A DNA stretch of 44,504 nucleotides, from positions 1 to 44,504 of IMG/VR virus record IMGVR_UViG_3300046535_000383; one strand, given 5' to 3'. Numbering within the stretch: the first letter of the stretch is position 1; every line of letters starts with the position of its first letter. The notes beneath the pieces are model-generated. The model was not told the DNA's origin, searched no databases, and saw only the letters and a list, made by a program, of their open reading frames with translations. Positions 1 through 44,504 of this stretch are shown here, piece by piece. The position numbers were made by a program, and so were the translations under genes. This DNA comes from a virus.

Positions 1-19
1 TACCTAGGCCCCAAAATCC

Positions 20-31
20 CCTAGATCTAGG
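20..31. promoter_or_regulatory. 12-bp perfect palindrome upstream of integrase (candidate integrase/regulator site)
   Basis: The sequence CCTAGATCTAGG is its own reverse complement, and another CCTAGG lies at 3-8. The 95 bases before the integrase start are AT-richer than the surrounding phage. They also contain a possible -10 TAAACT (84-89) very near the ATG. In temperate phages the attachment site and integrase arm or operator sites usually lie next to int, so this is a plausible place for them. No att core can be proven without the other junction. Confidence 0.3.
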
Positions 32-95
32 CACGTTACAGGGGTGTTGTTATCTATTCTTCGATTCCCGTTATCAGAGAATGTAAACTAGGGTC

Positions 96-1280
96 ATGGC
101 ATCTATCCAGAAGCGCGGGCCGCGCAAAGACGGCAGCTACAGTTACCAGCTGCAATGGCGTGACCGCGACACTGGACATCAGGAACGCTGGACGCACGAA
201 ACCGAGGCCAAGGCCGAAGAGTGGAAGCGCCTCATCGAGGCCAACGGCAACTCCCTGGCGCGGGCGGAGCGCGTGGTTGAGGACTCTGCCATGTCCGGGC
301 CTACCGTCGCCGAAGCAATGGAGTCACACATTCGACAGTTGACCGGCGTCACCGAGTACACGGAGAAGCGTTACCACGACGCGGTCCGCCTCCACTTCTC
401 GGGCGAGCTCGGGCAACGCAAAGTCAAAAGCATCGAACAGGACGACGTTGTTGTCTGGGTCAAGTGGATGGAGAAGCGCGGAAAGTCGCCCAAGACAATC
501 AGCGTGCAGCACGGTCTGCTGTCCGCGGCTATGGAGACAGCGGTGCGGCGGCGAATCATCGACCGGAACCCATGCCGGGGCGTGAAGCTACCCAAGGCCG
601 TCCACATCGCTGAAGACGACATCGACATGACCATGGAAGACTTCCATGCCATCAAGGCGAAGATAGACCCGCACTTCCGCCCGTTCATGGACTTCCTGCT
701 GGGTGCGGGCTGCCGGTTCAGCGAGGCCACTGCGTTGAGTGCGCGGGACTTCCACTTGGATGATGAGGTGCCCATTGTGCGGATCACCAAGGCGCACAAG
801 TTGAGGGCTGATGGTGGGCGGTATGTGGGGCCGCCGAAGACGCAGCGCAGCCGCCGGCGGGTATCGCTGGCCCCGTCCACGGTTGAGGCTGTGCGGCCGC
901 TGGTGGAGGCCGCGGGGGATGGGTTCGTGTTCCTCATGAAGGACGGCGGAGACTTCACGCACCAAGCGTTCTATAACCGGGCGTGGCGGAAGGCGCGGAA
1001 GGATGCCGGGGTGAACGATGGCGGCGCTAAGCATGTCAAGGTGCACTCCATTAGGCACCTCCATGCGGCGATTCTCCTGGCTCACGGCATGGACATGTAC
1101 AAGCTGAGCGCAAGAATGGGGCACGCCAGCATCCAAATGACGGTCGATCTGTACGGGTCACTGATGCCGGACGCTCACTTCGAGGGCGCGCAGGTCGCCG
1201 CGAAGGCGCTCGGGTCGATGCCTTTGCCGGTTGAGGCACCGCCCGAGATCGCCGACGTTGAGATCCTGGAAGGCGACTAG
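96..1280 (+). CDS. int: tyrosine-family site-specific integrase
   Basis: 394 aa, the usual length for a phage tyrosine recombinase. It catalyses integration and excision at the attachment sites. The N-terminal 60 residues look like an arm-type DNA-binding domain (GSYSYQLQWRD), followed by a SAM-like core-binding domain at about 70-160 and the catalytic domain at about 175-375. Visible catalytic residues are R207 (AGCRFSEA), K248, the HxxR pair H317/R320, H343 (MGHAS) and the nucleophile Y353 (DLYGS). It is one of only three + strand genes and converges with the HNH gene; the two stop codons share one CTAG. The ATG follows TAGGGTC at short spacing, so translation may be near-leaderless. Its presence marks the phage as temperate. 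Confidence 0.95.
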   Translation: MASIQKRGPRKDGSYSYQLQWRDRDTGHQERWTHETEAKAEEWKRLIEANGNSLARAERVVEDSAMSGPTVAEAMESHIRQLTGVTEYTEKRYHDAVRLHFSGELGQRKVKSIEQDDVVVWVKWMEKRGKSPKTISVQHGLLSAAMETAVRRRIIDRNPCRGVKLPKAVHIAEDDIDMTMEDFHAIKAKIDPHFRPFMDFLLGAGCRFSEATALSARDFHLDDEVPIVRITKAHKLRADGGRYVGPPKTQRSRRRVSLAPSTVEAVRPLVEAAGDGFVFLMKDGGDFTHQAFYNRAWRKARKDAGVNDGGAKHVKVHSIRHLHAAILLAHGMDMYKLSARMGHASIQMTVDLYGSLMPDAHFEGAQVAAKALGSMPLPVEAPPEIADVEILEGD

Positions 1281-1690
1281 GAAGCGCGCATGTAGTTCTC
1301 TTGGAACTCGTGGATCTCGCGGGCGTGCTTCTTGGCTTCGTTCAGTTTCTTGCGGTCTGCGTTGGCCCGGCGGCAGAGGTCGCACCGGCACTTGTAGATG
1401 CTCCCGTAGCGGGAAATGGTGCCGTGCTCTGGGGTGGGGCGCTGCGCGAAGGTCTTAGCTTTGTGGCAGGGGACGCATAGTGTCTGGCATTTGGCGAGTT
1501 CTGCCGCCCGTCTGGCTGCGGACCATGACCAGACGCTGTGGCTGACCTTGAGTGCCGGGTCGATGTGGTCCACCTCGAGCGGGCCGGCGGACCCGCAGTG
1601 GGCGCAGACCTTGCCGCGGAGGTATGCGGCGCGATTCTTTGCGCACCATTCACGCTGGTATTCCCGCTTTTTTGCGTTAGTGTAGGCCAT
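1277..1690 (-). CDS. HNH endonuclease
   Basis: 137 aa. The core LEVDHIDP (HNH motif I) is flanked by two zinc-binding CxxC pairs (CAHC near residue 30, CVPC near 70). A third Cys cluster (KCRCDLC) near residue 105 is followed by a basic tail. The family nicks or cuts DNA; in phages it acts as a homing nuclease or aids packaging. Here it is convergent with int and far from the terminase, which favours a selfish or accessory role. The start follows AAAGGA at 9 bases. A strong hairpin (1723-1750) lies in its leader. Confidence 0.85.
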   Translation of the reverse strand: MAYTNAKKREYQREWCAKNRAAYLRGKVCAHCGSAGPLEVDHIDPALKVSHSVWSWSAARRAAELAKCQTLCVPCHKAKTFAQRPTPEHGTISRYGSIYKCRCDLCRRANADRKKLNEAKKHAREIHEFQENYMRAS

Positions 1691-1722
1691 GTAGCCAGTT
1701 CCTTTGATAGATGGTTGCCATG

Positions 1723-1750
1723 GCCCCGGAAGTTCACAGCTTCGCGGGGC
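1723..1750 (+). terminator. probable terminator for int (hairpin in HNH leader)
   Basis: GCCCCGGAAG pairs with CTTCGCGGGGC (one bulge, 7-base loop) and on the + strand is followed by TTTCTT. This fits termination of rightward transcription from int. On the - strand the same hairpin would sit in the 5' leader of the HNH mRNA. Confidence 0.55.
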
Positions 1751-1822
1751 TTTCTTATACCCTCATTTTACCAGCGTGAGCACGCAAAACGCACATTGTG
1801 GGCACTAGGTAAAAACGAAAAA

Positions 1823-1860
1823 AGCCCCGCCCTGCAACCTTTGGGCTACAGGACGGGGCT
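1823..1860 (-). terminator. rho-independent terminator of the lysis/late operon
   Basis: On the - strand AGCCCCGTCCTGTAG pairs with the complementary arm ending GGGCGGGGCT across a short loop and is followed by TTTTTTCGTTTTT. It lies 20 bases past the holin stop, at the end of the leftward late transcript. The + strand side also has a short T run, so it may work both ways. Confidence 0.85.
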
Positions 1861-1880
1861 CAGTTTTGGTGCTGGGACTA

Positions 1881-2273
1881 TTACGCGGCGGGTGCGGCGG
1901 GTGTTTCGAATACGGGGGTGACGGTGACGGGCTCGACGGGCAGTGCCGACAGGGGCGCGGCGGGCTCTACGGCGGCGGCTTCAACCTTGGCGGCGGGGAA
2001 CACTGCCGCGGGTGCGGACGGGATCTCCACGGTGGCTGTGGGCGCTTCTGCGGGCTTAGCCGGCGTGGCGGGGACAATGTCCGGGGTGACGCTGGACAGG
2101 GACGCCAGCGAGGTCAGGACGGACGCGAGAGCCGCAGTCGCGGCCACGGAGAGGATGCCCTTCCAGTCGAGCGTAGTGATGCCCACGGAGCCGGTGCCGA
2201 GCAGGGCAAGGACGGACTGGGCGAAGGTCTTGATGGCGCGCTCAGCGGCGGCCTTCCAGAATACGAGGTTCAT
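1881..2273 (-). CDS. holin, r1t-like
   Basis: 130 aa. The opening MNLVFWKAAAERAIKTFAQS is the typical start of r1t/actinophage holins. A hydrophobic segment at about 18-32 and a second at about 38-58 (ILSVAATAALASVLTSL) are separated by a DWK turn. The family forms membrane lesions that release or trigger the endolysin at a timed moment. The last ~70 residues are an Ala/Pro/Val-rich low-complexity tail, longer than in many relatives. It is the last gene of the late operon, 11 bases after the endolysin, with an AAGGA site before the ATG. Confidence 0.85.
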   Translation of the reverse strand: MNLVFWKAAAERAIKTFAQSVLALLGTGSVGITTLDWKGILSVAATAALASVLTSLASLSSVTPDIVPATPAKPAEAPTATVEIPSAPAAVFPAAKVEAAAVEPAAPLSALPVEPVTVTPVFETPAAPAA

Positions 2274-2284
2274 GGCGGGGTTCC

Positions 2285-3304
2285 TTACGGCTGGGAGAGT
2301 TTGGTGGTGAGCTGGGCGAGGACGGCGGCGGGCAGTTCTGCCTTGAGCCGGGCCACGAGTGCGTCAACGTCGATGGGGGCTGCGGTGACGTTGGTGACGG
2401 CGGCGGGTTTCGTGCTGATCTGGGTGAGGATGCCGGCGAGGTTGGTGTTGGTGCCGTCCGGGAGTGCGAATGTCTGGTTCAGTACGGCGGCGGGGATGGC
2501 GTTGAGGAGCCCGACGATGTAGCCGCCGTCCGCCTTGTCCAGGAGTTTGCTGAGGGTGTTCATGACGGCGGCGTGCTGGGTGTCGCGGGCGCTGTTCATG
2601 TAGGCGCCGTCCGAGGCGTTGAGGACGGGGACGTCTGCTACTCGACCGTTGATGCGGTCGGCTGCGGCGAGGATGCGCTGTTCTTCTGCTGGGGTGAGGG
2701 ACATGAAGAGGCTTTCTGTGCTGGGGACGATGACGCCTTCAACGGCGATGGTTCCGGTGTTCAGGGAGGGCATGGGGCCCGGGTCGGTGTGGGTGTCGCC
2801 GGGGGAGTGGCAGTGCCCGTAGTGGCCGCCGTTGGCGTTCCAAACATCAGGGTCGCGGGAGTTCCCGGACCATTGCGGGGCGCCCATGGGCCATTGGCGG
2901 GGGATGCCGAGGGAGTCCATCCACGCGAGCAGTTCCGCCCAGCCGTTCAGGGGCGTGTCAGCGACCGTGTTGTATTTGACCCCGTCCACAACGCAACCGG
3001 GGGTGAAGAAGATCTCGACCTGCACGCAGGCCGCCCCGTCCTGGTCGTTGTAGGTGAGGGCGCGTGCCCCGACGTCGGCGGGGTAGTACTGCTCCATGTA
3101 CCCGGTGAACGGGTTCCACATGATGTGCGGGCACCATTCCTTGCCGACCAGGTAGTCGGCGACGGCTCCGAAGTCTGGTTGGCCGCCGCTGGCGTTGAGC
3201 GCGTCCCACGTTATGTGCCAGATACCGCGGGGCGGTAGGGACGTGTCAAGGGTGACCCCACCGGGTTGTGGGCGCTGGACGGCGCCAGGCATCCAAAGAC
3301 TCAT
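2285..3304 (-). CDS. endolysin, N-acetylmuramoyl-L-alanine amidase type
   Basis: 339 aa. The N-terminal ~180 residues resemble the zinc amidase fold of actinophage endolysins: H30 in GIWHITWD is a likely first zinc ligand, and HTDPG at 172-176 supplies the second His and the Asp. The remaining ~155 residues (Ala/Leu/Asn-rich, predicted helical) have no recognised cell-wall repeat and may bind the wall or oligomerise. It would cleave the amide between muramic acid and the stem peptide. The chosen ATG overlaps the upstream stop as ATGA and replaces a spurious much longer frame that runs into the tail gene. It sits directly before the holin. Confidence 0.8.
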   Translation of the reverse strand: MSLWMPGAVQRPQPGGVTLDTSLPPRGIWHITWDALNASGGQPDFGAVADYLVGKEWCPHIMWNPFTGYMEQYYPADVGARALTYNDQDGAACVQVEIFFTPGCVVDGVKYNTVADTPLNGWAELLAWMDSLGIPRQWPMGAPQWSGNSRDPDVWNANGGHYGHCHSPGDTHTDPGPMPSLNTGTIAVEGVIVPSTESLFMSLTPAEEQRILAAADRINGRVADVPVLNASDGAYMNSARDTQHAAVMNTLSKLLDKADGGYIVGLLNAIPAAVLNQTFALPDGTNTNLAGILTQISTKPAAVTNVTAAPIDVDALVARLKAELPAAVLAQLTTKLSQP

Positions 3305-3780
3305 GCTGGGTGCTCCTGCTGGGTGTGGATGGTGACGTTGGTGACGGGCGCGGAGGTTGTTGGTTTGAGGTGTTCCTCTAGGCGGGTGGCGAGTTCCACG
3401 AGTTTGGCGACGTGTTCGGTCTGCCCCTGCTCCAGTCGCAACGTGGCATCCTTCACCGAGCTGCCGTTGTTGAACTCGACTTCGTGGCGGATGGTTTCGA
3501 GGACATCGTCTTGTTTGGCGAGGACCCCGTCCTGCTGGTCGAGGCGTTCCTCTAAACGGTCTTCCATGCGCCCGGCCTGTGCTTTCAAGTCGCGGATGAC
3601 TTCGAAGAGTCCGGGGATGCGGTCCTGCCCGGTGACGACGTTCTCTTCGACGCCGACGAGGTGCGCCCAGAATTGTCCGGCCGCCCTGAATTTGGGTTTG
3701 AGTTGGTGGCTGATGAACGTGGCGATGGTTGCGATGGTTGCGATGCCGCCGCTGATGTAGCCGATGAGTGCCCAGTCCAT
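3301..3780 (-). CDS. membrane-anchored coiled-coil protein of the lysis cassette (DUF2746-like)
   Basis: 159 aa from the ATG at 3780, which follows GGTGG at five bases; an in-frame GTG at 3789 is the alternative. One N-terminal transmembrane segment (ALIGYISGGIATIATIATF) is followed by a long charged helical region rich in E, D, R and L (RMEDRLEERLDQQ) and a short Pro/Thr tail. Similar proteins next to actinophage endolysins have been suggested as second holins or spanin-like partners, but that function is inferred from position only. The upstream tail-gene stop and this start overlap as TAATG, indicating translational coupling. Confidence 0.75.
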   Translation of the reverse strand: MDWALIGYISGGIATIATIATFISHQLKPKFRAAGQFWAHLVGVEENVVTGQDRIPGLFEVIRDLKAQAGRMEDRLEERLDQQDGVLAKQDDVLETIRHEVEFNNGSSVKDATLRLEQGQTEHVAKLVELATRLEEHLKPTTSAPVTNVTIHTQQEHPA

Positions 3781-4673
3781 TAGATCCACCAGCTTGTTGA
3801 GATGCAGAGGGTGTACCCGACGCCGAGGGTGATGGAGCCGCCGCTGGTGGACCGGCCCACGAGGGTCCCGCCGGTGTTGATGACGAGTTGTGGTTCGGCG
3901 TACCGGGCGCCGGTGTCGGTGTTGGATGTGCCGATGAAGTATTGGTTGCTGGTGGGGATGAAGCCGGAGGGGACGAGCCCGACGAGGAGGGCGCCGTCAG
4001 TGGTGGCGATGGTGATGGCCGCGGTGGTGCGGACGAGTTGGAGTGTCGCGGTGACCTGGGTGAGTCCACTGGTCGTGGTTTTGACGAGCCCGCCCGTGAT
4101 CGTCCAGTAGCCGTCCGTGACACCTTTCCCGGAGACGGCGGAGAACAGTTTGTTGTTGCCCGCGAGTTGGGTGATGTTGGCGTTGACGATGGAGGATGCG
4201 TTTGCGGGGACGTTGATCCATGCGAGGGCGATGGCGTTCGCGGGGATGGTGGGGGCGTTCGCCGGGTAGGAGGCGCCGGTGGTGGGGACGCCGGCGACAA
4301 CAGCGATGGTGCCCGCGTTGGTGGTGCCCGCGTACTGGGAGTCTTGCACGGCGGCGTAGACGACGTCGATGCGGGGGTTGACCGAGTCGGACGTGGTCAC
4401 GGCCGCCGTGTATGGGGAGTTGTTCTGCCCGTAGTACATGGCTTGCTGGGAGAAGTTGCCGCCGGTGACGTTGGCGACGTTGGTCCCGGGAATCCAGATG
4501 CGGCCCACGCCGACACTGACGCCCATGGAGGGGGTTCCGGTTTGGGTGACGGCGAAGTCGCCGGTGGTGACGATGCCGCCGCCCGGGGGGACGAGGGAGG
4601 ACGTTGCTTGCCGGAACAGGTCGGCGGAGTGCGCCGAATTCTGCAACGCAAACGGAATTGTACTCAGCGTCAT
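3780..4673 (-). CDS. minor tail / distal fibre protein
   Basis: 297 aa, rich in Gly, Thr, Ser, Ala and Val with no Cys until near the end, as in beta-rich fibre or receptor-binding proteins. The N-terminal ~130 residues (PSMGVSVGVGRIWIPGT, NPRIDVVYAAVQD) match the upper-baseplate/fibre start often seen in actinophages. The C-terminal half looks like a beta-sandwich tip domain. It is the last structural gene before the lysis cassette. Its start codon and AAGGAG site lie inside an inverted repeat (see 4671-4719). The receptor is unknown. Confidence 0.7.
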   Translation of the reverse strand: MTLSTIPFALQNSAHSADLFRQATSSLVPPGGGIVTTGDFAVTQTGTPSMGVSVGVGRIWIPGTNVANVTGGNFSQQAMYYGQNNSPYTAAVTTSDSVNPRIDVVYAAVQDSQYAGTTNAGTIAVVAGVPTTGASYPANAPTIPANAIALAWINVPANASSIVNANITQLAGNNKLFSAVSGKGVTDGYWTITGGLVKTTTSGLTQVTATLQLVRTTAAITIATTDGALLVGLVPSGFIPTSNQYFIGTSNTDTGARYAEPQLVINTGGTLVGRSTSGGSITLGVGYTLCISTSWWI

Positions 4674-4719
4674 GCGGGGCTCCTTGTGGGATAGGAAAAG
4701 CCCCGCATGAGCAGGGCTT
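4671..4719 (-). promoter_or_regulatory. two mutually exclusive hairpins at the start of the distal fibre gene
   Basis: Read on the - strand, AGCCCTGC pairs with GCGGGGCT across TCAT and is followed by TTTT, giving a terminator-like hairpin (4699-4719). The same GCGGGGCT arm can instead pair with AGCCCCGC (4672-4680 side), enclosing the AAGGAG site and reaching the ATG. Only one can form at a time, as in an attenuator or start-masking switch. No regulation has been shown. Confidence 0.45.
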
Positions 4720-4777
4720 CATAAATTCGTTTGAGAAAAAGGTTTTAATTTGTGGACGAGTCGGTTAATGTGGGGGC

Positions 4778-5263
4778 ATGGACACGAAATCAGCTCTTGG
4801 CGGCGGCGCCGCGGTTCTTCTGGCATTGGCAGCCCTTGGTGGGCTGGTTGCTACGGCGAACGCGGACATGACGCCCGCCCCGGCCGTGTCCGTGACTTCT
4901 TCGGCGCCAGCCACTACGGCGGCGCCATCACCTACCCCGGAGCCTGTCGTGACCACCGCAACACCCGAACCTGTAGCCACCACTGATCCGGCACCCGCGG
5001 ACACCACAACCACTGCGGCACCTGCCCCCGCACCGGCCCCTGTTGTGGCTGATCCGGCCCCGGCTCCGGCCCCGGTTTACGTGGCACCGGACCCCGCGCC
5101 CGCACCGGTCGTTGCACCTGCCGCCCCCGCCCCGGCGGCCGGACAGTACCAGGAAGTTGATCTCCCGCCCGTCAACGGCATCTCTGGCGCGAAGGCTTCA
5201 ACGCCGGAGGCTGGAGCGCTCGTAAACGCCCCGCCGATGGCAACCGGGACCGGGAAGCACTAG
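4778..5263 (+). CDS. secreted Pro/Ala/Thr-rich protein (moron)
   Basis: 161 aa. A clear signal peptide (residues 1-29: short polar start, hydrophobic AVLLALAALGGLVA, cleavage-like ATANA) precedes about 95 residues of low-complexity Pro/Ala/Thr/Val repeats (APAPAPV, TTTAAP). A short less-repetitive C-terminus follows. It should be exported and extended at or beyond the cell surface. It stands alone on the + strand inside the leftward tail operon, the classic placement of a lysogenic-conversion gene. Its stop shares a CTAG with the stop of the convergent tail gene. No enzyme motif is visible; surface masking or adhesion is only a guess. No convincing promoter was found. Confidence 0.7.
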   Translation: MDTKSALGGGAAVLLALAALGGLVATANADMTPAPAVSVTSSAPATTAAPSPTPEPVVTTATPEPVATTDPAPADTTTTAAPAPAPAPVVADPAPAPAPVYVAPDPAPAPVVAPAAPAPAAGQYQEVDLPPVNGISGAKASTPEAGALVNAPPMATGTGKH

Positions 5264-5952
5264 CGCAGGAACAGGACCGTAGCGTTCAGATTCATCACTG
5301 ACGAGGTCCCGGCCGCGGCCCATGTTCCGGTGTTGCTGGATGCTTTGCCGGTGAGCGGGAACGTGCCGCCACTGAGGCCCGTGAGCTGGGCGACCACTGT
5401 GTTGTTCAGTGACACTTCCGCGCCCGCTGCTGCCGTCGCGTTTGATGCCCAGCCGGGGGAGACGCCGTTGATGTTCGCGCCCAAGTAGGCGCTGTCGGCG
5501 CTGCCCGTGTTGTTCAGCATGTTCATGGTGACGGTCAGGTTCACGAGCGCCTGGGTGTAGCCGGCGGGAACTGGTACGTCGACGCGCAACTTCTCGACGT
5601 TGGCGCCGCTGGTGATCGAGATGTTCTGGACGTCGGAATGGTAGGCGACCGGGACAATGGGCGCGGTGAGCGCTGAGTTGCTGATGGATCCGTTGGGGAT
5701 GGACAGGTTCCCGGTGATGGTGGTGTCCCCGAGTTTCGCGGACCCGTCCAGGGTGGAGAGTGTGACCACTTCGGTGCCGGACGGGTTGAACAGGTGCAGG
5801 CCCGCCTTGTCCGTGGAGAGCCCCTGCCCGCCGTCCTGCCCGGTGGAGGCGTGCAACAGGATGGGCTGGGTGGAGAGTGCCCGGAGCTGGGCTTCGACGG
5901 CTGCGAGGCGCTGCGGCAGGTCGTAGGGCATGCCGAGTTGTGCGTTGACCAT
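5260..5952 (-). CDS. minor tail / fibre protein
   Basis: 230 aa. The N-terminal helix (DLPQRLAAVEAQLRALST) is the short coiled-coil attachment segment common in actinophage fibre proteins. It is followed by a collagen-free beta region (GDTTITGNLSIPNGSISN) and a C-terminal beta-sandwich (VEKLRVDVPVPAGYTQALVNLTVTMNMLNNTGS). This is the layout of trimeric fibre/baseplate proteins that contact the host. The start follows AGGAGCCCGC, the phage's favoured ribosome-binding site. It lies between the tail hub gene and the Pro-rich + strand gene. Confidence 0.7.
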   Translation of the reverse strand: MVNAQLGMPYDLPQRLAAVEAQLRALSTQPILLHASTGQDGGQGLSTDKAGLHLFNPSGTEVVTLSTLDGSAKLGDTTITGNLSIPNGSISNSALTAPIVPVAYHSDVQNISITSGANVEKLRVDVPVPAGYTQALVNLTVTMNMLNNTGSADSAYLGANINGVSPGWASNATAAAGAEVSLNNTVVAQLTGLSGGTFPLTGKASSNTGTWAAAGTSSVMNLNATVLFLR

Positions 5953-5960
5953 GCGGGCTC

Positions 5961-7070
5961 CTAGAACACTGGGGGACGGTTGAGGGTGAGTTGGTAGGTG
6001 GGGACGCCCTCATCCGGGTACGTGACCGTGTACGCGGCGATCCGCCACCACTGCGAGGTCCCTTGCGGGAACCACGGGGACACGGGCGAGTACACCCGGA
6101 CGTCGTCGCCGATCTGGAAGGACCCGAGCGGGAGGGGCGCGTAGTCGATGGGGAGGGTGACGACGGGGACGGACACGGGGCGGCCGAACATTTGGATGTT
6201 GCCGTTCGCGATCGCGTCCAACTGGGTCTGCGAGCTGACTTGGTTGTACTGGTAGACCATTTGCAGGAGCGGGGGTTGCCCGAGTCCGCCCCGGGGCAGT
6301 GGGGAGTCTTTGATGGACTTCGGTTGCACACCGCCGGACCCGGCCCCGACGACGATGGCCTGGTTCCCGGATGCTGCCGCGTTCTTCGGCCACTCCCAGT
6401 GGATGGCTTGGGCGAGGTTGATGGTCGCCCCGGACGTGGTCTGGTCGCGTCCGCAGCGGGGGGCTGCGATGTTGAATGTGTGCGCTGGCGCCCCGTTGGT
6501 GAACACGTCGGTGATGTAGTAGTCGACGCCGCCGGAGCCGGGGGTGATGGCGGCGGTGCAGTCGGCGATGATTTGGGCGGCGGTGACGTACTGGTTGGCG
6601 TTGTAGGAGGGTGTGATGTTTGGTGGGGGCGAGTTCAGTCCGAGCCGGGGGGTGAGCCTGATGTTCGCGCCGGGCTGGTTCTGCGTGTCAGTGACAACGT
6701 CGGAGAGTAGTTGGGCGGGGCTGATGGAGACGTTGTACGCCTTGGTGGCGGTGACCTGCGTGAAGTAGCTGGTCAACCCTTTCCCGGCGATGGTGAGGAC
6801 GGGCTCGCCCGAGTTCATGGTGGTGTTCCATGCGATCCCGGAGTATTGGATGGATTCGGCCCGGTTGGAGAACACGACTTTGAAGGGGGTGCCGTCCATG
6901 GCGAGGATGATTTGTGCTTGTTGGGAGGCGAGGGCGTCGGTCAGGTCGATTTTGAGGGTGAACTCGCCGGCGTCGTTCAACCTGACCGAGTAGGAGGGGG
7001 ACATGGCGTGCAGGTGGGTGATCAACGTGTTGGTGTTCAGGTCCCAGGCGGTGATGGTGGGGCGTACCAT
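5961..7070 (-). CDS. tail hub/minor tail protein, ReqiPepy6 Gp37-like
   Basis: 369 aa. It begins with the family's typical pattern (ITAWDLNTNTLITHLHAM...SVRLNDAGEFTLKIDL). It continues through an IAGKGLTSYFTQV region and ends with a C-terminal domain containing FQIGDDVRVY and YPDEGVPTYQLTL. This is the Siphovirus Gp37-like family, which forms the baseplate hub under the distal tail protein. Gene order (Dit, then hub, then fibres) supports the role. The start follows AAAGGC at eight bases; the upstream Dit stop is 12 bases away. Confidence 0.8.
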   Translation of the reverse strand: MVRPTITAWDLNTNTLITHLHAMSPSYSVRLNDAGEFTLKIDLTDALASQQAQIILAMDGTPFKVVFSNRAESIQYSGIAWNTTMNSGEPVLTIAGKGLTSYFTQVTATKAYNVSISPAQLLSDVVTDTQNQPGANIRLTPRLGLNSPPPNITPSYNANQYVTAAQIIADCTAAITPGSGGVDYYITDVFTNGAPAHTFNIAAPRCGRDQTTSGATINLAQAIHWEWPKNAAASGNQAIVVGAGSGGVQPKSIKDSPLPRGGLGQPPLLQMVYQYNQVSSQTQLDAIANGNIQMFGRPVSVPVVTLPIDYAPLPLGSFQIGDDVRVYSPVSPWFPQGTSQWWRIAAYTVTYPDEGVPTYQLTLNRPPVF

Positions 7071-7082
7071 GCTGGGGCCTTT

Positions 7083-8033
7083 CTAGGCGACGGAGTAGGC
7101 GGGGAGCGCGTACCCGGTGAGCTGGGATGTGACGGCGGCGGAGTCGGATGAGCCGTAGCCGATGGTGTTGTTGCCGGGTGCGAGGCCGAAGAATGTGGTG
7201 GTGATGTCGACGGTGTTGTTGCGGTTGGCGCCGTTGAGTGTGACGGTCCCGGACTGGCAGTCGACGGCGAGGGTGTCGCCGGTGCCGATGACGGTGTTGA
7301 GTTTGATTTGTTGCCCGGTGGTTTGGTTGGTGATGACCGGGTAGGAGACGGGGCCGGTGATGGTGAAGAACGGGGAGGTCGGGTACGCGCCGGTGTTGTT
7401 GAGTTGGAAGGACCCGCCCGTGGACGCGCCGAAGGTCAGGTCGAACGTGGCCGGGAACGTGGCCCCACTGGTGGGGTTGGGGAGCCCGCATGATGCGCTG
7501 ATGATGGTGTTGTCGTAGAGCAAACCGTCAGGGCAGGACCATTCGGTGGTGATGTCCACCCGGCCGTACTGGAAGTCGGTGCTGATGGGGGCGTTGAACC
7601 GGACGGGGCGGCCGAAGAAGATGAGCGGGTTGGCCCGGTTGGGGAGTTGGACCATGCCGGAGTAGATGGGCTTCGTCAAACCTGCCCCAGATTTTTGCCG
7701 GAGGTAGTCTCCGGAGGTCATGCAGATGGTGGCAGGGTCGATGACGTTCTGATGCGCCGCCGTCACACTGGCGAGGGCCGCTTCGGTGCTCGCCGCCGTC
7801 TTGGTGATCTGGTAAGTGATGCCGATGGTGCGCTCACCAACAAAGTTCAGGCCCGGGAGCGCCCCGTCCTTCTGGCCCCGGTTCACGTTGCCCTGCCGGA
7901 TGGGGGGCAGGTCACGGAGGCCGCTGATGCTGATCAAACCCACATCAGTCCCGGCGCCGAACGTGGATGAGGTGGAGGACACGTACACCTGGAACTGCTG
8001 GAGCGTGACGGCTGCGAATACGACGGCGGGCAA
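7083..8033 (-). CDS. distal tail protein (Dit-like)
   Basis: 316 aa. It has the N-terminal tail-ring features (FQVYVSSTSSTFGAGTDVGLISISGLRDLPPIR), a central W-S-C-P-D-G region and a C-terminal beta-sandwich (NNTIGYGSSDSAAVTS). It would form the ring that joins the tail tube to the hub. The start is a TTG (8033) preceded by a perfect AGGAGG at five bases, which decides the start despite the rare codon. It lies upstream of the hub gene and downstream of the SGNH island. Confidence 0.75.
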   Translation of the reverse strand: MPAVVFAAVTLQQFQVYVSSTSSTFGAGTDVGLISISGLRDLPPIRQGNVNRGQKDGALPGLNFVGERTIGITYQITKTAASTEAALASVTAAHQNVIDPATICMTSGDYLRQKSGAGLTKPIYSGMVQLPNRANPLIFFGRPVRFNAPISTDFQYGRVDITTEWSCPDGLLYDNTIISASCGLPNPTSGATFPATFDLTFGASTGGSFQLNNTGAYPTSPFFTITGPVSYPVITNQTTGQQIKLNTVIGTGDTLAVDCQSGTVTLNGANRNNTVDITTTFFGLAPGNNTIGYGSSDSAAVTSQLTGYALPAYSVA

Positions 8034-8064
8034 GGCAGCCTCCTATGTTGTTGTGGGTACGACA

Positions 8065-8092
8065 AAGGCCCCCGCCAAGTGGCGAGGGCCTT
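8065..8092 (-). terminator. hairpin before the Dit gene, terminator-like
   Basis: AAGGCCCCCGCCA pairs with TGGCGAGGGCCTT (one mismatch, tiny loop); on the - strand a short CTTTG follows. It lies between the + strand SGNH gene and the leftward Dit gene and could limit read-through from 9-10 kb or stabilise the Dit mRNA. The T run is weak. Confidence 0.5.
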
Positions 8093-8185
8093 ACGGGTGA
8101 AGCAATATTCAGTTGGGGAACTTAACCGGTCTTATTCGTCCCTTATCATGAGAGCAATCACGTCACGTTTTCTCTTGGGGGATCT

Positions 8186-8956
8186 ATGTCTTCTCGACGC
8201 TCTCGCAGTCGTCGTCGCATCGCCGGTATTAGTGCCATGGTTGCGCTCGTCCTGTTCACCGCTGGCGTTACTGCGCTGGCCTTGGGCGCTGCAAAGCCGG
8301 CACCTACGGCCGTGGTGACTGCCGCTTCCACGCCGACGCCGATCAAAAAGGAGTTTGTCCCGCATCTTTTGGTCATCGGTGACTCCTTCACCGGAGGCAG
8401 CAAGGAGGGCGGTGACGGCGCGAAGGGCTGGGCAGCGCTTGTCCAGTCCAGCTACACCAAGAGCGGTGCCAGGTTGCAGCTTGATCTGCTGGGCCGGGGC
8501 GGTGCCGGGTATGCGACCAAGGGTCAGATCAATGAGACGTTCATTGAGTCGTACAAGGCGAACCCTTTCGCCAATGAGGACGTCATGGTCGTGTTCGGCG
8601 GCCTGAATGACACTGAACGTTCCGCGGACGATGTCGGCACTGCGGCTTCATTGCTTTATGCGGAGATGCGGAAGAACTCTCCGAAGGCACCGCTGATCGT
8701 TGTCGGCCCGGCATGGCCGAACAGTGTGCCCGTCCCCAACATCTACAAGGTCCGTGACGCGATCAAGGCCGCTGCCCTGGCTGCCGGTGCAACGTTTATT
8801 GATCCGATCGAGCAGGGCTGGTTCAGTGGTGATCGTCAGGCCATGATCGGTTCGGATAAGACGCACCCGACCGATGCCGGACACAAATTCATGGCGGACC
8901 AGCTCGCCCCCGTCATCCTCGCGGAAGTCAAAAAGGCAGCAGCCGCGAACTCCTGA
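8186..8956 (+). CDS. secreted SGNH/GDSL-type hydrolase (moron)
   Basis: 256 aa. An Arg-rich N-terminus (SRRSRSRRR) and hydrophobic segment (ISAMVALVLFTAGVTALALG) form a signal peptide or anchor, followed by an Ala/Thr/Pro linker and an SGNH hydrolase domain from about residue 58. Block residues are visible: S67 in GDSF, Gly in GRGGAGY, N141 in GGLND, and D224/H227 in SDKTHPTDAGH. The family removes acyl or acetyl esters from lipids or glycans; export points to the cell envelope as substrate. It is on the + strand within the leftward tail operon, with its own GGGGGA ribosome-binding site and a strong terminator after it. It could alter the receptor during lysogeny, which is inference. Confidence 0.85.
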   Translation: MSSRRSRSRRRIAGISAMVALVLFTAGVTALALGAAKPAPTAVVTAASTPTPIKKEFVPHLLVIGDSFTGGSKEGGDGAKGWAALVQSSYTKSGARLQLDLLGRGGAGYATKGQINETFIESYKANPFANEDVMVVFGGLNDTERSADDVGTAASLLYAEMRKNSPKAPLIVVGPAWPNSVPVPNIYKVRDAIKAAALAAGATFIDPIEQGWFSGDRQAMIGSDKTHPTDAGHKFMADQLAPVILAEVKKAAAANS

Positions 8957-8965
8957 CAAAACCCA

Positions 8966-8998
8966 GGAAGCCCCCACTCACCTAGAGTGGGGGCTTCC
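8966..8998. terminator. bidirectional terminator between convergent SGNH genes
   Basis: A perfect 14-bp stem (GGAAGCCCCCACTC with GAGTGGGGGCTTCC) and a 5-base loop lie 10 bases past the SGNH moron stop and 5 bases past the tail-SGNH stop. T runs on either side are short (CTGTTT on +, GGGTTTT on -), but the stem is very stable. Confidence 0.75.
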
Positions 8999-9003
8999 GC
9001 TGT

Positions 9004-10599
9004 TTAGGCGTCCATGAGGTTCTGCGAGATGAGCCCCGCGGCGAATCGCCCAAGCTCGTCGTGGCCGGCTGCGCTCGGGTGGGTGCCGTCTGACGAGACA
9101 AGCAGGTCAGAGTTGCCGATACCGGTTGTCGCACCGACTTTACCCGTACCTGTCCACCAGCAGGGGCCCACCTGCTTCACTGCCACACCGGACGCGAAAG
9201 CGTTTGTCATGGCCTTGACGGTCAGCGTGTAGGGTCCAGTCCCGGAGACTGCGGTGACCACCTTGCGCTCCCAGTTCGTCCCGTCCTTAATGTCGATTGT
9301 CGCCCCTTGTGGGATGAAACCGGCGACGCTCAGGGAAGTGGCCGCGGCGGCGACGGAAGCCGAGAGGGTCGTGGCCGGCGCGACCGAACCAACCGGCAGT
9401 TCAAGGACATCCACGAATAGGACGGGCTGCGCGGTGGTGTTCGTCGCGGCGACGGCGGCTTTGATCGCGTCCCTGGCCTGCAAGAGCGAGTTGGGGAACG
9501 TTTCGACCCCGTTCCTCCACCAGGGAGAGAACACAATCTGCGGTACGCCCGGCAGTGCGGCTTGTACCGCCTGGTAGCAGGCGGTTGCTTCAGCCTGGAT
9601 CTGTGCTGCGGTGTAGGTGGCCTGGTCGTTGATTCCGCCCGCCCAGATGACGATCTGCGGGTTTTGTGAGGTCACGTCATTGACGAGCCGGTCCCGGAAC
9701 TTCACGCGCCCTCCCGAGCCGGGGTTCAGGTAGCCAGTTCCGCCGACACCTGACGCCCACACGTCATCCCACCCGAGGGAGAGCCCGAGTTTTTGGGACC
9801 ATGAGCCGATGGCGCTGTATGTGGACCCGGTACCTTCGGTGAAGGAGTCGCCCACGACAATGGCCCGGGGTCCACGGATGGGGACAGGGTTCACGCTGTC
9901 GGTGCCGCCTACACGGACCCCGCCAAACTTGACGTTGGAGGTTTCCAGGGTGATCCTGCGGACGGCGCGTGCGCTGAAGGTGATCGGAAGGTAATACAGG
10001 TTACCGTCGTTCGGCAGGGTAGTCGCCGCCGAGGTCACGAGTTGACCGTCTACGCGGACCCTGACCAGGCCGCCGTTGCCGGAGAGGAAAAACTCCAGCG
10101 CGGCACCGTCAAACAGAAACGACACGTTATAGGGGGCGATGGTGTTGGTTGTGGTGAGCGACGACGGTACGACCCAGTTGTTATTAGGGTAGGCGGTGCC
10201 CGCGGCGGCGAACGAACCGGCGCCCGTGTACGTGAACCGGTCCGTGAGGACCTGGGTTGCCGTGCCGGAACCGGACACGGACGGGAAGAACGCAGCCCCG
10301 CTAATTGATGATGCGGTTGCGGCTGCCCCAATGGTGGGCGGCGTCGCCATGAGGACATCGACCGTGTTCGCGGCCGGGATGGCACGGCGCGACCCGATAG
10401 GGGAGCGTGGCGCATACGTTGTCTTCAACGTTTTTTCATCCGGCGCCTGGTAGCCCAGAGAGTTCCATGCAGTGGCGCCGTCACCAATCTTGCGTTTCTT
10501 GGTGTCCGTCTCCCACGCCGGTTCCCCGAGGGCGAGGACCGGGTTTGCTGCCGTCCAGTTGGCGGCGGTGTCCCTGCGGTACTGAATCCTGTTAGCCAT
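9004..10599 (-). CDS. tail protein with fibre attachment domain and SGNH hydrolase domain
   Basis: 531 aa. Residues 4-50 (IQYRRDTAANW...GDGATAWNSLGY) are the short N-terminal domain seen in phage fibres and Mtd-type tropism proteins. A beta-rich region spans about 80-235. An SGNH hydrolase begins at 245 with S252 in GDSF, N324 in GGIND, and D504/H507 in SDGTHPSAAGH. A separate beta module (about 404-477, ending TLTVKAMTNAFASGVAV) is inserted inside the hydrolase between the N and D/H blocks. It would sit on the virion and deacylate a surface glycan or lipid during adsorption. The stop of the upstream gene is immediately adjacent. Confidence 0.85.
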   Translation of the reverse strand: MANRIQYRRDTAANWTAANPVLALGEPAWETDTKKRKIGDGATAWNSLGYQAPDEKTLKTTYAPRSPIGSRRAIPAANTVDVLMATPPTIGAAATASSISGAAFFPSVSGSGTATQVLTDRFTYTGAGSFAAAGTAYPNNNWVVPSSLTTTNTIAPYNVSFLFDGAALEFFLSGNGGLVRVRVDGQLVTSAATTLPNDGNLYYLPITFSARAVRRITLETSNVKFGGVRVGGTDSVNPVPIRGPRAIVVGDSFTEGTGSTYSAIGSWSQKLGLSLGWDDVWASGVGGTGYLNPGSGGRVKFRDRLVNDVTSQNPQIVIWAGGINDQATYTAAQIQAEATACYQAVQAALPGVPQIVFSPWWRNGVETFPNSLLQARDAIKAAVAATNTTAQPVLFVDVLELPVGSVAPATTLSASVAAAATSLSVAGFIPQGATIDIKDGTNWERKVVTAVSGTGPYTLTVKAMTNAFASGVAVKQVGPCWWTGTGKVGATTGIGNSDLLVSSDGTHPSAAGHDELGRFAAGLISQNLMDA

Positions 10600-11037
10600 T
10601 TATGCAGCGCTCCCGCCGTCGAAGTTGAATGTTCCGGTGTAAGTTGACGTTGCGCTTCCGCCGTCAAGGGTGGTTGGTGGCACGTCCGTCTTTAGGGCAT
10701 AAGTGGCAGATAGTTGAGCTGCGGTGGCGCTGCCGGGGGTGCTGATGTAGGCGGCCACGGAGGCGTCCTGCATGACGGCGTTGAGCGTCCACGCGTACGT
10801 GTGCGCCGGGTCCGTGATCACCACAGCCGAGTTCGTGGCCTGGTTGAACTGCGGGAAAACACCCTGCGAACCAGAGTTCAGGATGTTCCCCGGCAGCGCG
10901 TTCCCGAACGGGTCAGTGATAGCCAGCGGGGTCGCATAGGCCGTGTCGGTGGTCGCGTAGACCTGAAACGAGACGTTCTTGACCGGCTTGTTACCGATGG
11001 GGTCCCAAGCGACCGCCGCAGCGAATGTGAAGGTCAC
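10600..11037 (-). CDS. small minor tail protein
   Basis: 145 aa from a GTG at 11037, preceded by AAAGGGG at seven bases. An upstream in-frame ATG lies inside the tape-measure gene and is rejected. The N-terminus (FAAAVAWDPIGNKPVKNVSFQVYATTDTAYATPL) resembles the collar-like start of fibre proteins. The C-terminus is a Thr/Ser/Gly-rich beta region (GGSATSTYTGTFNFDGGSAA). It lies between the tape measure and the SGNH tail protein and may connect tail and fibre. Function is inferred from position. Confidence 0.65.
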   Translation of the reverse strand: MTFTFAAAVAWDPIGNKPVKNVSFQVYATTDTAYATPLAITDPFGNALPGNILNSGSQGVFPQFNQATNSAVVITDPAHTYAWTLNAVMQDASVAAYISTPGSATAAQLSATYALKTDVPPTTLDGGSATSTYTGTFNFDGGSAA

Positions 11038-11056
11038 GAGGGACCCCTTTCGGTTA

Positions 11057-14000
11057 TTAGAGGGTGCGCAAAGCCCAGCCCACCTCGGAGGCGATGTGCT
11101 CTCCGGTGGCGTTGGTTTGCGCGTTGATGGTGATGCTCGTGTTCGATGCGGGGGCGCCCGCCGTGGCGGGCTGGTTTTGCTGGCCCAGCGCGTACCCGAT
11201 AGCAAACCGTTTCTGCATCGTCTGCCCCAGGTTCAAACCAGCGTTCGACGCCTTCAACCAAGGCAGGTTCATCCGTGTGGACGGCTCGTTGTTGATGAAC
11301 TCCCCGGAACGGACCTTCAACGGCCGCCCATCCACCATGGCGAGGATGTTGTCCACGTTCGGTGCCGCCGGCGGCGTGCCGGGGATGACCCCGCCACCCG
11401 CGAAACCCATGATCGAGGCGACCGCGCCGCCCGTGAAACCGCCCGCCATGCCGCCCGTGTACTTGCTGCTGTAGGCGTTACCGGATGCGTACTGGTTGGC
11501 CTGCACCATGGCGTTACCCGCGGCGTGCTGGAGCGCGTCAACGGATGCTTGCGCGGCGGCGATCTGGTCGGCCCCGTACAGGTGAACCGTGACGCCCACA
11601 TCCTTCGGGATGTTGTCGATGGCGATCTTCGTGTCCGCGGCCTTCTGGCGGGCGTAGTCGTCCATCCACGTCTTGATGTCCGTGCCCGGCGGGATACCAA
11701 GCACGGAGCGGGCCAGGTCGTCGGCCTTGCCGCCAGTGATACCCATGCCGTGGGCTGAGGTCACCAGGTTGTCGTAGGTTTGCTGGAGCGCGCCCTGCAC
11801 CTTCTGCTGGGCGTCCACACCCGGCCCGGCAACAGACTTCGCCATGTCCAAACCGGAGCGCATGACAGCCTCGAACTTGTCGTTCAACGCCTGCCCCGAC
11901 TCCGAGGTCAGGTTGAAGTCAGTGCCCGTAGCGTTGAGGGCATCCGAGACGTCCACGTTCGACTTCACAAGCTGGTCCACGGCGCCCTTCGCGTCCGTGA
12001 TCGTCTTGTTGAACTTCGACGTCGCGTCGCGGCTGCTCAGCGTTGCCATGCCCGTCGACAGCATCCCGTCAAGGACCTTTTGCAAGTCGGTGGCGAGACC
12101 ATCAGCCGATACCCCGGCGTTGTCCAGTGCCGTGCCAAGGTCCTGCTGCTTCTTCTGGGCGTCCTGCGCTGCCTTCGATGAGTCCGCGGTGGCCTGTGCG
12201 GCTTTCGCCATCGCCGGCGGGATCTTACCCCCAGCCAGTTGCACGAGCGCGTCACCACTGATCGACGCCACACCCGAATCGTGAGCCAACTGGATGAGCT
12301 GGTCACGGTAGGCGGGCATCGCCTCGAGGGCTTTCTCCGCTGAGCTACCGTTGTCCTCGAAGGACTTGGCGAGGCGCTTGAACGACTCGGCGGCCTGGTC
12401 CGAGTGCCCGCTGGCGACCATCTGGGACAGGGCGGTGCCCATGTCCTTGAACCGGTCCTCCACCTTCGTAATCCCGGCCTCGCCGAGCAGTAGGGTCTTC
12501 GACAAGCCATCGAAGGACTGGGTGAACTGGTCGATCCCGTCCTTATGGGCGAGACGCTTCACAGCGTCGGCCATGTTGTTCACGTCGGCCGGGGCGTGGG
12601 AGAACAGGTTCGTGTCCCACTTGGTGAAGACCGCGTCAATGTCCTTGGTGCTGTCAGCCTGATCGGACAGGCCGCCGAGGGCGTTGCTGATCTGGTCGAT
12701 ACTGACGTCGGCCTTGGAGTTCGTCATCAGGGCGAGGCCCTCAGCGAGGGCTGCGACAGCCATGGTTGCTGCCTTGAACCTGCCCGGCCATGTGGACAGC
12801 CCGCCGACAACCTTCTCGAGTGCGGCGCCGGACTGTATAGCCCCGGCCTGTAGCTGCACCCATGAGGCGATCTGCTTGGCGACGGACGCGGCGACCGTGT
12901 ACGCCATCTTGCCCATCTCTACAGTCGTGGTGACCCCGGCAATGACCAGTTTGGTGGTGTACGCGCCGATCGCCAGCGCGACGGCCCCGCCGAGGACCCC
13001 GGCCGCGGTGAGCAGGACCGGGTTGCCTTCCTCGAAACCGTGCACGAGGTCCTTGAAGCCGGAGACGGCGCCCTTCGCAGAGGGGATGAGCTTGGTGCCG
13101 AGCTCAATGCCAAGGTTGGAAACCATCTCCTTGGTCTGGTCCATTTGGACGGACAGGGTGTCCTGCATATCGGCCCAGGTGGAGATGTCCTGCCCGGTCT
13201 TCTTGCCCGCCTCACCGATGGCGTCGATGTTGGCGATGAACTCGTGGCTGTCGTTCATCATCAGCATGGTCGCGGCACGGGCCGCGGTGACGTTGCCGAA
13301 CACGTCGCGCATGGCGGCGTTGTACGTTTCGACGGCCGGCTTACCCGACTTGAGGGAGTCATTGACGCCCTCATTGGCTTTGTAGAGCCCGGCCAACTGG
13401 AGCCCCAGGGCGCCTGCGGTGCCGCCGTAGCCCTTCACGGCCTTGGTGTACGCGCCAATGGTTTCGGAGCCGTCCAGGAGGCCGCGGGAGAGCCCCGCAA
13501 GGTCGGACGGCATCTGCCCGATAATGGTTTGCATCGCCTTGGTGGCGTTGGCGTTCTCCTTCATGGTCGACTGGAGGACCATGCCGTCCGGGCCCATGTG
13601 CTTGAGGATGGCGTCGGATACGAGTTGCAGGGAACCGGACAAGCCCCGCTCGCCGAGGTGCTGGGCGAGGTCGGTGGTGTCGATGCCCATCTGGGACATC
13701 GCTGCGGATGCGAGGTTGTTTGGGCGGACGAGGGACTGGATCAGGTTGGCGAGGTTCTGGGAGGACTGCTGCGCGGACTGCCCGTGCTGCGTCATGGTGG
13801 CGATGGCACCGCCAACCTGGTCGAAGCTGATCTTCGCGGTGGAGGCGATGGGCACGACGGCGGCCATGGAGTTGGCGAAGTCCGTCATGGTGGTCTTGGC
13901 TGCACCGGAGGCGGCGACAAGCATGTTGGTGACCCGGACGCTGGAGTCCGTGGCGTTCGCTGCCGTGTCCATCTTGTAGCCGTAGTCCAACAGGACGTCG

Positions 14001-14881
14001 GTGACAGCCTGCGCCATGATCGACAGGCCGACGTTCTCATCCTTGGCACCCTGCGCGGAAGCTTTCAGGGCGGCGAGGCCGGCCGCGCCACGGTAGCCAG
14101 CCTTCTCCATGATGTACATGCCCTCGGACATCTGCTCAGCCGAGGTGCCCGTGGCCGTGGAGATCTCCAGGATGCCTTTGCGGACGCCTTCCAGTGCGCT
14201 CATTTGCTCACCACCGGCGGTGACGAGGACCATCGTGGACTTCTCGAATTTCGCGGCCATCTCGGTGGCGCCCACGGCGATGGCGGCCCCGGCGAGCAGG
14301 GACACGGCCGTGACCTTGCCAGCGATGCCCATGACGGACTTCATGGCTGCACTGCTGCGCCCCGCTGCGACTTCCTGTGCGGCGGCGGACTTCTCGGCTG
14401 CAACGGCTTGAAGGTCTGCGGCCTTGGATTGCGCTGCGGCGGAGGCTGTTGCGGCTGCTGCGGCCTTGTCCTGCGCCTGGGCTTCCCGGGCTGCGGCCAG
14501 TTCGGCCGCGTTGGCGGCACGGGCGGCTGATGCTGCCTGCTTGTCGTAGGCGGCGGACTGTTCGGCGGTCATGGCCCCGAGGGATTCGGCCTGCATCTGC
14601 GTGACCTTGGCTTGCGCTGCGGTGGCGCGTTCTTCGGCGGCGATCCGCTTGTCTGTGGCGACGGTGGCGCCCTTCGCCGCGGTTTCGGCGGCGAGGACCT
14701 GCTGTTCTGAGGCGCGGGTCGCTTCGGCGGCGGCGGTACGGGCGGCGGCGGCTTCCTTCTGCGCGGCTTTCTCCGTCTCGCTGGCGGTGGCCTTGGCTGC
14801 GGCAACCACCTTGCCCTGCTCACTGAGGAACTGGGCAGCGTTGGCCCGGATCTCCATGACGACGGGGGGAAGGAACGACAT
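11057..14881 (-). CDS. tape measure protein
   Basis: 1274 aa, the longest gene here. Residues 1-185 are an Ala/Lys/Glu-rich helical region (AAAKATASETEKAAQKEAAAA). A TP901-type phage tail tape-measure core follows (MAAKFEKSTMVLVTAGGE, GILEISTATGTSAEQMSEGMYIMEKAGYRG, ATMTQHGQSAQQSSQNLANL), then hydrophobic segments at about 630-720 and a Gly/Ala-rich C-terminus. The tape measure sets tail length; at roughly 1.5 angstrom per residue it predicts a tail near 190 nm. It is downstream of the tail chaperones. The start follows GGAGG. Confidence 0.95.
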   Translation of the reverse strand: MSFLPPVVMEIRANAAQFLSEQGKVVAAAKATASETEKAAQKEAAAARTAAAEATRASEQQVLAAETAAKGATVATDKRIAAEERATAAQAKVTQMQAESLGAMTAEQSAAYDKQAASAARAANAAELAAAREAQAQDKAAAAATASAAAQSKAADLQAVAAEKSAAAQEVAAGRSSAAMKSVMGIAGKVTAVSLLAGAAIAVGATEMAAKFEKSTMVLVTAGGEQMSALEGVRKGILEISTATGTSAEQMSEGMYIMEKAGYRGAAGLAALKASAQGAKDENVGLSIMAQAVTDVLLDYGYKMDTAANATDSSVRVTNMLVAASGAAKTTMTDFANSMAAVVPIASTAKISFDQVGGAIATMTQHGQSAQQSSQNLANLIQSLVRPNNLASAAMSQMGIDTTDLAQHLGERGLSGSLQLVSDAILKHMGPDGMVLQSTMKENANATKAMQTIIGQMPSDLAGLSRGLLDGSETIGAYTKAVKGYGGTAGALGLQLAGLYKANEGVNDSLKSGKPAVETYNAAMRDVFGNVTAARAATMLMMNDSHEFIANIDAIGEAGKKTGQDISTWADMQDTLSVQMDQTKEMVSNLGIELGTKLIPSAKGAVSGFKDLVHGFEEGNPVLLTAAGVLGGAVALAIGAYTTKLVIAGVTTTVEMGKMAYTVAASVAKQIASWVQLQAGAIQSGAALEKVVGGLSTWPGRFKAATMAVAALAEGLALMTNSKADVSIDQISNALGGLSDQADSTKDIDAVFTKWDTNLFSHAPADVNNMADAVKRLAHKDGIDQFTQSFDGLSKTLLLGEAGITKVEDRFKDMGTALSQMVASGHSDQAAESFKRLAKSFEDNGSSAEKALEAMPAYRDQLIQLAHDSGVASISGDALVQLAGGKIPPAMAKAAQATADSSKAAQDAQKKQQDLGTALDNAGVSADGLATDLQKVLDGMLSTGMATLSSRDATSKFNKTITDAKGAVDQLVKSNVDVSDALNATGTDFNLTSESGQALNDKFEAVMRSGLDMAKSVAGPGVDAQQKVQGALQQTYDNLVTSAHGMGITGGKADDLARSVLGIPPGTDIKTWMDDYARQKAADTKIAIDNIPKDVGVTVHLYGADQIAAAQASVDALQHAAGNAMVQANQYASGNAYSSKYTGGMAGGFTGGAVASIMGFAGGGVIPGTPPAAPNVDNILAMVDGRPLKVRSGEFINNEPSTRMNLPWLKASNAGLNLGQTMQKRFAIGYALGQQNQPATAGAPASNTSITINAQTNATGEHIASEVGWALRTL

Positions 14882-14899
14882 GGTGGCCTCCGGGGCTGG

Positions 14900-15322
14900 T
14901 TAGTATGTGATGAATCGCGCCCAGTTGGCGGTGGCGATGGCGCCCATTTCTGCGCGGAGCACTTTCGCGGCTGGCCCGAAGTATGGGTAGGCACCGGTGG
15001 GGGCGAGGCCGAGTTCTACCCGGCGCCCGTACTTCATGGTTGGCCCGACTTGGGCGGAGTAGACGCCCATGGCGTAGTGGTTGAGGGAGTCGGCCATGAT
15101 GGACCGGCGCAGGTTGCCGGTGACGACGTTGGGTTTGTTCCCGCCGACATGGGGCTGGCCCTTTTTGTGGGAGCCCTCAAAGTTGTTCTGCGCGTCCCTG
15201 ATCAGCGCCATGGAGGCGACACGGACGTTTTCCCGGGCTGCGAGGTCCGCCTGTACACCGGCGCGGGTGAACGCCTTCTCCATGGCCTCCAGGCCCGTCC
15301 AGATGGCTTCGTAACCGGCCAT
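14900..15322 (-). CDS. HK97 gp10-like tail completion protein
   Basis: 140 aa. The region VVTGNLRRSIMADSL, the VGPTMKYGRRVELG stretch and the PYFGPAAKVLRAEMG end match the HK97 gp10-like pattern (TGxLRxSI, VGP, PFLxPA). The family joins head and tail or completes the tail. Here it lies between the tail chaperones and the tape measure rather than with the connectors, which is unusual. The start is 10 bases after the frameshifted chaperone stop, with AGGAC upstream. Confidence 0.7.
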   Translation of the reverse strand: MAGYEAIWTGLEAMEKAFTRAGVQADLAARENVRVASMALIRDAQNNFEGSHKKGQPHVGGNKPNVVTGNLRRSIMADSLNHYAMGVYSAQVGPTMKYGRRVELGLAPTGAYPYFGPAAKVLRAEMGAIATANWARFITY

Positions 15323-15331
15323 GGACGGGTC

Positions 15332-15580
15332 CTAACTGATCGAAGGGGTGAACTCTTCAGTGCCGAGCGGGGCGGATGGCTTCGGGGTGTGCATGTCCTC
15401 GATGCGGAGCAGCATCTCCGTCACAGCGGCGGGCGTGTCCATGTACTCGCCCCACGTGCCGCCGTACACCCGGTGCCATTGGCGGAACTTCAGGAGTTCG
15501 AGGTCTTCCGGGTGGAGGTCCGACGCTTGGCGTTCGCCCCGGATTGCGTCTTCGAGTTTCCGGGCGCGCCAGTAAAAGAC
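15332..15580 (-). CDS. tail assembly chaperone, -1 frameshift extension (GT-like)
   Basis: 82 codons in the frame one base behind the upstream chaperone, open from a -1 shift at about 15580-15586. Translation reads FYWRARKLEDAIRGE, then KFRQWHRVYGGTW and GEYMDTPAAVTEM. This is the pattern of the second tail chaperone of lambda-like phages (gpGT). It has no start codon or ribosome-binding site of its own. The fused product would be 142 + 82 = 224 aa. Gene order (major tail protein, G, GT, tape measure) supports it strongly. Confidence 0.8.
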   Translation of the reverse strand, partial: VFYWRARKLEDAIRGERQASDLHPEDLELLKFRQWHRVYGGTWGEYMDTPAAVTEMLLRIEDMHTPKPSAPLGTEEFTPSIS

Positions 15581-16005
15581 CCCTTGTCCTCCAGGGTTTC
15601 CTCGCTGATCTCGAAGCCGTCGGCAACTTCGGGGTTGCCCTGCTTCTGCACCTCAGCGTTGAGGACGTCCGTGATGTGGGAAGGGACGTCGAGGAGGTCC
15701 TCCCACGTGGCGGGGAGGGGAATGTTCAGGGACCATGACTTGAGCCAACCCCACGTGGTCGCGTACTGGAGCTGCTCCAGGGTTTCGGCTTCGTACTGGG
15801 TAAGCCGGACGTCAGGCCCGTTCAGGGACGGATTCTCTTCAACCTCGCCGGCCGGGTTGGTGACGGTGCGGGCGGATGCGATCTTGGCGAGCAGGTCATC
15901 CGCACGGTACAGGAGCGCCTTCGCGGGGATACGGCGGCGGGGGGTGAGCTCGTCGCGGTCGAACAGTTCGGCGGTGCCGCCGGGGATTTCAATGGTGCGG
16001 GACAT
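15490..16005 (-). CDS. tail assembly chaperone (G-like)
   Basis: 171 aa. The protein is acidic and helical in its first 140 residues (LTPRRRIPAKALLYRADDLLAKI, YEAETLEQLQYATTWGWLKSW) and ends with a Ser/Thr/Arg tail after the shift site (K141-G142). It binds the tape measure during tail assembly and is not in the virion in known relatives. It is directly downstream of the major tail protein and starts after GGAG. Confidence 0.8.
   Translation of the reverse strand: MSRTIEIPGGTAELFDRDELTPRRRIPAKALLYRADDLLAKIASARTVTNPAGEVEENPSLNGPDVRLTQYEAETLEQLQYATTWGWLKSWSLNIPLPATWEDLLDVPSHITDVLNAEVQKQGNPEVADGFEISEETLEDKGSFTGAPGNSKTQSGANAKRRTSTRKTSNS
15574..15586 (-). promoter_or_regulatory. programmed -1 frameshift site
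   Basis: On the - strand the sequence is CAAGGGGTCTTTT. In the chaperone frame it is read AAG GGG TCT TTT, and the extension is in the -1 frame (GTC TTT). GGG can slip back onto GGG and TTT onto TTT, but there is no textbook heptamer. The shift is required by the open downstream frame. Confidence 0.65.
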
Positions 16006-16073
16006 GGGGTTACTCCGTGGGATAGTGTGCCGGGCACCCGGTGAAGGGCGCCCGGCAACGGTTTAGTGCAGGG

Positions 16074-17375
16074 CTAGAACGGGGTGGCGGAGGTGGTGAC
16101 GATCTTCGCCTGAATGGGGGACAGCTTCCCGTCCAGGGCGTCGGTCGCGTTCATGAGCGCCTTGAAGTTGCTGGCGATGGTCGCGTACGACGTGTTCGAA
16201 CCAGCCGGGGCGGCCGAGTCATACGCGATCTTCGAGCACTGGAGCACGAGCGGGTGCGCCGAATCCGCCTGCTGGTTACACGACAGGGAGATCGCGGGCT
16301 GCACGTTCGTGAGCAGGTTCGTCAAGTCAGCGTCAGCCAAGCCCTGGTAGATCGCGTTCAACGAACCAGTGACCGACAGGGGGCCGGCGAAGATCGCGGA
16401 CGGCGCGTTCGTACCATTCAGCGTGCCCACCGGGGTGACCGTGCGCTTCAAGTCCAGGGAGAAGTCCGAGTACCGGTCAGTGAACGCACCCGCGACAGTG
16501 ATACCCGCGGATGAGGGCGGGAACGGGGGCAGGGTGGACGGGGTGTTCGTCGGCGCGGTGAGCGTCTTACCGGGCAACCCCATCCATGAGGCGTCAACGG
16601 TGACCTGGTTGTCGGTTTTGAACGTGAACTTCAGGTCGGAGATGATCATGCCGGGGATCTGGATGACGTTCCCGTCGAGCTGGTACAGGAATCCGGTGTA
16701 GGAGTTGGGCTGGCCTGCGTGGGTGGCGTCGGAGGCGTTGCCGAGGGAGAGTGCGTGGATGTTACCGGCGGTCGTGGGCGGGGCCTGTGTGGCGAGGGAG
16801 ACGCCCGTGTCCGTGTAGCTGGTGCCGGTGGTGACCTTCGCAACGAGGACGTTCTCAGCGCCGGCGGCGGTGCCGCGGTAGACGTTGTAGCCGGTCGCGC
16901 CGGTCGTCGCCGTCCATGAGAGCGGCTGGGAGGACGTAGCGCCGGTGAGGGTGGCGGTGACTTCGTTGGAGCCAATGCCTTCGCCGCCCGCCGCGGTCGC
17001 GGTGACCTTCCAGAACGTGGCGCCGGCGGGGAGTGTGCCTCCCGTGGTCGCTGTCGCGCCGAGGGTCAGGGTGGGGGCCGTGAGGGGGGTGACCGTGTCC
17101 GTGCCGCCGAGGATCGCGACAAGGTGCGGGAAGATCGAGTCCGCGTAAATCATCGTCTTGTACGAAAGCTCGTCGTGGCGCATACCCTGCGTCTGTCCGT
17201 AGTCGGTGCCCATGTAGCCGCGGAGGGCCTGGTCAACGAGGGGCGTGATCTTGGGTTCCCATTTGGGGGAGTCCACGGGCACCCACATGGTGGGGGCTGC
17301 TACGGCGACACCGTACGTGGTTTCTTTGGCGTAGCCGAACCACTGCTGGCTACCCGGCCGGGGGGTGGTTGTCAT
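16074..17375 (-). CDS. major tail (tube) protein with Ig/Fn3-like insertion
   Basis: 433 aa. Residues 1-95 and about 200-433 carry the tube domain (PGSQQWFGYAKETTYGVAVAAPTMWVPV near the start, YTGFLYQLDGNVIQIPGMI in the middle). An Ig/Fn3-like domain sits between them at about 97-195 (TTGGTLPAGATFWKVTATA...ATGYNVYRG). The tube domain polymerises to form the tail. Such surface domains can bind glycans, but that is not shown here. The start follows AAGGAC. It is upstream of the chaperones. Confidence 0.85.
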   Translation of the reverse strand: MTTTPRPGSQQWFGYAKETTYGVAVAAPTMWVPVDSPKWEPKITPLVDQALRGYMGTDYGQTQGMRHDELSYKTMIYADSIFPHLVAILGGTDTVTPLTAPTLTLGATATTGGTLPAGATFWKVTATAAGGEGIGSNEVTATLTGATSSQPLSWTATTGATGYNVYRGTAAGAENVLVAKVTTGTSYTDTGVSLATQAPPTTAGNIHALSLGNASDATHAGQPNSYTGFLYQLDGNVIQIPGMIISDLKFTFKTDNQVTVDASWMGLPGKTLTAPTNTPSTLPPFPPSSAGITVAGAFTDRYSDFSLDLKRTVTPVGTLNGTNAPSAIFAGPLSVTGSLNAIYQGLADADLTNLLTNVQPAISLSCNQQADSAHPLVLQCSKIAYDSAAPAGSNTSYATIASNFKALMNATDALDGKLSPIQAKIVTTSATPF

Positions 17376-17391
17376 GTCGGGGGTCCTTCAG

Positions 17392-17724
17392 TTAGGCGGT
17401 GGGTTCGGCCGGGGCGGGTGCGCCTTCGGCGGTCATGGTGTCGGGTGCCGGGTCGGCGGGTGCGTCGGAGCGGAACTCGATGACGGGCTCAGGGGCGGGG
17501 ATCGGGGAGCCGTCCGCGTTGATGGGCTGCGGCTCCGGCTCGACTTCGGTGAGTTCCGGGTGGTCGTACGGCTCGTCCGTGCGGACAGCGTCCCCGGGGC
17601 TGGCTTCGAGGGTGGCACCGTACGGCGGCTCGTTGCCGGCATCGGTCAGGAGTGCGGCGTTGACGCCCTGTGAGAGCCCGGCCAGTACCCGCGGGTACGC
17701 TCCGGTGAAGTGGTATTCGGTCAT
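17392..17724 (-). CDS. hypothetical acidic Pro-rich protein of the connector region
   Basis: 110 aa. The N-terminus (YHFTGAYPRVLAGLSQGVNA) looks folded. The rest is rich in Pro, Glu, Asp and Ala (ELTEVEPEPQPINADGSPIP) and probably disordered. It begins after TAGGAG with the CCGCC-ATG spacing typical of this phage and sits between the basic repeat protein and the tail tube gene. Its strong negative charge is opposite to the neighbouring basic protein; a pairing is speculation. Confidence 0.7.
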   Translation of the reverse strand: MTEYHFTGAYPRVLAGLSQGVNAALLTDAGNEPPYGATLEASPGDAVRTDEPYDHPELTEVEPEPQPINADGSPIPAPEPVIEFRSDAPADPAPDTMTAEGAPAPAEPTA

Positions 17725-17735
17725 GGCGGGTTCTC

Positions 17736-18275
17736 CTAGAACATGGACAGGTAGGACGCGGACGAAATGGGCGCGGCCTTCGGTTTCGGTGGGCGGACAT
17801 GCCCGCGGTGGTGCGTGGACGGCTTGCGGCCGAGGAAGCGGCGGTGCTGCCCGGGTTTGACGTGCCGGCCGTGGTATTTGCGGCCCTTGAACTTGCGGTG
17901 CAGACCCTTCGGCATCACGCGCTTGTGCAGGGACTTCTTCCGGCCCTTGAACTTGCGGTGATGGAAGGCGCGTTTGCCGTGGCGGCCCTTCAAGGCTTTG
18001 CGGATCGCGTGGCCGCGGGCGGCGCGGGGGCCGACATGTTTCTTCCGTCCAAGGAAGCGGCGGTGACGGCCGGTCTTGCTGGTGCGCGCCTTCGTCGTGG
18101 TGACCCCGGCGAGGCGGCGGTGCGCGGCGGCAGCCGCAGTACTGGTCTTGCCACGAATACCCGCGTAACGGCGGTGATAGTGGCGCCGGACCTGCGTTTT
18201 ACGGCGGACGTGCTGGTGGGTGACCGTCCTGCCGGTACGGCCGCGGCGGGCATGGCTGGAACGGACCCTAACCAT
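17736..18275 (-). CDS. very basic Arg/Lys/His-rich repeat protein
   Basis: 179 aa, with about half the residues Arg, Lys, His or Gly and only a few acidic ones. The octamer H-R-[RK]-F-[LK]-G-R-K occurs four times (HRRFLGRK twice, HRKFKGRK twice). At DNA level a 20-base block recurs 60 bases apart (17881 and 17941) and a 14-base block 219 bases apart. The start overlaps the upstream connector stop as TGATG, so it is translated with the head-tail genes. The composition suggests nucleic-acid binding, as in histone-H1-like or protamine-like proteins, but no domain is recognised. Possible roles are a virion DNA-condensing or portal-exit protein, both inferred. Confidence 0.75.
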   Translation of the reverse strand: MVRVRSSHARRGRTGRTVTHQHVRRKTQVRRHYHRRYAGIRGKTSTAAAAAHRRLAGVTTTKARTSKTGRHRRFLGRKKHVGPRAARGHAIRKALKGRHGKRAFHHRKFKGRKKSLHKRVMPKGLHRKFKGRKYHGRHVKPGQHRRFLGRKPSTHHRGHVRPPKPKAAPISSASYLSMF

Positions 18276-18769
18276 CAGGCGGGCACGATCTCGGCGACCT
18301 TGAACTCGACCCGCACCCAGTTACGGACTTTCCCGCCGCCATGGTCCCAGTGGGGCAGGTCCTGGCTGATCTGTATGCCCTGGTCCTGGTTGCCGGCCTC
18401 AAAGATGACGGTCCCGTTGGTCCCGAACGCCCGGTCGGAGCGGATCTTCGTCACCACGGCGTCAAGGAGGGTGTCGAGGCCGTCCACCCACACGTCCTTC
18501 GACGCGACGTCGGAGGGGATGACGAACTGGTACAGCAGCACCAGGGACGCGGTGTAATCGACCTGTTTGAAACCGCCGTGATCCCCGCCGAGACTGATCC
18601 GCGACTCACTGGAGTGGTCAAGGTGCAGGAAACCCGGGGTGCCGGGCAGGCCGTTCGTCTGCCAGTTGTCGCCGGTCATCTCCCACGGCGCGTCCTTGTA
18701 CAGGGTGGTGAGCCCGGTCGTCCCGGTCAGGAACGATTGCAGGGCGGCGCGGACGGTGGCACGTCCCAT
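18275..18769 (-). CDS. head-tail connector / tail terminator protein
   Basis: 164 aa. It starts MGRATVRAALQSFLTGTTGLTTLYKDAPW and continues with SRISLGGDHGGFKQVDYTASLVLLYQF, resembling tail terminator or connector proteins of siphoviruses (alpha/beta fold, about 130-170 aa). It follows the connector gene and precedes the tail tube gene, the usual place for the terminator that caps the tube. Start after AAGGAACC. Confidence 0.6.
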   Translation of the reverse strand: MGRATVRAALQSFLTGTTGLTTLYKDAPWEMTGDNWQTNGLPGTPGFLHLDHSSESRISLGGDHGGFKQVDYTASLVLLYQFVIPSDVASKDVWVDGLDTLLDAVVTKIRSDRAFGTNGTVIFEAGNQDQGIQISQDLPHWDHGGGKVRNWVRVEFKVAEIVPA

Positions 18770-18791
18770 GACGGTTCCTTAGGTTTGGAGG

Positions 18792-18829
18792 GGGTGCCCC
18801 GCCACGTATCCCCACATGAGGGGGCACCC
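18792..18829. other. GC-rich intergenic hairpin between connector genes
   Basis: GGGTGCCCC pairs with GGGGCACCC over a 20-base loop. There is no T run, so it is more likely an mRNA stability or processing element than a terminator. Confidence 0.4.
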
Positions 18830-18844
18830 GGTAGTGGGGGCCGG

Positions 18845-19771
18845 TTAGGCGGCGCGCTTGTAGTCCTCGAGCAGGTACTCAGCCATTTCCATGTCCGATG
18901 TCACGCCCGACTCGACGCCCTGGACATGCTCGGGTTGGGAGGTCGTGGAGGCGATCACAATGGACTCGGAGCCGCGGGTTTTGATCAGCGACTTGGCGAT
19001 GAGGATGACGGCCTGCTTGATTTCCTGCGGCATGTTCGTCACCGTGTCCCCGGCCGCGTACGTGCCAACGACGGGGGTGGTGATGGGGATGAGCGCGTTG
19101 GTCGCCGTGTTTGAGGGGATGTAGGCGGGATCGACGGTGACCGTCTCGGAGTTGTTCGTGTTGACCAAGTTGATTTGCTGGCCCGGCATGATCCCGAGCG
19201 TGTTCGTCACCGTGATCGACACGTCACCGGGCTTAGCGGCCGCGTACAGGGTGGTGTTCACCCAGCCGTTCACGTACTGGACCGACGCGAACCGTTTACC
19301 CTGCGCGGACTGGAACCCGGTGGTGGTGTTCCCGAGCGGGATCGTCGCGGTCTTCTTGCTGATCCAAACGTTCGACAAATCCGTCAGCGCCGCCATGCTG
19401 GCAGGGGTAGCGCCCACCGTGGCGCCGGCGACAGCAACAATCGGGGTGAAGTCCAGCGGGACCCGGATCACCGGGCCCAGGTTCGGGTCATTCTGCACCC
19501 GGTAAAAACCGGCCTGCGTGTCCAACGTTGCGCCCAACACTTTGCGGCAGATCTTGTCCGCCACGCCGGATGCGCGTTGCAACTGCATGACCAGTGCGGC
19601 GGCCTGCTGCTGCGGGGACCCGCCCGGGACCAGTTGGGTGACGTCCATGCCCGTGGGGGCGGCCTTGAACTCCGCCGGGGTCACATACAAGGACCGGGTC
19701 GCATAGGTCGTCACGTTCGGCGCCGGGACAACAATGCTCGGCGGCACGTTCTGGGTGTAAACGACAACCAC
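18845..19771 (-). CDS. head-tail connector protein (adaptor)
   Basis: 308 aa from a GTG preceded by AGGAGCCCGCC. The N-terminal part (YATRSLYVTPAEFKAAPTGMDVTQL, QLQRASGVADKICRKVLG) and C-terminal part (PQEIKQAVILIAKSLIKTRGSESIV) form the helical adaptor, recalling HK97 gp6-type proteins. A beta module (about 170-240, TTLYAAAKPGDVSITV) interrupts it and resembles the module inserted in the tail SGNH protein. It is the first gene after the major capsid. Confidence 0.65.
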   Translation of the reverse strand: MVVVYTQNVPPSIVVPAPNVTTYATRSLYVTPAEFKAAPTGMDVTQLVPGGSPQQQAAALVMQLQRASGVADKICRKVLGATLDTQAGFYRVQNDPNLGPVIRVPLDFTPIVAVAGATVGATPASMAALTDLSNVWISKKTATIPLGNTTTGFQSAQGKRFASVQYVNGWVNTTLYAAAKPGDVSITVTNTLGIMPGQQINLVNTNNSETVTVDPAYIPSNTATNALIPITTPVVGTYAAGDTVTNMPQEIKQAVILIAKSLIKTRGSESIVIASTTSQPEHVQGVESGVTSDMEMAEYLLEDYKRAA

Positions 19772-19798
19772 GGCGGGCTCCTAAGAAAGTGGGGGTAT

Positions 19799-19835
19799 CG
19801 TGCCGCCAGCGCCCGTATTGGACACTGGCGGCACG
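19799..19835 (-). terminator. hairpin after the major capsid gene
   Basis: CGTGCCGCCAG pairs with CTGGCGGCACG over a 15-base loop, 13 bases past the capsid stop. There is no T run on the - strand; it may protect or partly terminate the abundant capsid mRNA. Confidence 0.5.
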
Positions 19836-19848
19836 AAAACATCAGCCG

Positions 19849-21303
19849 TTAGGACTGGATGTTGGTCAGCACAGCCTGAGCGGCCGGCGCACGGTTCACG
19901 AGCACGGAGGCGGAGTAAACTTCGCCGTCGAACCGGGGGCCGCCACCGGCGACACCGGCGTTACGGGAAACGCCGTACTCGAAGTCCTGTACACCTTCAA
20001 GGTCGCGGAGTTCGAACACGTTGCTGATGTTCGAGTTCGGGAAGTTCACCTGGTCGGTGCGGGCGATCAGGGTACCCGGGACCATGTTCGGGTGAACCTC
20101 GATCTTCACCGGCACGCCACCGGCGGCCTTGTTGATGTAGTGGCCGATGAAGCCACCAGCGGTCACGTCGCCGCGACCATCAGAGCCGGGGGTGAAGAAC
20201 GTGGTACCGCCACCGGCGGATGCCAGGAGCAGCTTGGAGATAGCGGCCGCGTCCACGCTGGAGCACATGTAAGCGGACGGCGACAGGAATGTGCGCTGGA
20301 AGATCGAGGCGTTGAGCGCGTCGAGCTCGTTGATGTTCTGGCCGGAACCGGTGAAACCAGCGCCGTCGAGGGATGTGAAGGACGCGCCGGAGGGGACACC
20401 CGATCCTGCCTGGACGAGGCCGGACGCGCCGCCCGTTGCGTAGTCACCGGCGAGGGTGGCGAGCAGGCCGTTGAACTCCAGCGGGTTAGCGGACGAGTCC
20501 GTGGCGGGGACGGATGCGGGTGCGGTGGAGAACAGGCCCGGCAGCGCGGGGACAGCCTGGTTCGCCACGGGGATCGCCGTGATGGTGACCTTGTTGACGA
20601 CGGTCGTGGTGTAGTAGAAGTTGTTCACGAACCAGTCGTAAGCAACAGCGCCGCGGACGGCCGTGACCGTTGCCACAGCAGAGTTGGTGGTGCCGGCGCC
20701 AGTGGTGGCGGAACCGGCAGCGGATGCTGCGGTGGAACCACCGTAGTAGTAGCCGGTGCCCGTGCGGGCAGCAACCTTGACCGGGACGGCCGTGGTAGCG
20801 GCGATGGTGCCGCCCGTGGTGGACGGGGTCACGACGGGCGTGGCGGGGGTGCCCAGCGCGACGTTGGAGCCGCCGAGAGCCATCTTGTCAGCACCAACCT
20901 TGTACAGGTTCATGGCGCCGTACACTTCGATGGTCTTCGCGTCGGCGAAACCGCGGGCCTTCGCGATGGCGTCCTTGGTGACGGTGTAACCGTAGCCGAG
21001 CTTCGCGTACGCTGCGGACACGGTCATCAGGTTGTTCTTGTGCAGCGGTGCGGAGTAGTCGAACGCGGTCGCCGGGTTGGACTGCTGGTTGTTGATGTCC
21101 GTCAGCACGCGCCAGATAGCGTAGTCCGAGCCCTGGTCCGGGGCGGAGTGCGGCAGCATGTTGTAGAAGCTGGACGGTGCGGGGACGAGGGAAATAACGT
21201 CGCGCAGGTCATAGCCCTGGAGGCCGGTCTGCACGGTCATGCCCGTGGTGGTCGATTTCTTGATTGCGGCGAGGGTTTCGCTGGAGATGCCGTTGAGGTC
21301 CAC
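19849..21303 (-). CDS. major capsid protein with Ig-like insertion
   Basis: 484 aa from a GTG after AGGAACC. The N-terminal segment (KSTTTGMTVQTGLQGYDLRDVISLVPAPSSFYNMLP, DYAIWRVLTDINNQQ) and C-terminal segment (VHPNMVPGTLIARTDQVNFPNS) are characteristic of HK97-fold actinophage capsids. A Thr/Ala-rich domain at about 150-245 (TTGGTIAATTAVPVKV...AVAYDWFVNN) looks like an Ig/Fn3-like outward insertion, similar to the one in the tail tube. It follows the scaffold and forms the icosahedral shell. Confidence 0.85.
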   Translation of the reverse strand: MDLNGISSETLAAIKKSTTTGMTVQTGLQGYDLRDVISLVPAPSSFYNMLPHSAPDQGSDYAIWRVLTDINNQQSNPATAFDYSAPLHKNNLMTVSAAYAKLGYGYTVTKDAIAKARGFADAKTIEVYGAMNLYKVGADKMALGGSNVALGTPATPVVTPSTTGGTIAATTAVPVKVAARTGTGYYYGGSTAASAAGSATTGAGTTNSAVATVTAVRGAVAYDWFVNNFYYTTTVVNKVTITAIPVANQAVPALPGLFSTAPASVPATDSSANPLEFNGLLATLAGDYATGGASGLVQAGSGVPSGASFTSLDGAGFTGSGQNINELDALNASIFQRTFLSPSAYMCSSVDAAAISKLLLASAGGGTTFFTPGSDGRGDVTAGGFIGHYINKAAGGVPVKIEVHPNMVPGTLIARTDQVNFPNSNISNVFELRDLEGVQDFEYGVSRNAGVAGGGPRFDGEVYSASVLVNRAPAAQAVLTNIQS

Positions 21304-21382
21304 GAAGGTTCCTGTTCTTGGGTGTACGCCAGTAGCCCGCGTTCATTCATGCGGGCTGTTGGGGCGCGAAAGGGGTTAGGGG

Positions 21383-22852
21383 TTAGTTGGCGAAGCGGTC
21401 GAGCGTGTTCCGGTACTGATCGTCCGGGTTGACGGTGCCCTTGAGGATGGCCAGTGCCAGGGATTTCTGTGCGCTGATCCGTTCGTCCTGGGTGGTGGCC
21501 GCTTCTGCTGCCTTGCGGAGTTCGGCGTGCGGGTCGGTTTCGGTGCCGTCCCGTTTGGCGATTCCGGCTGTTCCGGTGGCACCGTTGAGGTACGGCGATT
21601 TCCGGTCGTCAGGTTCGCGCCCGTATGCGGCGACCTGTTCCTTCAAGACCTCAACCTGTCCCACCAGTTCGGCCTGTGCGGCGAGCTGCTTTGTGAGGGG
21701 TTCGAGGGCTTCTTTGAGCAGGGCGGCGATGTCGGGTGCTGCCTTCGTGACGTGTTCGGGGTCATCCTCCACGGGGGATTGGATGGTGTTGGTGCCGGGG
21801 ATGACGGTTTCGTCGGCGGCGGGGGTGGCTTCGGCTTCGACGGGGGACGCTTCGTCTACCTGGTCGGCGGCGTCCTCGTCGGCGTCGTCTTCGGTTTCTT
21901 CGATGACGGCTTCGCCGCCGTCCACGACGGTGAGGGCGCCCGGGTCTACGACACCGATAAGGTTGCCCTTGTTGTCGTACACGGCGAGCAGATTCTCAGC
22001 CTTGGCGACAGCAGCGGCACGGAGGACATCGATGCCATCAGCGCCAGCCTCCTCACCAGCCTTCGCCACGGCCTTGAGGCCATCGACAATCTCTTCGGTC
22101 TTGGTGACGCCGGCGGGGGCTGTGAAGCCCATCTGCGCCTCAATGCTGGCGATGTGGTCTGCGGGGGTTTCGGCCACGGGGGCCTCCTTCAGGATCAGGG
22201 GCGCCTCTTCGGGCGCGGGGAGGGATGCAAGGACTTTCTGGATGGCGTCAGCCGCGCCACGGAGGGCGGCTTCGTTCGCGGCGGACAGTGCCCGGCCCGC
22301 CTTGGTGATCGCCGCAATAGCTTCGACGGTGCCCAGTGCGGTGGGGTCGATGGCGGCGGCGGCCTTCGTGATCGCTGCGGCATCCCCGGCGAGGTCCACC
22401 TCAGCCTGTTCCCCGGCCGCGTACACGGCGAGGACCCGGATGGCGGCGTCGATGGAGTAGCAGGCGTCCTCAAGGTTCCAGGCGTTCTCCGCACCGTCCA
22501 TGTCACCGGTGGCGGCTTCCATGGTTTCGCGTTCCGCCAGCGTTTCGACGGCGTTCTTCGCCCGGGCGAGGATACTGATCCACTTCTGCGCGGACGCGGC
22601 GTCCACCGTCTCCCACTCCGGGGAGCCCGGCACTGCGGCGTTCAGGCCGTCATCACCGGCGAGGGGCGTGGTCACATCCGTGTCCGCCTCCTTCAACAGG
22701 GCCCGGACCTCGGCGGGGGAGAACATGTTGGTCGCCTCTTCGGCGCCCTTCATCAGGAAAAACTTGGTGCCGTTCGCTGCCTTGCCGACAAGATCCACGC
22801 GGGGAATGTCGGCGTTGACAAGCTCAGACATGTCAGCGGGGATCTCGGTCAT
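21383..22852 (-). CDS. scaffold protein
   Basis: 489 aa from an ATG overlapping the protease stop (ATGA). An in-frame upstream start would overlap the protease far more and is rejected. Residues 15-35 (IPRVDLVGKAANGTKFFLMK) match a segment that often follows XkdF-type proteases. The body is acidic and Ala/Glu-rich with predicted helices, an Asp/Glu run near 320 (EETEDDADEDAADQVDE), and a C-terminal helical coat-binding-like region. Such proteins guide capsid assembly and are removed by the protease. It sits between protease and capsid. Confidence 0.75.
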   Translation of the reverse strand: MTEIPADMSELVNADIPRVDLVGKAANGTKFFLMKGAEEATNMFSPAEVRALLKEADTDVTTPLAGDDGLNAAVPGSPEWETVDAASAQKWISILARAKNAVETLAERETMEAATGDMDGAENAWNLEDACYSIDAAIRVLAVYAAGEQAEVDLAGDAAAITKAAAAIDPTALGTVEAIAAITKAGRALSAANEAALRGAADAIQKVLASLPAPEEAPLILKEAPVAETPADHIASIEAQMGFTAPAGVTKTEEIVDGLKAVAKAGEEAGADGIDVLRAAAVAKAENLLAVYDNKGNLIGVVDPGALTVVDGGEAVIEETEDDADEDAADQVDEASPVEAEATPAADETVIPGTNTIQSPVEDDPEHVTKAAPDIAALLKEALEPLTKQLAAQAELVGQVEVLKEQVAAYGREPDDRKSPYLNGATGTAGIAKRDGTETDPHAELRKAAEAATTQDERISAQKSLALAILKGTVNPDDQYRNTLDRFAN

Positions 22853-23232
22853 GTGGTGCTCCTGCGTCGAATTGCTGAGCCTTGCGGGCTCCAGCCTGTG
22901 ATTTGGCCCTTCTGGACCATCTGCCATGCGGTTTCATCGAGGACCGCCTCCAGGACCCAGTCGCCTTGCTTCGCGACAACCGCGCCGTCGATGAGCCACG
23001 GCTCCGCGTTGCGGTAAATGTACGATGCGGTCGCTTCGGCGTGCCCCTCGGTCCCGTCCTCATGGAACATGCCGATCAGGCGCCCGCCTTTGCGGAGGAA
23101 TGTGCGGGACGCTAGCTCGAGTTCGCGGGGGGTAAAGAAGTCCCTGCCACCGTCCGCGCCCTTCGCGATCCGGGGGTCGGGTCCGGCCTGGTAGGCGAGG
23201 CCCACCACCAGCCGGTCAGGCGTTTCGGTCAT
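22849..23232 (-). CDS. prohead protease, XkdF-like (peptidase S78_2 type)
   Basis: 127 aa. It has the XkdF layout: VVGLAYQAGPDP near the start, FFTPRELELASRTFLRKGGRLIG, a His in GMFHEDG, and VVAKQGDWVLEAVLDETAWQMVQKGQITGWSPQG, where the Ser of GWSPQG is the likely nucleophile. It would cleave the scaffold and capsid during maturation. Unlike many relatives it is a separate short gene, with the scaffold in the next overlapping frame. It overlaps the portal stop (ATGA). Confidence 0.8.
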   Translation of the reverse strand: MTETPDRLVVGLAYQAGPDPRIAKGADGGRDFFTPRELELASRTFLRKGGRLIGMFHEDGTEGHAEATASYIYRNAEPWLIDGAVVAKQGDWVLEAVLDETAWQMVQKGQITGWSPQGSAIRRRSTT

Positions 23233-25751
23233 GAGTGTTGTCCTTCAAGGTGTGGTGAGGCGGCGCACCGGCAGCGCGGGTGGACCGGGGGTTGTTTGCC
23301 GTCGCCGACGTCGTGCGGGTTCTGGTCCTCAAGGGATTGGCAGGTCGGGCAGGCGCCGGCGGAGGTGACGAGGTCCCACTGTTTGACACCGAACAGGGCG
23401 TACTGGTCCATGGCGGCGTTGGTGAGCATCCGGGCTGTCTCGGTGTGGGCGATCAGCTCAGAGCGGAGCGGGTCGCCGAGGATGTCATCCAGTGCCCCGC
23501 CGATCACATCGGACGGGTCGCCAGCGTTGACGCCGTCAGCGATCCGGTACGCCAACCTGTTGACGGTGGTGTCCGTGATGCCCTTCAGGCTGATCCCGGC
23601 CTCTTGGAGGGTCTCTTTCCAACCGAGTGCGGTGATCTGGTTCGCGTCCGTCATGCCGGGCTTCCACGCGTCCCAGCCGGTGGGAATCTGGCCCATCTGC
23701 ACCTTCGCGGCCATGGCACCGACGTTGTACGCGTCAGCCCACGCGTTGGTGAGGACCTGCTCCAGCGTGGACGGCTGGATCGCACCGGACAGGACTTGCC
23801 GGGCGGTGTCGCGGAAGATCTGCATCCCCGCGTCCCCGATACCCTGGGTGGCGGTGACCGCGTTCTCAAGGTCAGCCGCCGCCCACAAGTTCTGGAGCGC
23901 TTCCTGGACCTGCGGGGCCCAGTAATCGGTGAGGGTCAGGTCAACGGCGTGCTGGGGTGCCAGGACCGGCGGGTCGTCCCGCCAGCTAGGCGTACCAACT
24001 TTTGGGCTAGCATCAGCCCCACCAAACGGCTCATCCTTCACAAGCTCCGTGCGGGCTTGTGCGTTCAACTGGTCCGCGACACTCTTGTGCACGGTCGTGA
24101 ACTCGAAGTCACGCCACGTCCCAGCCTTCGCCCGACGCTTCCGGAACGCGTTGAACCGGGCCATCTCCTTCGCCTGAGCATCATCCACTGACTTCGCCAC
24201 GCCCGGGGCCGGTTTCACCACTGTCCCCGTCTCCGGGTGGTTGCGCTCCAGTTCCGGGAAGGACGGTTCGTCAGGGTTGATCGGGGCGCGCTTGAACTCG
24301 TCAATGCCCGGCAACTTGTCCGGCATCAGGCCCGGCGTGCCATCAAACGTCGCCTCACTGAGCGGCACATCATCGGCGGGGGCCTTCGTCTCCGGGTCCA
24401 CCGTCCCCGAAATAGCCAAGATCGACTGCAACGGCACAAACCCGAGACGCGGGGTCACAATGCCACGCGGGACCGGCCGCAGCGGGTCAGCGGGCAAGCC
24501 AAACAGTTCCTCACGCGCCTCATCCATGGACGCGATACCCGACTCAACCGCGATCTTCCACAGTTGCGCTTCCTGCAACCTGTCTTCCTTGTCGCGGCCA
24601 GTGTTCAGCTTCACCTCAACCGGGAGGCCAAGATCATGCTGGACGTACCGGTTCAGGTGCGACTCAACAAACCGGACCCACGGGAGCGTGTTCACCCGGA
24701 ACTGGGTGTCCGTCTGCGTCTCACCCGTCGCACGGTTCACATCATCCGTGATCCCAATATCCTGGGGGACAACACCAAATGCTGCACAAATCTTCAAGTC
24801 CAGCCACTTCGGGAACTCCCGATCAAACGTCGCCGGCGCCGTACCCGTGAACTTGGACCCGGACGGGACCATCACCATTTTGTGGATGATCGCCTGATCG
24901 CCCGAGAATGTGGCGTCCCAGTAGTCCTGCCACTCCGCGATCTGATCCGCACTGGACAGGTCCGGCGGGGCTTCCATGAATCCGCCCGGGATGCTTCCTT
25001 CGGTGAACATTTGCAGGAAATGCCACTGCAACCGCATCGACGTGTTGACCGCCATCATCACGGACTCAAGCGGTGCCATACCGAACGGTGAATCGTTTTG
25101 CGGCCGGTACACCGGGTAGATGATGTCCTCAGCGGTGAACTCTTGGTATGTCTGGCCCTGGATGATCTGGAAGTAAGCAGGCGCGGGCGCCTTGGGGCGG
25201 CGGCCGTGCTTGTCAATGTAGGGGAACACGGTGGCACCGTCGATGATGTCCAGCCCAATAACCTGCCCGTTCCTATTACGGCGGCGGTAGAGGGGCCCGG
25301 AGTCGAACGTGAGCATGTTGATCAGCCACCGTGACAGCCACTCATCGTAGGAGTGTTCCCGGTCGGGGTAAGCCAACGCCGCACGTGCAGCCGCAACAGC
25401 GAGCTTCGTGTCACCCTGCGCACCCTCAACAGGGGTGAACAAGGGCTCCATGGAACGGATCTCATCAATCTTGTGGTTCACACACGCCTGCGCCGTGTCG
25501 TGGGCGCGGAGCATGGCCCGCAGGACTTCGTAACTGGTCCGGCTACCCCACGCGGCACGGCCCGAGGTGGAGTTGTTGATGCCGGTCGGGAAGTCCATGG
25601 CCCGGGGCGTCCCCGAATACCCTGCAACAGGGGTCAGGGGTGAGCCCGGGCCGAGCCAGCCGGTAGAATCCATGCCCTGCGAATGCTGCGCCGTCGCAAT
25701 AGCGAGGGGCGTCTTCGTGTTGCTCGTGCGGAAGATGTCAAGCAGGCCCAC
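23229..25751 (-). CDS. portal protein fused to MuF-like head protein
   Basis: 840 aa, far longer than a portal alone (about 450-520). Residues 1-440 form the portal (SYEVLRAMLRAHDTAQACVNHKIDEI, FQMFTEGSIPGG region, WLDLKICAAFGVVPQDIG, NRYVQHDLGLPVEVKL). A Pro/Glu-rich linker follows. Residues about 600-840 form a MuF/SPP1 gp7-like domain ending in a Cys/His cluster (GACPTCQSLEDQNP, HPRCRCAA). The portal forms the DNA entry ring; MuF proteins associate with the head and may enter the cell with DNA. The GTG start follows GGAAGGTGACCT. Confidence 0.85.
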   Translation of the reverse strand: MGLLDIFRTSNTKTPLAIATAQHSQGMDSTGWLGPGSPLTPVAGYSGTPRAMDFPTGINNSTSGRAAWGSRTSYEVLRAMLRAHDTAQACVNHKIDEIRSMEPLFTPVEGAQGDTKLAVAAARAALAYPDREHSYDEWLSRWLINMLTFDSGPLYRRRNRNGQVIGLDIIDGATVFPYIDKHGRRPKAPAPAYFQIIQGQTYQEFTAEDIIYPVYRPQNDSPFGMAPLESVMMAVNTSMRLQWHFLQMFTEGSIPGGFMEAPPDLSSADQIAEWQDYWDATFSGDQAIIHKMVMVPSGSKFTGTAPATFDREFPKWLDLKICAAFGVVPQDIGITDDVNRATGETQTDTQFRVNTLPWVRFVESHLNRYVQHDLGLPVEVKLNTGRDKEDRLQEAQLWKIAVESGIASMDEAREELFGLPADPLRPVPRGIVTPRLGFVPLQSILAISGTVDPETKAPADDVPLSEATFDGTPGLMPDKLPGIDEFKRAPINPDEPSFPELERNHPETGTVVKPAPGVAKSVDDAQAKEMARFNAFRKRRAKAGTWRDFEFTTVHKSVADQLNAQARTELVKDEPFGGADASPKVGTPSWRDDPPVLAPQHAVDLTLTDYWAPQVQEALQNLWAAADLENAVTATQGIGDAGMQIFRDTARQVLSGAIQPSTLEQVLTNAWADAYNVGAMAAKVQMGQIPTGWDAWKPGMTDANQITALGWKETLQEAGISLKGITDTTVNRLAYRIADGVNAGDPSDVIGGALDDILGDPLRSELIAHTETARMLTNAAMDQYALFGVKQWDLVTSAGACPTCQSLEDQNPHDVGDGKQPPVHPRCRCAASPHLEGQHS

Positions 25752-25754
25752 AGG

Positions 25755-27287
25755 TCACCTTCCGGTCGGGGATTGTTTCGGTATGTTGGTTTGCCGCCAG
25801 TTACGGGCACTGGTCGGCACGATGGTGCCGTTAGCCTCAGCCCTGGCCTTCATCGCATTCAAAAACGCTGAGCCTTGGCCGCCGCGGACGAGGAGACGCT
25901 GCAAAGCCTGCGTCATGCCGTCGAGCTGGTCATCATTCGCGCCGTTCGGAAACGTGGCGGCCTCTTCGATGAAGTCGGTCACCCAAGCCCGGATTTTTGG
26001 GTCGGGCAGGAACACGTTGCCGGCCTCCACGAACGGGGACACGGCAGAGGCGCGGGCTTCCTTGGATTCCTTCGGCATGATGGGGATCAGCCCAGGCATT
26101 TCTACTTTGAGGACGTCAAGGACTGCGGAGCCGTTGGCTTTGTCCTCCACGAGTTTCGCGGAGCACTGCGGCCATTTGGCGACGAGCGCTTTGACCGCGG
26201 TAAGGGTTTCCGTGAACGTCATTCGGCGCCGGACCTGATCGAGCAGGTACACGTTGGGGCCGCGCTTGAGCCACACTTGCCCCACAACGTAGTCGGAGGC
26301 TTTGGACGCTTTGAACGTCATGTCCCAGGACATGATGAGTTCGTCGGCGTCACCGGTGGTCCGGCAGACACCTTCTTCTTCCACCCATAGCGGGGTGGTG
26401 TAGGTCCGCCAGTCGCCGCGTTTGAAGATGCCACCCTCTGTGGGGGCTGGCCGGCCTTGGTAGAGGGCGTTCCAGACGCGGGAGCCGGCGCGTTTCTTGA
26501 TCGCCTCCCACTGTTCGGGGGTGCGGCCACGGGTCGATTCGAGGTATTCGCCGGGGGAACGCCCGAGGACATCAGATTCGCCCTTGTCCGGGTTATGGTC
26601 GGCTTGGGCCGGGATGTTGATGACGTTCCACAGGTGCCCGTCCTCAGCTTCAAGGAGGCGGCCGGCTAAATCTAGCTCGGACCACCTCGTCATTATGAGG
26701 ATCACGGGGGCGCCGGGTGCGAGGCGGGTTGACGCTGTACCCGTCCACCAGTCCCATGCCCGCATCTGGTAGGTTTCCGACTCAGCGGTTTCCATGCCCG
26801 AGTGCGGGTCGTCAATGACCATCATGTCCGCGGCACGGCCCGTCAAGGCGCCGCCAAGGCCGATGGCGTATAGACCCCCGCGGTGCCCGTCCAACTGCCA
26901 CTCAGACTGGGCGGCGACGTCGGGGCGGATCGCGATGCCGAGCTCACGGCTGTGCGTCTCGATGTGGCTTCGAATGTTGCGGCCATTACGCCGCGCAAGG
27001 GACATCGCGAACGACGCGGTGACAATGCGGGTATCCGGGGATTGCATGAGGACCCAGAGCGGGAACACCTCAGCAACGCGGGTAGATTTCCCCTCCTGGG
27101 GACCTAGGAACACCATGGTGCGTGAATCGGGGGTGTTCCACGCCTCAATCAGGGCCTCATCGATGAGGTCAAGCGCGGGAGTCTGGGCGGTCTTCGGGTT
27201 CAGGAACCGTGCAAGGTCACCAGGGGTAGCGAACTTGGGGCCGCGGCCACCTTCGAACGCTTTGGCGGCAATGTCCATCCAGCCCAT
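25755..27287 (-). CDS. terL: terminase large subunit
   Basis: 510 aa. Walker A-like GPQEGKST (near 83), Walker B MMVIDDP (near 155), a coupling region MTRWSELDLAG, and a C-terminal RNase H-fold nuclease with acidic residues in SWDMTFKASKASDY, EDKANGSAVLD and NDDQLDGMTQAL. It is the ATP-driven packaging motor that also cuts the concatemer. The start follows GGGAGG. It is three bases upstream of the portal gene. A small-subunit candidate lies 5.7 kb away. Confidence 0.95.
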   Translation of the reverse strand: MGWMDIAAKAFEGGRGPKFATPGDLARFLNPKTAQTPALDLIDEALIEAWNTPDSRTMVFLGPQEGKSTRVAEVFPLWVLMQSPDTRIVTASFAMSLARRNGRNIRSHIETHSRELGIAIRPDVAAQSEWQLDGHRGGLYAIGLGGALTGRAADMMVIDDPHSGMETAESETYQMRAWDWWTGTASTRLAPGAPVILIMTRWSELDLAGRLLEAEDGHLWNVINIPAQADHNPDKGESDVLGRSPGEYLESTRGRTPEQWEAIKKRAGSRVWNALYQGRPAPTEGGIFKRGDWRTYTTPLWVEEEGVCRTTGDADELIMSWDMTFKASKASDYVVGQVWLKRGPNVYLLDQVRRRMTFTETLTAVKALVAKWPQCSAKLVEDKANGSAVLDVLKVEMPGLIPIMPKESKEARASAVSPFVEAGNVFLPDPKIRAWVTDFIEEAATFPNGANDDQLDGMTQALQRLLVRGGQGSAFLNAMKARAEANGTIVPTSARNWRQTNIPKQSPTGR

Positions 27288-27327
27288 AACTGGACCTCCC
27301 TTGCCGCCTTTCAGCTATCGAGTGTGG

Positions 27328-27804
27328 TTAGAGCCAGCCGCGGCCGGCGAAGTAGCGTTCGAAGTCTCCGGGGGTGACGAGTTCGGGGATGTTGGGGAAG
27401 AGGTGGAACCCTGCCCGGGTGTAGATGTCATCCGACAGTTGAGAGCAGTTCTCGTTAGGGCGTTTGGAGAGCCACCGCGCCACCCAGCCCTCAACTTTCC
27501 GGCCGGTGAGGCGCTGCCAGAGCAACGGCGGGTAGATCGCGAAGTTGTATGGCCGCCCGGCGTACGTGTTGGCGGCGTCGATGATCGACTGCCGCTGCGT
27601 GTTGTCAAGGTCGAACCGGGACCAGTCAAGGTGCGGGTAGTCGCTGATGGCCCGGAAACGGACCCCGCCCGGCTCAGCACTGATACAGGCCGTCTCCGAG
27701 ATCGCCACGACAACATGGTGCGTGTGACTGTACGTCGCCCACTCAATGCACTTGCCGATGAACCCGCCCGAGTACCGGCGCAAACCAATCTGCCCGGTGA
27801 TCAT
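27328..27804 (-). CDS. permuted NlpC/P60-like (YiiX-type) hydrolase
   Basis: 158 aa from the ATG overlapping the upstream stop (ATGA); an ATG at 27816 is the alternative. An early His in YSHTHHVVVAISE and a late Cys in NENCSQLSDDIY give the His-before-Cys order of the circularly permuted NlpC/P60 group (YiiX, LRAT-like). The C-terminus (TPGDFERYF) also fits that group. These enzymes cleave peptide or acyl bonds in wall peptides or lipids. It precedes terL, not the lysis genes, so a role in the virion or in superinfection control is possible. Confidence 0.65.
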   Translation of the reverse strand: MITGQIGLRRYSGGFIGKCIEWATYSHTHHVVVAISETACISAEPGGVRFRAISDYPHLDWSRFDLDNTQRQSIIDAANTYAGRPYNFAIYPPLLWQRLTGRKVEGWVARWLSKRPNENCSQLSDDIYTRAGFHLFPNIPELVTPGDFERYFAGRGWL

Positions 27805-28106
27805 GAGTTGCACCATTCGGGGAGCGGCGGGAGCGGGACCGTCTGGTTAGCCAGGGCGTGGGTGGAGTCACCAAGGAACTGGATGTGCCCGTTAGTGACG
27901 AACGAGTGGCAGCGCGGGGCTGTGGTGATGTTCTCCGGGGCCGTGAGCGCGGGACGGTCCAAGTCCTCGTTGATGAGCTTTTGGCGCTCGTAGACGAGGA
28001 CGGAGGGGCTGATGGTGAGCGTTTCGCCGGCACCCGTCACCTGCCATGGCGGGTCTGCCACCATGTGGAGGTCGTCGCATCCGGGGCACCAGAACTTGGT
28101 GTTCAT
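27801..28106 (-). CDS. DUF6527-like phage protein
   Basis: 101 aa. The pattern FWCPGCDDLHMV, TISPSVLVYE, CHSFVTNGHIQFLGDSTHALANQTVPL is a familiar small actinophage and proteobacterial phage family with a metal-binding CxxC and a Cys/His pair. The biochemical role is unknown. It is in a run of four overlapping genes before terL. Confidence 0.8.
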   Translation of the reverse strand: MNTKFWCPGCDDLHMVADPPWQVTGAGETLTISPSVLVYERQKLINEDLDRPALTAPENITTAPRCHSFVTNGHIQFLGDSTHALANQTVPLPPLPEWCNS

Positions 28107-28258
28107 GCCATCTCCCGGCGGATCTCAGCCTTGCCTTCACGGCGTAGCTTTTGGCGGAATGGGCGCTTGGAGCGGCCGTTTACGCAGCGGTCACAGTTCA
28201 GTGACGGGCATTTCTTGTGGTGCCGGAAGCCCCGGCCGTCGCGGTCGCCTTTAGCCAT
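28103..28258 (-). CDS. small basic Cys-containing protein
   Basis: 51 aa, starting inside the upstream gene (8-base overlap). CPSLNCDRC is a short zinc-knuckle-like cluster followed by a highly basic tail (GRSKRPFRQKLRREGKAEI). The longer in-frame start falls in the upstream gene and is rejected. Nucleic-acid binding is likely but unproven. Confidence 0.6.
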   Translation of the reverse strand: MAKGDRDGRGFRHHKKCPSLNCDRCVNGRSKRPFRQKLRREGKAEIRREMA

Positions 28259-28430
28259 TGGTTTTCTCTTTGGCGTGTTCGGCGGTGACGCGCTGGTTGG
28301 TGGTGAGGGAGTATTGCCCACACAGGATGCAACCGTTTTTGTCGGGGCAGAGCTGGTCGCAGTGGCAGCACGCGGACACGCCGTGGATGACGTCTTTTTC
28401 GGTCCCGCACGGGCAGATGATGGGCTTCAC
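28251..28430 (-). CDS. small Cys-rich (zinc-binding) protein
   Basis: 59 aa from a GTG at 28430, preceded by GAGGAGCCCGCC, the same site used before several structural genes. The upstream ATG (28487) has no such site. Cys pairs CPC, CCHC, C and CILC suggest two zinc sites. Function unknown. It is the first gene of the packaging cluster, after the structured intergenic region. Confidence 0.6.
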   Translation of the reverse strand: MKPIICPCGTEKDVIHGVSACCHCDQLCPDKNGCILCGQYSLTTNQRVTAEHAKEKTNG

Positions 28431-28487
28431 GGCGGGCTCCTCGTTTTGTGTGAAAAGTGCCCTGTCTGGCTTACTACCGGTAGACAT

Positions 28488-28750
28488 GGGGCGATAGATT
28501 CCGGTTTGGTTCGCCGCGCTTGGGTCCTGTTCTTATGGGAAGGCTCACTTGGGCGGGACGTGTGTCATATCCGGCGCAAACGGGGTGTTCCATGGTTTGT
28601 GCCAGATATTGAACGTGATCGTGGGCGCAGGATCTTAGACCGCCTGTCGTTCAATGCCACGCCACCACAGCGGACACCCTCGAAAAAACTGGCCTTTTGT
28701 ATCGTGAGGTTTGCCGACTCCGCCCCGGCAACATTCAGGCACGGGGAACG
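28488..28750. other. non-coding stretch before the packaging genes
   Basis: No credible gene was found. An 8-bp inverted repeat (ATTGAACG at 28608-28615 and CGTTCAAT at 28648-28655) encloses 32 bases. A late promoter could lie here, but no clear -35/-10 pair was seen. Confidence 0.4.
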
Positions 28751-28819
28751 TGGACTGGCGGGCGTCGATTCCCGCGACCTCCGAATGCCTTCGGTGCTCT
28801 ACTACTGAGCTACAGTCCA
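28751..28819 (-). tRNA. tRNA-like element with shortened anticodon arm
   Basis: Read on the - strand, TGGACTG pairs perfectly with CAGTCCA as a 7-bp acceptor stem. TA is followed by a D arm GCTC/GAGC with a 7-base loop. A T arm GCGGG/CCCGC has a loop containing TCGA, and the 5-base variable AGGTC is typical. The anticodon arm CCGAA/TTCGG has a loop of only four bases (GGCA), three short of normal, so no ordinary anticodon is present. No CCA is encoded. It is either a degenerate tRNA or a tRNA mimic. Confidence 0.5.
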
Positions 28820-28985
28820 GCCATTGGCCGCACGTCTGCGGCTCTCAGGGATGGCTCTCCTGCCCGGACCAGCTTGAGCCCGGGGGCATCAGAGGTTGCC
28901 GGGAATAGTGCGGGCGCTCGAACCACCGTCCGGAGGTCTGCGCCGCTGCCAGCCGCCGAAGCGGGCTGGGGTACCTTGTGCCGGG

Positions 28986-29044
28986 CCCCGGCGTGGTGCA
29001 CCGTGCCGGGGTCCAGCGTTGCCAATCTCTCGCCCCGGATTGGC
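28986..29044. ncRNA. structured intergenic region (two strong hairpins)
   Basis: A 26-base imperfect palindrome (CCCCGGC with GCCGGGG around GGTGCACC, 28986-29011) and a 7-bp hairpin (GCCAATC with GATTGGC, 29021-29044) lie just past the stop of the 29054-29302 gene. CCCCG at 29033-29037 can pair alternatively with CGGGG at 29046-29050. A further hairpin (CCAGCC with GGCTGG) is near 28948-28968. There are no T runs. It could end or protect the upstream mRNA, or be a small RNA. Confidence 0.4.
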
Positions 29045-29053
29045 TCGGGGATA

Positions 29054-29302
29054 CTACTTGGCGGGCGTCTCTTCCTTGGCGTCCTTGGCCTCAGTGCCGG
29101 CCGGTTCCTTGCTGTCCGACTCAGCGGTCGTCGCGACGGTTTCGATGCGCTCGACGGAGTCCCATGACACTGGCCGGAAGACCGCGATGCTCTCGGTGTC
29201 CTTGAGGATGTGCAGGTAACCGTCACCGTCAACGTGCCAGACGCTGGCGTCCGGGAACGTCCGGCCGAGTGAGTCTGCGTGGGAGGATACGTGAATTGAC
29301 AT
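29054..29302 (-). CDS. hypothetical protein
   Basis: 82 aa from ATG at 29302 with GGAG seven bases before it. The N-terminal half (ASVWHVDGDGYLHILKDTESIAVFRPVSWDSVERIE) looks like a small folded domain; the C-terminus is Glu/Lys/Ala/Thr-rich and probably disordered. Not recognised. Confidence 0.65.
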   Translation of the reverse strand: MSIHVSSHADSLGRTFPDASVWHVDGDGYLHILKDTESIAVFRPVSWDSVERIETVATTAESDSKEPAGTEAKDAKEETPAK

Positions 29303-29337
29303 GGGGGTACTCCAAAGGGGGATAGGTGAGTAGTTGC

Positions 29338-29415
29338 TTATTTGGTGCCCCACAGCCTCAGCCAGCGGCGTGGGCGGTGGATGAACAGGAAGCGGCGCGG
29401 TTTAGAGGACCGCAT
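29338..29415 (-). CDS. possible 25-aa basic microprotein
   Basis: The frame starts inside the end of the phosphoesterase gene and encodes 25 residues with nine Arg/Lys (MRSSKPRRFLFIHRPRRW and on). No good ribosome-binding site is visible beyond coupling to the upstream stop. It may be chance. Confidence 0.25.
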   Translation of the reverse strand: MRSSKPRRFLFIHRPRRWLRLWGTK

Positions 29416-30727
29416 AGTGGGACCATTTGCCGGGTAGGTGGTCGGCGGTGATGAATGATGTGACGCCGGGGCGGGAGTATTGCCCGTTGGAGTCGGTCAA
29501 CCATTTCGAGCCGGGGTCAACGGTTGTCGCCTGGATGCGCGTGTATGGTCCAAGGTCCACGAGTGATGCGTGGTGTTTGTGGGCGGTGAACCAGAGTTCG
29601 GGGATGAACCGGCGCGTGTGGGTGAGGTACTGGGACTGGGCGGCGAGCCATGCTTCTTCTTTGCCGCTGATTTTGTGGCCGTGCGCGGTGGCTATGTTGA
29701 CCCCGTTGGCGGTGAATGTGGTGATCATTTCGTCGCGGGGGATGACCCATTCAATGCCTGACAGGTCCGGGTGGAGGTTGCAGACGGTGCGGAGCGTGTC
29801 AGCAATAAAGCCCGTGGCGTTGTCGGCGTCGTCGGTCACATTGTTCCGGCCGGCGCCGCGGGAGAGTTGCCCGTGGTTGCACATGCACGCCGTGTAGGTG
29901 GTCCGCTCGAACTGGGGGGCAAGCTGTTTGATCCACTGCATGTTGACCTCGATGGCGAGGGTGAGTTGGTCGCGCATGTTCAGGTCAACGGAGTAGGTTT
30001 GTCCGTCGTAGGAGCCGTTGACGTTCTCGATGTGGTCGCCAAGGTTCGCGAGGACGAGGTGGTCAATGTTGACGCCGTCACGGCGGAGCGAGTCGATGTG
30101 TGCTTGGGTTGCGGCGAGGGAGTCGTTGATGCGTTGCAGGGTTTGTGGTGTGCCGTTCCCTGACTCGCACTTGCCTAACTGGAAGTCGGCGAGCCCGACG
30201 ATGAGGGACACTGCCGGTTGACTGGGGCGCATGACCGGGACAGGGTACGGGGACCATGCCCGGACGTTGCTGATCAGGTCGTCAAGGCGGGGCGCGTCAA
30301 CACTGGCGCGGCGCCGGAACCGGGCCCGGTACGAGTACAACTGGACGACGTCGCGGGTGCCGTCATCCAGGGCTTTGGATTGCTGCCATGTGGAGCATCG
30401 GACGGTGTCGTCAACAATGTCGAACGCGGCCGGGTCAAGGTTGAACCGCTCAAACACTTGGGTCCAGTCGGTGACGGGGGCCTCGGTTTGGACGTCAATG
30501 AACTCGCCGCCGTCACTGGTCACATCAGCTTTGCCTGTGAGAGTCGGGACCGTCTGCGGGGCAATGGCCGGCGCGTCGTCGGAGCATCCGCAGTTGCCTG
30601 AGCGGTGGTTGTTGACGGTGGATTTGCCGACACCGTACACGGCCTCAGCCGCCCTACTGGTGAGTTCGTCACGGTTATCCTGGTGCCCGGCCTGTTGGAG
30701 GGCGTCAGCGTAGGCGCAAACCGCCAT
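29402..30727 (-). CDS. metallophosphoesterase with N-terminal HTH-like region
   Basis: 441 aa from ATG at 30727 with GAAGGTGG upstream; an ATG at 30751 lacks one. Residues 1-45 (LTSRAAEAVYGVGKSTVNNHRSGNC) look like a helix-turn-helix. From about 165 the calcineurin-like motifs appear in order: GLADFQLGK (metal Asp), NLGDHIEN (GDxxE), CNHGQ (GNHx), TAHGHK and FTAHKHH. The family hydrolyses phosphodiesters or phosphomonoesters with two metals; phage members may act on nucleic acid. Ends with no T-run terminator. The hairpin 30757-30792 just upstream belongs to the preceding gene. Confidence 0.8.
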   Translation of the reverse strand: MAVCAYADALQQAGHQDNRDELTSRAAEAVYGVGKSTVNNHRSGNCGCSDDAPAIAPQTVPTLTGKADVTSDGGEFIDVQTEAPVTDWTQVFERFNLDPAAFDIVDDTVRCSTWQQSKALDDGTRDVVQLYSYRARFRRRASVDAPRLDDLISNVRAWSPYPVPVMRPSQPAVSLIVGLADFQLGKCESGNGTPQTLQRINDSLAATQAHIDSLRRDGVNIDHLVLANLGDHIENVNGSYDGQTYSVDLNMRDQLTLAIEVNMQWIKQLAPQFERTTYTACMCNHGQLSRGAGRNNVTDDADNATGFIADTLRTVCNLHPDLSGIEWVIPRDEMITTFTANGVNIATAHGHKISGKEEAWLAAQSQYLTHTRRFIPELWFTAHKHHASLVDLGPYTRIQATTVDPGSKWLTDSNGQYSRPGVTSFITADHLPGKWSHYAVL

Positions 30728-30756
30728 AGGGTGCCACCTTCCGCAGGGCATAAAGA

Positions 30757-30792
30757 AAGGCCGCCAGCGCTGGGGGTGCGCTTAGCGGCCTT
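30757..30792 (-). terminator. rho-independent terminator after the GIY-YIG gene
   Basis: On the - strand AAGGCCGC/GCGGCCTT with an inner AGCGC/GCGCT stem is followed by TTTCTTT. It is 10 bases past the stop of 30802-31356. Confidence 0.8.
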
Positions 30793-30801
30793 CCGGGGGT
30801 G

Positions 30802-31356
30802 TTAGAACTGTTTGAATACTGGGTCGCCGTGACGTTCACGGACGGCGTCTATGTGCTGGATCAACTCGAACGTCGGTTCGAAGTCTTCGCGCTTGCCTTT
30901 ACGGAGCCTGCCGAACTGGCCGTGGCGTCTGGCCTCCAGTTCGCGGCCTCCCGGTTCGGTGGCTAGCACGTCAGACCTTGAAACCCGGAGGGCCGCCATG
31001 CGGGCGATCAGGTTGGATGTGTATCCGATCTTGACTACCGGCCCGATGCGGACGTAGTAGACGACGGAGCGTGTCCGGCGTTCGGCTGCTTGGAGCATCT
31101 TTTCCCGCTCGATGTCCCTGCTGACGTGCCCGACATTGGAGTCTGGTGAGGGGAAGAACCCGGAGGCGTTGATCATGGCGTCGTGGTGGATACCGCGCAT
31201 CTCCATGTAGAGCTGGATTGCGTGTTTCCGGCAGATGGGGAATGGCGCGTCGGGCCATGCGGGAGCGTCGCAGAAGTTTGACGATGCGACTTCAACGGTG
31301 CAGTGGTTTCCGGTTCCTGTTGTGGGGTAGCCGGTCGTTCGTGTAACAATGGTCAT
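30802..31356 (-). CDS. GIY-YIG-type nuclease (T5orf172/MUG113-like)
   Basis: 184 aa. An N-terminal zinc region (NFCDAPAWPDAPFPICRKHAIQLY) precedes a C-terminal nuclease-like domain from about 95 (SVVYYVRIGPVVKIGYTSNLIARMAAL, then GGRELEARRHGQFGRLRKGKREDFEP), which matches T5orf172-type GIY-YIG proteins with catalytic Tyr, Arg and Glu. They cut DNA; phage functions include homing and exclusion. It forms a single-gene unit with its own promoter and terminators on each side. Confidence 0.8.
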   Translation of the reverse strand: MTIVTRTTGYPTTGTGNHCTVEVASSNFCDAPAWPDAPFPICRKHAIQLYMEMRGIHHDAMINASGFFPSPDSNVGHVSRDIEREKMLQAAERRTRSVVYYVRIGPVVKIGYTSNLIARMAALRVSRSDVLATEPGGRELEARRHGQFGRLRKGKREDFEPTFELIQHIDAVRERHGDPVFKQF

Positions 31357-31380
31357 AGCGACTCCTGTTTAGTCGTTCAC

Positions 31381-31418
31381 GGTCCCGGTCTGTTAGCGCA
31401 GACGCGGGGCCCTTTTTT
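31381..31418 (+). terminator. + strand terminator upstream of the GIY-YIG gene
   Basis: GGTCCC pairs with GGGGCC around an inner GTCTG/CAGAC hairpin, followed by CTTTTTTG. It would stop rightward (antisense) transcription. Confidence 0.6.
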
Positions 31419-31436
31419 GTTGGTGAGGCAAAGAAA

Positions 31437-31460
31437 AAGCCGGACGGGGGAATCCGGCTT
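31437..31460 (-). terminator. - strand terminator just downstream of the 31.5 kb promoter
   Basis: AAGCCGGA pairs with TCCGGCTT over an 8-base loop and on the - strand is followed by TTTTTCTTT. It lies about 20 bases after the expected start of the promoter at 31488-31516, in the leader of the GIY-YIG gene, so it may act as an attenuator or end the upstream operon. Confidence 0.75.
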
Positions 31461-31487
31461 CGCCTTTTCAAATCTCAGTGCTATCAC

Positions 31488-31516
31488 AATCTACAGGTAC
31501 ACTCCAGACTTGTCAA
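31488..31516 (-). promoter_or_regulatory. sigma70-type promoter reading leftward
   Basis: A perfect TTGACA (31516-31511) is separated by 17 bases from TAGATT (31493-31488). The -35 sits in an inverted repeat (TGTCAA ... TTGACA, 31511-31539) with CACTG/CAGTG arms alongside, suggesting a repressor site. It would drive the GIY-YIG gene if the leader terminator is passed. Confidence 0.65.
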
Positions 31517-31615
31517 CACTGCCAGCATTCTTCCTTGACAGTGTGGGCACTATCGCTGGTCGGCATTGTACGCAGTGGCGGCCCGTGCATGAATGATTCT
31601 GCAGCCAGAGCCGCC

Positions 31616-32107
31616 TCATAGAGCCCAGCCCGGGTCATAATCCTTGTGGTCGGCGTAGATGGCGGCGAGTGGTTTGAGGATCGCGTTTCGTTGCTGCGTG
31701 ACGCCGCAGTTGCATTTGCCCTCGCTGATCTTGAGCACCTTCCACGTGTCCTCTTTGAGCTTGTAGGCCCTGCATGCGTAGTAGGCGGAAGGGTTGAACT
31801 CGTGCTCCCAGCTTGTCGCGGCCTCCACTATCACCCGTTTAGCCTCGCACTCAGCCAGGACACGGGCAGGGTCGTGGCGGGCGAAGTGTTCGGCTACTTC
31901 GGGGCTGGTGCAGAGCGTGTCGGAGCCTTCGCAGTCCCAGAGGTCGCCTGACTGGCCGCTTACCATTCCGTCTGCCGTGGTCCACTTGTTGCCGGCCGGG
32001 CCTTCGTCCATGTAGTGGCCCTGCTTGCTGGGGTCGGACTCGGAGGCATCCCGCGCCACAGCCTCATCCTCAGCGATCCGGGCCAGCAGGAACTCAACGA
32101 TGCTCAT
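31616..32107 (-). CDS. DUF6221-like protein
   Basis: 163 aa. The N-terminus MSIVEFLLARIAEDEAVARDA, the central HFARHDPARVLAECEAKRVIVEAA and the end LAAIYADHKDYDPGWAL are hallmarks of this actinobacterial/actinophage family. A Cys cluster (CNCG) lies near 132. Role unknown. It is the last gene of the early operon before the terminators. Confidence 0.8.
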   Translation of the reverse strand: MSIVEFLLARIAEDEAVARDASESDPSKQGHYMDEGPAGNKWTTADGMVSGQSGDLWDCEGSDTLCTSPEVAEHFARHDPARVLAECEAKRVIVEAATSWEHEFNPSAYYACRAYKLKEDTWKVLKISEGKCNCGVTQQRNAILKPLAAIYADHKDYDPGWAL

Positions 32108-32271
32108 TTGAGTACCGCCCTGAGTAGTGCGGCGACAAGCCCGTTCGTGCGCCGGTACACCCGCTTCCGCACGATCCGCTTCCCCACAGCGGCGGGACCC
32201 TTCCGCAACGCCCTACCATCAGCGGAGAGCCGGGCCGCACGGAACAGGAGGGAGGTCAGGGACCTAGTCAT
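32104..32271 (-). CDS. small basic protein
   Basis: 55 aa. It overlaps both neighbours by four bases (ATGA). About one third of residues are Arg or Lys (GKRIVRKRVYRR). It is a short helical, probably nucleic-acid- or membrane-surface-binding protein; not recognised. Confidence 0.6.
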   Translation of the reverse strand: MTRSLTSLLFRAARLSADGRALRKGPAAVGKRIVRKRVYRRTNGLVAALLRAVLK

Positions 32272-32525
32272 GGGGTGGCCTTCCGGTAGGGGTTCTTCCG
32301 TGACTTGGCAGCGCGCTGGGAAAGGCTGAAATGGCTCATGCTCCCATCCTCTCTGCCGTGCGTGTACCCCTTGTCATATGCCTTGGCTTGCGCTTCGGCC
32401 ATCAGGTGCGGGGCTGCGGCTTCCAGGGCTGCGCGCAGGTTGTACTCGAATATGGAACCCTCTTGCGCCGCCTGTTCGCGCCAAGCCTTATGCGCCGCCT
32501 CTACCGCCTCGTCCGGGATGCTCAT
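32268..32525 (-). CDS. hypothetical protein
   Basis: 85 aa, overlapping neighbours by four bases at each end. Helical, Ala/Glu-rich (AVEAAHKAWREQAAQEGSIF, LEAAAPHLMAEAQAKAYDKGY) with a basic end (RAAKSRKNPYRKATP). The pattern AHKAW...LEAAAPH is common in small actinophage proteins of unknown role. Confidence 0.65.
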   Translation of the reverse strand: MSIPDEAVEAAHKAWREQAAQEGSIFEYNLRAALEAAAPHLMAEAQAKAYDKGYTHGREDGSMSHFSLSQRAAKSRKNPYRKATP

Positions 32526-32668
32526 TGCTGGTCTTCTTTCACGTAGCCGGCGAGTCGTTCCCGGATGATGTCGGACAGGGTTTCCCCACGCACTGTGGCG
32601 ACGGCGAGGGCCGCATACCAGAGGTCGTCAGGGATACGGACGGCCCGCTGCGGGGTGCCCTTACTCAT
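32522..32668 (-). CDS. ribbon-helix-helix DNA-binding protein
   Basis: 48 aa. The pattern PQRAVRIPDDLWYAALAVA followed by GETLSDIIRERLAGYV fits the Arc/MetJ/CopG fold: one beta strand (RAVRIP) then two helices. Such proteins dimerise and bind operators. It starts inside the upstream gene (8-base overlap) and overlaps the next by four. It may autoregulate the early operon; no target is known. Confidence 0.65.
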   Translation of the reverse strand: MSKGTPQRAVRIPDDLWYAALAVATVRGETLSDIIRERLAGYVKEDQQ

Positions 32669-32915
32669 CGGTCGCATCCAGGATTTGCTGGCGAGCCTCT
32701 GCCAGCGTGAATGCTACGGCACCGAATCCATTCGGGATCCATTCACCATCGACGGTAACTTCGCTCACCATCCAGAGGTCGCGCATCCTCTTCGACTCAA
32801 TCTGGAAAAATCGACCGCCGCGGGTTGCCCAGCGGGTCCGGTATGGGTTGGTGAGGCGCGGGTTCCAACTCGCGGTCTGCGAGAGGGGCAACTTGGATTC
32901 CTGCTTCGTGGTCAT
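32661..32915 (-). CDS. hypothetical protein
   Basis: 84 aa. Contains NPRLTNPYRTRWATRGGRFFQIESKRMRDLWMVSEV and a C-terminal helix (TLAEARQQILDATDE). Compact basic N-terminus; no family recognised. First gene after the terminase-small-like gene, separated by 60 bases with no terminator. Confidence 0.6.
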   Translation of the reverse strand: MTTKQESKLPLSQTASWNPRLTNPYRTRWATRGGRFFQIESKRMRDLWMVSEVTVDGEWIPNGFGAVAFTLAEARQQILDATDE

Positions 32916-32976
32916 GCCCCAAGTCTAGGTGTATGGACATGCGCCGTCAACACGTCCAGCACGCAAACTTAGTGCC

Positions 32977-33576
32977 TCAACTATCCAGCGCCCGCAAAAC
33001 ATCCGGCACAACGGTCCCCACCAGCAGGGTCTGTTCGGGGGTGAGTTCGAGCCGGGCGAGGACGCGTTGCATGGCGGTGACGAACAACTGCGCGGTCTGC
33101 TCGTCCAGCTTGATCCTGCGCTCCTCGAAACCGGATTTGATGAGCATGTCCAGGAACTTGCCGGTCTGGGCCATGGCGGACAGGTAGAGCTTGACCTCGC
33201 CGCGGATCTGCTCGCCGCCCTTATCGTTCTCGTACCGGATTTCTTCGAGGGCGTTGACGCGCCGGCCCATCGCGTCCATGGTGTGCGCGGCGGACGCTGC
33301 CAGCCTGGAGAGCATGTCGAGCGGGTCGACAATGGCTTCGGTCCCGTACGCTGCGATGGCGGCTTGCGGGTCGGCCTCGTACAGTTCGGTGACGATGCGC
33401 CGGTTCTCCCGCTCCTGCGCCGCCTTGATGGCCTGAGGCGATTTTGCTCCGTGCCTCACGCACACTTTCGAACCGGGCGGTATGTTCGGGTACATGCACG
33501 GGTCACCAGCCCTCGTGTGCGCCGCGCACCACGGGTGCACCTGCCCGCACTTCTCACAGACTTCTTCTTCACTCAC
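32977..33576 (-). CDS. terminase small subunit-like protein
   Basis: 199 aa from a GTG overlapping the upstream stop (GTGA). An N-terminal zinc region (CEKCGQVHPWCAAHTRAGDPC) leads to the VCVRHGAKSPQAIKAAQERENRR segment found in many actinophage small terminases. A long helical middle and C-terminus follow (ASAAHTMDAMGRRVNALEEI, MQRVLARLELTPEQ). It would recognise phage DNA for TerL. It is unusually separated from terL by 5.7 kb and lies in the early operon, so the assignment is likely but not certain. Confidence 0.65.
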   Translation of the reverse strand: MSEEEVCEKCGQVHPWCAAHTRAGDPCMYPNIPPGSKVCVRHGAKSPQAIKAAQERENRRIVTELYEADPQAAIAAYGTEAIVDPLDMLSRLAASAAHTMDAMGRRVNALEEIRYENDKGGEQIRGEVKLYLSAMAQTGKFLDMLIKSGFEERRIKLDEQTAQLFVTAMQRVLARLELTPEQTLLVGTVVPDVLRALDS

Positions 33577-33788
33577 TGGCGCACCACGATCACGCCATGG
33601 CCTCCAGTCGCGCCGTAGCATTTCTGCTGCGTCCCGAACGGTCCTTCCGACATGGTGTATCCACCCTTGGCAAAGCACTCATTCCGGAACGCGTACCAAT
33701 CCGAAGAGACCTGCCCCATCCAGATGATGAACGCAATGAATCCGGCGACGACGAGCCCGGTCAGGACCAAGTATCCGCGGCCGCTCAC
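33573..33788 (-). CDS. small membrane protein
   Basis: 71 aa from GTG (GTGA overlap). One transmembrane segment (YLVLTGLVVAGFIAFIIWM) is followed by an outside domain with two Cys (RNECFAKGG, TQQKCYGATGG) that may form a disulfide. Not recognised. Confidence 0.65.
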   Translation of the reverse strand: MSGRGYLVLTGLVVAGFIAFIIWMGQVSSDWYAFRNECFAKGGYTMSEGPFGTQQKCYGATGGHGVIVVRQ

Positions 33789-34045
33789 TGTTCGACTGCT
33801 TCCCGTGCTTGTGTGTCGTGGGTGTCTAACTGTGCGAGGGTCTGTGCGTTGATGGTGCCTATCCGGGGCCATGGCCGGTCCCTGTCGGCGTCCAGGAGTT
33901 GGGTGATGGTGGTGACGACGCCACGCCAGTACGCACGGTCCTCCGGGTACGCATCCACCCATCTTGTTCTCGCCGGTGCACCGTCAGGGTGCGGGCTCTC
34001 GAAATACTGGGCGGCGACACGCTCCGTCAAATCAGGATCAGTCAC
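33785..34045 (-). CDS. hypothetical protein
   Basis: 86 aa from GTG overlapping the upstream stop. Contains RVAAQYFESPHPDGAPARTRWVDAYPEDRAYWRGVVTTI; Trp/Tyr/Pro-rich centre and a helical end. No family recognised. Confidence 0.6.
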   Translation of the reverse strand: MTDPDLTERVAAQYFESPHPDGAPARTRWVDAYPEDRAYWRGVVTTITQLLDADRDRPWPRIGTINAQTLAQLDTHDTQAREAVEQ

Positions 34046-34245
34046 TTGGCTTGCTCCCATGGTCCGCTAACCCTGTAGTCCGTCTGGGAGTAGATGGTGA
34101 CCTCTACGCCTTCGCTTCGCCGTCGCACCTCGTTGGGGTTCCGGCTTTCGCACCAGACTTCCCCTGTGTCATTCCGGCATGCGCGGTACCACTTGTTGAG
34201 CACCGACGTTTCCCCGAGCTCGCTGAGCTTCTCATTCAGGCTCAC
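34042..34245 (-). CDS. hypothetical protein
   Basis: 67 aa from GTG (GTGA). The core ACRNDTGEVWCESRNPNEVRRR and EVTIYSQTDYRVSGPW suggest a small beta-rich fold with two Cys. Not recognised. Confidence 0.6.
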   Translation of the reverse strand: MSLNEKLSELGETSVLNKWYRACRNDTGEVWCESRNPNEVRRRSEGVEVTIYSQTDYRVSGPWEQAK

Positions 34246-34643
34246 TTCGCGTTCTCCCGTTTCTGGATCTCCCGCTCGATGTACCAGACAGCCTTGCGCA
34301 GGTCCTCCAGCGCGTCGGCTTTCAGGTCCGCCCGCCACACGTATTTGATGGCGTTGCCAAGGTTGAAGCCCATGTGCTCTGTGACCTGGATGCACTCAAT
34401 CCCGGACGGGTGGTTGGTGTAGTGCTTGGGATGGTTCACCGGGTCATGGGTGCTTGGTCTCTGGTGAACGTCACCCAAGCCCGCGAGACGCAGTGTGGGG
34501 TAGTCGGAGTAGCTGCCCAGCCTGCCGTCCGCTTCCCTGATCCGGTAGGGGAAGTTCTCGCCCGGGTGAACGCGTTCGATAGCGCCCACGAGACCGCCGT
34601 TGTCGGCCACAACGTCGCCGACCTTGAACCTGAGCTCGCTCAT
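34242..34643 (-). CDS. DUF3310-like protein
   Basis: 133 aa from ATG (ATGA). The N-terminal ~55 residues form a small KOW-like beta region (FKVGDVVADNGGLVGAIERV). From about 70, the DPVNHPKHYTNHPSGIECIQVTEHMGFNLGNAIKYVWRADLK segment and DLRKAVWYIEREI match DUF3310 (sometimes called a phage nucleotide-kinase-like protein). The catalytic role is unproven. Confidence 0.8.
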   Translation of the reverse strand: MSELRFKVGDVVADNGGLVGAIERVHPGENFPYRIREADGRLGSYSDYPTLRLAGLGDVHQRPSTHDPVNHPKHYTNHPSGIECIQVTEHMGFNLGNAIKYVWRADLKADALEDLRKAVWYIEREIQKRENAK

Positions 34644-34948
34644 TTGGCGCCTACTTTCGGTTTGTGGAGGTGTTTGAGGGGGTTGTCGGTGTCGAATCCG
34701 TGGTTCATGACGTGTTGCCACCAGAACGCGAACCGGAGCCGTTCCGTCGGGTTGAGTCGGTCCCGGTAGTCGTGTAACAGGTGGAGCCCTAACTCGTCGG
34801 CGGCCTTGTCGTGGTGGAGTGTCGCATCCAACACCCGCTCGACTGTGCGCTCCACAATCCACGCCCGATACTCAGGGTGGATACCATCCAAGTACCGCGC
34901 CTCACGCCACAACATCCACACGTGCCGGGAGAACTCCGCGTACCTCAC
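34640..34948 (-). CDS. hypothetical helical protein
   Basis: 102 aa from GTG. Rich in Trp, His and Arg (RHVWMLWREARYLDGIHPEY, LLHDYRDRLNPTERLRFAFWWQHVMNHGF); mostly helical. No family recognised. Confidence 0.6.
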   Translation of the reverse strand: MRYAEFSRHVWMLWREARYLDGIHPEYRAWIVERTVERVLDATLHHDKAADELGLHLLHDYRDRLNPTERLRFAFWWQHVMNHGFDTDNPLKHLHKPKVGAK

Positions 34949-35316
34949 GGCTTGCCCGCTTTTGAGGATCGGATGCGGCTTACGTCGCGGGTAGCAAGCC
35001 TGATGTCCACCTCAGAAGGGCCGTTAGTCCTCCTGCTGGCGCTCCAGCTTTGAAGCTCCAGTAGCATGTCGCCGGGCTTGTGGACGTGCGCACCTTGCTT
35101 GTCGATCACAATGACGGCCGCGTCCTTCGGGAACGCAGTGCCCCGCTCCATCTGGTAGCGGGCATGGTTGCGCTGGGACGCGCCGTAGCAGTGGAAGCTG
35201 ACGATCACCAAGAATGCCTGCGGCCAAGTGAGCTTGATGTCCGTGCCGAAGAACAATCCCAGCCAGAGCACCAAGAATGCGAGGGACCAGATGAAGTGCC
35301 GTTTCAGGTAGCTCAC
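34945..35316 (-). CDS. membrane protein
   Basis: 123 aa from GTG (GTGA). Two transmembrane segments (FIWSLAFLVLWLGLFFG and WPQAFLVIVSFHCYGA) precede a cytoplasmic-like C-terminal domain (GTAFPKDAAVIVIDKQGAHVHKPGDML). No family known. It may act at the membrane in exclusion or regulation, which is speculation. Confidence 0.65.
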   Translation of the reverse strand: MSYLKRHFIWSLAFLVLWLGLFFGTDIKLTWPQAFLVIVSFHCYGASQRNHARYQMERGTAFPKDAAVIVIDKQGAHVHKPGDMLLELQSWSASRRTNGPSEVDIRLATRDVSRIRSSKAGKP

Positions 35317-35471
35317 CCTCCCACCGCCTTGTGCGGGTTGTCCTTGGCCATGACGTCGCCGTAGTTGCGGAGCCCCAGCCAAGCGAGGGCGTGCCGCATA
35401 CCCGCCTCCCACGCTTCGGCGGCTACCTCATCCAGGCGCTCGATGTGGTGCTCCAAGTCGCCGGGATTCAT
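35313..35471 (-). CDS. hypothetical small protein
   Basis: 52 aa from ATG (ATGA). A helical stretch (EHHIERLDEVAAEAWEAGMRHALAWLGL) is followed by YGDVMAKDNPHKAVGG. Not recognised. Confidence 0.55.
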   Translation of the reverse strand: MNPGDLEHHIERLDEVAAEAWEAGMRHALAWLGLRNYGDVMAKDNPHKAVGG

Positions 35472-35734
35472 CGCCTGCTCGCTTTCACGGCTAGCACCAC
35501 GGCCACGCCCACAATCACGATGGCGAACGGTATCCACCGCCCCTCGACGGTCATCAGGTACTTGTCGGTGATGCCGTTGAAGAACACAATCCGGCGCTGG
35601 ACTTCGAAGTTGTCGGCAGCCTTGGAGAGGTTGTCTGATGCGGTCTTGGCGTCGGATGAGCACGCGGAGAGCAGTGCTACGGATGCGAGGGCCGTGATGA
35701 TTACTGCGGCTGTCTTGCGGTACTTGATGCTCAT
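35468..35734 (-). CDS. lipoprotein with C-terminal transmembrane segment
   Basis: 88 aa from ATG (ATGA). A lipobox LLSAC (Cys25) follows a hydrophobic signal. The short middle (SDNLSKAADNFEVQRRIVFF, NGITDKYLMTVEGRW) recurs in small actinophage lipoproteins as I recall them. A second hydrophobic stretch (IPFAIVIVGVAVVLAVK) ends it. Lipid anchor plus C-terminal helix is an unusual pairing; the protein may sit as a loop outside the membrane. A role in superinfection exclusion is plausible but unproven. Confidence 0.65.
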   Translation of the reverse strand: MSIKYRKTAAVIITALASVALLSACSSDAKTASDNLSKAADNFEVQRRIVFFNGITDKYLMTVEGRWIPFAIVIVGVAVVLAVKASRR

Positions 35735-36288
35735 GCCGCGTCCTTTGCGTTGAGTTGGGTTTCGAGGCGGTGGATTTCTTTGATGGCTGCGGCTTTGTTG
35801 GGTCCGAGGTCGTTGTAGTCTTTGCCGAACCATTCGTCGGCGAGCTCGTTCAGGCGGGCCTTGCGTGCAGCCTCCGCGGCGGCATTCATTGCGTCCGCCA
35901 CGGCCTTGGCCTTCGCCTCCTCGTAAGCCTTCGCCTTCTCCTCAACCTCAAGGTGCTGTGCGATGGCGAGCCACGCTGTGGCACGTTTCCGGGCTTCGGC
36001 GGCCGTGGACTTGCCGGGCGGCTGCATGAAGGGGTGGCCCTCTACGTGGAATCTGCGGCCGTATCGGGTTTCAGCAGATGCCGTCACCTTCGGCAGGTCG
36101 TCCTTGGGGGTGAGGATGTACGCGGACTCGACAGCGTCGGCTACGTCAGAGAGCGCGGCTTTGATTTCAATGTTGTAGCCGTGGCCAGTGAGCGTGCCGA
36201 CGCGGGTCCGGCCGAGGATGGTGCGTTGCAGGTGGGGCAGTCCTTCGACCGCGGAGAAACGTGCCGTGTATACGTTGAAGTAGTTCAT
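35731..36288 (-). CDS. hypothetical protein
   Basis: 185 aa from ATG (ATGA). The N-terminal ~80 residues look beta/alpha (YFNVYTARFSAVEGLPHLQ, TGHGYNIEIKAALSDVADAVESAYILTP). The C-terminal ~70 residues are strongly helical and charged (LEVEEKAKAYEEAKAKAVADAM), a likely coiled coil. Not recognised. Confidence 0.65.
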   Translation of the reverse strand: MNYFNVYTARFSAVEGLPHLQRTILGRTRVGTLTGHGYNIEIKAALSDVADAVESAYILTPKDDLPKVTASAETRYGRRFHVEGHPFMQPPGKSTAAEARKRATAWLAIAQHLEVEEKAKAYEEAKAKAVADAMNAAAEAARKARLNELADEWFGKDYNDLGPNKAAAIKEIHRLETQLNAKDAA

Positions 36289-37112
36289 GCGGTGTCCTGT
36301 TCTGTGCCCCAGGGGCTGAGTTTGGTGCCGGCTTCGGAGAGTTGTACGAGTCTGGCGACGTGGGCGACGATGTAGGTCCGGTGGCCGCGGTGGGATGTGC
36401 CGTGGGGGGTGAGGTGGCCGCGGTTGGTCCAGGTTTTGATCCGCTGCGTGTCGAGGGCGATGCCTTTGAGGGCGAAGGATCTGGAGAGGGTGGTGGCGTC
36501 TTGGGCGATGGTGCCCGCGTGGGCGAGGGTTTCGAGGGTCCGGGTTTGGGTGTCCCAGTCGGTGCCGCATGACCGGCATTTCACGGTGGTGGTGCCGGTG
36601 ACGGCGTACAGGGTTTCCTGGCACTCAACCCCGTCAACCATGCTGTAGCAGGGGCCCACATAGGTGGTGTCGGGGGCGATGTCAATGGTTTTGCGGATGT
36701 TGTTGACCGCGCCCACGATCTCGGTGTACGCATCAGGCCCGGTGGTGTGCCTGCTGAGCCAGCCCGTGTGGTGCAGCAACCACGTGGACAGGGTTTTCGC
36801 CGTCGCCGGGGTCGGTAGGGCCACGAACCTGCCCTCATCCGCGTGGCCCTCAGCCACCAGTGACACCCAGTCCTTCAACAACGTGCGCAGGTCGCGGGCG
36901 GTTTCTGAGGCGCGCACGTTGTACGGCATCGGCGGCCCCTCACTCGTCTGGTTACCCCGCGCAGGGCGCGTCTTCGTCTGCCTCGTCATGGTGGTGTCCA
37001 GTTCGTCCAGCAACCAGTCAAGGTCACCCAACGCCCGCTCCAACGTGTCGGTGCAGGTCGGGCAGATCGTCGCCGGCGCGGACAGTTCACGGCCATCAAC
37101 AGGGCAGGTCAC
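36285..37112 (-). CDS. zinc-ribbon protein with C-terminal HTH
   Basis: 275 aa from GTG (GTGA). An N-terminal zinc motif (CPVDG, ICPTC) is followed by a helical middle. A second zinc ribbon lies near 165-192 (CYSMVDGVEC, KCRSCGTDW). A C-terminal MerR-like winged helix is seen (IALDTQRIKTWTNRGHLTPHG, RTYIVAHVARL). This layout suggests a DNA-binding regulator or replication accessory protein. No target is visible. Confidence 0.7.
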   Translation of the reverse strand: MTCPVDGRELSAPATICPTCTDTLERALGDLDWLLDELDTTMTRQTKTRPARGNQTSEGPPMPYNVRASETARDLRTLLKDWVSLVAEGHADEGRFVALPTPATAKTLSTWLLHHTGWLSRHTTGPDAYTEIVGAVNNIRKTIDIAPDTTYVGPCYSMVDGVECQETLYAVTGTTTVKCRSCGTDWDTQTRTLETLAHAGTIAQDATTLSRSFALKGIALDTQRIKTWTNRGHLTPHGTSHRGHRTYIVAHVARLVQLSEAGTKLSPWGTEQDTA

Positions 37113-37291
37113 AGGCGCACCTCGTTAGCCGCGTTCTGCTTGGCAATGGCCGTTCCTAGTGCTGTTACGCGCTTCCGACTGGCCATCAGGAGTTTCTTGT
37201 CGGCTGCCGGGTCGAGGTGCTTTTGGTATGCACGTTCGGCCATGATCTCGCATTGCATGTCCTCGATGGTCTTGCCCCTGTTGACGCTCAT
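37109..37291 (-). CDS. hypothetical small helical protein
   Basis: 60 aa from ATG (ATGA). Charged and helical (KTIEDMQCEIMAERAYQKHL, KKLLMASRKRVTALGTAIA). Not recognised. Confidence 0.55.
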   Translation of the reverse strand: MSVNRGKTIEDMQCEIMAERAYQKHLDPAADKKLLMASRKRVTALGTAIAKQNAANEVRL

Positions 37292-37485
37292 TCGTCATCC
37301 CCTAGCGCGTCCAAAAAATCTTCCAATCGGAGTCGTGCGGCGGTGACTCCTGTGGGTGCGTGGTGGCAGCGGCACACGTATTTGAGCGCACACACATCGA
37401 GGGACGTGTAACAGCATCCGCGTTTGCACCGGCGCGACTCCGGGACCGCCTTCACAGGGCGCTTATTCCGTGGCTCATACCACAT
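37288..37485 (-). CDS. small Cys-rich protein, first gene of a coupled run
   Basis: 65 aa. Cys residues in RRCKRGCCYTSLDVCALKY and CRCHH suggest a zinc-binding knuckle; the C-terminus is acidic (EDFLDALGDDE). The ATG lies directly after GATAAGAT, with no GGAG, so it may be leaderless. It starts a run of 13 genes joined by four-base overlaps. Confidence 0.55.
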   Translation of the reverse strand: MWYEPRNKRPVKAVPESRRCKRGCCYTSLDVCALKYVCRCHHAPTGVTAARLRLEDFLDALGDDE

Positions 37486-37523
37486 ATCTTATCATCCGCG
37501 CTGGCAGGTTTTGGTGTCGGAAA

Positions 37524-37536
37524 CACTAATTTAGTG
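37524..37536. promoter_or_regulatory. 13-base perfect palindrome between two early gene runs
   Basis: CACTAA-T-TTAGTG is a perfect inverted repeat overlapping the stop of 37531-37785 and lying about 40 bases before the next start. It may be an operator. Confidence 0.35.
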
Positions 37537-37785
37537 CCCGCCATTATCATCCAGGCCCAGCAACTCGGTGGCTTGCGCGGCGGGTCTTTTGATCGTCCTG
37601 TCCGGTGCGGGTTTGGGGAGCCCCTCCCGGAGTGTGTGCATGAGCTCGGCCTTATCAAACCGGCCGTTCCCCCATTGCACGTCAATGAGTTGGATCGCTT
37701 TCAGGATCGCCATCTCAGATTCGGTCACGTCAGGCTCCTTCGCCTCGGGTTGTCTGTAGTCGGGGTATGGGACGCTGCGGCTCAC
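37531..37785 (-). CDS. hypothetical protein
   Basis: 84 aa from GTG (GTGA); an internal GTG (VTESEMAILK) is possible. Helical middle (ESEMAILKAIQLIDVQWG, FDKAELMHTLREGL) and a Pro/Lys-rich tail. Last gene of the upstream run. Confidence 0.55.
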   Translation of the reverse strand: MSRSVPYPDYRQPEAKEPDVTESEMAILKAIQLIDVQWGNGRFDKAELMHTLREGLPKPAPDRTIKRPAAQATELLGLDDNGGH

Positions 37786-37895
37786 AGGGTGGCCTCGTGG
37801 CAGTCGCAGGGGCAGGGTGCTGGGTGGTCCGCTTCAACGTCCCAACCGTCACCGGAGCATGATGCGTGCTTGCCGTCGCGGCAGTCCGGGTTCAC
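37782..37895 (-). CDS. mini-protein with CxCxCH motif
   Basis: 37 aa from GTG (GTGA). C-R-D-G-K-H-A-S-C, then GDGWD, and a C-terminal CPCDCH are typical of small actinophage zinc-binding proteins of unknown role. A longer upstream start in the same frame lies in the next gene and is rejected. Confidence 0.6.
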   Translation of the reverse strand: MNPDCRDGKHASCSGDGWDVEADHPAPCPCDCHEATL

Positions 37896-38251
37896 TGTGC
37901 CTCTTTCGGGTTGAGCGCGTTCTCGACGGCGGCACGGAGGTCTTCCGCGATCTCCCGGTCCTCGCATTGCTTGGACTTGCTGAGGCGGTCAGCGCGTTCC
38001 AACACTGCCTCTACCGCGCCGATGAGCCGGGCAACGTCCATGGGGGCCGCGGCAATGAACGCGGCGTCGGGCCGGTGGAACTCGTCATCGTCGCACCAGC
38101 CGGTGACCATAAGGTTTCCGGGCTCGTCGTAGATGTTGACTTCCAGTCGGCCGCGCTCCGTGCATGGCGTGCATTCATCCACAGCCCACGGTCCGGGTGT
38201 TGCCGCTTCGAGCCTCTGTTTCATGCCGTCCAGGGCATCACGGGCGGTCAC
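37892..38251 (-). CDS. phage protein with TPGPW...DAAFIAAAP motif
   Basis: 119 aa from GTG. ATPGPWAVDECTPCTERG and PDAAFIAAAPMDVARLIGAVEAV are the hallmark segments of small phage proteins in the Ea22-like style. The C-terminal helix is charged. Role unknown. Confidence 0.65.
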   Translation of the reverse strand: MTARDALDGMKQRLEAATPGPWAVDECTPCTERGRLEVNIYDEPGNLMVTGWCDDDEFHRPDAAFIAAAPMDVARLIGAVEAVLERADRLSKSKQCEDREIAEDLRAAVENALNPKEAQ

Positions 38252-38493
38252 TTGGTGGCCAAGGTGGTGCGGTATGGGTTGCGGCTATGCGCGGCAGGGT
38301 CGTCGTAGTTCACGTCATGCATCGGCCCGCCTTGCTTGTAGCCGTCGTCCCACGCCGCTTCCGCTTCGTTCAGGATGCGGCGGCAGAGCGCGAGTAGGTA
38401 GTCCCGGTCGGTCTGCGGGTCCCCGAGTTGCTGGCTTGGGTCGGTCTTGGCTCGGGCTTCGATAGCGTCCAGTGCTTCGGTAATGTCGCTCAT
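38248..38493 (-). CDS. hypothetical protein
   Basis: 81 aa from ATG (ATGA). Acidic helical N-terminus (DITEALDAIEARAKTD), then YLLALCRRILNEAEAAWDDGYKQG. The end AHSRNPYRTT resembles that of the 32268 gene product. Confidence 0.6.
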   Translation of the reverse strand: MSDITEALDAIEARAKTDPSQQLGDPQTDRDYLLALCRRILNEAEAAWDDGYKQGGPMHDVNYDDPAAHSRNPYRTTLATK

Positions 38494-38672
38494 TTGGTTC
38501 CTGCCTGTTCGTGGGTTTCCCATTCGCGGCCCTTGTAGGTGGGCTGGGTGGGGAGTGGCTGGTTGTGATCAAACACGCGGCCGGTGAGGGTGTGTTGCGT
38601 GGTCAGTGACTCATACTCGGCTGCCTGGCGTGCAAGGTCAGCGGCCTCGGCAAGGTTGTCCGCGGCGGTCAC
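38490..38672 (-). CDS. hypothetical small protein
   Basis: 60 aa from GTG (GTGA). N-terminal Ala/Leu/Glu helix (DNLAEAADLARQAAEYES), then a polar tail (FDHNQPLPTQPTYKGREWE). Not recognised. Confidence 0.55.
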   Translation of the reverse strand: MTAADNLAEAADLARQAAEYESLTTQHTLTGRVFDHNQPLPTQPTYKGREWETHEQAGTK

Positions 38673-39214
38673 GGCTGCGACTCGTCATAGTGCGGGAGTT
38701 CCAAGAACCGCTGCATAGTGTCCAACTCGTCGTGCGCTGCCTGCCATTCGATGCAGAAATGGCCCTTTGCCTTCATGTCACGGTTTCCAGACGCGCAGAC
38801 CTTCAGCCGGAGCCGCCAGTATTCCGCCGCGAGTTCCGCGTCCGTCAGGCGCTTCTGCTGCGACAGGCGGTCCACGGCAGAGGCACCAAGGCAGTGCGCC
38901 GGATGAGGAAGGACGTAGGTTTCCCTTCCGCGTCTCGGGTACACGGTCAGTTCGAGCGCCTTCATTTCGTCTCCTTGGCGCCAACTGTCGCCGCGCTGCC
39001 GTTCGCGGGCAATTGTGGACTCCTTCAGGCTTGCCAGCTCGTCGCGCATCTCGAACAGGCGCATCCAAACAACATCCCAATGCCCGTCGCCATCCTCATT
39101 GATGAGGTGATGCAGGCCGGTGACGTCAAGGACATCGCGGCATTGCTTCTCAATAACCTGCCCATACGTCTCGACGGCTCGCTTAGCCCTCGCCAGTTCG
39201 TCTCGTGCGGTCAT
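38669..39214 (-). CDS. hypothetical protein, possibly a fusion of two small genes
   Basis: 181 aa from ATG at 39214, with AAGGAG upstream. Residues 1-84 (ARDELARAKRAVETYGQVIE, INEDGDGHWDVVWMRLFEM) and 85-181 (MKALELTVYPRRGRETYVLP, LTDAELAAEYWRLRLKVC) look unrelated. An internal ATG (38966) is preceded by the same CCAAGGAGACGA block that precedes the real start, so a second start in frame is likely. No family recognised. Confidence 0.6.
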   Translation of the reverse strand: MTARDELARAKRAVETYGQVIEKQCRDVLDVTGLHHLINEDGDGHWDVVWMRLFEMRDELASLKESTIARERQRGDSWRQGDEMKALELTVYPRRGRETYVLPHPAHCLGASAVDRLSQQKRLTDAELAAEYWRLRLKVCASGNRDMKAKGHFCIEWQAAHDELDTMQRFLELPHYDESQP

Positions 39215-39360
39215 GTCGTCTCCTTGGCGGTGATGGTTGCGAGTAGGGCCGGGTCCATGGCGCGTAGCTTTTGGATGAGGTGGGCGGCGGACTCGGGAAG
39301 CCCGTACGTGGCCGTGGACGGGGGTAAGGCCAGGGCGGCGGCGGCTGCTGAGGCGTTCAT
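39211..39360 (-). CDS. hypothetical small protein
   Basis: 49 aa, overlapping both neighbours (ATGA). Ala/Leu-rich start (MNASAAAAALALPPST), then ESAAHLIQKLRAMDPALLATI. Its last codons contain the ribosome-binding site of the next gene. Confidence 0.5.
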   Translation of the reverse strand: MNASAAAAALALPPSTATYGLPESAAHLIQKLRAMDPALLATITAKETT

Positions 39361-39581
39361 GAGTGCAGCTCCCATTCGAGCCACGCCTCTTCGATGTAGC
39401 TGCTGGCCTTCTTACCCTCGGTCCGCGCCAACCTGAGTAGCCGCGTCTGTTGAGACTTGGCCGTCGTGAGCGTGGTGTACGGGCCGTAGGTTCGCTCCAT
39501 GTAGCTGCCGCTGCCATCTGCGTACAGGTGCTCGATGGTCACCCGGTAGACGTAGTTGGTGGGCTTCGATTGCCGTGTCAT
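39357..39581 (-). CDS. hypothetical protein
   Basis: 74 aa from ATG (ATGA). A beta-like core (NYVYRVTIEHLYADGSGSYM, ERTYGPYTTLTTAKSQQTRL) and a helical end (SSYIEEAWLEWEL). Not recognised. Confidence 0.6.
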   Translation of the reverse strand: MTRQSKPTNYVYRVTIEHLYADGSGSYMERTYGPYTTLTTAKSQQTRLLRLARTEGKKASSYIEEAWLEWELHS

Positions 39582-39850
39582 GCCGTCACCTTGAAACGTG
39601 GGGCGGTGGTGACGGTGCGGCGGCGTTCCCGACGCTCGTGGTCGGTCATGCGTTCCCACTGCGCCGGGGTGAGCTCCCAGGCAGAGGCTGTGATCAGGTC
39701 CGCGATCTGCTCCCGGGACAACTGCGTGACGTGCACGGCCGGGCGGCGGGGGACCATGAATGCCGGGAGGATGCGCCGGCGCTTCTCGATTCGGTGGGGA
39801 TCGTTCGCTGCGCGGTCAACCCTGGCCGCGTGGGCTTGGTCCGGCCTCAC
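39578..39850 (-). CDS. hypothetical basic helical protein
   Basis: 90 aa from GTG (GTGA). A very basic start (RIEKRRRILPAFMVPRR) and a middle (SREQIADLITASAWELTPAQ), then ERRERRRTV. Possibly nucleic-acid binding. Confidence 0.55.
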   Translation of the reverse strand: MRPDQAHAARVDRAANDPHRIEKRRRILPAFMVPRRPAVHVTQLSREQIADLITASAWELTPAQWERMTDHERRERRRTVTTAPRFKVTA

Positions 39851-39975
39851 TTGCCGGCCTCCGCGGCGATGAGGGCGCGCAGGTCGTGGATGGCTTCCCG
39901 GACAGCCCGGTAATTCTCCGGCGTCTCGGGGATGGATTCGACGGTGGCGAGGATTGTTCTGGCGGTGATAGTCAT
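39847..39975 (-). CDS. hypothetical small protein
   Basis: 42 aa from ATG with AGGGGG four bases before. Helical (ITARTILATVESIPETPENY, AVREAIHDLRALIAAEAGK). First gene of the run, downstream of the inverted repeat at 40006-40035. Confidence 0.5.
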   Translation of the reverse strand: MTITARTILATVESIPETPENYRAVREAIHDLRALIAAEAGK

Positions 39976-40005
39976 GATTCCCCCTGCTTAGTGTTTCAAA
40001 TGGTG

Positions 40006-40035
40006 GTGTTGCGTGTTCCTAGTATGTCACAACAC
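40006..40035. promoter_or_regulatory. inverted repeat upstream of the 40-37 kb operon
   Basis: GTGTTG and CAACAC flank 18 bases. On the - strand a CATACT -10-like hexamer sits between the arms, about 55 bases before the 39847 start. No good -35 was found. It could be a promoter with an operator. Confidence 0.4.
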
Positions 40036-40105
40036 GAGGGTGACGGCCAGCACTTTACGCGTGTCGGTTTGACTTTTTCGTGGCGCGTCCCGCATGGGGT
40101 CCGGA

Positions 40106-40609
40106 TCAACCTTGTTGAGAATCATTCTTATTAGTGATGGTGTCACTCGTCAACACAGCCAGCGCGTACGCCTGCCAGATGTCCGCCGCGAAACCATGGA
40201 ACCATCCAGGCTCAGCCTTGGTGCCCTTGCCCCTGTTCGGCTGGCCGGAAGCGAACCGGTCAATCAGCGCCTGTGTGATGTTCGCGTCCTTCGCTTTAGC
40301 GCTGTGGCAGTGGTGGAGCTTCACATCGCGCCGGTAGACGAGGGTGCAGGCTGCGTCCTCGTTGATGCGGTGATCATGGTGCTGGATGAATCTCCCGATC
40401 CAAACGCACGTGTCGAAAACTTCCTTGCCGACAGCCATCCCGTAGGAGGCGATCATCTCAATGCTGAGGTGGTCGTAGGTAGTCGCGGTGATGAGCTCAA
40501 GGACTTCGGCGTTGGGGAGTTTGGCCGCCTTGATGGGCTTGCAGGTGCCTGACTCGATGAGTGCGATGCCGGAGTGGGTGTTGCCTGGATCTATGGCGAG
40601 GATCGTCAT
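40106..40609 (-). CDS. RuvC-like Holliday junction resolvase
   Basis: 167 aa. Begins ILAIDPGNTHSGIALIE (first Asp), SIEMIASYGM (Glu), and ends with AADIWQAYALA (late Asp), the RuvC-fold pattern. It would resolve branched phage DNA before packaging. The start follows AGGAG. It lies alone between the 40741 gene and the first early run. Confidence 0.85.
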   Translation of the reverse strand: MTILAIDPGNTHSGIALIESGTCKPIKAAKLPNAEVLELITATTYDHLSIEMIASYGMAVGKEVFDTCVWIGRFIQHHDHRINEDAACTLVYRRDVKLHHCHSAKAKDANITQALIDRFASGQPNRGKGTKAEPGWFHGFAADIWQAYALAVLTSDTITNKNDSQQG

Positions 40610-40740
40610 TCGGTGCTCCTGCTGTTGAGTGTTGGTGCTGGGGGTGGGTTCTTTGGGTGCTGCTTACCGTCTGTCGCTGAGAAAATGCGGTTCCGGGTCC
40701 AATCACCCGTCCGGGGGGTTCCGGCGCTTCTACGGGGCTT

Positions 40741-41076
40741 CTAGCCTTGCTGGCATGTTTGGCAGATGAACGGCGGCTGCACCGTGGCCATGTGCCCCAG
40801 CGGCTTCCGGGTCAGGCACTCGGCGCACAACCTCATCCCGTTATCCGATCTGCCGCCCGCCTTCACCCAGAACTGCTCCCACGTGATCGCGGTCGGGGCC
40901 TGCGCCTTCGGGTCCTGCGCTGCCCTGAAGCACGCCGTGACCACATCAGCGACCGGGCGGTTCTCCAGCGAGAATCCCTCCAGGACCTTCATCACTGCCC
41001 CGTAGTTCCATCCCGGCCGGAGCGTGCGGATCGTGTAGCTGATCGCCGATGCTTGCTCTTGGGTGAAGCTGGCCAT
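40741..41076 (-). CDS. hypothetical zinc-ribbon protein next to replication gene
   Basis: 111 aa with AAAGGAG upstream. An N-terminal helical domain (ISYTIRTLRPGWNYGAVMKVLEGF, DVVTACFRAAQDPK) is followed by a C-terminal zinc ribbon (LCAECL, FICQTC). Neighbouring the replisome-organizer gene, it may help replication; family not recognised. Confidence 0.65.
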   Translation of the reverse strand: MASFTQEQASAISYTIRTLRPGWNYGAVMKVLEGFSLENRPVADVVTACFRAAQDPKAQAPTAITWEQFWVKAGGRSDNGMRLCAECLTRKPLGHMATVQPPFICQTCQQG

Positions 41077-41103
41077 TCTGCTGCTCCTTTCGAGCTCTCG
41101 CGT

Positions 41104-41299
41104 TCAGGTAGGTGAGATAGAAGAAAAAGTCTTGGAAGTTGAAGAGCAAAAGCTAAAGGCGACATGCTTTTGAAAGGTGACCACTTCTTTAACTTGGTAT
41201 TGGTATTGGTCTTGGTATTGGGCACTTGAACGAACGGCGTACGTTATCCGTACGTTCTGGATTCGTTCGCTGTAACACGACGGGCATGCGTCTACCCGG
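41104..41299. other. AT-rich gap downstream of the replisome-organizer gene
   Basis: About 200 bases, visibly AT-richer than its surroundings, hold a TTGGTATTGG-type direct repeat (three imperfect copies) and two CGTACGTT copies. An 84-codon frame crosses it on the - strand but begins inside the next gene. It could be a decayed 3' end of 41300-41647 or a replication origin. Confidence 0.4.
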
Positions 41300-41647
41300 T
41301 CATGCTGGGGCCTTGCCTTTTTTGGGGTGGGTTGCCCGCCATTCAGCCATCCGTACACGGGCAGCCTCCCGGTCTTCGAGGACCTTTTCCTTGGTGCGCT
41401 GATACTCGGACCAAGACAGGAACTGCCAGTCGTCCCCGGCCTTTTCCCAGAATCCGCAGTCGATGAGTGTCTGCGCCAGGGCGAGCCCGCCCGGCCACGA
41501 GTTCACGTACCAGGCGGGCACAAGGCCATCGGTCAAATAGTCGGTGCACAGGGTGCCGGCCAGAAGCCAGAGGCCCATAGCCTCCAGCCCTGCCCGTCTA
41601 CTTTTCGGATGCGAGTGCATCTTGTCATCCGCGTTAAACCAAGCCAT
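41300..41647 (-). CDS. replisome-organizer-like protein (short)
   Basis: 115 aa. MAWFNADDKMHSHPKSRRAG, GLWLLAGTLCTDYLTDGLVPA and WSEYQRTKEKVLEDREAARV are hallmark blocks of the N-terminal winged-helix part of phage replication initiators. Family members are usually about twice as long. It stops after KKGKAPA, and sequence resembling a polar C-terminal tail continues in other frames in the AT-rich gap, so it may be truncated. Three bases separate it from the methyltransferase stop. Confidence 0.7.
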   Translation of the reverse strand: MAWFNADDKMHSHPKSRRAGLEAMGLWLLAGTLCTDYLTDGLVPAWYVNSWPGGLALAQTLIDCGFWEKAGDDWQFLSWSEYQRTKEKVLEDREAARVRMAEWRATHPKKGKAPA

Positions 41648-41650
41648 GGG

Positions 41651-44158
41651 CTAGGCCCCGATGGTGTCGAACAGGGTGGGCAGGGCCCGACTGTTTTCCT
41701 CCGCCTGAAGGTACTTCACCGAGTCGAGGAAGTATCCGGTATTGAGTTCGCTCGAGCGGCCCTTCCGGCCCAGCTTCAACGCCCGGAGCGGCACTGTTCC
41801 GAGGCCGCCGAAGGGGTCGAACACGGTGTCGCCTTCGTTGGTGTAGCGCTCGATGAGCCGGTCAACGATGTCGAACTGGAGCGGGCATACGTGCATCTGG
41901 ACGTTGCGGCGCTTCTGCTCCCCGTTCAGGGTGAGCATGCGGTTGACGTCGTGCCACACATCCGGCGCCCATGACCCGGGCATGAGGGACATGAACGTGG
42001 CCGGGAGTGCGCCCTTGCCCTGCAACGCTTCACCCACCTTGATGTGGGATTCGTAGTCGTACACTTCCCGGAGCGTCTGTTCGGTGAAGAGCCTGGAGCG
42101 CTGCTCCACAGGCAGTCCTGCGAGCTCGTCCGTCGTGAGGTGCCGGTCCCCGCTGGAGCGCCAGTTCGCGTGCGCGTCGACCTGCCAGCGGGCCAGCGAG
42201 TAGTCGTCCTTGTCCTTGGTGACCCGGTCGTCCGCGTAGCCCTTGGAGCGGTCGGTCTGCGGCTTGTGGAAGAGCAGGATGTACTCGGGGGAGCCGACGC
42301 CCATCTTCGTCCCGTCCTTCCGCATTTCGGTGTAGCCGAGGCGGTAGGTCTGGTTGTTCTCCCGGACGACGTCGGTGACGACGGTGACCATGCCCATGTA
42401 GTCGAAGCCGTGCTTCACACCGTGGAAGAGGGCTTCGGCGTGGAAGGGGCTCACGGTGGGGATGCCGGCGCCGGTGACGTTGCCGAAGTTGATGCGGTCC
42501 TTGACGTGGCAGGCGTAGATCCGGCCAGGCTTCAGGACTTTGAGGAGCTGCGGGGTGAGGTAGTCCATCTGGGCCCAGAAGTGGTCGTTGTCGTCGGTGT
42601 GGCCGAAGTCGTTGTAGCTGGGCGTGTACTCGTAGTGGTTGCTGAAGGGGATGGACGTGACGATCATGTCCACACTGTTCTCGCCCATGTGGTTGGTGGT
42701 TTCGTCAACGCAGTCGTTGTTGGCGAGGGTCCAGCCGTCGCCGGTGGCTTCGATGCGCTCAACACCCATGGATCTTGTGAGGGCTTCGGTGATGGAGTTC
42801 CGGGAGAGCCCGTACGTTTTGATGATGTCGGTCATGGTGGTGGTCAACTCTCTGTGCTGCGCCCACTTGTCTTTCAGGGCGGTGACGACTTCGCCTTCGG
42901 ATTCGGCGTGGATCAGGTGCACGGTGCACGGCCGCGTCTGCCCGAAGCGCTGGATGCGGTGGCATGCCTGGATGGTGTCGTTGAACTTGTAGGTGACGCC
43001 AGCGAAGATCGCGACGTTGGCTTGTTGGAGGTTGAGGCCTTGGCCGAGCATGACGGGCTTGCCGATCAACGCGTAGGTTTCCTTGTCCCGCCACTGGTCG
43101 AGGCGGCGCTCTGCTTCGTCGGTGTCGAGCGAGCCGTGGACACTGGAGTAGGTGAGCCCAGCGGCCTTGAGTGCGGCTTCGATGGCGGACTGTTCGTCGT
43201 TCAGGTCGCACCAGAGGATGATCTGGCCCTCATCCTTGGCGTGGTGGGCGAGGACCATTTCTGTCAGCTTGGAGATGCGGGCCGGGAGGCTGTCGCGTTT
43301 CTCCTTGGCCACGCCTTGCAGGTCCTTGGCGCCGCCGCGGAAGAGCCGAACCTGGCCGTCACGGTCAACGCCAGCGGTGGAGTGGTCCACGGGGACCTCT
43401 ACCCAGTCGATGTGCAGCGGCGGCAGGTCGTAGCCCTCATCGGAGTAGCCGAGGTCGGAGGGCTTCTGGAGGAAGATCGACCAGCTGTTCAGCCACATGA
43501 AAAACTCTTCCCGCTTGTGCGGGTAGAGGGTGAGGTTGTTCGCCTGCGTGGAGTCGCGCTGGAACCACCGGGTGAGCGCCTGACCGGTGTCCATGACGCC
43601 CAAGAATCCGGCGTAGTGGATGAGCTCCTTGTACCTGTTGGGCGATGGTGTGGCCGTGGCAACGAACCTGTACTTGACGTCGGCAAACAGGGTGAGGAAC
43701 GTCTGGTAGGTCTTGGATCCGAAGGACCGGAGCACGCCGGCCTCGTCGAGGGACACTGCGGTGAACTCGTTGACGTCGAGCTTCCCGTCCCGGACAGTCT
43801 CATAATTGGTGATGAAGATCCCGTCGCCGGTGATGTCCTCAGCCCGGCGGATGAACGTCACGTCGATGCCGAGCTTCCGGCCGTCGCGGATGAACTCGCC
43901 ACGGACACCGAGCGGGGCGATGATCAGGGCCCGGCCACCGGCGTGCGCGAGGGTCAGCTTCAGCGTCTCCAACTGCATCATGGACTTGCCCATGCCGAAG
44001 GCGGCGAAGATCGCCCGCCGGCCGCCCTCAACAGCCCAGCGGACGATATCCCTTTGGTGCTCCTTGAGGATCGGGTTAACGGCCGTCGCCTCCACGGGGT
44101 GGCCGTAGTTGCGTTCGAAGTCGGCCTTCGCTTTCAGGAACTCGCTGTAGTCGCTCAT
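41651..44158 (-). CDS. SF2 helicase fused to an adenine/N4-cytosine-type DNA methyltransferase
   Basis: 835 aa from the ATG overlapping the upstream stop (ATGA). Residues 30-500 carry SF2/SNF2 helicase motifs: GMGKS (55-59), DEAG (138-141), TATP (168-171), and late motifs GLNLQQANVAI and HRIQRFGQ. From about 505 a methyltransferase follows with a DPPY-like SIPF (motif IV) before FDPFGGLGT (motif I), the order of beta-class enzymes. No nuclease motif was seen. It would translocate on and methylate DNA; anti-restriction is likely. It follows the C5 methyltransferase. Confidence 0.85.
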   Translation of the reverse strand: MSDYSEFLKAKADFERNYGHPVEATAVNPILKEHQRDIVRWAVEGGRRAIFAAFGMGKSMMQLETLKLTLAHAGGRALIIAPLGVRGEFIRDGRKLGIDVTFIRRAEDITGDGIFITNYETVRDGKLDVNEFTAVSLDEAGVLRSFGSKTYQTFLTLFADVKYRFVATATPSPNRYKELIHYAGFLGVMDTGQALTRWFQRDSTQANNLTLYPHKREEFFMWLNSWSIFLQKPSDLGYSDEGYDLPPLHIDWVEVPVDHSTAGVDRDGQVRLFRGGAKDLQGVAKEKRDSLPARISKLTEMVLAHHAKDEGQIILWCDLNDEQSAIEAALKAAGLTYSSVHGSLDTDEAERRLDQWRDKETYALIGKPVMLGQGLNLQQANVAIFAGVTYKFNDTIQACHRIQRFGQTRPCTVHLIHAESEGEVVTALKDKWAQHRELTTTMTDIIKTYGLSRNSITEALTRSMGVERIEATGDGWTLANNDCVDETTNHMGENSVDMIVTSIPFSNHYEYTPSYNDFGHTDDNDHFWAQMDYLTPQLLKVLKPGRIYACHVKDRINFGNVTGAGIPTVSPFHAEALFHGVKHGFDYMGMVTVVTDVVRENNQTYRLGYTEMRKDGTKMGVGSPEYILLFHKPQTDRSKGYADDRVTKDKDDYSLARWQVDAHANWRSSGDRHLTTDELAGLPVEQRSRLFTEQTLREVYDYESHIKVGEALQGKGALPATFMSLMPGSWAPDVWHDVNRMLTLNGEQKRRNVQMHVCPLQFDIVDRLIERYTNEGDTVFDPFGGLGTVPLRALKLGRKGRSSELNTGYFLDSVKYLQAEENSRALPTLFDTIGA

Positions 44159-44504
44159 GCGTTCACCAGCGTTTCGGCCATGCAGGCTACCAGGTCGCGG
44201 GCGGCCGGGGGTGTGACGGCGTTGCCAGCCATCTTGACCTGTTCGCGTTTGTTGCCGAGCATGATGTATTCCTTCGGGAACGCCATGCCAGCCTTGATTT
44301 CGTGGGGCTCGAGCATCCGGAACTCGCAGTCGTCGATGTCGGGGACTTTCCATTCGGCGAGGCCGTGGTGCAGCCCGTTGGCGGCGAACGTGTCGAGCGG
44401 CTGCCCGACGTCCTTGGGTGTGTTGGTCCCGCGGAGGGTGGTGATCATGGCGAACCGGTCATGCGTGGTGATGGTCGGGATGGCCTTCGAGGTGGGGTGC
44501 ATCT
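44155..44504 (-). CDS. C5-cytosine DNA methyltransferase (partial, cut by window edge)
   Basis: Only the C-terminal ~115 residues are inside the window. RMLEPHEIKAGMAFPKEYIM and REQVKMAGNAVTPPAARDLV match motifs IX-X of C5 methyltransferases (the usual QxGNAVPP). It overlaps the next gene by four bases, so both enzymes are made together. The catalytic Cys (PCQ) lies beyond the edge. Confidence 0.8.
   Translation of the reverse strand, partial: MHPTSKAIPTITTHDRFAMITTLRGTNTPKDVGQPLDTFAANGLHHGLAEWKVPDIDDCEFRMLEPHEIKAGMAFPKEYIMLGNKREQVKMAGNAVTPPAARDLVACMAETLVNA

Follow-up and report, generated by a model that had tools for sequence, protein, structure and literature searches.

In temperate Gram-negative phages, O-antigen conversion genes of the gtr/oac type lie next to tailspike genes. 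The gtrABC clusters are mobile conversion genes (PMC2629481), and according to a reference in PMC9558356 the oac gene of Sf6 adjoins the integrase gene. In Kapi1 lysogens, the O-antigen, which serves as the Kapi1 receptor, is modified (PMC8787464). Two further groups of proteins bring the SGNH fold to surface glycans: SGNH tail proteins of Klebsiella prophages are active esterases (PMC13123978), and the extracytoplasmic SGNH domain of AT3-SGNH proteins acts on glycan acyl groups (PMC9558356). Lysogens also express accessory prophage genes of the CarolAnn 43/44 and Sbash 30/31 type, some of which have a promoter of their own (PMC6426606). Here, we describe a phage locus in which an exported SGNH protein faces a tail protein with an SGNH domain, an arrangement of which we found no description, of either the pair or its slot, in the library of open-access papers that we searched.

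The window, meaning the whole 44.5-kb virus record that was analyzed, encodes a siphovirus-type phage of soil bacteria, whose minus strand carries the genes for terminase, portal, tape measure, Dit, and minor tail proteins. Its tyrosine integrase indicates that the phage is temperate. The closest GenBank DNA belongs to Arthrobacter phages, which match the first part of the tail gene, here called T, at 81–83% along some 270 bp; the facing gene, S, lies 7 kb from the integrase (Table 1).

Table 1. Positions of S, T, and associated features in the window
Feature	Position	Strand	Description
Tyrosine integrase	96–1280	+	Same strand as S
Stable hairpin with short T-run	8065–8092	-	Between the putative S promoter and Dit (start 8033)
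Conserved 26-bp element CAGTTGGGGAACTTAACCGGTCTTAT	8110–8135	+	Upstream of S; once in the window
-10-like TATCAT	8144–8149	+	From promoter scan and element consensus
Exchangeable block S+T	8146–10694		Not alignable to L079; flanks 79–80.5% identical
S, exported SGNH protein	8186–8956	+	256 aa; solitary plus-strand gene within the minus-strand tail operon
S, hydrophobic export/anchor segment	8228–8284	+	Residues 15–33, followed by a Pro/Ala/Thr linker
S, SGNH domain	8372–8887	+	Residues 63–234; Pfam Lipase_GDSL_2, E=4e-20
Perfect 14-bp stem, 5-nt loop	8966–8998		Between S and T; -33.5 kcal/mol, z=-6
T, tail protein	9004–10599	-	531 aa; Mtd_N, central beta-rich region, SGNH
T, SGNH domain	9016–9858	-	Residues 248–528
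T, Mtd_N domain	10471–10587	-	Residues 5–43; Pfam E=6e-14

The initial annotation had described a secreted SGNH protein converging on a minus-strand tail protein with its own SGNH domain, and both gene assignments, coordinates included, proved correct: S67, N141, and D224/H227 of S and S252, N324, and D504/H507 of T fall at the conserved SGNH columns. S carries the superfamily residues as G65-D66-S67 (the block I GDS), G106/G108 (block II), N141-D142 (block III), and D224/H227 (the block V DxxH), and its AlphaFold model (pLDDT 82 overall and above 90 over most of the SGNH domain) has a confident SGNH fold, with SGNH esterases as the best PDB matches. The block I–V residues are likewise present in T, which matches Lipase_GDSL_2 over residues 248–401 (E=3e-14) and has, between N324 and D504, an insert of about 70 aa that is also found in contig L038. 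Matches to PHROG tail fibre and tail spike families, together with Mtd_N, mark T as a receptor-binding tail protein; its structure model (pLDDT 48) was discarded as low confidence. That S is exported is supported, but "secreted" is better replaced by probably membrane-tethered, given the hydrophobic segment and linker and the lipoboxes in the S proteins of TripleJ, BrayBeast, and L026. Across 18 dereplicated pairs (below), an N-terminal export/anchor segment is present in 18/18 S proteins and 0/18 T proteins. We rejected a role for S as a lysis enzyme of the lysin B type, as pair phages such as DirtyBoi, Clown, and Eyes encode a separate lysin B and S lies opposite the late genes. The window holds a second solitary plus-strand gene within the tail operon (4778–5263), whose 161-aa product has a signal-peptide-like start followed by a Pro/Ala/Thr-rich chain and matches no Pfam or PHROG family; a minus-strand terminator-like hairpin at about 4690–4720 precedes the next minus-strand gene, like the arrangement beside S. 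A different short exported Pro-rich gene, gp33, adjoins S in the Gordonia phage DirtyBoi.

The stem between S and T, which had been called a bidirectional terminator, is perfect and real, but only half of its bidirectionality is supported: the U-run is good on the minus strand, for the tail mRNA (TGGGTTTTGT), and weak on the plus strand, on the S side (GCTGTTTAGG), and a terminator scan lists the stem on the minus strand only. With this stem and the hairpin closer to Dit, late transcription would meet two stops ahead of Dit, and expression of Dit and the genes downstream would need read-through, antitermination, or a promoter of their own.

To examine how widely the arrangement recurs, we sought S homologues by sequence alone and removed near-duplicates, which left 18 pairs from Arthrobacter, Gordonia, and Microbacterium phages; in 18/18 of these loci, the S-type exported SGNH gene faces or lies just opposite an SGNH tail gene. 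In 15 GenBank phages of Arthrobacter (Popper, Bauer, Richie, TripleJ, Kukla, AbbyDaisy, and BrayBeast), Gordonia (DirtyBoi, Eyes, Matteo, Budski, Clown, Squiddly, and Belphegor), and Microbacterium (Footloose), PF13472 occurs at exactly two places per genome, adjacent and convergent, one being the small exported SGNH protein and the other the tail SGNH protein. Every S-type match in IMG/VR also has an opposite-strand SGNH tail gene, and the two are directly convergent except in L028, where lysis genes intervene, and in L031, where a Wzy-like plus-strand gene does; the contigs compared include some that are fragments. A query of viral contigs with the single S sequence found no relative, and a scan of genome contigs, which returned mostly host SGNH proteins, was left out of the evidence. 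A chromosomal lipoprotein-type SGNH gene related to S is present in Microlunatus flavus (L041, 7983–8720), with neighbors that, judged by eye only, resemble exopolysaccharide synthesis genes; a gene of this type is a possible host source of the S family.

Across the 18 pairs, the S sequences make up a single family, with a median of 62 bits between members, whereas the tail proteins split into six clusters at 60 bits, with a median of 20 bits. S-T partners are no more alike than non-partners. In the window itself, the SGNH domains of S and T are 31% identical over 158 aa (E=4e-12), a hint of local duplication that we rejected: the SGNH domain of T resembles S proteins in general and not only the S of the window, and partners elsewhere are unrelated. 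With S a single family and the tails in six unrelated clusters, the pair is not a local duplication. Sequence co-variation between S and T was not detected across the pairs (Mantel rho 0.14, P=0.11), which tells somewhat against a functional pairing, as tight substrate matching might predict some.

Comparison of related backbones shows that S and T are exchanged between phages as a block. L079, the closest backbone relative of the window (80.5% over 5768–8145 and 79% over 10695–18499, with no match between), differs from it exactly over S and T and has a beta-helix tail and no S. TripleJ and Kukla have flanks 89% and 80% identical and no similarity over the pair, and Bauer and AbbyDaisy similarly combine similar flanks with unrelated pairs. 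Conversely, Matteo, Budski, and DirtyBoi, which have otherwise different backbones and come from different genera, share a pair that is 93–98.6% identical; for the pair region of Matteo and Budski versus DirtyBoi, a breakpoint lies inside the tail gene. Co-exchange may, however, partly reflect adjacency at a recombination-prone junction.

Immediately upstream of S is a promoter-like match, the only one in 7 kb. The 26-bp element found there is identical in L023, with the same -35/-10 spacing, before an S that is only 37% identical to that of the window, and similar, imperfect copies lie upstream of the S unit in Popper, TripleJ, BrayBeast, AbbyDaisy, Bauer, Richie, and L026. Searches with an exact 21-mer and a relaxed form returned 11 and 43 viral contigs, respectively, and in about 30 distinct contigs the element adjoins and faces a tail gene; relaxed matches that had no facing tail gene or no flanking consensus were set aside as chance or unrelated (L082, L083, L087, L089, L095, L103, L108, L110, and L111). 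The consensus is GGGAACWWAACCGGTCTTAT-N-GGCCC-Y-TAnnnT, with TAnnnT 8–10 nt after CTT in 17/33 elements (about 0.5 expected) and, in 10 of those 17, an ATG 6–8 nt after TAnnnT, as in leaderless actinobacterial mRNAs. The element is present in 20/23 genomes searched, as a single copy in 19 of the 20 and with one extra two-mismatch site in TripleJ; two S-containing loci, BrayBeast and L024, have degenerate forms. We interpret it as the promoter for the gene opposite the tail gene. One 58-kb contig (IMGVR_UViG_3300013105_000027) contains the element twice (L088 and L096); each copy faces a separate tail gene, and neither slot contains a gene. In L101 (element at 9910–9927, minus strand), a single tail gene is faced by two exported SGNH proteins in tandem, 235 and 244 aa long, of which the second has a lipobox. 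S has the makeup of a moron, an extra gene among phage genes, with its own promoter-like element and -10, a terminator stem (weak U-run on the plus side), and absence from L079.

The same slot takes other genes in related phages. AT3-SGNH fusions (PF01757 and PF19040) occupy it in L071, L076, and L094, and an AT3 protein by itself in L092. L069 has a hexapeptide acetyltransferase there, L086 an alpha/beta hydrolase, and L074 a Wzy_C-like protein (a weak match, below cut-off). The tails facing the slot include SGNH, BNR_4, beta-helix, and pectate-lyase-like types. By their domains, the AT3-SGNH, AT3, Wzy-like, and hexapeptide acetyltransferase occupants are predicted surface-glycan-modifying enzyme types, and they suggest that the general logic of the slot is the rewriting of surface glycans. 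Replacement is visible on a single Gordonia backbone, which has S with an SGNH tail in Budski, AT3 with a different, non-SGNH tail in L058, L060, and L062, a polysaccharide-deacetylase tail and no S- or AT3-type gene in L061, and an SGNH tail with an unrelated 193-aa gene in L057 and L059. In L058, L060, and L062 (for example, at 13296–14468, minus strand, in L060), the AT3 gene overlaps tail-to-tail with a tail gene whose 733-aa product matches no Pfam domain, which suggests that this tail also recognizes an acylatable glycan.

To assess whether S is matched to the tail, we compared element-bearing loci with an identifiable tail, a comparison that controls for the neighbor always being a tail gene. 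An SGNH tail is present in 13/13 loci with S and 8/19 loci without it (P=0.0006, or P=0.0016 with the inclusion of L074, whose SGNH gene lies elsewhere; tail classes were assigned after the pattern had been seen). Within the slot, S is found only with SGNH tails; the association runs one way, since SGNH tails also occur without S (L057/L059, L073, L085, L099, and L106). These counts bear on the view that S is an accessory gene, for nutrition or envelope maintenance, that has hitch-hiked into an insertion or recombination hotspot and shares the SGNH fold with the tail by coincidence. Both gene classes are common and modular, and the slot also houses genes for small membrane proteins and others without an assigned role (L057, L070, and L093), as this view would have it; against it stand the restriction of S to SGNH tails behind the same promoter-like element in the same slot and the replacement and transfer of pairs together across backbones, and we regard it as very improbable. 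The inference in the initial annotation that the two enzymes work as a pair is strongly supported by the recurrence, the co-exchange as a unit, and a slot and promoter-like element common to other surface-glycan-modifying genes; its proposal that S could remove the same group on the lysogen is a candidate mechanism.

The setting of S is that of a conversion gene: it is in a temperate phage, outside the late operon, on the opposite strand, and behind its own promoter-like element. An integrase is present in 14/15 GenBank pair phages, S often adjoins the repressor or integrase, and in the pair phages with an annotated repressor (Popper, TripleJ, DirtyBoi, and Clown) the repressor is on the S strand. 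In Gordonia phages, there is positional precedent for lysogenic expression near the repressor and integrase (PMC6426606). The 7 kb that separate S from the integrase in the window count against this reading. The exception is Belphegor, in whose genome we detected the pair and no recognizable integrase or repressor, so S could have a role in lytic infection. S might then act in the lytic cycle by stripping receptors from the producing cell and its debris and so preventing re-adsorption of progeny, with lysogeny incidental. Hemagglutinin esterases of animal viruses have such a receptor-destroying role. These SGNH enzymes (PMC9487903) provide an analogue, and the presence of the element in phages of varied backbones implies that repressor control is not required. 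The integrase in all other GenBank pair phages examined and the placement of S opposite the late genes, with a promoter-like element of its own and often beside the repressor or integrase, argue the other way, and we consider a purely lytic role quite unlikely.

A further question is the chemistry of S. As the extracytoplasmic half of an O-acyltransferase, S could add acyl groups delivered by a phage or host AT3 to the surface glycan and so mask the receptor; the outcome, a changed receptor and exclusion, would be the same and the chemistry opposite. In Kukla and L028, an AT3 gene (PF01757) on the S strand immediately precedes S, AT3-SGNH fusions take the same slot in the three sister loci named above, and a soluble SGNH protein working with a separate AT3 has a precedent in WecH with PatB, as cited in PMC9558356. 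Most S genes, however, have no AT3 neighbor, and S matches Lipase_GDSL_2 and neither PF01757 nor PF19040. We favor hydrolysis by S over acyl transfer because its canonical block II and III residues and the fold matches of its model are esterase-like; SaOatA, a transferase, nonetheless has a typical oxyanion hole (PMC9487903), so such features are compatible with transferases, and the AT3 neighbors keep a transferase version of S alive. Overall, we judge acyl transfer unlikely, though it deserves to be taken seriously.

We therefore prefer, as a probable but far from secure reading of these sequences and predicted structures, a model in which S and T form an interchangeable pair, with S in a receptor-modification (lysogenic-conversion) slot whose occupant is matched to the enzyme on the tail. 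T would be the receptor-binding tail protein, its SGNH domain acting during adsorption on an acyl ester, probably O-acetyl, of a host surface glycan. S would be transcribed from a promoter of its own, on the strand opposite the late genes, and after export would be anchored at the cell surface through its N-terminal segment; there, its SGNH domain would change how the producing cell's glycan of this kind is acylated. Most likely, S would remove the ester that T needs, a receptor destruction in cis; because the group altered would be of the kind that T uses, the lysogen would lose its receptor, neither its own phage nor others sharing that tail would adsorb to it, and released progeny would not be lost to sibling cells or debris. 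Where the tail is of another kind, the slot behind the putative promoter takes other glycan-modifying genes. Within this model, we infer promoter activity, expression in the lysogen, the shared substrate, the direction of the reaction, and the block to superinfection. Arthrobacter and Microbacterium hosts lack mycolates. Mycolic-type lipids, which had been suggested for testing with both enzymes, are consequently an unlikely common substrate, as the S family is also found in phages of these hosts.

More broadly, and tentatively, temperate actinophages may have in common a dedicated, promoter-tagged cargo slot opposite the receptor-binding tail gene, whose occupant is matched to the chemistry of the tail, so that the prophage rewrites the receptor with a surface-anchored counter-enzyme that is exchanged together with the tail, forming a modular self/non-self code for superinfection. 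To our knowledge, the receptors of Arthrobacter phages and of most Gordonia phages are largely unknown. If the facing gene reads out the target of the tail, genome sequence alone would indicate receptor chemistry, with SGNH pointing to an acyl ester, AT3 to acylation, and Wzy-like proteins to polymerization, and the 26-bp element would serve as a search tag for such genes.

Among described systems, CarolAnn 43/44 and Sbash 30/31, which belong to Gordonia and Mycobacterium prophage defence, resemble S as accessory genes near the integrase or repressor; the CarolAnn system acts after adsorption, whereas the S slot would exert its effect at the receptor. The domain content of T agrees with that of the tail proteins G7C gp63.1 and the Klebsiella prophage tail fibres, in which an SGNH esterase acts on surface polysaccharide O-acetyl groups (PMC13123978); the accounts examined concern the virion enzyme only and describe no facing exported SGNH partner. 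The AT3-SGNH O-acyltransferases OafB and OatA have counterparts in the same slot of sister phages, and S differs from them in having no AT3 domain. The slot is best read as analogous to gtrABC of P22 and epsilon34 and oac of Sf6: in each case, a temperate phage carries a surface-glycan-modifying gene near integrase or tail genes that is mobile between phage types, and as gtrABC and oac conversion changes the polysaccharide that the tail recognizes, the same logic is proposed for S. Unlike these systems, S belongs to phages of Gram-positive actinobacteria. It is convergent with the tail gene and encodes an exported SGNH protein whose fold class is also that of the enzyme on the tail, and its slot has a shared 26-bp promoter-like element. 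If the model is correct, S and its slot would be the equivalent, in Gram-positive phages, of serotype conversion by gtr/oac and would offer a simple way to predict the phages that a given lysogen excludes.
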